A DNA stretch of 45,259 bases from an uncultured Porphyromonadaceae bacterium (GTDB lineage: Bacteria; Bacteroidota; Bacteroidia; Bacteroidales; Muribaculaceae), in the NCBI GenBank assembly GCA_947177635.1, contig CAMWVQ010000017.1, forward strand, positions 1-45,259, in the 5' to 3' direction. Within the stretch, counting starts at the first letter, position 1, and every line of letters starts with the position of its first letter. The notes below the pieces were generated by a model. It ran no database searches, was not told the origin of the DNA, and saw only the letters and a list, made by a program, of their open reading frames with translations. The position numbers and the translations under genes were made by a program. Below are positions 1-45,259 of this stretch, one piece after another.

Positions 1-160
1 AGGGGGGAGAGAGGGAGAGGGAGAGGGGGAGGGGGAGCAGGGAGAGGCGGCGGGTTTTGTGGCTGAGCGGAGCGAGGCGCGGGAGAGAGAGAAGAGAGAA
101 GAGAGAGGAGAGAGAAGAGAGGAAAGAGAGGAAAGAGAGGAAAGAGAGGAAAAGGGGAGG
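1..160. repeat. Polypurine low-complexity tract
   Basis: The first 160 bases are almost entirely G and A on the plus strand. They include three exact 9-bp tandem units (GAAAGAGAG at 122-130, 131-139 and 140-148) followed by a partial fourth. The tract lies directly downstream of the minus-strand GTPase gene, so read-through transcripts would be C/U-rich. Long homopurine tracts can form triplex (H-DNA) structures; that is general knowledge and is not shown here. The open frame of Glu/Arg repeats across it is a composition artefact. The left part is cut by the window edge. Confidence 0.8.
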
Positions 161-168
161 CCGGGGCA

Positions 169-1419
169 TCAGTGGGGCTCCAGGCAGGAGTCGAGAGCGG
201 CGGTGAGGGCGGCGCGGTCGAGATGCTGGCCGATGAAGACAAGCTTCACCATGCGGTCGCCGTAGCGGTCGTCCCAGTCGCGGCGCAGCCCCGGTTCGAG
301 GGCCATCAGCCGCTCCAGCTCCTCGGCGGGGGCGGTGGCATACCAGAGACCGGCCTGGGTGAGCTGCTTCTGTACGCCGGCCTGCTCGAAGAGGAATGAC
401 ATGTCGCGGTTGTGGCTGAAATACAATACCCCCTTGGCACGGATGATGTTGCGCGGCCAGGCGGTTGCGACGAAACGGTCGAATTTGCTGAGGTCGAAAC
501 CGGGACGGCGGTAATAGACCATCGTCTCTATCCCGTATTCCTCGGCATGGCCGCCACCGCCGTGGTGGTGGTGATGGTGGCAGTGACCGCAGGTGCAGCC
601 CTCGGGATGATGGTCATCATCATCGTGATGCCCTTCGTGGCCGTGATGGTGGTCTTCGTCGTGGCCGTGATGGTCGTGGTGGCCTTCGATTTCGCGAACC
701 CAGGTGGCGGAGGTGGCTACATCCTCGAAGTCAAACATGCCGGTGCCGAGAATCTCGTCGAAATCGACATCGGCATAGTTACAGTCGATGATTTTGGCCT
801 TGGGCTGGATGGCGCGGATGATGGCACGGATGCGGCCCCCCTCCTCGGGAGTGACCTCCGAGATTTTATTGAGGAGTATGACGTTGCAGAATTCTATCTG
901 CTGTATAACCAGGCTCTCGATGTCATCCTCACCTTTGGTGTGGCTTTTCAGATGCTCCCCGCAGTCAAACTCGCTCTGCATCCTGAGGGCGTCGACCACC
1001 GTCACGATGCAGTCGAGCCTCGGCACCACCGCACCGGGGCGCGCCGCTTCATCCATTCCCCCCATCGCCGAGATGGTCTGGGCAATCGGAGCCGGGTCGC
1101 AGATGCCGCTCGCCTCGATTACTATGTAGTCGAATTTGCCTGACGAGGCAAGTTGCGACAGCTGGTCGATGAGGTCGGTCTGGAGGGTACAGCAGATACA
1201 GCCGTTCTGGAGGGCGACCAGGTCGCCGTCATCCTCCTTCTTTCCGACCACACCCCCCTTCTGTATCAGCGACGCGTCGATGTTCACCTCGCCGATGTCG
1301 TTGACAATCACAGCGAAACGTATTCCGTCGCCGTTGCGCAGTATCCTGTTGAGCAATGTGGTCTTGCCGCTGCCGAGATAGCCTGTCAGCAACAGCACCG
1401 GTATTTCTTTCCTTTCCAT
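169..1419 (-). CDS. CobW/YjiA-family (G3E) GTP-binding metal-chaperone-like protein
   Basis: A 416-residue G3E-family GTPase of the CobW/YjiA/ZNG type. The family uses GTP hydrolysis to deliver metal ions to target enzymes. Visible motifs are the P-loop GYLGSGKT (residues 13-20), the metal-site motif C74-I-C76-C77, a Walker B-like EASG stretch and NKIS as the guanine-specificity motif. A very His/Asp-rich stretch in the middle (roughly residues 245-290, including CTCGHC and HHHHHH) separates the GTPase domain from the CobW C-terminal domain and probably buffers or binds zinc, nickel or cobalt. The start at 1419 is chosen because MERKEIP begins right before the first beta strand; an in-frame start at 1449 would overlap the promoter box. 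Divergent from purN. The metal specificity cannot be told from sequence. Confidence 0.9.
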   Translation of the reverse strand: MERKEIPVLLLTGYLGSGKTTLLNRILRNGDGIRFAVIVNDIGEVNIDASLIQKGGVVGKKEDDGDLVALQNGCICCTLQTDLIDQLSQLASSGKFDYIVIEASGICDPAPIAQTISAMGGMDEAARPGAVVPRLDCIVTVVDALRMQSEFDCGEHLKSHTKGEDDIESLVIQQIEFCNVILLNKISEVTPEEGGRIRAIIRAIQPKAKIIDCNYADVDFDEILGTGMFDFEDVATSATWVREIEGHHDHHGHDEDHHHGHEGHHDDDDHHPEGCTCGHCHHHHHHGGGGHAEEYGIETMVYYRRPGFDLSKFDRFVATAWPRNIIRAKGVLYFSHNRDMSFLFEQAGVQKQLTQAGLWYATAPAEELERLMALEPGLRRDWDDRYGDRMVKLVFIGQHLDRAALTAALDSCLEPH

Positions 1420-1448
1420 AATATTGTCTTTATGAGTTCTTCCGTCCA

Positions 1449-1456
1449 CAAAGTTA
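1449..1456 (-). promoter_or_regulatory. Promoter -7 box for the G3E GTPase
   Basis: TAACTTTG on the minus strand matches the Bacteroidetes -7 consensus TAnnTTTG and lies 29 nt upstream of the ATG at 1419. It forms a divergent pair with the purN promoter box 34 nt away. Confidence 0.6.
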
Positions 1457-1490
1457 CTATTTTAAATTTTTTAATTCCGCGCAAATCTCA

Positions 1491-1499
1491 TATCTTTGC
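1491..1499 (+). promoter_or_regulatory. Promoter -7 box for purN
   Basis: TATCTTTGC is an exact TAnnTTTGC match, 23 nt upstream of the purN ATG at 1523. It favours that start over an in-frame ATG at 1496, which would overlap the box. Confidence 0.7.
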
Positions 1500-1522
1500 G
1501 CATACATACAACAATCCACCAG

Positions 1523-2101
1523 ATGAAACGAATCGCCATATTCGCCTCAGGCAACGGCTCAAACGCCGAGAACATCATAAGATATTTTCAGGAATCCGCG
1601 TGTCCTGCGGCCATTGTGGCGGTGGTCATCTGCAACAACCCCGCCGCAGGGGTCATCGGCAGGTGCCGCAGCCTCGGGGTGGAGTGCGAAGTGATGACCC
1701 GCCCTGAAATCAACGACCCGGAGATTATGACCAATACGCTTGGCCGCCACTCGGTCGACGCCATCGTACTGGCCGGGTTCCTGCAGATGCTCCCCCCGTT
1801 CCTCACCTCCGCCTATCACGACCGCATAATCAACATCCACCCCTCGCTGCTCCCCCGCTTCGGGGGGAAAGGGATGTATGGCCGCCACGTCCACGAGGCT
1901 GTGGCCGCCGCCCGCGAGAAGGAGACCGGCATCACGATCCACCTGGTCAACGAGCGGTATGACGAGGGGCGCGTCATCTTCCAGGCCTCCGTGGCCCTCG
2001 GGCCGAACGACACCCCGGCGGAAATCGAGGAGAAGGTACACCGGCTCGAACGGCGCCACTTCCCGGAGGTCATATCGGGGTGGATTTCAGCGATGGGTTG
2101 A
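1523..2101 (+). CDS. purN: Phosphoribosylglycinamide formyltransferase (GART)
   Basis: A 192-residue PurN that transfers a formyl group from 10-formyl-THF to glycinamide ribonucleotide in de novo purine synthesis (cytosolic). The N-terminus MKRIAIFASGNGSNAENI is the phosphate-binding loop of the family. The catalytic region is intact: the INIHPSLLPRF signature carries the catalytic Asn and His, followed by GKGMYG, and EKETGITIHLVNERYDEG is the conserved C-terminal segment with the active-site Asp. Length is normal for the family. The ATG at 1523 aligns with the usual N-terminus and with the promoter box. It is a single-gene unit between the divergent GTPase and the DUF1846 gene. Confidence 0.95.
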   Translation: MKRIAIFASGNGSNAENIIRYFQESACPAAIVAVVICNNPAAGVIGRCRSLGVECEVMTRPEINDPEIMTNTLGRHSVDAIVLAGFLQMLPPFLTSAYHDRIINIHPSLLPRFGGKGMYGRHVHEAVAAAREKETGITIHLVNERYDEGRVIFQASVALGPNDTPAEIEEKVHRLERRHFPEVISGWISAMG

Positions 2102-2144
2102 AAAAATATCCCCTCCGAATAGGTGAAAAACGGAGAAAAAACCG

Positions 2145-2153
2145 TAATTTTGC
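2145..2153 (+). promoter_or_regulatory. Promoter -7 box for the DUF1846 gene
   Basis: TAATTTTGC matches TAnnTTTGC and ends only 8 nt before the ATG at 2162, so the transcript would have almost no 5' leader. An in-frame ATG at 2123 lies upstream of the box and is therefore not used as the start. Confidence 0.6.
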
Positions 2154-2161
2154 AACCCGTT

Positions 2162-3628
2162 ATGAAGTATGGTTTTGATAACGAGAAATATCTCAGGATA
2201 CAGTCCGAACATATCAAGGAGCGCATAGCCCAGTTCGGCAACAAGCTCTACCTCGAGCTGGGGGGGAAACTCTTCGACGACCACCACGCGAGCCGCGTGC
2301 TGCCCGGCTTCCAGCCCGACAGCAAGCTCAGGATGCTGCAGCAGCTCAGCGACCACGCCGAAATCGTGATTGTCATCAGCGCTGTCGACATCGAGAAGAA
2401 CAAGGTGCGCAACGACCTGGGCATCACCTACGACATGGATGTGTTGCGCCTGCGCGACGAGTTCCAGAAGCGGGGCTTCCTGGTAAGCTCCGTGGTCATC
2501 ACCCATTACAACGGCCAGAGCAGCGCCGTGGCCTTCCGCCAGCGTCTCGACCGACTGGGCATCAAGACTTACTGCCACTACACCATCGAGGGTTATCCCA
2601 ACAATGTCGCCCTCATCGACTCCGACGAGGGGTTCGGCAAGAACGACTACATCGAGACCTCCAGGCCGCTGGTGATTGTCACCGCCCCCGGCCCCGGAAG
2701 CGGCAAGATGGCCGTCTGCCTCAGCCAGCTCTACAACGAGCACAAGCGCGGGGTGGAGGCGGGATACGCCAAGTTCGAGACCTTCCCCGTATGGAGCCTG
2801 CCGCTGAAACACCCGGTCAACATCGCCTACGAGGCGGCCACCGCCGACCTCAACGATGTCAACATGATCGACCCCTTCCACCTGGAAGCATACGGCAAGA
2901 CCGCCATCAACTACAACCGCGACATCGAGATATTCCCCGTGCTCGACGCCCTTTTCGAGGGCATCTACGGCCATAACCCCTACAAGTCGCCCACCGACAT
3001 GGGGGTCAACATGGTAGGTTTCTGCATCAACGACGACGAGGTCTGCCGCGAAGCCTCCAAGAATGAGATAATCCGCCGTTACTACACCGCCCTCAACCGC
3101 CTGGCCCAGGGGGGCGACAATGAGAGCGAGGTCAACAAAATCGCCCTCCTCTTCAAACAGGCCCATATCGACACCACCTATCGCCGCACTACCGTCGCCG
3201 CCCGCGAACGGGCCGAGAAGAGCGGCGTCCCCTCCTCAGCCATCGAGCTTGCCGACGGCACCATCATCACCGCCGAGACATCGGCCTTGCTCGGCCCGAG
3301 CGCGGCCCTCATCCTCAACGCCGTCAAGCACCTGGCCGGCATCGACCACGCCGTCAAGCTCATTCCCCGCGACATGATCGAGCCGATACAGTTCACCAAG
3401 ACCAACTACCTGCGCAGCCTCAACCCACGCCTCCACACCGACGAGGTGCTGGTGGCCCTCTCCGTGCTCAGCACCCACGACGAGAACTGCCGCCGCGCGC
3501 TTGAGAAGCTGCCCGAACTGAACGGATGCCAGGTTCACTCCACTGTGATGCTCGGCGAAGTCGACCACAAGATTTTCAAGAAACTCGGCGTCGGCCTCAC
3601 CTGCGACCCCGCCAAGAAGAAGAAATAA
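2162..3628 (+). CDS. DUF1846 domain-containing protein
   Basis: A 488-residue member of the DUF1846 family, recognised from the N-terminus MKYGFDNEKYLRIQSEHI, the segment LELGGKLFDDHHASRVLPGF and the central glycine-rich ITAPGPGSGKMAVCLSQ-type loop (here VTAPGPGSGKMAVCLS), which resembles a nucleotide-binding loop. The family is widespread in Firmicutes and Bacteroidetes and its biochemical role is not established. Length fits a full-length member. The start at 2162 is chosen by family alignment and by the promoter box at 2145. The C-terminus ends in a lysine run. Three hairpins follow the stop codon. Confidence 0.85.
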   Translation: MKYGFDNEKYLRIQSEHIKERIAQFGNKLYLELGGKLFDDHHASRVLPGFQPDSKLRMLQQLSDHAEIVIVISAVDIEKNKVRNDLGITYDMDVLRLRDEFQKRGFLVSSVVITHYNGQSSAVAFRQRLDRLGIKTYCHYTIEGYPNNVALIDSDEGFGKNDYIETSRPLVIVTAPGPGSGKMAVCLSQLYNEHKRGVEAGYAKFETFPVWSLPLKHPVNIAYEAATADLNDVNMIDPFHLEAYGKTAINYNRDIEIFPVLDALFEGIYGHNPYKSPTDMGVNMVGFCINDDEVCREASKNEIIRRYYTALNRLAQGGDNESEVNKIALLFKQAHIDTTYRRTTVAARERAEKSGVPSSAIELADGTIITAETSALLGPSAALILNAVKHLAGIDHAVKLIPRDMIEPIQFTKTNYLRSLNPRLHTDEVLVALSVLSTHDENCRRALEKLPELNGCQVHSTVMLGEVDHKIFKKLGVGLTCDPAKKKK

Positions 3629-3711
3629 CCCCGCAAGGGGTCTGAAACGACCTCTACCCATCAGCATATATACGAGGCGCGCCTCGTATATATGCCCCTT
3701 TCGAAAGGGGC
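3629..3711 (+). terminator. Hairpin cluster after the DUF1846 gene
   Basis: Three symmetric structures follow the stop codon: CCCC-GCAA-GGGG (3629-3640), a perfect 32-bp palindrome (3664-3695) and a perfect 18-bp palindrome GCCCCTTTCGAAAGGGGC (3694-3711) sharing two bases with it. No good T-run follows, so a terminator role is inferred from position. The remainder to 3877 is a pyrimidine-rich stretch (about 3712-3765) and an AT-rich leader without another gene. Confidence 0.55.
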
Positions 3712-3877
3712 ATTCCCCGAATCCTCTCCCCTCTCTCCCGTCTTTCTCCATCTCTCCCCCTATTCTGACTTGACAGCTTCGTTTCGGAGCGCGCCAATAA
3801 ATATGACTTATGATGAGGTGTGATTCCATCATCATAACGTTCGATTCTTCAACTTACATTCATTTAAATCATTTTCC

Positions 3878-6800
3878 ATGAAAAAATCACTATTGCTCGT
3901 GATGGCGGTGATGCTTTGTGCGATTGCCGCGCGAGCGTGGACCGTCCAATTCACCAATCCCGACAATTGGCCGGCTGTTTCCGTATGGGCCTGGGATGCA
4001 AATAACAACAACCAGAACTGCACCGGGGGAACCTGGCCCGGAGCATCTATGACAAAGGCCGGAGATGTCTGGACTTACACCGGAAGCGGAACCCCGACCC
4101 ACATAATCTTCAACAACAATGACGGGACACAGACCGGCAACCTGACTTATGTCGACGGCCGAATCTACGACACATCCGGCGTTATCGGCGTTATCGGTGA
4201 AGGTGGCGAAGATGAGACCTCCACCCCCATCTATCTCAGCTACAACTTCACCGGCAACTGGGAGTATGACGCCATAACGATGACCTATTCCAACGGCGTC
4301 TACACCGCTTCGGTAAACAACTCCTTAGCTACTGGATGGATTACCTTCGGTATCGGCGGCAAAATCACAAGCAGCTGGAACAACACTTACCGCTACGGCC
4401 CTTCCAACGACAGCACCCCAATCTCCACAGGGACTTCGGGAAATCCGCTTTCCAATGCCGCGACCTGCTACACCGTTCCTTCGGGCAAGTATGACGTGAC
4501 CGTCAAGAAGGAAAACAACCAGTGGATAGCTTACTTCGCCACAGATGGCGGCGGAGGAGGTGGCGGTGAAGAGGGTGACCTCTGTGACAACCGCAACCCG
4601 AATGTGAGCCCCACAGGAACCCTCCCCGTGCTTTACATCACCACTGACGAGGTGATGATTGACCGCAACCTCAGCGACAAGAAAAACCGCGCCGGGGCAT
4701 ATTACCTTGTCGACAACTCGAATCCCGCCAACAACCTCGGCTCCGAGGACTCCCCCCTCCCCCTTGAAATCAAGGCGCGAGGCAACTTCACCCGCACCGG
4801 TTTCTCTAAGAAACCCTACAAGCTCAAACTCGGCGATAAACAGACGATGATGGGCCTGACCAAGAGCAAGCATTTCGCCCTTCTGGCCCACGCCGATGAG
4901 GAACACGGATTCCTGAACAACACCGTCGGTTTCTGGCTCGGCCAGCAAATCGGACTCCCCTGGACTCCCCGCGAGATTCCCGTCGAAGTTGTAATCAACG
5001 GCGACTACCGTGGAATATATTTCCTCACCGAGAGCATCAGGGTTGACTCAAACCGCATAGACATCACCGAACTTGACGACGAGGTCGCCGACCCGGCCCT
5101 CTGCTCGGGAGGATACCTTGTGGAGATGGACAATTATCCCGAAGATGGACAAATCATCCTCGGCTCCGGAAAGAATGTGCGCCGAATCACCCCTGACACC
5201 CCCGAAACACTCTCCGACATCCAGCGCAAGTTCCTTACAGAGCAGTTCAAGACCATGGATGACATGGTCTTCGCCAACAATGACGACCTGTGGCGCTACC
5301 TCGACCTCGACGACGCGGCCCGCTACTATATCGTGATGGAAATCATCGACCACTGGGAGGCATACCACGGCTCCACATATCTCTTCCGCGACTTCGGCGC
5401 CGGACAGAAATGGCATTTCTCTCCCCTCTGGGACTGCGGCCACGCGTTTGACGAGGCCAATGCCAACCATTATTTCACCGAAATAGGCAAAGCGCATTAC
5501 GGCAACGACTGGATCAATGAAATGCGCGCCAATGACAAGTTCATGGCAAAGGTGAAGGAGACCTGGCAATGGTTCTGGAGCGGCAACCGCTACCAGGAAC
5601 TGCAGCAGATGATTGAAGATTTCACCGCCAAAATCTCACAGGCGGCAGTCCGCGACCATGAACGCTGGAACGGAGTGGCCCTTCCAGACCAGTATGAAGA
5701 CCCTCTGAACAACTACGCCCTCACCAACCCCCACCCAGTGCAAGACAACAGTGACATCTCAGCCAAGCGCGACCATGTCAGGAATGCCCTTGATTCAAAA
5801 ATCAACTTCCTCGTGAATAAATGGGGCAACTATGAGAATGTCAACGACGAGCCCGCCCGCGACACCACCGAGCCCGCTCCCCTCCCCTCATATGTCGACC
5901 CCGACTTCAAGCCGGTCTACTACACGGTTTATTTCCGGTTCGAGGATGAAAGCGTCAACGAGATGCGTATCTGGATTTGGAACGATGACAATGATAAATT
6001 CCTCGGATGCGAATGGAACGACCGTCCGACCCTCACCGCAAAGACCAACTCTGCCGGTGTGAAATATTTCGAATATACTTTCCTGGGCAATGACTTCGAC
6101 CTTACCAGGAATCCGCAGATTAAATTCGGCGGAGGTTCCTACAGCAGCGGAAACGAGACCTTTGTCGCCGGCGCATTGTATTACATTTCAAACGGTTCAT
6201 TCACCGTCACCGAGGAGTGGAACCCCGAACCGGTGCTGACCTCAGGCACCCTCCCCGTGCTGAGCATCTCTGTCACTGACGGCAGCGAAATCGAGGACAC
6301 TGTAACCAAGCATGCCGCCACGGCAACTTTCGAGAACAGCGGTTTCGGTGATTTCTCAAACCTCGCGGTTGAAATCCGCGGACGCGGAACCACCACCTGG
6401 GCCGATTTCGACAAGAAGCCCTACAAGCTCAAGCTCTCAGGCAAGAAAGTGCTCATAAACGGCATCGCGGAAAGCAAGCATTATGTGCTGCTCCCCTGGG
6501 CCGCCGACACCGAGCTGAGCTACCTGCGCAACATCGCCGGCCACGCTGTCAGCAAGCATATCGGACTCGACTGGACCCCCTCGATCGAGCCTGTGGAGCT
6601 GGTTCTGAACGGCGCATACCGTGGTCTCTATTTCATTGTGGAGAACATACGCCCGGCCGGTGCACGAGTCGTAATCAAGGACATAAGCGATTTCAAGAAT
6701 GCGATGCCCGAGGTCTGGACAGACTATATCGTGGAGCTCGACAACACCTCGGCCACCCCTGATCTCAGCTTCGGCGAGGAGGGATGCGAGACGGAGGCAC

Positions 6801-7678
6801 GGTTCGTGCTCGACTCACCCGAGATGTCTGACCTCCCCCGCGAAAGCGACAAGGAATGGATCGGCGAACGCCTGGCCGAACTCCACACCGCCATGACCCA
6901 CCAGCCCAACGACCTCGACAACCGCTACCACGAGGTAATCGACCGCGAGAGCTTCGTCAGGTTCTACCTCGTGCAGGAGATAATGGACGACCCGGAATCA
7001 TTCACAAAGTCGCTCTACCTCCACCGCTCCGGAACAGACGGTCTCTGGAAGTTCGGCCCCGTATGGGACTTCTCGGGCGCGTTCGCCCACCAGGGCAACA
7101 AGAGCCACCTGAACTCAGACATCACCATCCAGCGTGACGGTCACACCCATATGATGCCGCTGGTGTCGACATTCATACAGAACCTGATGGTGTTCAACGA
7201 AGTGGCCATCGAGTTCCACAAGTTCGCCGGCACATGGACAGAGAATGACGGCGAAGGCTTCCCCCACTGGACATGGCCTTACGCCACCAACGCGTCGGCT
7301 CCTTCCCGCGCTACCGTATCGGGCGACCCGACAGTCAACAAGCTCGACCTCGTGATGGCCGAAATCGACGAGGCCGCCGCCAAATACGGCGCGGCCCTCG
7401 ACTATGACAAGGCCCGCTGGGAGGGCAATCCCGGCAGCGACACCTTCGATGCCAATGTGGCCAAAGTGAAGCAATACCTCAACAGCAACATGGACTACCT
7501 GACTTCCGCCTTCTCTACCCTCACTCCTTCAGGAATTGATGGCATACAGGCCGGAGCTTCAGCCACCACCCTCCCTGTCGAATACTTCGACATCACCGGA
7601 CGCAAGGTGGAGAATCCCGGCAGCGGTATCTACATCCGCCGCCAGGGCAACAACGCCACCAAGGTGTTCATCCCCTGA
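3878..7678 (+). CDS. Secreted tandem CotH-kinase-family protein with starch-binding-like modules and a T9SS-type tail
   Basis: A 1266-residue exported protein. Residues 1-20 are a signal peptide (MKKSLLLVMAVMLCAIAARA). The order is: a CBM26-like starch-binding module (about 21-110), a second beta domain (about 125-225), a Gly/Glu linker, a CotH domain (about 250-650), another beta module (about 690-790), a second CotH domain (about 795-1190) and a C-terminal tail. Both CotH copies contain the same landmarks: RGNFTRTGFSKKPYKLKL versus RGRGTTTWADFDKKPYKLKL, NGDYRGIYFLTE versus NGAYRGLYFIVEN, and WDCGHAFDEAN versus WDFSGAF. CotH is an atypical protein kinase fold in Bacillus spores; activity here is inferred. 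The tail (VEYFDITGRKV...GIYIRRQG...KVFIP) resembles a T9SS type A sorting domain, so a surface or extracellular location is likely. Confidence 0.85.
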   Translation: MKKSLLLVMAVMLCAIAARAWTVQFTNPDNWPAVSVWAWDANNNNQNCTGGTWPGASMTKAGDVWTYTGSGTPTHIIFNNNDGTQTGNLTYVDGRIYDTSGVIGVIGEGGEDETSTPIYLSYNFTGNWEYDAITMTYSNGVYTASVNNSLATGWITFGIGGKITSSWNNTYRYGPSNDSTPISTGTSGNPLSNAATCYTVPSGKYDVTVKKENNQWIAYFATDGGGGGGGEEGDLCDNRNPNVSPTGTLPVLYITTDEVMIDRNLSDKKNRAGAYYLVDNSNPANNLGSEDSPLPLEIKARGNFTRTGFSKKPYKLKLGDKQTMMGLTKSKHFALLAHADEEHGFLNNTVGFWLGQQIGLPWTPREIPVEVVINGDYRGIYFLTESIRVDSNRIDITELDDEVADPALCSGGYLVEMDNYPEDGQIILGSGKNVRRITPDTPETLSDIQRKFLTEQFKTMDDMVFANNDDLWRYLDLDDAARYYIVMEIIDHWEAYHGSTYLFRDFGAGQKWHFSPLWDCGHAFDEANANHYFTEIGKAHYGNDWINEMRANDKFMAKVKETWQWFWSGNRYQELQQMIEDFTAKISQAAVRDHERWNGVALPDQYEDPLNNYALTNPHPVQDNSDISAKRDHVRNALDSKINFLVNKWGNYENVNDEPARDTTEPAPLPSYVDPDFKPVYYTVYFRFEDESVNEMRIWIWNDDNDKFLGCEWNDRPTLTAKTNSAGVKYFEYTFLGNDFDLTRNPQIKFGGGSYSSGNETFVAGALYYISNGSFTVTEEWNPEPVLTSGTLPVLSISVTDGSEIEDTVTKHAATATFENSGFGDFSNLAVEIRGRGTTTWADFDKKPYKLKLSGKKVLINGIAESKHYVLLPWAADTELSYLRNIAGHAVSKHIGLDWTPSIEPVELVLNGAYRGLYFIVENIRPAGARVVIKDISDFKNAMPEVWTDYIVELDNTSATPDLSFGEEGCETEARFVLDSPEMSDLPRESDKEWIGERLAELHTAMTHQPNDLDNRYHEVIDRESFVRFYLVQEIMDDPESFTKSLYLHRSGTDGLWKFGPVWDFSGAFAHQGNKSHLNSDITIQRDGHTHMMPLVSTFIQNLMVFNEVAIEFHKFAGTWTENDGEGFPHWTWPYATNASAPSRATVSGDPTVNKLDLVMAEIDEAAAKYGAALDYDKARWEGNPGSDTFDANVAKVKQYLNSNMDYLTSAFSTLTPSGIDGIQAGASATTLPVEYFDITGRKVENPGSGIYIRRQGNNATKVFIP

Positions 7679-7752
7679 GTCTCCTGACCACAGGACCCTG
7701 ACCACGGGGGATTGACCGCCCTGACATAACAGACAGGGCAAGAGACCCGACA

Positions 7753-7782
7753 ACAGAGGCCATCCGGCAGGATGGCCTCTGT
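7753..7782 (+). terminator. Terminator hairpin after the CotH gene
   Basis: A perfect 13-bp stem (ACAGAGGCCATCC paired with GGATGGCCTCTGT) with a GGCA loop, followed by a short T-containing tail. It lies 75 nt downstream of the CotH stop codon. Confidence 0.75.
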
Positions 7783-7852
7783 CTTGTCAATCCGGGAACG
7801 GTTCCTGGAGGCTGGCTCCGAAAAAGGATTTGGCCACTCGCGAAAATTTGCG

Positions 7853-7861
7853 TAATTTTGC
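7853..7861 (+). promoter_or_regulatory. Promoter -7 box for structured RNA copy A
   Basis: TAATTTTGC matches TAnnTTTGC. It ends 4 nt before the first base of the conserved element at 7866, which places the likely transcription start at the element's 5' end. Confidence 0.6.
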
Positions 7862-7865
7862 ATCG

Positions 7866-8052
7866 TACCGTCAACACGGTGTGAAATTTCAACACGAAAG
7901 TGTCTTACTGATTCTCATGTGTCTGAAGTGTGGAAGCTCAGAGACCTGATGCGAGGAGCGGTCGACACTCTTGCGTCGTACACCATACGGCGCGGGGGTC
8001 ATCCTGCCTGTTCCAAGCATTGAAGGCTTCTTCCACCGCCTGGACACATTTG
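7866..8052 (+). ncRNA. Structured leader or small RNA element, copy A
   Basis: This stretch resembles 19108-19300. The core 7891-7946 matches 19133-19188 at 50 of 56 positions without gaps. Both copies start with a 5-bp hairpin with a 4-nt loop (ACCGT-CAAC-ACGGT here). Both carry a second hairpin with an 8-bp stem (GCGTCGTA at 7973-7980 paired with TACGGCGC at 7986-7993) and an outer helix whose bases differ between copies while pairing is kept. A shared 3' stretch (GGCTTCTTCC...) follows. It lies between a promoter box and the ATG at 8083, so it is either the leader of that gene or a small RNA. I do not recognise a named RNA family. Confidence 0.6.
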
Positions 8053-8082
8053 GGACAAGCAAATGGCTCCTGCGCATTTTTT

Positions 8083-8661
8083 ATGGAAACCCGACAGTTA
8101 TCTGCCTATATTAAGTCTCTCAAACAAGAAGTAGCCGACAAATATTGTCTGCCGTTGTCAACTTCGGCCGACTTCAAACGCCTCTCCTTGGCCATCGTGG
8201 AGTCAGGCACCGGCTATCTCTCCCAGTCAACGCTGAAAAGGCTGTGGGGATATGTGAAAGACACTCCCGCCAAACACCTCACTACTCTCGACATCCTCTC
8301 GCGATATGTCGGTTATGATGATTTCCACTCTTTCTGCAACGCCCGCCACAGGGGAGACAGCGCGGAGAGCGGGTTCTCATCAGGCGACACCCTCGGGGTG
8401 GAGGAACTGCTCCCGGGCGAATGCGTATGCCTCGCCTGGGCCCCGAACCGCGAGATGACGCTGAAGTATCTCGGCGACATGGCTTTCGAGATAACCGCCT
8501 CGGCCAACACGCGCCTCTCTGCCGGGACAAGGGTGAAATGCCTGCGGTTCGTGACCGGAGAACCGTTGCTGCTCGACATCGTGTCGGGCCACGACGACGG
8601 GTCGATGGTCTATGTCGTCGGGAAGCACGGCGGGGTCAGATGGAGTCGGCCCGGTTGCTGA
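8083..8661 (+). CDS. HTH-like hypothetical protein of a Bacteroidales paralogue family
   Basis: A 192-residue cytosolic protein. The N-terminal half contains a helical region with LSQSTLKRLWGYV followed by TLDILSRYVGYDDFHSFC, a pattern I recognise from many Bacteroidales proteins of unknown function that look like helix-turn-helix regulators. The C-terminal half (LLPGECVCLAWAPNREMTLKY ... GEPLLLDIV ... VYVVGKHGGV) resembles a small beta-rich domain. The ATG at 8083 is chosen because residues encoded upstream read as translated RNA element. The 3' end overlaps the convergent kinase gene by 26 bp. DNA-binding is inferred only. Confidence 0.65.
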   Translation: METRQLSAYIKSLKQEVADKYCLPLSTSADFKRLSLAIVESGTGYLSQSTLKRLWGYVKDTPAKHLTTLDILSRYVGYDDFHSFCNARHRGDSAESGFSSGDTLGVEELLPGECVCLAWAPNREMTLKYLGDMAFEITASANTRLSAGTRVKCLRFVTGEPLLLDIVSGHDDGSMVYVVGKHGGVRWSRPGC

Positions 8662-9874
8662 AATCGCGCAGTATCCCTTCGACCCGCTTTTGGTGGGCTG
8701 ACAGCGCGGGGTCAAACACCGTTGCCCATCCGGGCTTTTGCCGCGACAGGTAATCATCGGGGCAGCGCGCCCTCAGGGAGTCGAACGCAGAGGAAATCCG
8801 GCTGTTCATGCCTTCAACACATACGCCGATACCTCTCGACCTGATATTACGGGGGAGGGATTCATCGGCGGCCAATATCGCCATGGAGTCGGCGGCCAAT
8901 TTCAGTTCGGCCAGCAATCCCTTGACTATGGCGTCGTGTTCTGCCTCCAGCCCGGAATAACCGATGGGGGCCGCCTCGGGCCGGAAGCTTACGCCAAGGC
9001 CCGGGACATCCCGGGTCTCCGCCACCGGGTCAGGGGAAGATAATGACGTCACTGCCGGAAGGGTGACAACCGTGGATGCCATCTCAGTAATCTCTCCGTG
9101 GCGATGCCGGGGAGAGAACATCAACAGAGCGACAAACAACGAAAGGGCAACGGCTCCTGTCGCCATACCCATCTTGCGCTTCATCCTCCTGAGCATCCCG
9201 AGCATCACTCCGGCATCTGCCGGACGGCGACCCGGGTCAGCAACCAAGGCCTTCCGCGCCACAAGCCGCAACGTCAGGCCGGGACGCATCTGGCCAACGA
9301 GCATGCCGAGGCTCCAGACATCCGCCCTGGGGTCACACCTGTAGCCGGAGGCGAACTGCTCTGGCGAGCCATAACGGCGGTTGCCTCCCACACTCTTGAA
9401 CATCGCTTCCCCCGCGCAGTCGCTCATGCCGAAGTCGATGATTTTCACGCTGACATCTCCCCCCTTGGCCGACACCATCACATTCTCGGGCTTGAGGTCG
9501 AGATGACACACCCCTTTCGAATGGATATAGGCCGCGGCCTCAAGCAACCTCACGGCCGCCGCCGAGCGTTCGGCCCGCGTCGCGTGGCTGAGGAAGTCGC
9601 CAAGCATCTCACCTTCGGCCAGCTCCATCATCAGGGCCAAGCCGGTCTCCGGATGCTCCTCAAGGCCCGACGCCCTGACCACCCCGGGGTGGTTGAGCCG
9701 CATCAGTATCTGGTATTCCTTCCTGAGCCGGAGACGGCTCTCGGCCAGGTCGCGGTGGCTCTCGTCGAGCCATTTGGCGAACCACACGACCCCATGGCGC
9801 GCCACCCGCCCCAAAACCGAATGGCCGTGGCGGGCCGTCTCCACATAATGGTCGGCTACGGCAGACACCGACAT
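8636..9874 (-). CDS. Membrane-anchored Ser/Thr protein kinase
   Basis: A 412-residue eukaryotic-like kinase. The kinase domain covers about residues 15-225, with catalytic Lys34 (WFAKW), the catalytic loop HLDLKPENV (Asp126), DFG at 147-149, and SPEQF in place of APE. The P-loop is poorly conserved. One membrane helix follows at about 236-253 (MATGAVALSLFVALLMF), with an extracytoplasmic C-terminal domain of about 150 residues of unknown type. The start at 9874 is chosen because TATATTTG (9936-9929, minus strand) is a fitting -7 box and lies downstream of the earlier in-frame ATGs at 10069 and 9955. Its 3' end overlaps the convergent HTH-like gene by 26 bp, which would create antisense mRNA tails. 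Confidence 0.85.
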   Translation of the reverse strand: MSVSAVADHYVETARHGHSVLGRVARHGVVWFAKWLDESHRDLAESRLRLRKEYQILMRLNHPGVVRASGLEEHPETGLALMMELAEGEMLGDFLSHATRAERSAAAVRLLEAAAYIHSKGVCHLDLKPENVMVSAKGGDVSVKIIDFGMSDCAGEAMFKSVGGNRRYGSPEQFASGYRCDPRADVWSLGMLVGQMRPGLTLRLVARKALVADPGRRPADAGVMLGMLRRMKRKMGMATGAVALSLFVALLMFSPRHRHGEITEMASTVVTLPAVTSLSSPDPVAETRDVPGLGVSFRPEAAPIGYSGLEAEHDAIVKGLLAELKLAADSMAILAADESLPRNIRSRGIGVCVEGMNSRISSAFDSLRARCPDDYLSRQKPGWATVFDPALSAHQKRVEGILRDFSNRADSI

Positions 9875-9928
9875 GTCGTCGCGCTGACACAATTCCGATG
9901 AACTTTCTGAAATACAAGAATCCACACA

Positions 9929-9936
9929 CAAATATA
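9929..9936 (-). promoter_or_regulatory. Promoter -7 box for the Ser/Thr kinase
   Basis: TATATTTG on the minus strand matches TAnnTTTG and lies 54 nt upstream of the ATG at 9874. It supports the shorter kinase start. Confidence 0.5.
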
Positions 9937-10036
9937 CGCATTTATGCACATTCATCACCCCTTCTCCACTGTTTTCCACCCCAAAAAGAACCAAAAATGA
10001 ACCTGCCGCACCTATCCCCGGTGGGATACTATTTAA

Positions 10037-10045
10037 TAATTTTGC
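10037..10045 (+). promoter_or_regulatory. Promoter -7 box upstream of the XRE-like regulator
   Basis: TAATTTTGC matches TAnnTTTGC. It is followed within 30 nt by a hairpin with a T-run, so transcription from here may end early unless relieved. Confidence 0.55.
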
Positions 10046-10063
10046 AGCAAAATTCCCTATAAT

Positions 10064-10130
10064 AATCATTATGCCCCTTGTGTCGCAGCGTGGAGGCCAG
10101 ACAATTCAATGCGTGGCATAATGATTTTTT
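10064..10130 (+). terminator. Intrinsic terminator or attenuator in the regulator leader
   Basis: A 12-bp perfect inverted repeat (AATCATTATGCC at 10064-10075, GGCATAATGATT at 10115-10126) flanks a 39-nt loop, and the downstream arm runs directly into a T-run. With the promoter box at 10037 this defines a transcript of about 80 nt ending 118 nt before the regulator ATG. Confidence 0.5.
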
Positions 10131-10247
10131 CGATTACCGGAGCCGCCCCAGGCCATTCTCAACCATCCAGCCATAGAGACACCAGACAACCATAAAAGGA
10201 GCGCCGATTCCCTCACCGCCGACTGCCGGGAGACTTCCCGCCAGCAG

Positions 10248-10514
10248 ATGGTGCATGTGGGGGACCTTGTCCGCGAGGTCTTCGACCGGCAGCCTAAAGG
10301 GCACAACATAATATGGTTCGCGCGCCAGCTGAACTGCAACCGCAGCAACATCTACGACATCTTCAACCGTCCGACCCTCGACACGGAGCTGTTGCGGCGC
10401 ATCTCGATAATACTCCGCCACGATTTCTTCCGCGACCTGTCGGACACCCTCCCCCCAGACATATCTGTCAAATCCCCCGGCACGACTCCTCCCCCAAGCT
10501 GCCACCCCGTCTGA
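10248..10514 (+). CDS. Small XRE/HTH-type transcriptional regulator
   Basis: An 88-residue DNA-binding protein. The sequence MVHVGDLVREVFDRQ ... FARQLNCNRSNIYDIFNRPT ... ELLRRISIILRHDFF matches a small helix-turn-helix family common in Bacteroidetes, with the recognition helix in CNRSNIYDIFNR (about residues 27-38). The C-terminal 30 residues are proline-rich and poorly conserved. It stands alone, 117 nt upstream of the envelope cluster, and may control it or itself; no operator could be identified. Its leader contains a promoter box and a terminator-like hairpin. Confidence 0.8.
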   Translation: MVHVGDLVREVFDRQPKGHNIIWFARQLNCNRSNIYDIFNRPTLDTELLRRISIILRHDFFRDLSDTLPPDISVKSPGTTPPPSCHPV

Positions 10515-10579
10515 CAATGCACGACAATCCGTCCTGTCATATTAGACACATCTTTCATTAAATTATACAATTTACTCTA

Positions 10580-10588
10580 TACCTTTGC
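10580..10588 (+). promoter_or_regulatory. Promoter -7 box for the DUF6175 cluster
   Basis: TACCTTTGC matches TAnnTTTGC and lies 42 nt upstream of the ATG at 10631. It is probably the promoter of the 10631-13030 operon. Confidence 0.65.
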
Positions 10589-10630
10589 ATCATAAAAACC
10601 AATCCCTGAACACAATCAACTCTTAAATCC

Positions 10631-12022
10631 ATGTCACGAAAATTTTTAATTATCCTGGCTTTAATAACCATATGGGCTTTGCCCGTGAATTCAAAACTCA
10701 AATTCAACATATCGGATGAATATATGGTGACCACTTCAGGCACCGGAGTCGGAGGCACCAAGTTCGTCGTGGTCAAGGCTTATGGCAAAGATGCGAAAGA
10801 GGCGATGGCGAAGGCCAAGATGGACGCCGTGGCAGCCGCCATATTCCGTGGCCTGCCTGCAGGAGGGGGCGCACAGGCAACCCCCCCGCTGTCTCCCGAC
10901 GGTGAACGGCTTTACACAAAATACACCGACTATTTCAACCGGTTCTTCGACGAAAAGTCAGGAGAATACATCCAGTTTGTGAATTTCACCAACAGCGACA
11001 TCCCCAGCGGCGCAAACAACATACAGACCTCCAAGGGACGCCAGGTGACCGTCTACGTGCAAATCATGCACGACAACCTGCGCAAACGCCTTGAGACCGA
11101 CGGAATCATCGAGTCGACCGCAGAAAAAACCGCCAAGACAGGACGCAAACCGGTAATCATGGTTGTGCCCGAAGCCGCGTGGCTCAAACAGCAGGGATGC
11201 GTCGACGACTCAGGAAACGTCGACTTCCGGCGGGCCCTGGATTACAGCAATGACCTGCGCAACACCATCGGCATCATCGGAAGCCTCATGTCTGAGAAAG
11301 GTATGGACCTGACGCTGCTTGAGTCAAAGCTCGACGAGCTTGACGCGGAAGCCGCCCGCATGGCTGTGGCGACCGGGAAAGACGGAGCCGGGCTCCAGAC
11401 CTCAGACCTTGACGAGCTGTCAAAAGTGGCCAACGCCGACTTCTTCATCGAGGTAGGCATCTTCCCCCATGCTTACGGTCCCCGTAAACAATATGAGATA
11501 CGCATATCGGGGAAAGACGCCTCGTCGCTGACCCAGTTTGACAGCCAGACCATCAACAGCTCCCCCTCCTCAGCCCCTGTGTCAGAGCTGATAAAGGAGG
11601 TACTGCTCCAGTACATCGACCCGTTCGTGGATAAACTCCAGGCGAAATTCGATGATATGGCGCGCAACGGCCGCGAGGGGTATCTCATCCTCAAGCTCAC
11701 CGAGGGCTCACCCCTCGATTTCGAAAGCGAGGTGACTATCGGAGGGGAGAGCGGCGAGCTTGCCGACGCCATAGACATGTGGCTTGACGAACACGCCGTG
11801 AACGGCCAATACACCAAGTCGACAGGCAACACCACAACCCTGAAGTATGAGCATGTACGCATGCCGCTGACCGGGAAGGGGGCTTTCGGCAAAAAGGAGA
11901 AGGCAATAGACGCCGAACAGTTCGGCAAAGACCTTGGAAAGTTCCTCACCCGGTTCGGACTATCGACCCGCGTTGAGAAGGTCGCCCTCGGCAAAGCCTA
12001 TCTCTACATCGGCGCCCAATAA
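10631..12022 (+). CDS. DUF6175 family exported protein
   Basis: A 463-residue protein with a signal peptide (about residues 1-21, LIILALITIWALPVNS). The N-terminal part (about 30-155) contains an AKAKMDAVAAAIFRGL-type segment resembling LPP20 or FlgT-like envelope proteins. From about 175 the sequence matches DUF6175 as I know it: KPVIMVVPEAAWLK, then SNDLRNTIGIIGSLMSEKG, then KVANADFFIEVG. Family function is unknown; a periplasmic or outer-membrane-associated role is inferred. It is the first gene of a cluster of exported proteins, 30 nt ahead of the next. Confidence 0.75.
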   Translation: MSRKFLIILALITIWALPVNSKLKFNISDEYMVTTSGTGVGGTKFVVVKAYGKDAKEAMAKAKMDAVAAAIFRGLPAGGGAQATPPLSPDGERLYTKYTDYFNRFFDEKSGEYIQFVNFTNSDIPSGANNIQTSKGRQVTVYVQIMHDNLRKRLETDGIIESTAEKTAKTGRKPVIMVVPEAAWLKQQGCVDDSGNVDFRRALDYSNDLRNTIGIIGSLMSEKGMDLTLLESKLDELDAEAARMAVATGKDGAGLQTSDLDELSKVANADFFIEVGIFPHAYGPRKQYEIRISGKDASSLTQFDSQTINSSPSSAPVSELIKEVLLQYIDPFVDKLQAKFDDMARNGREGYLILKLTEGSPLDFESEVTIGGESGELADAIDMWLDEHAVNGQYTKSTGNTTTLKYEHVRMPLTGKGAFGKKEKAIDAEQFGKDLGKFLTRFGLSTRVEKVALGKAYLYIGAQ

Positions 12023-12052
12023 TCATCACCCACAACCGACATTTAAGACATC

Positions 12053-13030
12053 ATGAAACTTTTGAAACATATAATCGCCGGTGTGATTCTCTTGTGTCCG
12101 GCAATCGCCACGGCCCAGAACACCGACGGCGGAGAAGCTCCCCTGAGCCTGAACGTCTACATCCCCGACAATGCCGGCATCCCGGAGAACGCGGCCCGCA
12201 ACCTTGAAGCCAAGCTTTCCCATGCGATAGCCGCAAACGGCTTCGGTTCACAAAGTTTCGACAACCGCTTCGTAATCGTGCCCCGGGCCGAGGTCAACTC
12301 CGTGACCGTCACACCGACGGCGCCTCCGAAGACCGTTGTGGAGGGCACTTTGTATCTCTATGTCGGCGACGGGGTGACATCCACCCTTTTCGCCTCCGAA
12401 GCCTTCCCGGTCAAGGGCATCGGCAGCAATGAATCAAAAGCTTTCCTCTCTGCGTTCACCAAAATCAACGCCCGCGACAGACGTCTCCAGGAGATGCTTG
12501 AGACCGGCCGCCAGAGGATAAGGGAATATTACGAGCAGCAGTGGCCATCAATGGTCAAGTCGGCTGAGGCGGCCTACGGCGAGGGCAACTATGAGAACGC
12601 CCTTTCGATACTCTACTCCATCCCACCGACATGCACAGGTTACAACCAGGCCATGGACCTTGCCACCCGCTATGCCGCCGGTTACCGCGACAACTCCAAC
12701 GCGTCGCTTCTCACCCAGGCAAGGGCGGCGTGGAGCCAGGCTCCAAACGAGCAAGGGGCAGCTGAGGCGATGAAGATTATCGCCCAGATTGACCCGGCGT
12801 CATCCTCCGCATCTGGAGCCACAGCCCTGTGCAATGAAATCAAGACGCGCCTGAAGCAGGTCGACGACCGGGAGTGGCAGGAAGCCGTGGCGGCTGAGAA
12901 GGCCGCCCGCGAACTGGCCGCAAAAAGGGAGGCCAACGCGTCGGCCGAACGGCGCGCGGCCATAAAGGCCGCCGGGGAGGTTGCCAGGGCTTACGCCTCA
13001 CGACCGGTCTACCGCATCGGGTGGTGGTAA
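12053..13030 (+). CDS. Exported hypothetical protein of the DUF6175 cluster
   Basis: A 325-residue protein with a clear signal peptide ending ATAQ (residues 1-22). The N-terminal half is a mixed alpha/beta domain (SLNVYIPDNAGIPENAARNL, FVIVPRAEV) that resembles a small-molecule or peptide-binding envelope domain. The C-terminal half is helical and TPR-like (AEAAYGEGNYENALSILYSI; LTQARAAWSQAPNEQGA) and ends in an Ala/Lys/Arg-rich coiled region. I do not recognise a named family. Co-transcription with the DUF6175 gene is likely given the 30-nt gap and the lack of a terminator. Confidence 0.65.
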   Translation: MKLLKHIIAGVILLCPAIATAQNTDGGEAPLSLNVYIPDNAGIPENAARNLEAKLSHAIAANGFGSQSFDNRFVIVPRAEVNSVTVTPTAPPKTVVEGTLYLYVGDGVTSTLFASEAFPVKGIGSNESKAFLSAFTKINARDRRLQEMLETGRQRIREYYEQQWPSMVKSAEAAYGEGNYENALSILYSIPPTCTGYNQAMDLATRYAAGYRDNSNASLLTQARAAWSQAPNEQGAAEAMKIIAQIDPASSSASGATALCNEIKTRLKQVDDREWQEAVAAEKAARELAAKREANASAERRAAIKAAGEVARAYASRPVYRIGWW

Positions 13031-13091
13031 GTTTTCCTCCTTTATTCCCTTACTGACACATTCCATATTTTAATCATTAATCACATTCTCA

Positions 13092-14654
13092 ATGACAAGA
13101 AAAAGCGTATTACTTATTTTGGCCGTGATATGGGCGTCCATCGCGGCATACGCCAAGGATGACAAGCTCTATTTCGGGGCAACTGAAACCATCCCCGGCG
13201 TAACAATCATCTCCAAAAAGGCGAACTCTGACTCTTCATACCCCAAATACCAGAAGGAGGAAACCCTTAAGAGAACCCAGTTCACCCCCTACTGCGCGTT
13301 TTTCAACAACGGCACTGACAAGAATTCAGCCGACCTCCCCTCCCCCAATTATGTGCTTGGGAAGGTGTACGAGAACCTTGAACAGCGTGTCTACAGAAGC
13401 TCCACCCGTTCAGCCCGCGAAAACGCGGACGCAGTGCAGCTGGGAAAGATAGACCTTTCGCAGAACATGCAGACCACACAAAGCGTGCTGGCCAACAACT
13501 ACGCCATCGTCCTTGACAACCGCGCTGATGGCAAACGGGGAACCCAATGGACCCTTTACCGTCTGTCTGTGCCCTCTGACTGCGCCAGCATGATGATTCA
13601 GAACAATGGCTCGACAAAAGGAATCATCGCCAGATGGGTGGAGGAAAAGAGCGGTGTCTTCAAAGAAAGCTGGGATCTCGACAAAGACCGCGAGAAATTC
13701 TCACAGGCGTGCCCGACGTTTGCCCTGGGTGCGCAGGTTGTCGACACCAAGAGCCACAACACCGCCGCCCGCATCGGCACCGGCGACATAGCCTCCCTAT
13801 CTTCAGGCGACCGCTTCTATGCCTACCGCACTGTGCTTGACAAAAAGACCGAGGAGCCTGTATCAAAACGTATCGCCGTGATGCGCGCCATCAAGATTTC
13901 CAAATCATCAATGCGCGACACCAACAACGACTCGACCCTCTTCATGCAGATTGCAGGGCGCCGTACCCCTTCGTCAAACTATGGTGACGTTTTGGTCTAT
14001 ACTCCCGACAAACGTATGGCAACCGGTGTGGCCGGGACATTCCAGAAAGGGATGGTCGGGGCCAAGGTCGATTTCGACTGGATGGTGAACATGTCTCGCA
14101 TGGGATTCGCAGGCTATTTCATGGCCACCCTCGGGGTCAAGGTGCCTTACAAGAATGTCGGAGACTGGTACATACTCGACTCGGAAGGGGAGAAAGAGCA
14201 GCAGCACCTGACCGGACTGGTTTCAAAGGTAGACCATATCATCGTGCCTTATCTGCGTCTCGGTTATGGTCTCGGTTTCCATTTCTGGCACAGTTTTGAA
14301 ATCCGCCCCTATGTGATGATCGGGGCCGAACTTCCGATGCTCCTCGCCACCGGCACTTCCGAGCCTACAATGGATATGGAGTCGCAGATATTCTGCCCTT
14401 ATGGCTACCATGAGGAAGAACCCACAGTGGCTGAGCTCACCCGTTCAATCGGAACAACCCTCACCGGAACCGCCGGTGTGCGTTTCACCCTCAACATCAA
14501 TTACCCCCTCCAGTTCTATGCAGGAGCTGAATACACCTACGGCTATCCCCTGAACTTCTGGGACAAAGACCTCAACAACATGATCATGAAACCCATCGGC
14601 ATCAACATGCAGTCAAACTTCGGACTGTATGCCGGCCTGAAATGGTGTTTCTGA
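13092..14654 (+). CDS. Putative outer-membrane beta-barrel protein of the DUF6175 cluster
   Basis: A 520-residue protein with a signal peptide (about 1-21, ending AAYA). The N-terminal 300 residues are soluble and unrecognised. The last 200 residues show alternating strands typical of an outer-membrane barrel (VDHIIVPYLRLGYGLGFHFW, FEIRPYVMIGAELPML, GTAGVRFTLNINY, LQFYAGAEYTYGY) and end in SNFGLYAGLKWCF, with the terminal Phe common in barrels. It follows the previous gene by 61 nt and probably belongs to the same transcript. A hairpin with a T-tract follows. Function unknown. Confidence 0.65.
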   Translation: MTRKSVLLILAVIWASIAAYAKDDKLYFGATETIPGVTIISKKANSDSSYPKYQKEETLKRTQFTPYCAFFNNGTDKNSADLPSPNYVLGKVYENLEQRVYRSSTRSARENADAVQLGKIDLSQNMQTTQSVLANNYAIVLDNRADGKRGTQWTLYRLSVPSDCASMMIQNNGSTKGIIARWVEEKSGVFKESWDLDKDREKFSQACPTFALGAQVVDTKSHNTAARIGTGDIASLSSGDRFYAYRTVLDKKTEEPVSKRIAVMRAIKISKSSMRDTNNDSTLFMQIAGRRTPSSNYGDVLVYTPDKRMATGVAGTFQKGMVGAKVDFDWMVNMSRMGFAGYFMATLGVKVPYKNVGDWYILDSEGEKEQQHLTGLVSKVDHIIVPYLRLGYGLGFHFWHSFEIRPYVMIGAELPMLLATGTSEPTMDMESQIFCPYGYHEEEPTVAELTRSIGTTLTGTAGVRFTLNINYPLQFYAGAEYTYGYPLNFWDKDLNNMIMKPIGINMQSNFGLYAGLKWCF

Positions 14655-14693
14655 TTCAACCGGCAAGGTCTCAATATCACCGTTGACCACAAG

Positions 14694-14748
14694 CCAGAGA
14701 GAGTCACGCAAGTCTTTTTACCAGGCTTCACTGATTCTCTCTGGTTTT
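14694..14748 (+). terminator. Terminator after the envelope cluster
   Basis: CCAGAGAGAGTCA (14694-14706) pairs with TGATTCTCTCTGG (14732-14744), a 13-bp stem with one G-T pair and a 25-nt loop, followed by TTTT. It separates the barrel gene from the membrane protein downstream. Confidence 0.55.
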
Positions 14749-14789
14749 CCCTTACATAAAACTTCACCCCAACTAATCACACAACCGCC

Positions 14790-16274
14790 ATAACCAACAT
14801 CAACAGATTACAAAAACCGTCATTCGGCATCGGAATCGCACTATGCGGCATCCTCCTGTCTGCCTTTATAGGCATCGCGTCGATGATGTGTTACAACTAC
14901 GCCAAGGACTCCATGAAGGAAAGTGTCCAGACAGCCGGGAAGAATATGCGCACATCAATGCACAAGGCCGGGAAGGAATTTTCCTCAGACATCAACAGCA
15001 TCAAGGATCAGGCGAGTCTCGATATGGCAAACGGGACCGTAGACTTCAACTCATACGCCGAGAGGGGACAAGATGCCGCCGGGAACGTCGTCGCCAAAGG
15101 GGAACAGGCCGTGTCAGGAGAGGTGGACAATCTGAGCAAAGACCACAAGAAGTTTCAGAATTTAATCACCCTATCAATAGTCATCAGGTATCTTGCGTTT
15201 CTTATAGGACTGGTCGCATGTGTGTACGGCCCGGTGCAGGTCTACAAACTGAAGAAATCAAGCGAAATGAAGATTCCCGGCACACGCCTGATGAACCTGA
15301 CCTTCATCTTCTTCTTTATCTCCACACTGCTGTCATTAAGCTCCCCGCTTGGCATTTCATGCCGCATACCCATAGGGCTTGACGCGGATTTGGTGGAACT
15401 CACCCGTCTCATCACCGCCGTATGCGTCCTGCTGTTTGTCGCCGGATGGGTATTGTGGTTCTTCGGCACCAGGAAACTTTACAAGACTTTGCCCCAGTAC
15501 AAGTCGGCCTATACCGGGGCTATGCTGATTGCGACTTTCGTGACATCGATCCTTCTTCCCCCTGTGCTGCTCCTGGGCGCGTTCTATCTCGTGATAAAGG
15601 GATGGATGACAGCAAACAAAGAAGTGCCTGCCGCTGAAACCGTTCCGGCACAGCCCATCACCCCGGCGCAGCCCGAAACAGTTCCGGTTGCGGCTCCTGC
15701 ACCTGTCTCTGTCCCTGAGCAACAGCCTGTTGAAAAGCCCGTGGCATCCGCCACTACGGCCAAGGGTTCTCGAACCCTGACAATCGTAATCGCCGCCGCG
15801 GCCGTAATCATCATCGGTCTACTCTGCGTCATCCTGCTGAGAAACGGAGACTCACGTCAGCCTGAGGAAATACAATCCCTTGACGCCGACACCGTAACCG
15901 CCACGGCTTCCCCGGCTGAAGAAGAAATCGCCACCGTCCCCCAGACATCCCACTATCCCGGGAGCGGTGAATATGAACTGAAAGGCACCATAGCCGGAAA
16001 GAGCGTGGAGGTCTGGATTCAATCCAACCCGTATGGCGACGTCAATGGAGCCTACAATTACATCGCCAACAAGTCGGCGGATGCGATTCGTCTGTCGGGC
16101 ACTTTCGACTCTGACGGCAACCTCATCATCGACGAATATTACGATGACGAGCAAACCGGAGTCTGGAATGTCACCTTTACCAGCCGCAACACCCTGCAGG
16201 GTTCAATTATGAACGCCAAAGGCCATTCCTACCCTATAAACCTGGTTGTAACCAGCTTCAACAGCTTTGAGTAA
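14790..16274 (+). CDS. Multi-pass membrane protein with C-terminal extracytoplasmic domain; start codon uncertain
   Basis: The first in-frame ATG is at 14883, but the frame is open from 14760 and encodes a further membrane helix just upstream (FGIGIALCGILLSAFIGIAS). Only ATA at 14790 (ITNINRLQKPSFGIG...) looks like the original start, so either a non-standard start is used or the start has mutated. From 14790 the protein would be 494 residues. It has further membrane helices (about 130-265), a Pro/Val/Ala-rich linker, another helix (LTIVIAAAAVIIIGLLCVIL) and a small C-terminal beta domain (ELKGTIAGKSVEVWIQS ... GTFDSDGNLIIDEYY) resembling lipoprotein-like domains. No named family is recognised. 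Confidence 0.6.
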   Translation: MTNINRLQKPSFGIGIALCGILLSAFIGIASMMCYNYAKDSMKESVQTAGKNMRTSMHKAGKEFSSDINSIKDQASLDMANGTVDFNSYAERGQDAAGNVVAKGEQAVSGEVDNLSKDHKKFQNLITLSIVIRYLAFLIGLVACVYGPVQVYKLKKSSEMKIPGTRLMNLTFIFFFISTLLSLSSPLGISCRIPIGLDADLVELTRLITAVCVLLFVAGWVLWFFGTRKLYKTLPQYKSAYTGAMLIATFVTSILLPPVLLLGAFYLVIKGWMTANKEVPAAETVPAQPITPAQPETVPVAAPAPVSVPEQQPVEKPVASATTAKGSRTLTIVIAAAAVIIIGLLCVILLRNGDSRQPEEIQSLDADTVTATASPAEEEIATVPQTSHYPGSGEYELKGTIAGKSVEVWIQSNPYGDVNGAYNYIANKSADAIRLSGTFDSDGNLIIDEYYDDEQTGVWNVTFTSRNTLQGSIMNAKGHSYPINLVVTSFNSFE

Positions 16275-16345
16275 CCAACAGATGTTATTATAAAAAACAT
16301 CTGTAAGTAACTGGTCTGATTTGTGGTTGTTCTGTGAAATTTTCA

Positions 16346-16423
16346 GTCCGCTAAATCCTAAAAATATGAGTCCAGCTTCTTCCTTTCAAGAAGCTGGACT
16401 CATATTTTTAGGATTTAGCGGAC
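16346..16423. repeat. Perfect 36-bp inverted repeat with 6-nt loop
   Basis: Positions 16346-16381 are an exact reverse complement of 16388-16423, with loop CCTTTC at 16382-16387. It lies between two convergent genes, 71 nt after one stop codon and 15 nt before the other. It could act as a bidirectional terminator, but a 36-bp perfect stem is much longer than usual intrinsic terminators and no T-run follows the stem. A MITE-like or REP-like origin is an alternative. Confidence 0.9.
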
Positions 16424-16438
16424 CGTATTATTAAGAAA

Positions 16439-18100
16439 TCAGACGAAGCATAGAACCAGGAGCTGGACGATCACCACGCGGGCGAACATCGAAAGCGGGT
16501 AGGTAGTCGCGTAGGCCACGGGGGCGTCGTCGCCGGGGGTGATTTCGTTGGCGTAGGTCATCGACATGGGGTTGGCCATGGCGCCGCTGACCATACCGGC
16601 TGCGGTGCCGAAGTCGAGACGCCACCAGCGCATCGCCGCTATGGTCATTGCCAACGACGGCAGCAGGGTGATGATGAACCCGGCGGCAATCCACACCAGT
16701 CCGTCGGCGCGCATGATGGTCTCCAGGAATTTGCCGCCCGCGTCAAGCCCGAGGCAGGCCAGGAAGAGCGACAGCCCTATGCCGCGCAGCATCAGGTTGG
16801 CGCTGCGGGTGGTGTATGTGACCATATGGAACTGCGGGCCGAAGCGGCCTATGAGTATGCCTACCACTATGGGGCCTCCGGCCAGGCCGAGTTTTATGGG
16901 CACTGATATGCCGGGGATGGAGATCGGTATCGACCCGACGATGAGCGACAGCACCATGCCGATAAAGATGGCCGCGAGGTTGGGGTCTTTCAGGTCGGTG
17001 ACGGAGTTGCCCACAAGCGCGCCGACCTTGTTGATGGATTCGGGGGAGCCTACGATTGTGAGGCGGTCGCCCAGCTGCAGCACGAGGTCGGGACGGGCAA
17101 GGAGACGCACCCCTGAACGGGAAACCCGCGAGATATTGACCGAGTAGTGCTTGCGCAGCTTCAGCGAACCGAGCCTTCTGCCGTTCAGCTGGGGCTTGCT
17201 TATCGTGATGGTGCGCGAGACAAGATGCTTGTCGAGAGTGTCCCAGTTGATGTCGGGATTGTTCCAGTCGCGTTCGCTTATTTCGCCGAACAGCACCGTC
17301 AGGCGCGACACCTCATCCTCGGTGGTGATCACCAGCACCCGGTCGCCGATGCGCAGCACGTCGTCAGGCCCGGGTATCGACACCTCCTCGCCATGCCATA
17401 TGCGCGACACCACGAAGTTCCTCGTGACGAGCTTGTTTATCTCGCGCAAGGTCAGCCCGTTGATTCCGGGGTTGGTGACATGAAACTCGGCCACGAACGT
17501 GTGGTCGGCCTCCCCCTGGTGGTGAGGTTCGTAGTCGGTCTTGCGGGCCACGAACTTCCTGACCAGCAGAAAGGCCAGTATTACCCCCACCACCCCGAGC
17601 GGATATGTCACCGCGCAGCTCAGGGCGGCTCCCTCGGCGGGGAGCCCGAGCTGGTTTATGGCCTGCTGGGCGGCGCCGAGCGAGGGGGTGTTGGTGGTCG
17701 CCCCGCTGAGGATGCCCACCATATCGGTCATCGGGATGGCCAGCAGGTAACTGAGGGCGACGGCTGTGGCGGTTCCGGCAAGCACAAGCCCGAGTCCCAG
17801 CATGTTGAGTTTTATGCCCCCGGTGCGGAACGAGCTGAAGAATCCCGGGCCCACCTTCAGGCCAAGCTCATAGACAAACAGCATCAGGCCGAAGTCCTCG
17901 GCGTATTTCAATATCGCCGGGTCGATGGCAAGGCCGAAGTGTCCGGCCACGATACCGGTGAAGAACACGAACGTGACCCCCAGCGAAATGCCGCAGACAC
18001 GCAGCTTCCCCAGTCCAAGCCCGATGGCGATGATGACTGAGATCACACACACGGCCTGCAGGGCCGACTGCTCGAAAAACAGACTCTCAAACCAATTCAT
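16439..18100 (-). CDS. AspT/YidE-family putative transporter with two TrkA_C domains
   Basis: A 553-residue inner-membrane protein of the AspT/YidE/YbjL duplication family, a group of putative aspartate-alanine-type antiporters. The N-terminal membrane half covers about 1-180, with the family landmarks FGLMLFVYELGLKVGPGFF and GILSGATTNTPSLGAAQ. Two cytosolic TrkA_C (RCK_C) domains lie at about 205-290 and 290-370 (VLRIGDRVLVITTEDE; LVLQLGDRLTIVGSPE), which bind regulatory ligands in relatives. The second membrane half covers about 380-553 and contains the matching GLSLFLACLGLDAGGKF and GTAAGMVSGAMANPMS. Substrate unknown. The promoter-like TAAATTCGC at 18112-18104 lies only 3 nt upstream of the ATG. 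Confidence 0.88.
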   Translation of the reverse strand: MNWFESLFFEQSALQAVCVISVIIAIGLGLGKLRVCGISLGVTFVFFTGIVAGHFGLAIDPAILKYAEDFGLMLFVYELGLKVGPGFFSSFRTGGIKLNMLGLGLVLAGTATAVALSYLLAIPMTDMVGILSGATTNTPSLGAAQQAINQLGLPAEGAALSCAVTYPLGVVGVILAFLLVRKFVARKTDYEPHHQGEADHTFVAEFHVTNPGINGLTLREINKLVTRNFVVSRIWHGEEVSIPGPDDVLRIGDRVLVITTEDEVSRLTVLFGEISERDWNNPDINWDTLDKHLVSRTITISKPQLNGRRLGSLKLRKHYSVNISRVSRSGVRLLARPDLVLQLGDRLTIVGSPESINKVGALVGNSVTDLKDPNLAAIFIGMVLSLIVGSIPISIPGISVPIKLGLAGGPIVVGILIGRFGPQFHMVTYTTRSANLMLRGIGLSLFLACLGLDAGGKFLETIMRADGLVWIAAGFIITLLPSLAMTIAAMRWWRLDFGTAAGMVSGAMANPMSMTYANEITPGDDAPVAYATTYPLSMFARVVIVQLLVLCFV

Positions 18101-18281
18101 ACCGCGAATTTACACATTATCTTCCTCATGCCTGCCTTCCACACACGAAAATTATGGATTTGCCGTCATTTTCTGCCGAAATTCAACCAACACCCCCTTG
18201 CCAATGTTTTAAATGGTGTGTATGTGTTAACAGCGTCACGGCTGCAAACATTTCAACCTATAACCAAAAAACAAACGCGTT

Positions 18282-18821
18282 ATGAAGAAATTATTACTGA
18301 TGGCAGTGATGGCTGTCGCAACGTTAGGCGCGTCGGCAAGCGACTGGTATGCCGGCGGCCAGGTGACATTCGGACGCACAACCGACTCGACAAGCGGTGT
18401 CAAGACCACACAGGTGACCGTCCTTCCTGAATTAGGCTACAACCTGAGCGAACGCTTCGCCGTCGGCTCCGTGCTTGGTGTCTCCTACCGCAAATCGGGC
18501 GGCGAGGAGAAGACCGTGTTCCAGATCAATCCCTATGCCCGATACACCTATCTCAAGGCCGGTAAGGTCAACCTGTTTGTGGATGGCTGCGTCGACCTCG
18601 GCATAGGGCGCGCCCACGGCGACACAGCCGTTGAATATGGCATCGGACTCCGTCCGGGCGTCTCGCTCAACCTGACCGAGCATTTCAGCCTCGTGGCCCA
18701 CGTCGGTTTCCTCGGCTACCAGAGCGGAAACGACGCAGCCAAACGCAACGGTTGCCCCGAGAACTGGGGCCTCAACCTCAACAGCAACAACCTGATGTTT
18801 GGTTTCTATTACAGCTTCTGA
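18282..18821 (+). CDS. Small outer-membrane beta-barrel protein
   Basis: A 179-residue protein with signal peptide MKKLLLMAVMAVATLGASAS. It contains regularly spaced amphipathic strands (WYAGGQVTFGR, VTVLPELGYNLSERFAVGSVLG, FQINPYARYTYLKAGKVNLFVDG, FSLVAHVGFLGYQ) and ends NNLMFGFYYSF, with a C-terminal Phe. This is the pattern of OmpW/OmpX-sized or OMP_b-brl barrels common in Bacteroidales. Role unknown. It is monocistronic, divergent from the transporter and followed by a strong terminator. Confidence 0.8.
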   Translation: MKKLLLMAVMAVATLGASASDWYAGGQVTFGRTTDSTSGVKTTQVTVLPELGYNLSERFAVGSVLGVSYRKSGGEEKTVFQINPYARYTYLKAGKVNLFVDGCVDLGIGRAHGDTAVEYGIGLRPGVSLNLTEHFSLVAHVGFLGYQSGNDAAKRNGCPENWGLNLNSNNLMFGFYYSF

Positions 18822-18842
18822 CATCTGGCCGCCAACAGCAAC

Positions 18843-18881
18843 CAAGGCGCTGCGTCTCATTTTGCGACACGCAGCGCCTTG
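18843..18881 (+). terminator. Terminator after the small barrel gene
   Basis: A perfect 13-bp stem (CAAGGCGCTGCGT with ACGCAGCGCCTTG) and a 13-nt loop, starting 22 nt after the stop codon. Between here and the promoter-like box at about 19095 nothing else was recognised. Confidence 0.75.
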
Positions 18882-19094
18882 ATTGTCTCCCATCCCCAGG
18901 CTTAATGATTATTAACCCGGCAGACACCTCTGTTGGAAACTCCCTCCCTGTTTGTCTTAAAAGGCTTACTCCCATTTTGCGCCGGTTGATTCTACAGCAA
19001 GCTATAAGGGTATGAAATTACTATTTTTTTAGAGCCACTGACGCATTTTTCACGCTGACTCACAAAAAGGCTTGGCAAATCACAAAAAATTGTT

Positions 19095-19103
19095 TAACTT
19101 CGC
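19095..19103 (+). promoter_or_regulatory. Promoter-like box for structured RNA copy B
   Basis: TAACTTCGC differs from TAnnTTTGC at one position and lies 4 nt before the first base of the conserved element. This is the same geometry as copy A. Confidence 0.45.
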
Positions 19104-19107
19104 AGAG

Positions 19108-19300
19108 TACCGTTAAGGCGGTTCATAGTCAAAACACGAAAGCGGCTTACCGATTCGTATGTGTCTGAAGTGTGGAAGCTTAGAGACCAATGCAAAGAAA
19201 AGTAGACCACCTCGCGTCGTACATCCATACGGCGCGCGAGGATTGTAATACCAAACGTTCAAGAAACATTTAAGGCTTCTTCCCCCACTTGTACACCTTT
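19108..19300 (+). ncRNA. Structured leader or small RNA element, copy B
   Basis: Second copy of the element at 7866-8052. Its first hairpin is ACCGT-TAAG-GCGGT, keeping all five pairs although loop and stem bases differ from copy A. The second hairpin keeps the 8-bp stem GCGTCGTA/TACGGCGC (19214-19221 with 19228-19235), and an outer CCTC/GAGG helix replaces the G-T-rich helix of copy A. The 3' conserved stretch GGCTTCTTCC is also present. It lies 80 nt upstream of the gene at 19381, a gene unrelated to the one behind copy A. Confidence 0.6.
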
Positions 19301-19380
19301 GAATTCTGACAGCGGCTTCCACGCTTTCGTCATTTTATCTCTTTCCTCAGGGAAGCGGGAAAGGTTAAACAATTTATCTT

Positions 19381-19875
19381 GTGGCAAAATATCGTATAAT
19401 CGGTGAAGGAAATCATTTTCAAGACGACTGGGGACTCAACTCCATTGACGCGTGTGCCGTCCGCATAAACGGCAACGTCATAGAACGTCTCAGCAAATGC
19501 GGAACCTGGTTTCCGGCCTATAATGCAGGGCAGCCCATTGAAAAACTGCTATGGGCTGAAAACGGATCAATTCATGCCGTACTGAAAAACGGTTCCATCA
19601 GAGAGCATGCGGCACATCTGCCCTCCACTCCCGGAAAAACCCCCATCCCCTGGGAATACAATGCCGGAGGAAGTGACAGAACCAGTGCCACATCCTCGTC
19701 ATCTCGGCGCGGTTCCCAAAACAGTAAGTTTTTCGGCCCCGGATGGTGGTGGAAATGGCCTTTTAAACTCATCTGGGCAATTGTCAAATGGCCACTAAAA
19801 TTCCTCTGGACCCTTTTCTCATACATCTTTATCGCCCAACTGGTAGACGCCATCTTCGGCAAGAAGCGCGTATGA
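19381..19875 (+). CDS. Hypothetical protein with Trp-rich membrane-interacting C-terminus
   Basis: A 164-residue protein starting at GTG; no in-frame ATG lies nearby. The N-terminal 80 residues form a small soluble domain with repeated strand-like units (VRINGNVIERL; IHAVLKNGSIREH). A Ser/Arg-rich linker follows. The C-terminus is Trp-rich with an internal repeat, KWPFKLIW then KWPLKFLW, leading into a hydrophobic stretch (TLFSYIFIAQLVDAIF), so membrane association is likely. Not recognised as a named family. It lies behind structured RNA copy B. Confidence 0.55.
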   Translation: MAKYRIIGEGNHFQDDWGLNSIDACAVRINGNVIERLSKCGTWFPAYNAGQPIEKLLWAENGSIHAVLKNGSIREHAAHLPSTPGKTPIPWEYNAGGSDRTSATSSSSRRGSQNSKFFGPGWWWKWPFKLIWAIVKWPLKFLWTLFSYIFIAQLVDAIFGKKRV

Positions 19876-19990
19876 CATACGACAAGTGAAACCGGATGCC
19901 TATTTTTCATCTGGGTCTGGGGCCATACATCCACACGTTTTGTGCGACCTTACGTCTGCCGCAGAATGCCAGGCGTACATAAACAGACAT

Positions 19991-20011
19991 CATAAACCAT
20001 AAACCATAAAC
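19991..20011 (+). repeat. Three 7-bp tandem repeats in a gene leader
   Basis: CATAAAC is repeated three times directly, ending 7 nt before the ATG at 20019. It occupies the position of the ribosome-binding region. Role unknown. Confidence 0.8.
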
Positions 20012-20018
20012 CAACATT

Positions 20019-20513
20019 ATGAAACAATCCCATTTCTATCAAGTAGCCCTCATCTTTGCCTTCATCATGATGAGCCTCCCGTTCATGACAAATGCTCAAG
20101 AACGCAACGATCCTCCCGAAGGGTGGGAAGTCATGTACTTTAACATGGGGCAGGCCGAATATTGCTCTACCTCTTTTGATGGAGGAAGTGACAATCTTCA
20201 GATTGATCTCTTCAAAGACGGCGCCTCTCTTAACATCACTTGCGGCAATGGCAATCCCAAAAGCTGTGATTTATTCATCGGCACAATGAAATTACCCTGC
20301 AACGCAAATGAATATGGAGAGCTCATAATCAACCTGAAAGACAATCGCGTTGTCGATATGCTGGCTGCCGCACTCGCTGAAAATGGGCAAACCGCTGTCT
20401 TGAAATATGGCGACCAAACCAGGAAATTCGAGATGAGGAATCAAGCGGCTAAAAATATGACAAAAGCCGTACAGTGGATACGAACCAATCCCATCGGCAT
20501 GGAGTTGGAATAA
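20019..20513 (+). CDS. Small exported hypothetical protein
   Basis: A 164-residue protein with a signal peptide (about 1-26, ending TNAQ). The mature part contains WEVMYFNMGQAEYCSTSFDG and three Cys (one in the AEYCSTSF segment, then ITCGNGNPKSCDLFIG) that could form a disulphide in the periplasm. I do not recognise the family. Codon use is more AT-rich than the chromosomal genes to the left, marking the transition to the AT-rich region. Confidence 0.6.
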   Translation: MKQSHFYQVALIFAFIMMSLPFMTNAQERNDPPEGWEVMYFNMGQAEYCSTSFDGGSDNLQIDLFKDGASLNITCGNGNPKSCDLFIGTMKLPCNANEYGELIINLKDNRVVDMLAAALAENGQTAVLKYGDQTRKFEMRNQAAKNMTKAVQWIRTNPIGMELE

Positions 20514-20527
20514 AGACGAGGTTGTGT

Positions 20528-20563
20528 CAAAATGAGCTGACCCCAAAAAGTTGGACAAGTTAA
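20528..20563. mobile_element. Possible IS3-type terminal repeat remnant
   Basis: The stretch containing TGAGCTGACCCCAAAAAGTT and GGACA resembles the terminal inverted repeats of IS3-family elements (TGACCCC...AAGTTGGACA type). No transposase gene and no partner end were found, so at most this is a solo end or a chance resemblance. Confidence 0.3.
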
Positions 20564-20576
20564 ACATTATCCTATC

Positions 20577-20616
20577 ATAACGTGAGTTCGATATAAGTAA
20601 TCAGAACTCACGTTAT
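20577..20616. terminator. 13-bp inverted repeat, possible bidirectional terminator
   Basis: ATAACGTGAGTTC (20577-20589) and GAACTCACGTTAT (20604-20616) are perfect reverse complements separated by 14 nt, 64 nt after the stop codon at 20513. AT-rich sequence follows, but there is no clean T-run. Confidence 0.5.
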
Positions 20617-20699
20617 TTATATTGGTCAACAGCCGTTAAGTTTATTTAAGATGCGTCTGCCGTGCCGTATTTCTGCAAGAATTATAAATTCAATTGAAC

Positions 20700-20954
20700 A
20701 TGAATTACGGGTATTACCCACTCCAGAATACTCTTCCATTTCCAGACTTGCCGCCCGTGGAAGAGAATCTTTCTTCCGAAACAACGGCACAGAAAACTGC
20801 GGCTAATGAATCTGACACAACGATTGAAACAATCCATGGACACAAAGATGCGAACCTTTTGTTCATGACAATGGCTGTAAGCATGACATCTAAAAATGAA
20901 ATGCCTATAGTCCGGGCGTACACTGGCGACATCCCTTCCGATTTTAAGGTCTGA
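20700..20954 (+). CDS. Small hypothetical protein, possibly a fragment
   Basis: An 84-residue reading frame beginning MNYGYYPLQNTLPFPDLPP and ending MPIVRAYTGDIPSDFKV. The last segment faintly resembles the N-terminal part of phage or plasmid-type DUF4417 proteins, which would make this a truncated remnant, but the match is too weak to name it. A TTG codon two codons earlier is an alternative start. Low-complexity acidic middle. It could be a small real gene or debris near the possible IS end. Confidence 0.3.
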   Translation: MNYGYYPLQNTLPFPDLPPVEENLSSETTAQKTAANESDTTIETIHGHKDANLLFMTMAVSMTSKNEMPIVRAYTGDIPSDFKV

Positions 20955-21050
20955 CAGCGTAAAATCGAATAGGAACAACAATGGACAAACAATTTTCAAC
21001 TTTGCTTGTCCATTGATTTATAAGTGTTTATATACTCTATAGCGGATTAA

Positions 21051-21217
21051 TACTCCTCCTCGTTGAAAACAAAAATCCTAATTGATTGTCAGATAGTTAT
21101 ATATTTGATGATGGATTTTAGCCAAGAAAACCACGGTGTCTCACGGCTTAAAATCGAATCGGCAAAGAATATTCTGGCGTTTGGCCAAGAAAACGATGTG
21201 AGACGAAGATTACTTAG
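21051..21217 (+). repeat. Left flanking repeat blocks of the nuclease module
   Basis: Three blocks recur on the other side of the two-gene module in the same strand orientation. TACTCCTCCTCGTTGAAAA (21051-21069) matches 24254-24272 with one mismatch. GATTGTCAGATAGTTATATA (from 21084) matches the region from 24220. GGATTTTAGCCAAGAA (21113-21128) is identical to 24119-24134. GCCAAGAAAA also recurs at 21121 and 21184, and TTACTTAG at 21210-21217. The order is X-Z-Y here and Y-Z-X on the right. The gap 20955-21266 holds nothing else recognisable. Confidence 0.75.
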
Positions 21218-21266
21218 TCGATATAGACCTCTTCGAATATCTGATTCAGGACGACACAAAATCCAG

Positions 21267-22235
21267 TCAAAATATTATGCAGAAGGCTGCCATTATGAGT
21301 GCTACGACAGATATTATGAAGCTCCACATTTGTCGATGACTGAGTTTTGCAACGTTTTCATTTAACGCTTCAATGTGTTTCCTTAATTCGGTATTTTCTG
21401 ATTCTAACTGCTTAAATCTGCTGTCGTAACGTTTTGACAACTCGCTTTGATATCTACTGACGAAATCATGCATTTCTTTCGTTGCAGATTTAATCTCTTC
21501 TAGATAAGACTCTTTTGTCTTTTCGAGTTTTTTGTTATAATTATCAATAGTGTTTCCATACTCCTTGAGCTCGGATTCCAATTGATGCAAACGTTCATCT
21601 GTCTGTTGTTTTAAGCTATGCTCGAAATGCTCTTCTTTTTCTCTTAAGGCTCTATCACGATTCTCAAAATCATTTTCTAAATTCAAAATTCTGCCCAAAA
21701 ATTCTTCACGCAGACTGTTGATTTTTGCTCTCAGTGTCAGAGTCCTATTGAACGACTGCTCGAAAAGACCTGTGATCGCCTCGCTATCGATGTCATACTG
21801 CGAACATAAATCGCCCAATAAGTTTGCTATATTCTCTTTGGAACAATCACACTCTTCCAGCTGCCTATACAAGTCGTTCTCAATAGAAACTGATATTCTC
21901 AATAATTCAAGAATGGCTTCGAGGTTTTTCCCATTGGCAGTAAATGCCCCCAGCGTACATTTTGCCACTTCTTGAATGATTGATAAAATCCCCTCGAGAG
22001 ATTTTTCAATATTTGTAGTTCTGATGAGTCCCCATAAATATTCATTTTCCACGACAGGAGATGAGACCTTGTCGAGTTTGGCATAATTATCTTTGAGGGT
22101 ACTAACACCTTCTTTTATATTATTGTTAAGATCTACGATCTTTTGATGATCTATAGTGTTAATCTTGGCAACCAGATTATCCCTTTGTGCACTCAATGAA
22201 GTAATCTGCATGTTCTGGTCAAAAGTCACTTTCAT
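21267..22235 (-). CDS. Coiled-coil protein with C-terminal membrane anchor (module partner)
   Basis: A 322-residue protein. The N-terminal third is helical, residues about 165-300 are long coiled coil (LRALREKEEHFEHSLKQQTD-type heptads, ELKEYGNTIDNYNKKLEKTK), and the last 20 residues form one membrane helix (MWSFIISVVALIMAAFCIIF), giving a tail-anchored topology with the bulk in the cytosol. The start at ATG 22235 is preferred to TTG 22241. It overlaps the upstream gene by 17 nt in another frame, which implies translational coupling and a shared function. No named family is recognised. Coiled-coil plus anchor suggests a scaffold, sensor or assembly partner for the nuclease-like protein (inference). 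Confidence 0.7.
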   Translation of the reverse strand: MKVTFDQNMQITSLSAQRDNLVAKINTIDHQKIVDLNNNIKEGVSTLKDNYAKLDKVSSPVVENEYLWGLIRTTNIEKSLEGILSIIQEVAKCTLGAFTANGKNLEAILELLRISVSIENDLYRQLEECDCSKENIANLLGDLCSQYDIDSEAITGLFEQSFNRTLTLRAKINSLREEFLGRILNLENDFENRDRALREKEEHFEHSLKQQTDERLHQLESELKEYGNTIDNYNKKLEKTKESYLEEIKSATKEMHDFVSRYQSELSKRYDSRFKQLESENTELRKHIEALNENVAKLSHRQMWSFIISVVALIMAAFCIIF

Positions 22236-24006
22236 TTTCAAATTTCTCTTTTAAAGCTGTTAAACGGCTTCTTGTTTCTAATAACTTTGCAGTTTGCTTG
22301 TTCGTTGAGTTAACTCTATTCTCAGTAGCTAGAATATTATCGCGGGTATCTTTTATATCGCTGATCACATTCCCGAAAAAACTATATGTGTCGCAGACAT
22401 CTCTGGTTGTCTTTAAAACTGACACATCGATTTTCAGATTATTCACAAAAATCGACTGCGAACGTGCGAGAGCAAGTTGCAAATGAGTGTCTCTGACCTT
22501 TAAAGAGCTCTTTGTATGGTCAAATAGCATAAGAACGAGATTCGAAAATATACCAGCAAGCAAACCTGCCAAGCATTCAGCAACAAACGATGCGATTTGT
22601 GGTGGTATAGCCATGCCTAACAATGATTTTTCGATGAATTCATTCAGAGAGAAACCCAAAATAGCCACCATTCCTGCCGAAAGTACTTTGGCGGCTTCAA
22701 ATATTTTTTCTTGCCATGGACGCGCTTTGTCGCATATGATACTTAAAGCACTCTTGATTGATCCAAACATTTGACGTATAACGCTGAATACACGCTTAAA
22801 GGTACCAAGAAGGAAGTCGTTGATGGCGTTCATAAGCTCGGAACCGACCGCTCCTTTTATATTCGCACCAATATTTTTGAGAATGTTAAGAGCTTTGACC
22901 TTAACTTTTCCCCAACAAGCCAACAAAACGGTCTTGATGTATGGAAGGAGCCCCTGTTCGTGAATAATCTGTTCCTTTTCGACAAAAGAAACTATCAAAT
23001 TGGCAATGATATGCTTCAATAAATCTTTTACTATTGAAATGCCAATACCCTTAGCGGCTCTTATTCCGCGAACTTTTGCCTCATGCTTGACATATGCAAT
23101 CTTTTCATCACGGATATATTGCAGCATTTCCTCTTCCGCATTTTCCTTACCACGCAAAATATCAGCGAGTTTAGAACAGTATCCCTTATGTGAAGAAGAA
23201 TCATGAACGTCGGTTGGAACCAGATACATACCATCTCCTGTTTCATGAATAGTCAGATGATTATCCTTTCTCCAATTGGCCGCCTCTTGTTTGGATGAAA
23301 ACCCGAATTTTTCTTTTAATGCTTCGTCAAAAGCATCAAAATTTTGTTCTCTAATATATCCAGCCGCACTTACCGCCCTACCTTCGGCCACAGCATTTTT
23401 ATAACCGGTCTTGATTGTCTCTATATCTGGCATCGGAACAATCGGGCCGATACGATAGTTCCTTAAGCCAGACAATGACTCAAAATTTTGAGTCGAATCA
23501 CTGGTTTTAATCGAATTCGTATCACCTTTTGAAGCTACTGTATTTGTTTTTAATCGCTGACGGTATGCCTCATTATATCTTTCGAATTTTGCCTTGCCGG
23601 CTTCTGACATTCCGTTGGTATGCCCCTCAACATTACGGTCGAATGGATTCACCTTGGCATCACTCATGCTACGTGTCTGCCAATTCTCACTAGTTCCTCT
23701 GTCTGCAGGTTTGTTGCGTTTGTCAATTTCTATTTCATTTAAATCATTAACAGAGTCTGGATCTTTATATTTGTCAAAGGATTCTCCAGTATCCGTCATG
23801 GAGTCGACATAATCGATAGCGCCTTTCTTTACAGCCTCCATCAAATCAGTCATCAAATCGTGACTATCGTCAATTTTCTTTTGGAGATCATTGATTTGGG
23901 CAACTAACGCTTCTTCTTGTTCTGATAGTATTGCATCAAATGATTCAAGCGTCAAGTCATCATGCTCTATTACTATATCAGGTACTAAACCATAATTATT
24001 TTCCAT
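22219..24006 (-). CDS. HNH/ENDO VII-like nuclease-domain protein with hydrophobic segments
   Basis: A 595-residue protein. The N-terminal 150 residues are helical and acidic. Residues about 225-300 carry an HNH/ENDO VII-type core: an NWRKDNHLTIHE stretch, then GMYLVPTDVHDSSSHKGY, giving His254, Glu255, His268 and His273 in the order expected for the TxHE...LVP..VH....HxG motif of WHH/LHH-type nucleases. After it comes the basic helix IAYVKHEAKVRGIRAAKG, then several hydrophobic segments (about 320-345, 440-455, 470-495) and a C-terminal helical part. In known toxins this core is normally C-terminal; here it is central. ATG 24006 is preferred to TTG 24012. It is the first gene of a coupled two-gene operon. 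The nuclease assignment is by motif only. Confidence 0.65.
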   Translation of the reverse strand: MENNYGLVPDIVIEHDDLTLESFDAILSEQEEALVAQINDLQKKIDDSHDLMTDLMEAVKKGAIDYVDSMTDTGESFDKYKDPDSVNDLNEIEIDKRNKPADRGTSENWQTRSMSDAKVNPFDRNVEGHTNGMSEAGKAKFERYNEAYRQRLKTNTVASKGDTNSIKTSDSTQNFESLSGLRNYRIGPIVPMPDIETIKTGYKNAVAEGRAVSAAGYIREQNFDAFDEALKEKFGFSSKQEAANWRKDNHLTIHETGDGMYLVPTDVHDSSSHKGYCSKLADILRGKENAEEEMLQYIRDEKIAYVKHEAKVRGIRAAKGIGISIVKDLLKHIIANLIVSFVEKEQIIHEQGLLPYIKTVLLACWGKVKVKALNILKNIGANIKGAVGSELMNAINDFLLGTFKRVFSVIRQMFGSIKSALSIICDKARPWQEKIFEAAKVLSAGMVAILGFSLNEFIEKSLLGMAIPPQIASFVAECLAGLLAGIFSNLVLMLFDHTKSSLKVRDTHLQLALARSQSIFVNNLKIDVSVLKTTRDVCDTYSFFGNVISDIKDTRDNILATENRVNSTNKQTAKLLETRSRLTALKEKFENESDF

Positions 24007-24008
24007 AC

Positions 24009-24018
24009 GCAAATTTAC
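24009..24018 (-). promoter_or_regulatory. Promoter -7 box of the nuclease module; also a GTANNTTTGC match
   Basis: TAAATTTGC (24017-24009, minus strand) ends 2 nt before the ATG at 24006, so the message would be leaderless or nearly so. With the preceding G it reads GTAAATTTGC, which also fits the attachment-site core GTANNTTTGC known for CTnDOT-type elements. Confidence 0.5.
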
Positions 24019-24118
24019 AAAAATTTATTATAAATTAGCCTTAATCGGGTTGGGAAATTAATAACCCATAGTTGCGAAACTATCTTCTGTGGATACTCAC
24101 AAACCTCGGAGGATGGTC

Positions 24119-24272
24119 GGATTTTAGCCAAGAATAAAGTAAAAATTGGCCAAGAAAACTATGGGGTAAAACGGGATAAAACAGCAATGGCCAAGAAAAT
24201 CATTTATTACTTAGCCGTTGATTATCGGGTAGTTATATAAACTTATCGCTTAGTACTCCTCTTCGTTGAAAA
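24119..24272 (+). repeat. Right flanking repeat blocks of the nuclease module
   Basis: Contains GGATTTTAGCCAAGAA (24119-24134), GCCAAGAAAA at 24149 and 24190, TTACTTAG (24207-24214), a GATTATCGGGTAGTTATATA block (from 24220) and TACTCCTCTTCGTTGAAAA (24254-24272). All have counterparts at 21051-21217 in the same orientation. The sequence is non-coding in all frames as far as I can see. Confidence 0.75.
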
Positions 24273-24371
24273 GTGAGTAGATTGCTGTGTATGAGGATAT
24301 TAGGGTGTTATGTTTGCATTTGGCAAAACAAACTGCGCCATTTGAGACGGTCTGAGGCGGTTGCCGAGCCT

Positions 24372-24437
24372 TTGGCCAAACATTGGTCAAACATTGGTCA
24401 AACATTGGTCAAACATTGGTCAAACATTGGTCAAACA
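24372..24437 (+). repeat. Six 11-bp tandem repeats (iteron-like)
   Basis: Five exact copies of TTGGTCAAACA follow one variant, TTGGCCAAACA, without gaps. The 11-bp period is close to one helical turn, so a bound protein would contact the same DNA face at each copy. No spacers occur, so this is not CRISPR. The rest of 24273-24605 shows no credible gene; a 79-codon frame across the repeats is repetitive because of them. Confidence 0.9.
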
Positions 24438-24605
24438 TACTGCCAAATCTCTTATTTTCTTCTTTCTTTGGAGGATTTCATTTTGTTGGAGAAGTTTATT
24501 TTATATAAATAACTGATAATGAGGGATTTTTATTTCCCCAAAATCCTCTTTTGGCAAGTTTATAACATTTGTTAACATTACAGAGGGAGCCTTTCTTCTC
24601 GTTCA

Positions 24606-25538
24606 TCATAGCTGTGAGATAAGTTCTGTTCCGGTCATAACATCCATCTTTGAGAACGCAAACAGTTTCTTGCCGAGGTCTTTAAGCGAATGACCGATGT
24701 GATAGACTTCCTCATCAATTATAAGAAAACGGTCGTGAGCCTTGTTGTAAGCGTGTAAGGTCACACCCGGATACTGGGCATTGTGTCGCGCAACATCCTG
24801 ACGAAGCTGCAGTGAAATTTTACCGTCATAAATATCAACAGTCACACCGGGATTCCGTTTTGACAGTTGCACTAGTACCGAATCGTCAACATAGCTGTCA
24901 ATGACAACTATCCGTTTTTTAGCCTTTCTGATTAGTTTGGCAATGAAGGCATACGCATCGAAAATCTGACCATCAAAGAAAATGCCCTCTCTTATTTCAT
25001 CATACCTATTTAGTCTATCCAGTATTGTGTCAACTTTTTCATCGGTTTTTAGTTGTTTCATTTCAAGACGGTCAAGTCTCTGCAAAAGAGAGCCATGTTT
25101 TTTGATGAAATTCCGCATTAGAGTAAATGCTCGCATAATCCGGATATTTACTTCTATGGCTTTTTCTGAACGTAGAACACTACTGAGCATTGCAACTCCA
25201 TTTTCGGTAAAAGCGTATGGCATATACCTTGAACCACCTCTGCCTCCGTTTGAGGTCACAATTTGTGACCTCAAACATTCGTCCTTTGTAAGTTGGAACA
25301 TAAAGTCCGTTGGGAACCGTTGGATATTGCGTTTAACTGCTTGGTTCAATACCTTAGTCTCAACTCCGTATAACTTTGCGAGATCACTGTCAAGCATAAC
25401 CTGTTCCTCCCGTATAATATATATGAGAGATTCTATATTTATGGATAACAGCTGACGGTCATTTAAGCCATCGTGTTTTTGGAGACTTTTAGACTGCTGT
25501 TTATCTTGATATTCTTTGTTTTCTTGTGTAGATTCCAT
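24606..25538 (-). CDS. ORF6N domain protein with PLD-like C-terminal domain
   Basis: A 310-residue protein. Residues about 35-120 are the ORF6N DNA-binding domain (YIIREEQVMLDSDLAKLYGV ... ETKVLNQAVKRN ... RFPTDFMFQLT ... AFTENGVAMLSSVLRS), known from phage and mobile-element regulators of the KilA-N/ORF6N group. A short coiled coil follows. The C-terminal half (about 190-310) resembles a phospholipase-D fold with IVVIDSYVDDSVL and a single HDRFLIID motif in place of HKD, followed by HIGHSLKDLGKKLFAFSKM. ATG 25538 is preferred to TTG 25544. Its role in the element is unknown; gene control or DNA processing is possible. Confidence 0.8.
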   Translation of the reverse strand: MESTQENKEYQDKQQSKSLQKHDGLNDRQLLSINIESLIYIIREEQVMLDSDLAKLYGVETKVLNQAVKRNIQRFPTDFMFQLTKDECLRSQIVTSNGGRGGSRYMPYAFTENGVAMLSSVLRSEKAIEVNIRIMRAFTLMRNFIKKHGSLLQRLDRLEMKQLKTDEKVDTILDRLNRYDEIREGIFFDGQIFDAYAFIAKLIRKAKKRIVVIDSYVDDSVLVQLSKRNPGVTVDIYDGKISLQLRQDVARHNAQYPGVTLHAYNKAHDRFLIIDEEVYHIGHSLKDLGKKLFAFSKMDVMTGTELISQL

Positions 25539-25540
25539 AT

Positions 25541-25550
25541 GCAAAGGTAC
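25541..25550 (-). promoter_or_regulatory. Promoter -7 box of the ORF6N gene; also a GTANNTTTGC match
   Basis: TACCTTTGC (25549-25541, minus strand) ends 2 nt before the ATG at 25538. With the preceding G it reads GTACCTTTGC, an exact match to the CTnDOT-type attachment core GTANNTTTGC. Which role applies cannot be decided from sequence alone. Confidence 0.45.
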
Positions 25551-25628
25551 CTAATATTTCTGAAATATAAGGCTCTATAAGAGCAATAACTTCCAATCGG
25601 CACTCATATTGTGCCGATTGGAAGTTCA

Positions 25629-25934
25629 TCACATGGGGAGAATACCTGTGGAGGCATAGGGTTCATAATGGAATCGCCTTAGAAAGAGATCCACATCTTC
25701 CTGAGTGTACCAATATTTATCTCCCTCTCTTGAATACCCTAAATATCCATTGTCCCGAAGTTTTTTTAGATATTTGTCTTTGATATTAAGAAGGGCCATA
25801 ATAGCTTTATTATCATACACTCGTAGCTCCGATTTCTTTTCAGAACAACTATTACCCTCGTGTTTGCCCTCTAAAATGTAGAGAATTCTGGTCAAGAGTT
25901 CCCTATCATTCAGTTCTTTTGGATTGCTATCCAT
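25629..25934 (-). CDS. Excisionase-like HTH DNA-binding protein
   Basis: A 101-residue protein. Residues about 40-90 (VYDNKAIMALLNIKDKYLKK, then LRDNGYLGYSREGDKYWYTQ and EDVDLFLRRF) have the MerR/HTH_17-type arrangement of helix-turn-helix, wing strand and terminal helix seen in Bacteroides mobile-element excisionase and DUF3853-type proteins. The first 35 residues are helical and probably dimerise. It lies near the left side of the conjugative element, where excision genes are usual. The target site is not known. Confidence 0.65.
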   Translation of the reverse strand: MDSNPKELNDRELLTRILYILEGKHEGNSCSEKKSELRVYDNKAIMALLNIKDKYLKKLRDNGYLGYSREGDKYWYTQEDVDLFLRRFHYEPYASTGILPM

Positions 25935-26217
25935 TTGTTACAGGTATCTTGTTGCGTGGAAGGAAATAAGCAGTTGTCGGGACAATCCAATTGATGGTCT
26001 GCGTAGGCGCAGATGATAAGTGTCTAATTTGATGTTTCATCTTTTAACGGGATTAGTGGTTGATTTGACTGAATACAGAGAGGATGGCCCACATTCCGGA
26101 CTGTGGGTCACCAGTATCTATATTTCGGCTGGGATTTTGAGTAAAGCGTATGAGGCACTCGGCTGTCTTACGCTTTGTACGTGTAACTATCTGGCTGTCG
26201 AAAAAGATTGCTGGCTG

Positions 26218-26421
26218 TCAACGTGTTCTCAATAATTCAATGAAGTTTCCCGACATTTCTCCACTTGGAAATTTGTCGGAAACAAACAGCCATATCCCGG
26301 TTGTTTCTATATCGAATCCGATACGGTACGGAGTTGCCCCGAACATTGGTAACGGCGTTTTCAGGATATAACCGGAATATCCCCCTCCATATCCGTCAAC
26401 AGGATTTATCCCTATGTTTTT
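26218..26421 (-). pseudogene. Possible coding remnant in a gene-poor stretch
   Basis: The interval 25935-26614 has no convincing gene. On the minus strand a 67-codon frame without an ATG near its beginning reads like real protein (GGYSGYILKTPLPMFGATPY, then FDIETTGIWLFVSDKFPSGE) and is closed upstream by a stop codon next to an A7 homopolymer, so a frameshift or truncation is conceivable. A 71-codon frame on the plus strand at 26020-26235 looks like noise. A small hairpin, CTGAGG-AATA-CCTCAG, lies at 26545-26560. Confidence 0.25.
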
Positions 26422-26614
26422 TTAGCGGTACATATGCAATGTCAATCCATCTTAATGGGCTGACAAGCTGACATCTATACCTTTTCGCAAGGCGTGAACC
26501 AGCGTGCCACAATCTTAACGTGTCTTAAAAAAACAGGGAACTACCTGAGGAATACCTCAGCAGGGTTTCGGCTTATGGCGAACTTTGCAGCATAACACTA
26601 AATCCGAAAAGAAT

Positions 26615-26731
26615 ATGAAAACAAAAATGCTCAGCGTCTTCGCCGACACAATCCGCGAGTATCAGACCAGACTGATGATGGCAATCGCCTTCCGTATGAT
26701 GAAGTCTCTTTCTAAAAAGTATGACAGATGA
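26615..26731 (+). CDS. 38-residue micro-ORF coupled to the HTH gene
   Basis: A short frame starting MKTKMLSVFADTIREYQT and ending MKSLSKKYDR. Its TGA overlaps the next gene's ATG in an ATGA arrangement (26728-26731), the classic sign of translational coupling. The peptide is basic and helical. The leader ACACTAAATCCGAAAAG resembles the leader motif of other genes of the element. Its small size leaves doubt, but the coupling makes a real gene or leader peptide likely. Confidence 0.5.
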   Translation: MKTKMLSVFADTIREYQTRLMMAIAFRMMKSLSKKYDR

Positions 26732-27057
26732 GAACGGAGGAATACAGGACACTTATACGGCTTATCCGTGAGCTGGCATCGGAGGTCAGAGAGGTCAGGA
26801 CAGGACTCGACTGCAAGATTGACAATGTGGCGAAAAAGGTGACGGAGGCTTTTCAAGGCTTCGGCATCCTTGACCCGGAGGAAGAGACTTGGACCGAGCA
26901 GCAGGTCTGCGAAAGATACCATGTTTCAAGACGCACGATGTATGAATATCGCAAAAGCGGCTTGATAGCCTATATCAAGACAGGCTCCGGCAAAAATTGC
27001 AAGGTCAAGTACCGCAAAGCCGATGTGATGGAGTTTTTCTCCGTGCAGAACGCATGA
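26728..27057 (+). CDS. HTH_17/excisionase-type DNA-binding protein
   Basis: A 109-residue protein. The N-terminal 45 residues are helical (TLIRLIRELASEVREVRTGL). Residues about 52-105 form a helix-turn-helix with wing (WTEQQVCERYHVSRRTMYEY, then RKSGLIAYIKTGSGKNCKVK and KADVMEFF), the layout of small HTH_17 proteins at the head of Bacteroides conjugative-element operons. It probably regulates or aids excision. It is coupled to the micro-ORF upstream and followed by a UUCG-loop hairpin and the DUF4099/DUF3945 gene. Confidence 0.75.
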   Translation: MRTEEYRTLIRLIRELASEVREVRTGLDCKIDNVAKKVTEAFQGFGILDPEEETWTEQQVCERYHVSRRTMYEYRKSGLIAYIKTGSGKNCKVKYRKADVMEFFSVQNA

Positions 27058-27082
27058 CACACACCTACAACAAAATAATCCC

Positions 27083-27100
27083 GCGCCACTTCGGTGGTGC
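27083..27100 (+). promoter_or_regulatory. UUCG-tetraloop hairpin in the leader of the next gene
   Basis: GCGCCAC-TTCG-GTGGTGC forms a 7-bp stem with the very stable UUCG loop, 29 nt before the ATG at 27130. It may stabilise the mRNA or affect coupling. No T-run follows, so it is not a terminator. Confidence 0.55.
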
Positions 27101-27129
27101 AAGTATCAAACCCAAAACACTTTTAATTT

Positions 27130-28614
27130 ATGGCAAAAGACCAAAACTTGGAAGAAGTGCTTATCGCCCGTAACAACGACACAGGGCAGGTAGGCGCAGT
27201 GACCGGACTCAACGAGGACGGCACACCTAAAATGACCGATGTAAAGTCGGCAAAACTCTCAGACCTTGTGAAATTTTCCAAAGGTCAGAACCCGCTGGAG
27301 GCGTTTCTCTCCAATTTCGTCCGACAGTGCAAGAACCCCACGACCTTCGGTTTCTTCCGCGTCCCCGCGGATCGCTACGATACGGTAGGCACCGTAATCG
27401 GGGACCTCGCAAAAGACCCCGTGGCAAATGCCGATATGCTGAAGAACAACAAGGTCGATCTACCGCAGGCGACACAGGACAATAAACAGGCGGCTACGCA
27501 GACGGCCGAACAGCCCAAACAATCGCCGGCAGGCTCACCGCAGGAGGAACAGCAGACACAATCCAACGCACAGGCATCAGCAAAGGAAACCAGACACTCT
27601 GCCATTGACGAGAGCAAAATCGACTGGGCGAACCTCAAGGAAAAATGGGGTATTGACCGCGATGAGCTGGCAAAATCGGGAGACCTCAGCGAGATGCTCT
27701 ACAACCGAAAGTCAAAGGTAGTCACGGTGACGCCGACATTCGCCGGAGAGAAATTTCTCATCGACGCACGCCTGTCATTCCGTACCGATGCTGACGGCAA
27801 TGTAAAGGTGGTACCGCACTTCATTCACCGTGAGCCGAAACTCGATCAGGAGTTCAAGGGCTACAACTTCTCCAAAGAGGAAAAGGCCGTTCTTCGAGAA
27901 ACCGGCAACCTCGGCAAGACCATCGAGCTTACAGGCGCGAACGGCGAGAAGGTGCCGTCATACGTCAGCATCGACCGCTACACCAATGAAATCGTATCCG
28001 TACCGGTCAAGGATGTGCGCATTCGAGACACTGTTGGCCAGACCAAGCTGACCGACGCAGAGATAGCTCAGCTTAAACAGGGTATGGCACTCCCTCCTAA
28101 AGAGATAACCGACAAACACGGCAAGACCTACAATGTGGTGCTTCAGGTGTCGGCCGACCGCAAGGGTGTGGAGTTCGTTCCAGGCGCGGTCAGAAAGCAG
28201 GAACAGTCGCAGACACAGAGCGGCACTACGAATCAGCAGCAGTCGTCATGGCTCACGAAGGACGGCAAGATAAAGCCGCTGACCAAATGGGCTAAAATAC
28301 CTCTGACCGAACAGCAGCAGAAAGACTACGCCGAGGGCCGCGTGGCGGAACTTACCAATCGCCTCGATGACAAGGGACAGCCATGCACGGTGTATCTCTG
28401 GTTCAACCCGGAGAAACAGCGTCCCAACACATCGCTCAACGACCCACGCGTACAAGTGGCCGAGGAATCAAAGACACAGAAGGCCGTCAACAACGACGGT
28501 CTGACCAATGAGGCGACAAGCAAAGTGGCAGAACCGCTCCAGAAATATCAGACGGCTCCCAAGAACGAGGAACAGATGCGTCAGCAGCGCAAGCCCAAAG
28601 GCCCGAAGATGTAA
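27130..28614 (+). CDS. DUF3945/DUF4099 domain protein of conjugative elements
   Basis: A 494-residue cytosolic protein. The N-terminal part (about 1-105; ARNNDTGQVGAVTGLNEDG, FSKGQNPLEAFLSNFVRQCK) is the DUF3945-type head. A Gln/Pro-rich linker follows (about 110-160). DUF4099 (IDWANLKEKWGIDRDELAKS, about 165-250) and further repeated domains come next (YNFSKEEKAVLRETGNLGK; LTDAEIAQLKQGMALPPKEI; WAKIPLTEQQQKDYAEGR). Such proteins occur next to topoisomerase genes in Bacteroides conjugative elements; their function is not established. It is followed by a short hairpin (28658-28679) and a motif shared with other leaders. Confidence 0.8.
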   Translation: MAKDQNLEEVLIARNNDTGQVGAVTGLNEDGTPKMTDVKSAKLSDLVKFSKGQNPLEAFLSNFVRQCKNPTTFGFFRVPADRYDTVGTVIGDLAKDPVANADMLKNNKVDLPQATQDNKQAATQTAEQPKQSPAGSPQEEQQTQSNAQASAKETRHSAIDESKIDWANLKEKWGIDRDELAKSGDLSEMLYNRKSKVVTVTPTFAGEKFLIDARLSFRTDADGNVKVVPHFIHREPKLDQEFKGYNFSKEEKAVLRETGNLGKTIELTGANGEKVPSYVSIDRYTNEIVSVPVKDVRIRDTVGQTKLTDAEIAQLKQGMALPPKEITDKHGKTYNVVLQVSADRKGVEFVPGAVRKQEQSQTQSGTTNQQQSSWLTKDGKIKPLTKWAKIPLTEQQQKDYAEGRVAELTNRLDDKGQPCTVYLWFNPEKQRPNTSLNDPRVQVAEESKTQKAVNNDGLTNEATSKVAEPLQKYQTAPKNEEQMRQQRKPKGPKM

Positions 28615-28693
28615 TCTTCAAAAGCAGGAATAAGACCCTGCACCCCGAAACGGCATCCCGGAGAGTCCGGAATCTCCGGTGCTATTTCAAACA

Positions 28694-28709
28694 AACCACT
28701 ATATCCGAA
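28694..28709 (+). repeat. Shared leader motif, copy 1
   Basis: AACCACTATATCCGAA occurs here, 27 nt upstream of the ATG at 28737, and again at 30094-30109 upstream of the DUF1896 gene. A related ACACTAAATCCGAAAAG lies upstream of the micro-ORF at 26615. This suggests a common regulatory element for genes of the conjugative element. Confidence 0.6.
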
Positions 28710-28736
28710 AAATCCACCCGATAAAAAAGAAAGAAA

Positions 28737-29885
28737 ATGAAACAGAAAAATCTTATAACTGTCGTGACCGACCACCAGATCACTGCGGACACCATCGCCA
28801 AAGCAATCGGTGCGAATGAAAAACATGAAGGCTATTATCTCGGCAACGGCTATGCCGTGACATGGACAAACGGACAGCTCATCGAAGCAACATTCTCCCC
28901 GCGGGATAGTTTCGTACTCTCCACCTCGATGGACAGCCGACTGGCCTACGCCCACAATTTCAAGTTCACCATGCGCGACTATGACGTGCTTGTGGGATAC
29001 AAGAAATCTGCCGAGGACGCCGTACAGTTTGAAACAATCAAGGCCCTGTGGAATATGAGCCGGACAGTCGTCAACGCCATGCGTCCCGACATTACGGGAG
29101 ACCTCGACTTCCTGAGCCTCTACTACTTCATCGCCTTCCCTGTTGAAGTACGCCGCGCATGGCTCCCCGTGTTGACCAAGAAAGCCATCGTCCATGCCGT
29201 AAACCACGGGCCGCAGAACCGCAAGGAATACGATAAATGGCTGGAGAAATCCATCTACAACGTAATCGTACAGGCCGCAGAGGAAAATGCAGACCTTAAA
29301 GGTTCGCCGGTCATTGAGGAAATATCCGTATCTGAGGCTGCCAAGGACGCCGAATGCGCGGGAGTACCCGCCCCGGCTGCTGGAGAATTCCGTCATGGAA
29401 ATCTCTATACAGGCATAATAACCGACCGCATTCCGCTGTTCAATCTCCCGGCCCTGTTTATACAGGCTTCCTGTGAGCTGGGTTATACCCATGAAAAGAC
29501 AATACTGACAGCATACCGGCTGTATGCCAAGAAACTCATATCATATCCGTTGGTGATGCAGACCACTGTCTCCGGCGGAGTATGGAAAGCGATGCTCCGC
29601 AACATAGACACCCTGCGCTATAACAGCAGGTGGGGCAAGACAATGGAAGCAGGCAGACCCTCCAGATGCCATAATTTCCGCAATGGGGAAAGCGTCTATA
29701 ACGGTTTCGGTATCGTCACCACCGGGCTGCATCCCACAGACCTCACCCGCGACGAGGAGAAACTCTACAACCTCATAGTCAAGCGCGTCATCGATGCCTT
29801 CGCTTCCGACAACCACGGCAAAGGACAAAAGGCCAAAGGCGGCAGGAAGAATAACCGCCGTTACCACAAGGGTAAGAAGGCATAA
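28737..29885 (+). CDS. Degenerate topoisomerase III-like protein
   Basis: A 382-residue protein resembling a shrunken type IA topoisomerase (TopB). The N-terminus VVTDHQITADTIAKAIGA ... GYYLGNGYAVTWTNGQLI aligns with the Toprim start of TopB (VAEKPS..A..IA...GA; GYAVTW..GHL), but the EKPS segment is replaced by TDHQ and I see no DxDxE motif. Residues about 235-275 (LFNLPALFIQASCELGYTHE, then TILTAYRLYAKKLISYP) align with the TopB segment ending ITYPRTDS, keeping the Tyr-Pro but losing the following Arg-Thr. It has a basic C-terminal tail. Length is about half that of TopB. It is probably DNA-binding without strand-passage activity (inference). Confidence 0.7.
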   Translation: MKQKNLITVVTDHQITADTIAKAIGANEKHEGYYLGNGYAVTWTNGQLIEATFSPRDSFVLSTSMDSRLAYAHNFKFTMRDYDVLVGYKKSAEDAVQFETIKALWNMSRTVVNAMRPDITGDLDFLSLYYFIAFPVEVRRAWLPVLTKKAIVHAVNHGPQNRKEYDKWLEKSIYNVIVQAAEENADLKGSPVIEEISVSEAAKDAECAGVPAPAAGEFRHGNLYTGIITDRIPLFNLPALFIQASCELGYTHEKTILTAYRLYAKKLISYPLVMQTTVSGGVWKAMLRNIDTLRYNSRWGKTMEAGRPSRCHNFRNGESVYNGFGIVTTGLHPTDLTRDEEKLYNLIVKRVIDAFASDNHGKGQKAKGGRKNNRRYHKGKKA

Positions 29886-29963
29886 ACGGTCAAAACCGCC
29901 TAAAACCTCTTGAAATCAAGACAGAATAACCATAACAATCCCTCCCGTGTCAAGATAATTTAT

Positions 29964-29972
29964 TATCTTTGC
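29964..29972 (+). promoter_or_regulatory. Promoter -7 box of the DUF1896 leader
   Basis: TATCTTTGC matches TAnnTTTGC. It lies 144 nt upstream of the ATG at 30117 and only 56 nt upstream of a strong terminator hairpin. Confidence 0.65.
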
Positions 29973-30028
29973 CATTGATTCGACGTCATTATGTTTTTTG
30001 TTTCATTTTTGACGCGGATTTAGTGGTT

Positions 30029-30061
30029 GGACATCGGGAGGGATCCCGGTGTCCTTTTTTT
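30029..30061 (+). terminator. Intrinsic terminator or attenuator in the DUF1896 leader
   Basis: GGACATCGGGA (30029-30039) pairs with TCCCGGTGTCC (30044-30054), an 11-bp stem with a 4-nt loop, followed directly by seven T. It would end transcripts of about 85 nt from the box at 29964. Flanking arms 30015-30029 and 30093-30107 can form a 15-bp helix with one mismatch around it, sharing one base with the terminator stem. Confidence 0.75.
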
Positions 30062-30116
30062 GCCGTCATAGCACGGAGCGGAAAGGACTCGGCAACCACT
30101 ATATCCGAATCCCACG

Positions 30117-30563
30117 ATGAAACATAACATAGAACTCCCGGAGGCGGACTTCTTCCAAGTCTATCTCCGTGGTCATCTAATGGACCATCATTTTCCCCAG
30201 AGAGACAATACGAATTTCATAGAAACCCGCTCGGACGACGCATACGACACATTCGTGTCGGCGCGTCTGGAGGGCAAGCCCGTTCCGATTGCCCGTGAGC
30301 TGGCGATGCGCACACTCCTTGCCGGACTGTATGTGTCGCGCTACGACATTATATATAATGTGGTGGAGGAAAACCTCTGGCGGCGTCTGCCGCCGGAGTA
30401 TATGCCAGACTTCGCCGTTCATCTGCTCGGACAGAAACCTGTCAGCGACATACTTGACCGCTACGAGGTCAACGGCGACTTCCTTGACAGGGAGACCCAT
30501 CAGCCGATGCTGACCGAACTGCTCGGAACAATCACCGAAATACTGGACGGCTATGGCTTATAA
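30117..30563 (+). CDS. DUF1896 family protein
   Basis: A 148-residue cytosolic protein of the DUF1896 family, recognised from [40 protein letters not shown] and [21 protein letters not shown]. The family is found almost only in Bacteroidetes conjugative elements, directly upstream of the large methylase/helicase gene, as here. Function unknown. The 3' end overlaps the next gene by 11 nt, which implies translational coupling, so it probably acts with that protein. Confidence 0.85.
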
Positions 30564-33500
30564 CCGCCTCCGTACCATGCGCGACAACATCGAGGCGATA
30601 AGGCTTGTCCTGCGTCTCGGTGTGGCCGGACGCACTGCGCAAAATGTCGAAGAACGCGAGACACTGCGGAAATATGCAGGTTTTGGCGGACTGAAATGTA
30701 TCCTCAATGAAGCCAATGATTTAGAGGATGCCGCCAAATGGAGTAAAACAGATATTGAATTATTCGCCCCGACCGTTGAACTGCGCCGATTGATTCACGA
30801 CTATTCAAAGGACGACAAGGAGTTTGCCCGATATATGGATTCTCTGAAAGCCTCCGTGCTTACGGCTTTCTATACACCTGCACCTGTCATTGACGCAATA
30901 TCCGGCTCTCTGAAACAGGCGGGTATAGAGGTGCGGCGTTTTCTTGAACCGTCAGCCGGACAGGGCGCATTTATAGATTCCTTCTTGCGCAACGATATGT
31001 ATCCCGGTACGGAGGTGCTTGCCTACGAAAAGGACTTGCTAACCGGCAAAATCCTTTCAGCCCTGCACCCGTCTATACTTACACGGATAGAAGGCTTTGA
31101 AAAGATAGAGAGCGACTTCAACGGATATTTTGATGTCGCCGCCTCCAATATCCCCTTCGGCAATTTTGCCGTGCCTGACCCGACGTATGCCGTCAGCAAG
31201 GATATTCCGTACCGTCAGGCATCAAAGGCGATACACAACTATTTCTTTCTCAAGACCCTTGATTCGGTGCGTGAGGGAGGGCTGGTAGCGTTTATCGCAT
31301 CGCAGGGCGTCATGAACGCCGCGTCTCCGTTTGTCAGAATGGAGATGATGAAACGTGCCGACCTTGTGGCGGCATTGCGCCTGCCGAACAACACGTTTAG
31401 CGAGAACGCCGGAACCGATGCAGGTTCTGACCTTATCATTCTCCAGAAACATAGCGACAAGAAGAATCTTTCCTTTGACGAGGAACTTTTCACGCAGTCC
31501 GTTATCGACAACGCCACAAAGGTACCCGGCAACAAGTTCTTTCAGACATTTCCCGACAACGTAATATGTACTGATGCAAAAATGGGTACGGACCAATACG
31601 GCAAACCGGCGATTGTCTATACTCATAAGGAGGGTGTTTACGGTATCGTCCACGATATAGGGACGGCTCTCCAATTATCCTTCCGGCTGCGCCTTGATAT
31701 AGACCGCTATAACGGCTACGCCCCCAAACTGACACCTCCGACATCCCCGACAGTCAGACAGGAGACCGCCGAGAAGAAAAACGAGGCCGTCAAGAGAACC
31801 ACCGTTACAAAGGTGGCACCGCTGTTGGACCAGTACCGGGAAATGAAAAAGAAACATCCCGACGCCATTCTGTTGTTCCGTGTCGGAGATTTCTATGAGA
31901 TATTCGGAGAGGACGCAGTAAAAGCGTCCGAGATACTCGGCATAACCCTTACACGCCGCCTTAACGGGCCGACACGCAGTATCGAGCTTGCCGGGTTCCC
32001 GTATCATGCCCTCGACACCTATCTGCCCAAGCTCGTAAGAGCCGGGCAGCGTGTGGCGATATGTGAGCAACTGGAAGAACCGAAACATAAGGTCGTGGAG
32101 GAAATCACTCCTAATAATAAAAGAGTGGAGCCTCCGGTTGATACAAAGATTGAACAGGAATCGGCACCGGAACCTCCGACGGATCAACCACCAACCTCTG
32201 AACCGCCTGCAACTGCACCTACGGATAAACCGCAGGAAATAGAAACCGACGGCGCACCCGATTACAGCGGCGACTATGATCCACGGCTTTTTGCCTATAA
32301 TCTTTTCGGAGAACTGGAGCCAATCGGCAAACCACAACGCAGGCATAAGGCTGAACCGAAAAATGACAAGACCGAGACCAAGCCTGTCAACCGACCTAAA
32401 AAGGATGCGCCCTTACCTTCCAAAGTTAAATTCCGTCAGCTCACCGACAAGGAGCTGGAGTTTTATGGCTCCCTTAACTGGGATGACAATCCGCCTATCA
32501 ACGGATTCTACGAGGCTATGATGTCTATCGCCCACCGACAGCTGGAGGAAAGGGCGAGAATGGAGGCGGAAGCCATGTCTGCCGAGGCTGCCAGAGCTGC
32601 GGGCATCGCCCCCGGCGAGACATATATCGAAAAGACCGAGGGGGATTTCATACCCGGCGGCCGCAACCGTCCGCCGAAAGTCACAGCCATACCGATAGAG
32701 GGTGCGGGGCCGGATATGTCGCCGAGAAGATTCTCGGAGGATATACGGTCTTTCCACAAGAACGGCTCTATGGTGGTGGACAACGGTCAGGTCGGATTTC
32801 TCTCCGAGGTCAGGAAGAACGGCGCGACATTCAAGCCTATGCGCATAAAGCCGGAACAGGCACAACGCGCTATGCTCTATATAACCCTGTCGGAGACATA
32901 CCAGCAGTTATATGACTACGAGGTGGAGACACAGGAGCCGTCGGAGGAACTGCGCGAACATCTCAACCAGTATTACGATGAGTTCGTGGAGCGATACGGG
33001 CATCTCAACGAGAAAGCCAACGCCAAGCTGATTATGCTGGACGCCAACGGCATGGATTCACTTGCTCTGGAACGCGCGGAGGCGGGGCTGTTTGTCAAGG
33101 CCGACATCTTCGACCATCCCGTCGCCTTCAATATCCACGAGGTGACTTCAGTCAATACCCCGATGGAGGCGTTGGCGGCGTCGCTCAACAAGTACGGCGA
33201 TGTGAGGCTCGGATATATGTCCTCGCTTGTGGACATGGATGAGAACCAAATTGCCGAAGAACTGAAAGGTCATATCTACTTCAATCCACTTGTGTCGGAA
33301 TACGAGACCGTCGACCGCTTCGTCGCCGGAAACGTGGTGAAGAAAGCGGAGATGATTGAACAGTGGATAAAAGACCATGACGCCCATGACAGCCGGATTG
33401 ACGAAAGTCTTTCGGCGTTGAAGAATGCGGTTCCCCGCAGGATCACTTTCGAGGAACTTGACTTCAATTTCGGGGAGCGGTGGATACCCACAGGCATCTA

Positions 33501-36500
33501 CTCCGCATACATGAGCCATCTGTATGAGACCGACATCAAGATTGCCTATTCGCCTTCTCTGGATGATTATTCCGCGACAAACTCGGAAAACACCATGAAG
33601 ATACTGGAGGAATTCCGTGTAAAAGGTGAATATCGCTCCTACAACGGCATGAGCCTGTTGAAACACGCCCTGCACAACACCGTGCCGGAGATAAAGAAGT
33701 GTATCGGCAAGGACGACCACGGTAACGACATCAAGGTGCCGGACACCGAGGCGATACAGCTCGCCAATTCCAAGATTGAAGAAATCCGCGACGGTTTTTC
33801 CGAATGGCTGGAGGTTCAAAGCCCGGAGTTTAAGGAGAGGCTGGTTGACCTGTATAACCGCAAGTTCAACTGTTTTGTCAGACCGAGGTATGACGGGTCC
33901 CACCAGACTTTTCCCGGCCTCAACCTGAAGATGCTGGCTGACCGTTACGGCATACATTCGATATATGCCTCACAGAAGGACTGCGTATGGATGCTGAAAC
34001 AGAACGGAGGCGGAATAGCCGACCATCAGGTCGGCACAGGCAAGACACTGATAATGTGCATAGCCGCGCACGAGATGAAGCGTCTGGGCATGGTGCATAA
34101 GCCGATGATTATCGGACTGAAAGCCAATGTCGCCGACATAGCCATGACCTATCAGGCAGCCTATCCCGACGCCCGCATCCTGTATGCCGATGAAAAGAGC
34201 TACACCGCGCAGAACCGTGTCCGATTCTTCAACAATATGCGTAACAACGACTATGACTGCATAATAATGTCGCACGACCAGTTCGGCATGATACCGCAGT
34301 CGCCGGAGGTGCAGCAGGAGATACTGGAGGCGGAGCTGAACACCGTCGAGGAAAACCTTGATGTGGTCCGGCAGCAGGGCAAGGATGTGTCACGGGGTAT
34401 GCTCCGGGGGCTGGAGACCCGCAAGAAGAACCTTGAGGCGAAGCTGGAGACGGTGCGCTATCAGATAGACCACCGCACTGACGATGTGATCGACTTCCGG
34501 CAGATGGGCATAGACCACATTTTCGTGGATGAAAGTCATCAGTTCAAAAACCTTATGTTCAACACCCGCCACAACCGTGTCGCGGGGCTGGGTAACTCAG
34601 ACGGGAGCCAACGCGCCCTCAACCTCCTTTTCGCCATACGCACCATTCAGGAGCGCAACGGCAGGGATTTGGGGGCCACTTTCCTCAGCGGTACCACTAT
34701 CAGCAACTCACTTACAGAGCTGTATCTGCTGTTTAAGTATCTGCGTCCGAGAGAACTTGAAAGGCAGGACATCCGCTGTTTCGACGCATGGGCGGCGATT
34801 TTTGCAAAAAAGACCACAGACTTCGAGTTCAATGTAACCAATAATATCGTGGCAAAGGACAGATTCAGGTACTTTATCAAGGTGCCGGAATTGGCGGCGT
34901 TTTATAATGAAATCACTGACTATCGCACGGCGGAGGATGTGGGAGTTGACCGTCCTGAAAAACGGGAGATACTCCACAACATACCTCCCACTCCACAGCA
35001 GGAGGAGTTCATTCAGAAACTGATGGAGTATGCAAAAACTGGTGACGCAACTCTGTTGGGACGCGGTGCGCTGTCGGAGAAAGAGAAGAAAGGAAAGATG
35101 CTCATCGCCACGGACTATGCCCGCAAGATGGCTCTTGATATGCGTATGATTGACCCTTCCTATGAGGATCACCCGGATAACAAAGCCTCGCATTGCGCCC
35201 GTATGATAGCCGAGTATTACCGCAAATTTGACGCCCAGAAAGGCACACAGTTTGTTTTCAGCGATTTGGGGACATACAAGCCCGGCGAATGGTCAGTTTA
35301 CAGTGAAATCAAACGTAAACTTATCGAGGACTACGGTATCCCGGCGCATGAAATCCGGTTTATACAGGAGTGCAAGACTGCGAAATCACGGAAAGCCATC
35401 ATAGAGGCTATGAACGAAGGCTCTGTAAGGGTTTTGTTCGGTTCGACATCCATGTTGGGGACAGGCGTAAACGCCCAGAAAAGGGCTGTCGCGGTCCATG
35501 AGCTTGACACGCCGTGGCGTCCCAGCGACTTGGAGCAGCGCGAGGGCCGTGCCATACGCAAGGGCAACGAGGTCGCGAAGCTCTACAACGACAACAAGGT
35601 CGATGTGATAATCTATGCAGTGGAGAGGTCGCTGGACTCCTACAAGTTCAATCTTCTTCACTGCAAGCAGACTTTCATATCGCAGTTGAAACGTGGCGCA
35701 TTAGGTGCGAGAACCATTGATGAAGGCTCTATGGACGAGGATACCGGCATGAACTTCTCGGAGTATATGGCTATTCTTTCAGGGAACACCGACCTGCTTG
35801 AAAAGGCCAAACTTGAAAAGCGCATAGGCGCGCTGGAAAGTGAGCGAAAGGCGCACGGCAAGGGAAAGGCTGACAGCGAATATAAGCTGCGTTCCCTGAA
35901 CGACGACATCGGAAAGAACGAGATCACCATGCGAAAAATGCAGTCGGATTTGGATAAATATCAGGCTGCCGTCAAGCGAGATGATGAAGGTAATCCGTTG
36001 CCCGGTCTGACTCTTGATGGTTGCGGGCTCACCGATATTCAGAACATGGGTATCCATCTGCAAGGACTGGCACAGCGTACCAACACCCACGGCGAATCTG
36101 TTCGTGTCGGAGAGGTATATGGCTTTCAGATAAGCATTATCTCCGAAAAAACGCTAACCGATGGCATCGAGGCAGTACAGAACCGCTTTGTCGTGGAGGG
36201 CGAGTACAAGTACCGTTACAACAACGGATTTATCGCCATGAGCGACACAAAAGCTACCTGTATGAATTTCGTTAATGCTCTGGAGCGTCTTCCCGAAATC
36301 ATACGCCAGTATGAGGAACGCACCGAGAAAATGCGGAAGGATGTCCCGTTGCTCGAAGCCATCATCGCAAAGCCGTGGGGTAAGGAGGATGAGCTGAAAG
36401 CGTTGAAATCCGAACTTGCCGTCCTTGACCGTAAGATCACTGCCGAACTTGCTCCCAAGCATGATGAAAAGGACGGCGAGGAAGTCAAGCGGGATGAAAA

Positions 36501-36636
36501 ATCCCAACAGACTAATGCCATTGATAATCCTTCACATTCGTCAAATTCAAAGGAATCATTGGTCGCTGAACCTCTGGCCAGTTATACCCAATGTGATATG
36601 CCTCGACCATCTTCGCTCAATTTTAAAAGGCTTTGA
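30553..36636 (+). CDS. Giant N6-methylase / MutS-domain-I / SNF2-helicase fusion protein
   Basis: A 2027-residue protein. The N6-methylase-like domain (about 30-400) has SAM motif [12 protein letters not shown] (about 131) and a catalytic motif IV variant, NIPF (about 200), in place of NPPY. Next comes an inserted MutS domain I (about 423-515) with [16 protein letters not shown], including the Phe-Tyr-Glu of the MutS mismatch-reading motif. A Pro/Glu-rich linker extends to about 650. An SNF2-type helicase follows, with Walker A GTGKT (about 1160), DESH box (about 1325), and motifs [23 protein letters not shown] and [15 protein letters not shown] (about 1637-1672). The C-terminus is coiled coil. 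Similar giants in conjugative elements and phage (DarB-like) are thought to protect incoming DNA; that role is inferred here. Confidence 0.85.
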
Positions 36637-36642
36637 GATGAA

Positions 36643-36684
36643 AAAACGGACGTTGTTGAAAAATACAACGTCCGTTTTATTTTT
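36643..36684 (+). terminator. Terminator after the giant methylase-helicase gene
   Basis: A perfect 14-bp stem (AAAACGGACGTTGT with ACAACGTCCGTTTT) with an 8-nt loop, followed by ATTTTT. It starts 6 nt after the stop codon. Confidence 0.85.
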
Positions 36685-36701
36685 AATCCAAAAATAAATT
36701 G

Positions 36702-36709
36702 TAACTTTG
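36702..36709 (+). promoter_or_regulatory. Promoter -7 box of the predicted structured RNA
   Basis: TAACTTTG matches TAnnTTTG and lies just downstream of the preceding terminator, so it would start an independent transcript. Confidence 0.55.
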
Positions 36710-36715
36710 TAAGCG

Positions 36716-36927
36716 AATAGCAATGGCGGTTGGTGACGACCACCGCTTCAACATATTGCATTCGTATTGACTCGTAAAGGAAAACTGCTAATTTTCATTG
36801 ATAGACGAGGACATACGGAGCAATCGTGTCGTATTTTTACACAAATACGGCACGGTCTGCATACATCCGTCTATCAGCCTTTAGCAGTGGCTCCTTTACG
36901 GGCGTATGCAGATTCGTGCTTTTTTTA
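36716..36927 (+). ncRNA. Predicted highly structured RNA with its own terminator
   Basis: The stretch folds as a long interrupted hairpin. CGTAAAGGA (36773-36781) pairs with 36892-36900, ACTGCTAA (36784-36791) with 36881-36888, and TGATAGACG (36799-36807) with 36868-36876. An apical hairpin, GTGTCGTATTT (36826-36836) with AAATACGGCAC (36843-36853), sits inside. A separate 5' hairpin lies at 36726-36746. A seven-T run at 36920-36926 follows. It has no credible reading frame. It starts after a promoter box and ends 52 nt before the TetR gene, so it may be a small RNA or a leader. No named family is recognised; ends are approximate. Confidence 0.6.
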
Positions 36928-36978
36928 TCATATCGGCAGGGGGTTGCATCACAAAAAATGTAAACTCCTGCCTGTTAT

Positions 36979-37557
36979 ATGAAGCCACAAGAAAAAGCCG
37001 CCGAAACGAAAGAACGAATATTGACAAGGATATTGCCTCTTTTCCTTGTAAACAACTATGAGGCAATAACCATAGGTCTGATGGAGGATGCGACTTGCAT
37101 GACAAGGGGAACCATATATCGATACTTTGACAATAAGAAGGCCATCTTCAAGCAGGCACTATTCCGGTATTATGACTCACCGCAAAACGTGCTGTTTGCC
37201 ATACCTCCGGAGAAACACAATCTGTCTGAGTATTGGAAGCTGAAGATACGACAGCTTGAACGCGCCTACTCTTATATGAGGGAATATGGCATACTTGTCG
37301 ATATGCTCGCAATATCCCATTACATTGAGATACAGGGAATGCGCATTATCCCATCTTTTAGTGAAATGATAGCATCACACAAACACCGGAATCTCAAATA
37401 TTGGTCATTGGTGCTCAGGAACACGCCTGACATTTCCTTGAACACTCAAAGAATATCATATTTGAGAGCCGGGCAAATATACCACGGCCTCTTCCTGCAA
37501 TTATGTTCAAACTACCCTAAGGGGAAGTCAAGTTTGCCACCCATCAAATTCCCGTAA
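36979..37557 (+). CDS. TetR/AcrR-like transcriptional regulator
   Basis: A 192-residue regulator. The N-terminal 60 residues are a TetR-type DNA-binding domain (ETKERILTRILPLFLVNNYE, then ITIGLMEDATCMTRGTIYRY and FDNKKAIFKQAL), with TRGTIYRYF as the recognition-helix region. The C-terminal ligand domain is unrecognised. ATG 36979 starts 10 residues before the first helix. It lies downstream of the predicted structured RNA and upstream of rteC. A 7-bp palindrome with a 4-nt spacer, TTACTAT-ATTC-ATAGTAA (37655-37672), lies after it and is a possible operator. The ligand is unknown. Confidence 0.8.
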   Translation: MKPQEKAAETKERILTRILPLFLVNNYEAITIGLMEDATCMTRGTIYRYFDNKKAIFKQALFRYYDSPQNVLFAIPPEKHNLSEYWKLKIRQLERAYSYMREYGILVDMLAISHYIEIQGMRIIPSFSEMIASHKHRNLKYWSLVLRNTPDISLNTQRISYLRAGQIYHGLFLQLCSNYPKGKSSLPPIKFP

Positions 37558-37654
37558 TTTGAGCAAATATCAGTTAAGGAGCACAAAGCCCTTGTTGGCA
37601 AGGACTGTCTGCGGATTTTAACATATCTGTTCACAGTGTAAAATTTTAAAATAT

Positions 37655-37762
37655 TTACTATATTCATAGTAATAAGACAACTAATGTAGTTAGTTGAACA
37701 AATTGAAATCACGATATGTTATAATGCCTGTTGTAATCAAATATCAGTTCAGCATTATAACA
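37655..37762 (+). promoter_or_regulatory. Inverted repeats in the rteC leader
   Basis: TTACTAT-ATTC-ATAGTAA (37655-37672) is a dyad of operator size. TGTTATAATGC (37717-37727) is the exact reverse complement of GCATTATAACA (37752-37762) with 24 nt between. CAAATATCAGTT also occurs directly repeated near 37564 and 37739. The interval 37558-37807 has no gene. These are candidate binding sites for TetR, RteC or an upstream regulator (inference). Confidence 0.45.
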
Positions 37763-37807
37763 CACCTATGAACAGATTCAATAATTCAAAAAAAAAAGAC
37801 CCGATAA

Positions 37808-38398
37808 ATGGATATCTTTTCACTTACCGAGACCGAGTTCTTCCGAAAGCTGACCGACGGAGAGAACGACAATTTAAGCATAGCCTATAAAGATTTTGTG
37901 TTACAGGTCAGTAAGTTGTGCAATAATGAACCACATAAAGGCTGCGTAATAAGCGCGTTGCTGTTTGTGGAGGTAGAGATAAGCCACTTACAGACGGCGG
38001 CACAACGTCAGGAGGTCAACGATGCACTCGTTTCATTCATCAACAAAGCACTGTGTTTCTTACGTCAGACCCTGACCCACTACAAGGAGATAGATTTTCA
38101 TACTGTCAACGAAGATAATATGCTTGACAGTCTCGGACTTGACTGGAAGGCCAACAAGACAGACCTTATAGAACTGGGCTACGCCTTCAAGGTAGCCAAC
38201 TGCTTCGGAACCAAACTCAGCGCGAAAGATATAATCGGCAGGCTCGCCCGTATCTTTAAGGTCGATATGACCGAAAGCTACATCTACAAGAAATACTCGG
38301 AAATGAGGGTTAGAGGGCGCAACAGCCGCACATACTTTATGGATACCCTGATTGACGGGCTTAACAGCTTTATGTCAAAACAGGATCAGGAGAACTGA
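37808..38398 (+). CDS. rteC: RteC-type regulator of conjugative-element excision
   Basis: A 196-residue protein. The C-terminal half contains the RteC signature: LDWKANKTDLIELGYAFKVA, then DIIGRLARIFKVDMTESYIY and RNSRTYFMDTLIDGL. In CTnDOT, RteC activates the excision genes in response to tetracycline via RteA/RteB. No rteA/rteB two-component genes occur nearby in this window; a TetR-like gene precedes it instead, so the inducing signal may differ. Its length is slightly below that of CTnDOT RteC. The stop is followed by a bidirectional terminator shared with mobC. Confidence 0.8.
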   Translation: MDIFSLTETEFFRKLTDGENDNLSIAYKDFVLQVSKLCNNEPHKGCVISALLFVEVEISHLQTAAQRQEVNDALVSFINKALCFLRQTLTHYKEIDFHTVNEDNMLDSLGLDWKANKTDLIELGYAFKVANCFGTKLSAKDIIGRLARIFKVDMTESYIYKKYSEMRVRGRNSRTYFMDTLIDGLNSFMSKQDQEN

Positions 38399-38458
38399 CC
38401 TCCTCAGACCGATGTCCAGCCACTAATCCATCCAGATAATTAATCATACGCAAATAGT

Positions 38459-38494
38459 AAACCCCGGCCACTCGTGATGAATGGTCGGGGGGTT
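38459..38494. terminator. Bidirectional terminator between rteC and mobC
   Basis: CCCCGGCCA (38462-38470) pairs with TGGTCGGGG (38482-38490), a 9-bp stem with one G-T pair and an 11-nt loop, with T- and A-rich flanks. It is located between the convergent rteC and mobC stop codons. Confidence 0.6.
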
Positions 38495-38507
38495 GCTTTA
38501 TCTACTA

Positions 38508-40508
38508 CTACGGCTTCATGTGCAACAGATGGCGGAGATTGGGGTCGGCGGCGATGCGTTCAAGTTCCAGCCTGACAATATCCTTCACATCCTGCTTAAC
38601 CTTATCATAGTTACGTTGGATTGTGGCTTTCATCTTCAACTTGTCAGGCGTGTCGTCCTTGAAATCGGTAATCAGCGGAATGGGCTGATAGGCGGCAGTC
38701 TCCGCCGCCACTTTCTTGGTGTCCACCACAATCTCGGCATGAAAAATCTTCTGGTCGATGCGCTCGTCGAAATTGTCGCTGACGGCACCGACAAACATTC
38801 CCTGCGTCAGAGTGGAAATCTTGCTCGCCGGAATAAGAGAATCCATCTGAGTGTTGATCGAGTGGCTCACATCCTGACGGTTGATGCTCATGGACTGCCT
38901 TTGCTGGAGAACCTTGCCGAACCTCTCGGATAAGGTCTTTGCAGTCTCGCCGACAACCTGCCCGGAAAAGATATTGCCAACGGTATTCATCACCACCGCT
39001 GCCTCCTTGTCGCCGTAATCTCGCTTGAGCTGTGAAAAGTCCTGAAAGCCGAGGCATACGGCAACCTTGTTACTTCGTGCGGTAGCAATAAGATTGTCGA
39101 GACCCTTGAAATATATGGTCGGCAGCTCGTCTATGATTACGCCGGACTTCAACATTCCTTTCTTGTTTATCAGTTTGACAATTCTGGAGTTGTATAGACC
39201 GAGTGCCGCGCCGTAGATGTTCTGTCTGTCGGGATTGTTGCCGACACAGAGAATCTTCGGCTCTTTCGGATTGTTGATGTCGAGCGTAAAATCATCGCCC
39301 GTCATAATCCAGTAGAGCTGCGGGGAAATCATGCGGGAAAGAGGAATCTTTGCCGACGCAATCTGCCCGGCAAGCTGTTCAGCCGCGCCTCCCTGCCAAG
39401 CGTCGATAAACGGAGAAAGATAGTTTTCCAGTTCCGTGTATGATGTGAGGATAGGAAATATATCCTCATACCGGCGGCAAAGGAATTCAATGGCATGGGG
39501 GAAGGTGCAGTATTTGCCGTTCTCGTATATTTTGAGATACCAGATGATTGCGGCAAACAGCACTATTGGGGATTCTACGAAGAAATCACCCTGTTTCTGT
39601 ATCCATGTGCGGTTCAGGTTCATCATAATGGTGTATGCCGATTCGTATGCGTCGGCAATATCCGACATGAAATCCGGGTGTATCGGATTGCACCTGTGGG
39701 AGTGTTCCGGATCATCGAAATTTATGACGCAGAACGTGGGTGGATTCTTGCCGTAACTGTCGGCATGGTTGAGCATATGGTTATACGCAATCAGCGACAA
39801 ATCAGGGAATTTGTAGTCATACACATAAAGCCCGAAGCCCTTTTCTATCTGCTGTTTGATGAAATTGTTGACCACCGCGAATGACTTGCCGGAACCGGGA
39901 GTGCCGAGGACTATCGAGGCTCTGAAAGGGTTGACCACGTTTATCCAGCCCCTGTTCCACCGTTTTTTATAATAAAAGCGTGTGGGGAGATTTACTGAAT
40001 ATTCATTCTCCATCAGCTTGGTCTCCTGCATGAACGATTCGTTTTCCTCGTTGAAACGGTCGTCCATCATATTGTTCTTCAACAGACGGCTCATCCACAC
40101 CCCTCCGAGCAGCAGGCACACATATCCCGATATAGTGGTGAATATATAGGTGTAGTACCAGCCGAGAGACACCATCCACCAATCGAGAAAAAACAGCACG
40201 GCACCAATGGAGATTATTAGCCATATCTGGCCCCATTTTATTTTTTCGTTCTTGACACCTTTGGTGCCGAAACACGAGAGGGCAAGCAGAATGAGCGTCC
40301 ACCATTTGGCGTTCCACGGATTGTGGAACATGCTCCCGGCATCGTTAAGACCGCGAAGAACCTTCAAGGTCTGCGGGTGGAACTCCCAGCCCGATACAAG
40401 GGGCTGGCAGAACCAGTAAATGTTGGCAACCATCACGGCGATGCTGACGCCACGGAGTAGATCCATGATTTTCGACAACGCCCTGAGGTCATCTTCCTGT
40501 TGTGACAT
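38508..40508 (-). CDS. mobC: Conjugative coupling protein MobC (VirD4/TraG/TraD type)
   Basis: A 666-residue inner-membrane ATPase that links the relaxosome to the mating channel. N-terminal membrane helices lie at about 20-38, 68-80 and 95-140. Walker A GTPGSGKS is at about 202-209, and Walker B is in GVIIDELPTIYF followed by GLDNLIATARSNKVAVCLGF and QDFSQL, as in TraG/VirD4 proteins. The following segment TVGNIFSGQVVGETAKTLSE is typical of Bacteroides MobC. It is the third gene of the mobA-mobB-mobC operon, 29 nt after mobB. Length is normal for the family. Confidence 0.92.
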   Translation of the reverse strand: MSQQEDDLRALSKIMDLLRGVSIAVMVANIYWFCQPLVSGWEFHPQTLKVLRGLNDAGSMFHNPWNAKWWTLILLALSCFGTKGVKNEKIKWGQIWLIISIGAVLFFLDWWMVSLGWYYTYIFTTISGYVCLLLGGVWMSRLLKNNMMDDRFNEENESFMQETKLMENEYSVNLPTRFYYKKRWNRGWINVVNPFRASIVLGTPGSGKSFAVVNNFIKQQIEKGFGLYVYDYKFPDLSLIAYNHMLNHADSYGKNPPTFCVINFDDPEHSHRCNPIHPDFMSDIADAYESAYTIMMNLNRTWIQKQGDFFVESPIVLFAAIIWYLKIYENGKYCTFPHAIEFLCRRYEDIFPILTSYTELENYLSPFIDAWQGGAAEQLAGQIASAKIPLSRMISPQLYWIMTGDDFTLDINNPKEPKILCVGNNPDRQNIYGAALGLYNSRIVKLINKKGMLKSGVIIDELPTIYFKGLDNLIATARSNKVAVCLGFQDFSQLKRDYGDKEAAVVMNTVGNIFSGQVVGETAKTLSERFGKVLQQRQSMSINRQDVSHSINTQMDSLIPASKISTLTQGMFVGAVSDNFDERIDQKIFHAEIVVDTKKVAAETAAYQPIPLITDFKDDTPDKLKMKATIQRNYDKVKQDVKDIVRLELERIAADPNLRHLLHMKP

Positions 40509-40537
40509 AATAAATCTTGTGTTTGGAGTTTGACAAA

Positions 40538-41890
40538 TTATAGTTTGGGCCCACGGCGTTTTTTCTTCCTGCGCCGCTGCATCTCGCGGTAGAAAGCTTC
40601 CTCTTGCGGGTCGAATCCGGGTCCGGTCTGGAACAGGTCAAGACCGGGTAGTGTCGGCGCGTCATCATAAGCGGAGGAATTGTTCTGCCGTGTCTGGGAT
40701 TGAGGCTGACTGAACGGCTGGCTGTGTGAGGTGGCCGAACCGCCGCCTGTCGTGCTTTGCCCGCTGTCTGCGGTACCAGTCTGTGTGTTGCCGGATTGAC
40801 GGTTGTCCTGCTGTGGCTGCTCCTGCTGAACATCAGGTGCAACGGGCATAACCGAAGGCTTTTCTCCGACGGTGAACCACTTTTCAAGTGAGTTGGCGGA
40901 GAACTCTTTGCCCAGACGCGAACCGTTGAGAACCGTCCCTGTATTGTGGTCTATGAATGTCGCGCCGTATATGCGCCCGGTATCGGTATGGCGAAGAATA
41001 AGGTCGATGTTTCGCTCTTTGAGATTGGCGATGAAATCGTCCTTGCCGGAAGATTGCGCCAAAGCCTCCGATACAATTTGCTTGGTCGGACGGATGTCGA
41101 TTTTGTCTTTCGCCCTCTCCATTCTTCCGTCTATCGCCGTGTGGCTGGCAAACTTACCGAGGCGAGACGCCTTGAACGGCGATGCGATAGTCTTGCCGTT
41201 GTCGTCAGTGGCGAAATATACCAGACCGTGATATTCCCTGCCGTTGACCCTGCCGTCAGTCTGCTCACACCTGATATTATACAGACCGAGTATGGCGTTA
41301 TACTCGCCGATGGTCTGGAACTTGTAGCGCATACCGACCATCTTGACCGTGTTGGCAACCTGTCGCTTGATGTCGCCTGACGGATCAATCTTCTTTATGG
41401 GCATATCTGGAGTGATTTTCTGACGCTCGGCGGTATGCAGCCCGTATTTCCTCTCCAGCTCCCGTGTTATCTCCTTGCTGCGGTAGAAATTGTTTTTGTC
41501 GGAGATACAGGAGCCGTCGGGACGTACCCGGAGTGCCACGATATGTATGTGGTGGCGGTCGATGTCCTCGTGTTTCACTATTATGTACGGCATCTCGGCA
41601 AACCCCATCTTTTCCATATACTCGTGGGCGAGTTGCGTGTACTGCATCTCGCTCAGACGGTCGTCGGGATGGGGGTTGAGGGAAATGTGCATCATAGTTT
41701 TCTCGGCTCTGGTATGCTGTGGCATCCACCGTTTGAAATCCTCGAAAGCCCGGTGTATGTCTATGTTGCCGGAACCGTCATTATAGATTTTGTTGGTGTC
41801 GAGGACACGGCCCTTCTCCTTGTTTATCTTCTCGGCATTATAGGACAAAGCCCCGTAAATGGACTTTCCTAAAGAGATTTTTGCAACCAT
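40538..41890 (-). CDS. mobB: Relaxase / mobilisation nuclease MobB
   Basis: A 450-residue relaxase that nicks oriT and leads the transferred strand. The N-terminus MVAKISLGKSIYGALSYNAE is typical of Bacteroides relaxases and Tyr17 (SYNAE) is a candidate nicking residue. The metal-binding motif HEDIDRHHIHIVA (residues 107-119) supplies the His cluster. The C-terminal 100 residues are low complexity (Gln/Ser/Thr/Pro) and end RRRKKKRRGPKL, a basic tail. It overlaps mobA by 22 nt in another frame, which implies coupling. Confidence 0.92.
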   Translation of the reverse strand: MVAKISLGKSIYGALSYNAEKINKEKGRVLDTNKIYNDGSGNIDIHRAFEDFKRWMPQHTRAEKTMMHISLNPHPDDRLSEMQYTQLAHEYMEKMGFAEMPYIIVKHEDIDRHHIHIVALRVRPDGSCISDKNNFYRSKEITRELERKYGLHTAERQKITPDMPIKKIDPSGDIKRQVANTVKMVGMRYKFQTIGEYNAILGLYNIRCEQTDGRVNGREYHGLVYFATDDNGKTIASPFKASRLGKFASHTAIDGRMERAKDKIDIRPTKQIVSEALAQSSGKDDFIANLKERNIDLILRHTDTGRIYGATFIDHNTGTVLNGSRLGKEFSANSLEKWFTVGEKPSVMPVAPDVQQEQPQQDNRQSGNTQTGTADSGQSTTGGGSATSHSQPFSQPQSQTRQNNSSAYDDAPTLPGLDLFQTGPGFDPQEEAFYREMQRRRKKKRRGPKL

Positions 41891-42294
41891 CGGGCATCGA
41901 ACTCTTTGGCGAGTGCGACAATCTCGCGGTTTGTTTTCACCAAGTCAATGGTAACCTGTTCCAATCGGTAGAGTGCGCTCATAGCTTGTTTTTCGGTGAA
42001 GTTCTCCCGTAATGTCCTTACAAGAGTGTCGTAATCCACCACCAATGTGCGGTAGTGGGAATTGAGAGAGGATAGTTTGTCAATGAAAATCCGTGTATTT
42101 TCATCGACCACAAAAACCTTGAAAGGCTTTCCGAGTAGAACACTTTTTATGAAAGCCGCCTTGTTGACGGCTCCCGATTTCTCGAACAGGGACAGAAATA
42201 CCGTGTTCTCCGCCGCATCGAATCTCACGACGTAGCGATAGACAGACGGATTTATTTTGTGAGGCCGTCCGCCCTGATTAAAGTTCTGTTTCAT
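41869..42294 (-). CDS. mobA: Mobilisation accessory protein MobA
   Basis: A 141-residue protein. The start MKQNFNQGGRPHKINPSVYR matches Bacteroides MobA proteins, relaxosome components that bind oriT and assist the relaxase. The middle (VYRYVVRFDAAENTVFLSLF, then EKSGAVNKAAFIKSVLLGKP) looks like a ribbon-helix-helix-type plant for DNA binding, and the C-terminus is helical. The ATG at 42294 is chosen by this alignment; an upstream in-frame ATG at 42447 would extend into the hairpin-rich intergenic region. First gene of the mob operon. Confidence 0.82.
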   Translation of the reverse strand: MKQNFNQGGRPHKINPSVYRYVVRFDAAENTVFLSLFEKSGAVNKAAFIKSVLLGKPFKVFVVDENTRIFIDKLSSLNSHYRTLVVDYDTLVRTLRENFTEKQAMSALYRLEQVTIDLVKTNREIVALAKEFDARWLQKSL

Positions 42295-42380
42295 TTTTGG
42301 ATAAAATTTAGTGGGTGATGTGAGATTGCCAACCGCAGGTTTCATCGGGGTATTTCGACTTTGGAGAAATACCGGCTCCA

Positions 42381-42456
42381 TGCAATGGCAAGGGTTTCGA
42401 GGCACAATCTTGGTTACAAGTGCCTCGGAACATACCTTGCCATGCACGTTTGTGCA
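42381..42456. other. Candidate oriT hairpin region
   Basis: A long imperfect hairpin lies 87 nt upstream of the mobA start. TGCAATGGCAAGG (42381-42393) pairs with CCTTGCCATGCA (42435-42446) with one bulged base, enclosing GAGGCAC/GTGCCTC (42399-42405 with 42420-42426). A small TGCAC-GTTT-GTGCA hairpin abuts at 42443-42456. Inverted repeats next to mob genes are typical of oriT, but the nick site cannot be identified. Confidence 0.45.
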
Positions 42457-42536
42457 TCCAAACTGATAATGAGAATATTGTAATCGGAACCCGCTTTGAA
42501 TGTTGTACGAAAGTTGTACGCAATAGTGGGCGATTC

Positions 42537-42568
42537 ATAATATCGGTGCCGATTCATACCGATATTAT
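42537..42568. repeat. 11-bp inverted repeat with overlapping direct repeat
   Basis: ATAATATCGGT (42537-42547) is the reverse complement of ACCGATATTAT (42558-42568). CGATTCATA is directly repeated at 42531-42539 and 42550-42558 across it. It lies in the intergenic region between the mob and tra operons and could be a relaxosome or repressor site. Confidence 0.6.
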
Positions 42569-42885
42569 AATGGTGCGCAGTCCTTGAAACGGCGGTCAAT
42601 GAGAGAACAACCGCGTGTGTCGGCTCCCGCAGATATAACAATCGGGTACGGTCGTTGAGTTTTCAATGAGAAAAAAGTGGGGAAATGTTGGGCAACTTTG
42701 CAGAAAGGTCGGGAAGTGCCTGACAATCAGAAATCTTTTCAGACACAGCCATCGTTCTACTTGCACAGAGGCTCAAATGCCGGAGGCGACAACGCCGAGA
42801 CATTCGGGCGTTCAGACAAATGACCGTTCAAAGGTTCTATCAAATGTTTGTAGGTGTGTACGAACCTTTGTTTGCTTGTTTGTTT

Positions 42886-43045
42886 GAGCAATCAATCAAA
42901 TGTTTGTTTGAATATCCGTTCTAACGCTCATTTGAACAATCAATCGAACAATCAATCAAATGTCCGTTTGAGCATATGTTCTAACGCTTGTTTGAGCAAT
43001 CAATCAAACAATCAATAAAATGTTCATTTGAGCATACGTTCTAAC
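42886..43045 (+). repeat. Three degenerate direct repeats of about 50-60 bp upstream of traA
   Basis: Units beginning at 42886, 42934 and 42994 share a GA(G/A)CAATCAATC start, an AATG(T/C)(T/C)(C/T)(G/A)TTTGA middle and a GTTCTAAC end. Unit lengths are about 48, 60 and 52. Related TTTGTTTG and CAATCAATCAAA pieces also occur from 42838 on. They are uninterrupted and too alike throughout to be CRISPR. The remainder of the 42295-43182 gap holds the oriT-like hairpins and no gene. Confidence 0.75.
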
Positions 43046-43182
43046 AAACATTCTAATGCCCCGTCTGTAAACAAGCCGATTCACTGAAACGGGGCAGCCT
43101 GACCCGGACATGGTTATCAAGCCGGGCAGAAAATGGTGGCGACACCATATCAATTCAATTCCCAATTTAATCCCATCCAATT

Positions 43183-43941
43183 ATGAGCGACACAATCTAT
43201 GTCGCCTTCGCTACCCAAAAGGGTGGCGCGGGCAAGTCCACCCTGACCGCTCTTGTGGCGAGTTATCTCCGCTACGTCGAAGGGGTGGAAGTCGCGGTCA
43301 TAGACTGCGACAACACACAGCACTCGATGAATGTCTATCGGGAACATGACCTGCTGGTGACCAACGAGAATCCCCGTCTCAAGCGCATCATGCACAAGTT
43401 CTACCTTACCCACAAAATCAAGCCATATCAAATTCTTATGACCTCGCCGGGCGACGCGGTGAAAGTGGCAGAGGATTTTGTAAAGGCGGGGAACAATCCA
43501 AAAGTGATATTCTTCGACATCACGGGAACCATAAACAACCGTGATATTGTAAACCTCATCGCCAAGATGCACTACATCTTCGTGCCGATAACGACCGAGA
43601 CCGGGGAAATGGCAAGTTCAATATCATTCGCCAACAATGTCTATAACCGGATGATCACAACCGGCCAGTCAAGCATCCGGGAGATGCGCCTTGTCTGGAA
43701 CAAGGTCAACTCACGCGACAAGCCCCGCCTGTGCGAGATAATTGACAACTATATGGAGAAACTCGGACTAAGCTCCCTTGACACCGTTCTTGTAAAAAGC
43801 AACAAGTTTGAGAAGGACGGTACGGAGACAGGCAACGGGGCGATATTCCGCTCCACGATGCTCCCTCCCGACAAGCGTCTTATGAAAGGTTCCAACCTTG
43901 AAGAGCTGGTGAAGGAAATCCGTGCCATAATTAAGGTTTAG
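43183..43941 (+). CDS. traA: ParA-family ATPase, conjugative transfer protein TraA
   Basis: A 252-residue MinD/ParA-type ATPase. The deviant Walker A KGGAGKST is at residues 13-20, preceded by FATQ; Walker A' is in VAVIDCDNTQHSM and Walker B in VIFFDITGT. It is the first gene of the tra operon in Bacteroides conjugative elements, where the ParA-like TraA is thought to act in element maintenance or placement of the transfer machinery; that role is inferred. The next gene follows after 4 nt. Upstream is the repeat-rich region. Confidence 0.88.
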   Translation: MSDTIYVAFATQKGGAGKSTLTALVASYLRYVEGVEVAVIDCDNTQHSMNVYREHDLLVTNENPRLKRIMHKFYLTHKIKPYQILMTSPGDAVKVAEDFVKAGNNPKVIFFDITGTINNRDIVNLIAKMHYIFVPITTETGEMASSISFANNVYNRMITTGQSSIREMRLVWNKVNSRDKPRLCEIIDNYMEKLGLSSLDTVLVKSNKFEKDGTETGNGAIFRSTMLPPDKRLMKGSNLEELVKEIRAIIKV

Positions 43942-43945
43942 GCGT

Positions 43946-44392
43946 ATGGCAAAGAAAAAGGACGATGGTTTTGACGCCGACGGCTTCATCGAATCTGTAA
44001 GGGCTTCGTCCGTGCCGACATATCACACCGCTGCGGACAGTCAGGCTCCAAATGCACCTCCTATAAAGGAGGACATAAGCACAAGTCCCGAAACGTATGA
44101 TGATTACGATTCAAAACGGGAGGCAAGATATTCTGAACTCAACATGACCGCCGATGAGATTGACTTCATCAAGAAATTCATCGCCGACGGCAGATTCCGC
44201 AGGGTATCGCGCAACGGCAGGCAGGTTTTCATCAGGGAGCGGCACCTCTCCATGATTCTCGGCATACTCGGTATGCTGGACGAGGAAGCCAATATCTCTA
44301 CCTATATAGATAAGGTGCTTACAGAACATTTCAGGAAATATTATCTTATCATTCAGGGCATATCCAAGAAATGCCCCTCAAAAATCCTATAA
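43946..44392 (+). CDS. DUF3408 family conjugative transfer protein
   Basis: A 148-residue cytosolic protein. The N-terminal 75 residues are disordered and polar. The C-terminal part (about 75-140: DEIDFIKKFIADGRFRRVSR, then VFIRERHLSMILGILGMLDE and NISTYIDKVLTEHFRKYY) is the DUF3408 domain, a ribbon-helix-helix-like fold common in the TraB/TraC position of Bacteroides tra operons. DNA-binding is likely but unproven. It sits 4 nt after traA and 3 nt before a second, shorter DUF3408 gene. Confidence 0.78.
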   Translation: MAKKKDDGFDADGFIESVRASSVPTYHTAADSQAPNAPPIKEDISTSPETYDDYDSKREARYSELNMTADEIDFIKKFIADGRFRRVSRNGRQVFIRERHLSMILGILGMLDEEANISTYIDKVLTEHFRKYYLIIQGISKKCPSKIL

Positions 44393-44395
44393 CAA

Positions 44396-44710
44396 ATGGT
44401 ACATACAAAATTCTGTGACCTCCGTACCTGCAACAAGATGAAGGGTGCGGAACCGACCATAACCCCGGACAACAAGAAAGTCAGGGCATATTCGGACAAC
44501 TATCTGGCTCCGTCGAATGTCGGGGCGCGCAAGGGGATATTCGTTCCCCGTGAGCTGGTAAACAAACTCTCCAAACTGGTATCCCTTTACGATGTCGAGG
44601 GTCTGACAATCGGTGCCTATGTTACCAACATCCTTGTCAGACACCTTGTGGAAAACCGGGATGTAATCAACGAACTGTCCTCGCTGGGCGAGAAAACCGT
44701 GGAGCTATGA
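44396..44710 (+). CDS. Second, shorter DUF3408 family protein
   Basis: A 104-residue protein with a DUF3408-like C-terminal half: GIFVPRELVNKLSKLVSLYD, then LTIGAYVTNILVRHLVENRD. The strand followed by two helices again suggests a ribbon-helix-helix fold. It is probably a paralogue of its neighbour and corresponds by position to TraC. Its TGA overlaps the next ATG (ATGA at 44707-44710), so the two are translationally coupled. Confidence 0.75.
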   Translation: MVHTKFCDLRTCNKMKGAEPTITPDNKKVRAYSDNYLAPSNVGARKGIFVPRELVNKLSKLVSLYDVEGLTIGAYVTNILVRHLVENRDVINELSSLGEKTVEL

Positions 44711-45259
44711 CAGGCACATCACTTTTTCTGCTCGGTGTGGTGGCTCTCTCAAACATCGGCTTTCTGGCTTACCTACTGCTTGACCGCAACAGGAAGATGC
44801 GGCCTCCGGCTGACAAACCGCCTGAAAAAGCTCCCGCAGAGGAACCGCCCCCTCCTGCGCCTGATACACTGGCACCACGGTCGCTGGTCGGCAAAAGCAA
44901 GTTCAATATAGACGATGAGCTTGAATCGCGCATAGACCGTCTGGTTGACAACGCTTTTGACCGCAACATACGCCGTATAAAACTGACAATGCTGGGCGAT
45001 GTGCATCTGAACGATGTTGAGTTTGGCGATGAAAGCTCGGCAACGACTACCGCCCCAACCGGGAATGAGATTCAGAATGACAATACTCCGATGCCGGAAC
45101 AGTCCGTGAAAAATGCACGCATGACACCGGAACAGGAAATATCGGCGTTTGAAGATGTCCGCATCGAGGATGTGGAGCCGGATACCGTTTCGGCTCCGTC
45201 AGCCACAGGGGCGACGATGGAGGATATTGAGGAATCCATCAGTACCGCCGTCAATCCCG
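44707..45259 (+). CDS. TraD-like conjugative transfer protein, truncated by the window edge
   Basis: The first 184 residues are visible with no stop before the window ends. There is an N-terminal membrane helix (MTGTSLFLLGVVALSNIGFL, then AYLLL), a Pro-rich stretch, and an acidic segment with LVGKSKFNIDDELESRIDRL and RRIKLTMLGDVHLNDVEF. By position and layout it corresponds to the TraD proteins of Bacteroides elements, small membrane-anchored components of unknown function ahead of traE-traG. Start ATG 44707 overlaps the previous stop. Confidence 0.6.
   Translation, partial: MTGTSLFLLGVVALSNIGFLAYLLLDRNRKMRPPADKPPEKAPAEEPPPPAPDTLAPRSLVGKSKFNIDDELESRIDRLVDNAFDRNIRRIKLTMLGDVHLNDVEFGDESSATTTAPTGNEIQNDNTPMPEQSVKNARMTPEQEISAFEDVRIEDVEPDTVSAPSATGATMEDIEESISTAVNP

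Follow-up and report, generated by a model that had tools for sequence, protein, structure and literature searches.

Genes A and B, an overlapping pair on the minus strand, are tentatively read as a two-gene conflict module, most likely anti-phage, that is carried as att-flanked cargo beside a conjugative element; we give this reading slightly less than an even chance. A would combine a WHH-type His-Me-finger nuclease with a PDC-M40B-like domain, B would be a tail-anchored coiled coil, and together they would make up a membrane-restrained nuclease. Judged from sequence, what appears to be new is the exchange of both the nuclease and the partner around one membrane-type module. The whole stretch of DNA that was analysed, 45,259 nucleotides in length and from a gut bacterium, is referred to as the window.

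Organization of the module and properties of gene B

Both genes are intact open reading frames, called from their ATG codons, and they overlap by 17 nt. Their positions in the window are as follows.

22219..24006, minus strand: gene A, 595 aa, with an N-terminal helix, a WHH-type nuclease, a PDC-M40B-like helical domain and a C-terminal helix in this order (ORF translation, PADLOC match and structure model)
21267..22235, minus strand: gene B, 322 aa, a coiled coil with one C-terminal hydrophobic helix, a probable tail anchor; overlaps A by 17 nt (ORF and hydropathy)
21270..21326, minus strand: C-terminal hydrophobic helix of B (Kyte-Doolittle value of 2.65 over 19 residues)

The GC content is 37-40% at 21-24 kb versus 51-62% at 1-19 kb and 51-54% at 27-36 kb. 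The GC profile and the ORF coordinates thus confirm the two overlapping AT-rich genes of the original prediction. Around the module, the GC content is 43% at 20-21 kb, 38-39% at 24-26 kb and 46% at 26-27 kb. Low GC therefore reaches to approximately 27 kb, and the AT-rich stretch is wider than the AB module. A single promoter for A and B had also been proposed, and a sigma-70-like site is indeed located at 24056-24027, immediately 5' of A. However, the scan, which covered promoters of the sigma-70-like type, found 20 such sites versus 14.7 +/- 3.5 expected, a number near chance level, so that a promoter common to both genes is plausible and no firmer than that.

The proposal that B is a coiled coil ending in one membrane helix agrees with its coiled-coil matches and with the strong hydrophobicity of its C-terminal helix. 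All family matches of B were weak and of the coiled-coil type. In PADLOC, PDC-M40C matched B nearly co-terminally (E 0.017), with several other coiled-coil models scoring higher. The coiled-coil protein of locus L011 is at most a weak candidate homologue of B, with a BLASTP E of 0.003 and a phmmer E of 0.0057, the latter tied with an unrelated coiled-coil protein, and a sequence search of the PDB with B returned one weak match (E 0.007). Among 297 whole genomes, B matched only itself. Assignments of B as a ZorA-, LmuB- or Jet-like protein were dropped, as the matches were coiled-coil artefacts.

The predicted nuclease domain of A

From residue 214 to residue 285, A resembles a WHH-type HNH/ENDO VII-like nuclease, for which DNA, not RNA, would be the substrate. 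The domain and its motif are located as follows.

23152..23367, minus strand: nuclease domain of A, residues about 214-285 (sub-threshold Pfam matches, plasmid tblastn, pairwise BLASTP and structure model)
23182..23247, minus strand: catalytic-type motif HETGDGMYLVPTDVHDSSSHKG, residues 254-275 of A (register with a plasmid HNH protein, shuffles)

The motif HETGDGMYLVPTDVHDSSSHKG holds the histidine residues H254, H268 and H273. A looser form of it occurred in none of 100,000 shuffles of A and nowhere in 2.68 million six-frame residues (loci up to L097, the window's own excepted). A also satisfies the pattern [WI]H...M.LVP..[VIL]H....H.G, which was derived from viral-contig WHH proteins and the plasmid HNH protein. 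With the isolated nuclease stretch as query, Pfam returned Colicin-DNase (E 0.0024, 19.1 bits versus a curated cut-off of 25) and WHH (E 0.015, 15.5 bits versus 25.1). Both scores fall below the curated cut-offs, so that A is at most a diverged WHH/Colicin-DNase member.

A tblastn search of plasmids with the same stretch, at a limit of E 1, gave six records, all annotated as 'HNH endonuclease', one from Methylobacter (E 1e-3) and five from Lactococcus (E 1e-2). When A was compared by BLASTP with the 198-aa HNH protein of a Lactococcus cremoris plasmid, 25 of 71 residues were identical, with an E of 3e-10 for the two sequences; because this partner was chosen through the database search, preference should go to the database E of 1e-2. 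In that alignment the elements WRKDN, HE, DG, VH and H.G share the same register, as do all three histidine residues. In a MAFFT alignment of seven proteins, H268 and H273 were in register with the other WHH proteins, whereas H254 was shifted.

An AlphaFold2 model of A (ma59debc3e239) has a mean pLDDT of 68.7 and a pTM of 0.40. The predicted strands 251-256 and 259-264 and the helix 265-270 form a beta-beta-alpha arrangement around H254-H273, and the block pLDDT is 84-93 across residues 221-270 and 84-85 at the core itself. The fold looked for at this site is thus present in the model; as the predictor's input alignment contained four WHH fragments, the prediction is not independent of the homology. 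A PDB sequence search with the nuclease stretch gave a single chance-like match (E 0.71), and one with the query A4 gave 19 weak matches (best E 0.4). Foldseek found no match at E <= 0.001 with the model of A or of B. None of the structural matches spans the nuclease of A; the VIA rows mostly cover residues 314-504 with generic helical-bundle matches and barely probe the nuclease part.

The motif, the predicted core and the approximately 310 residues that follow support the HNH/ENDO VII (WHH-type) arrangement as it had been described, in the middle of the protein and with a hydrophobic part behind it. The motif, its histidine residues and the predicted beta-beta-alpha core are as in WHH/Colicin-DNase nucleases. 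Those enzymes, however, are C-terminal warheads or free-standing HNH proteins, whereas the domain of A is internal, precedes a helical membrane-type domain and scores under the Pfam cut-offs.

The PDC-M40B-like domain and its relatives

The second half of A had been left unrecognised in the original prediction. Its hydrophobic part matches the PADLOC phage-defence candidate PDC-M40B, a match that had been overlooked; outside A, this membrane-type domain is known from predicted defence proteins only.

22483..23070, minus strand: PDC-M40B-like helical membrane-type domain of A, residues about 313-508 (profile homology)

By profile comparison, the helical domain of A is homologous to PDC-M40B. 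The PADLOC model matched A with an E of 2.2e-7, residues 290-572 corresponding to profile positions 235-519, and a profile built from 75 relatives scored 54.7 bits, compared with 5.4 for the best of 400 shuffles. As the latter profile aligns to A over positions 251-441 only, A is a variant and not a plain PDC-M40B member. PDC-M40B (PDLC04630; PDC-M40, PADLOC-DB 2.0.0) and A have in common the order of a nuclease followed by a membrane-type domain. The canonical HNH half of PDC-M40B (DQHGGDVDT ... LDH ... N ... N) is not found in A, which has the WHH-type nuclease in place of the LDH...N...N type, and the usual PDC-M40 partners were not found in the window. The hydrophobic segments described behind the nuclease are present, but weaker than they had been worded: the best 19-residue Kyte-Doolittle means of the three stretches are 1.45-1.57. 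With stretches this marginal, membrane insertion is unproven, and binding to or insertion into the membrane is putative for A.

A motif scan yielded 78 PDC-M40B-like loci from several phyla, in which a different, HNH nuclease (LDH...N...N) precedes the same membrane-type module; Parabacteroides distasonis NM39_I3 (L020), for example, has a canonical PDC-M40 operon. The scan used the peptide patterns DQ[YH]GGDV and DTIHNVR, both taken from the canonical N-terminal HNH half, and is therefore blind to WHH-type variants; the HNH type of all 78 loci is partly a matter of construction, and it is from other searches that the WHH form is judged to be rare. A glycine-rich PDC-M09A-like partner (cluster c1) accompanies 71 of 77 relatives, and further neighbours are a CxxCxxCC protein (51), a WYL regulator (31) and TerB (20). 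The partners of four relatives were scanned and are PDC-M09A-like, and PDC-M09B, the second protein of PDC-M09, was matched as well by 2 of 44 relatives. In the window, tblastn and profile searches for the partner clusters c1-c5 gave two chance-like matches only, one to a c1 protein over 20 residues (tblastn E 0.008) and one to the c3 profile (E 0.08). Since the relatives carry an HNH nuclease and the glycine-rich partner is absent from the window, the window cassette is, by these comparisons, a nuclease-swapped and partner-swapped variant of PDC-M40B. The expectation that homologues of A always occur with B fails for distant relatives of its membrane half: their partners are different ones, among which nothing clearly homologous to B was seen.

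Close relatives of A were found neither in plasmids or phages nor in genome contigs, the latter by a method that finds only loci sharing an exact short peptide, and viral contigs held close relatives of neither A nor B. In whole genomes, A had matches besides itself in 0 of 295 (order), 4 of 397 (family) and 1 of 296 (phylum), counts that include the window's own genome in samples that overlap; the single match in the phylum sample is weak, covers 70 residues and contains an internal stop. The profile A3 added two weak matches in 393 genomes of the order. With the PDC-M40B model, 2 of 296 genomes in the phylum sample matched, one being the window's own and the other matching in a 149-aa frame. 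So far, one genome alone has yielded a WHH nuclease combined with a PDC-M40B domain, and none of the collections searched contained a close relative.

To sample the neighbours of the relatives, ORFs of 180-700 aa lying no more than 7 kb away and outside the partner clusters were taken, at most two for each locus, and six near-identical loci were skipped. Of 128 ORFs chosen, 117 were scanned and 11 were dropped by hand. The 117 ORFs drew matches from 197 PADLOC models at E <= 1e-10. Among the best 25 of these models were JukA, type II MTase and AriA, each with two ORFs, and HEC-01A, HEC-01B, type I REase, DRT, GajB and MzaA, each with one. Made without a background control, the tally is suggestive of defence genes around the PDC-M40B-like relatives. 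In the window itself, the ORF at 24606-25544 matches the PADLOC candidate PDC-S05 (E 3e-116). A link to Bunzi (BnzA/BnzB) comes from one locus, L088, where the PDC-M40B-like gene comes after one for a BnzA-like fusion protein. The BnzB model had no match in four carrier genomes, but as it had none in any control either, this negative carries little weight. BnzA was not among the PADLOC matches of A, of B (20 in all) or of the ORF6N gene.

Genomic setting and possible function

The AB module is probably an att-flanked (CIME-like) segment beside a conjugative element. The flanking features, which the original prediction did not mention, as it did not mention the neighbouring element, are the following.

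21047..21067, minus strand: first copy of the 21-bp motif TTCAACGARGAGGAGTAYTAA, which translates as FNEEEY-stop; downstream of B (degenerate pattern search)
24250..24270, minus strand: copy 2 of the 21-bp motif TTCAACGARGAGGAGTAYTAA, upstream of A (degenerate pattern search)
24271..24420, minus strand: arm adjoining copy 2, probable end of the neighbouring mobile element (likeness to an arm in genome G695)

A degenerate TTCAACGARGAGGAGTAYTAA pattern has only two matches in the window's own genome, and these bracket the module. The motif occurs in 7 of 20 genomes, the own genome included. In the six others it is present in seven copies, five of which form the 3' end of a 73-aa gene, which we take to be DUF2795-like, or encode the same C-terminal sequence, while two do not. 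The assembly from which the window comes showed no intact gene with the motif at its end. The arm at copy 2 aligned locally with the arm of one G695 copy with a score of 126, and none of 200 shuffles scored above 40; for the nine remaining pairs of arms, scores were at or near shuffle level (best 41 versus 39). Genes for a relaxase and a coupling protein are located to the right of the module on the same contig, which terminates within the conjugative element. No relative of the integrase-like cluster c6 was found in the window.

This setting bears on several other readings of the pair. In one, the cassette stabilizes a mobile segment in the manner of a toxin-antitoxin system, with A as the toxin, B restraining it, and loss of the cassette killing the cell. 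The overlapping genes adjoin a conjugative element, and elsewhere TTCAACGARGAGGAGTAYTAA accompanies genes that would fit: in G695, of the same genus, a gene with, by eye, a Fic-type HPFADGNGR motif lies between two copies that are 2.4 kb apart, and in G765 two small genes that look toxin-antitoxin-like by eye come after the 21-bp motif. A, however, is large, and the relatives of its domain are often near a regulator and several partners, unlike simple pairs, which makes this explanation unlikely.

Polymorphic toxins frequently use WHH nucleases as warheads, which raises the question of whether A is an antibacterial toxin delivered by contact or secretion, with B as its adaptor or immunity protein. 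Colicin-DNase is the best Pfam name for the domain, and among 11 WHH loci in viral contigs, the four with a convincing WHH domain all have it near the protein C terminus. Polymorphic toxins, however, carry the nuclease at the extreme C terminus behind delivery domains, whereas that of A is internal, Pfam recognises no delivery domain in A, and the second half of the protein is of the PDC-M40B kind, the relatives of which are often located near WYL regulators. We consider a delivered toxin improbable. Equally improbable is a role of A and B as an exclusion factor of the neighbouring element, one that would hit the DNA of incoming elements at the membrane during superinfection or conjugation: the relaxase and coupling-protein genes are on the same contig and the module lies in a probable att-flanked segment, yet a motif copy separates the module from the element, and relatives of A are found in many unrelated bacteria. 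A decayed or inactive defence remnant without its canonical partners would account for the missing c1-c5 partners (the two chance-like matches aside) and close relatives of A, but with both frames intact, all motif residues present and a tight gene overlap it is very improbable.

The preferred reading remains that of a membrane-restrained nuclease, and the defence or inter-element conflict role originally put forward is upheld as plausible. B and the PDC-M40B-like domain would hold the nuclease of A restrained at the inner membrane, B possibly binding A or acting as the sensor. Entry of a phage genome, or the accompanying disturbance of the membrane, would bring DNA and nuclease together, and the nuclease would then cut the incoming DNA in the manner of SNIPE or, once released, the DNA of the cell itself; the benefit would be against phages. 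In the available part of its description, SNIPE is a nuclease bound to the membrane; it cuts phage DNA as this enters, and removal of its membrane anchor makes it toxic (PMC13190303). Its location at the inner membrane is that proposed for A; according to the same partial source, however, it is a single protein with a GIY-YIG nuclease, DUF4041 and one N-terminal membrane helix, whereas A has a partner gene (PMC13190303). A is no SNIPE itself, since a Pfam search of A up to E 1 found neither GIY-YIG nor DUF4041.

To our knowledge, no protein of the PDC-M40B-like family has been tested experimentally, and no mention of PDC-M40 or PDC-M09 was found in the literature searched. The PADLOC PDC systems are described, in the part of the source available, as putative and found by 'guilt-by-embedding' (PMC10855318). 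The PDC-M40 kind is therefore catalogued but unproven, the PDC label itself being a prediction. With rather less confidence than the reading of the module itself, it can be proposed that the PDC-M40B-like proteins form a superfamily of nucleases positioned at the membrane. One conserved membrane module would be combined with at least two interchangeable nuclease types (HNH and WHH) and with exchangeable partners (a glycine-rich membrane protein, a coiled-coil tail-anchored protein, an AAA ATPase or a BnzA-like protein), in cassettes spread at attachment sites; the window holds the only WHH form seen here. If so, PDC-M40 gains a concrete hypothesis, in which the membrane module positions a replaceable nuclease, and the principle recently demonstrated with SNIPE, of a membrane-bound nuclease acting on entering phage DNA, would extend to a different, widespread group. 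The 3' end of the small DUF2795-like gene may then, in the carrier's genus, be a site at which conflict genes accumulate.

The 21-bp motif and neighboring repeats

The following repeats were located:
Window 21047-21067 and 24250-24270, 21-bp motif
Locus L121 (another sequence) 123-143 and 2538-2558, 21-bp motif
Window 24372-24448, tandem 11-mers, one TTGGCCAAACA followed by five exact TTGGTCAAACA

The 21-bp motif, which is also present in loci L119, L122, L124, and L125, behaves like an attachment core. Among the relatives it forms, in most cases, the 3' end of a 73-residue gene that we take to be DUF2795-like; a literature search for DUF2795 returned nothing evidently related, as judged from titles. 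Two motif copies enclose a Fic-like gene in a same-genus genome, and in another motif-bearing genome (G765) the motif is followed by a small gene pair. In the genus of the window, the motif site is possibly a conflict-gene hot spot. The tandem 11-mers adjoin the probable end of the element, and GCCAAGAAAA-type repeats flank the A-B module on both sides.

Genes beyond the second motif copy

Window 24606-25544, ORF6N-domain protein (PADLOC PDC-S05 match, E 3e-116)
Window 26728-45259, conjugative element with relaxase and VirD4-like coupling protein

The ORF6N-domain gene lies past the second of the two window copies, toward the conjugative element, and the C-terminal stretch of its product appears PLD-like by eye. 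The conjugative element encodes a helicase-like protein of 2027 residues that matches MutS domain I; ParA-like and TetR-like genes were noted there by eye.

Variants in other sequences

L088 7525-9855, BnzA-like fusion protein
L011 4946-8926, three-gene variant
L110 419-4619, Lactococcus cremoris plasmid operon

The first 526 residues of the L088 fusion protein match BnzA of the Bunzi system. The stretch that follows them groups with a glycine-rich, DUF533-like protein from L094, and a PDC-M40B-like gene comes after the fusion gene. The fusion is a possible link of Bunzi to the PADLOC phage-defence candidates PDC-M40 and PDC-M09. The three-gene variant encodes an HNH protein with a membrane-type domain, a coiled-coil protein that has a hydrophobic helix at its C-terminus, and an AAA ATPase. 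The plasmid operon is possibly a further conflict operon; its genes encode a HerA-type ATPase (DUF87), an HNH protein of the WHH type, and a DUF6985 protein.
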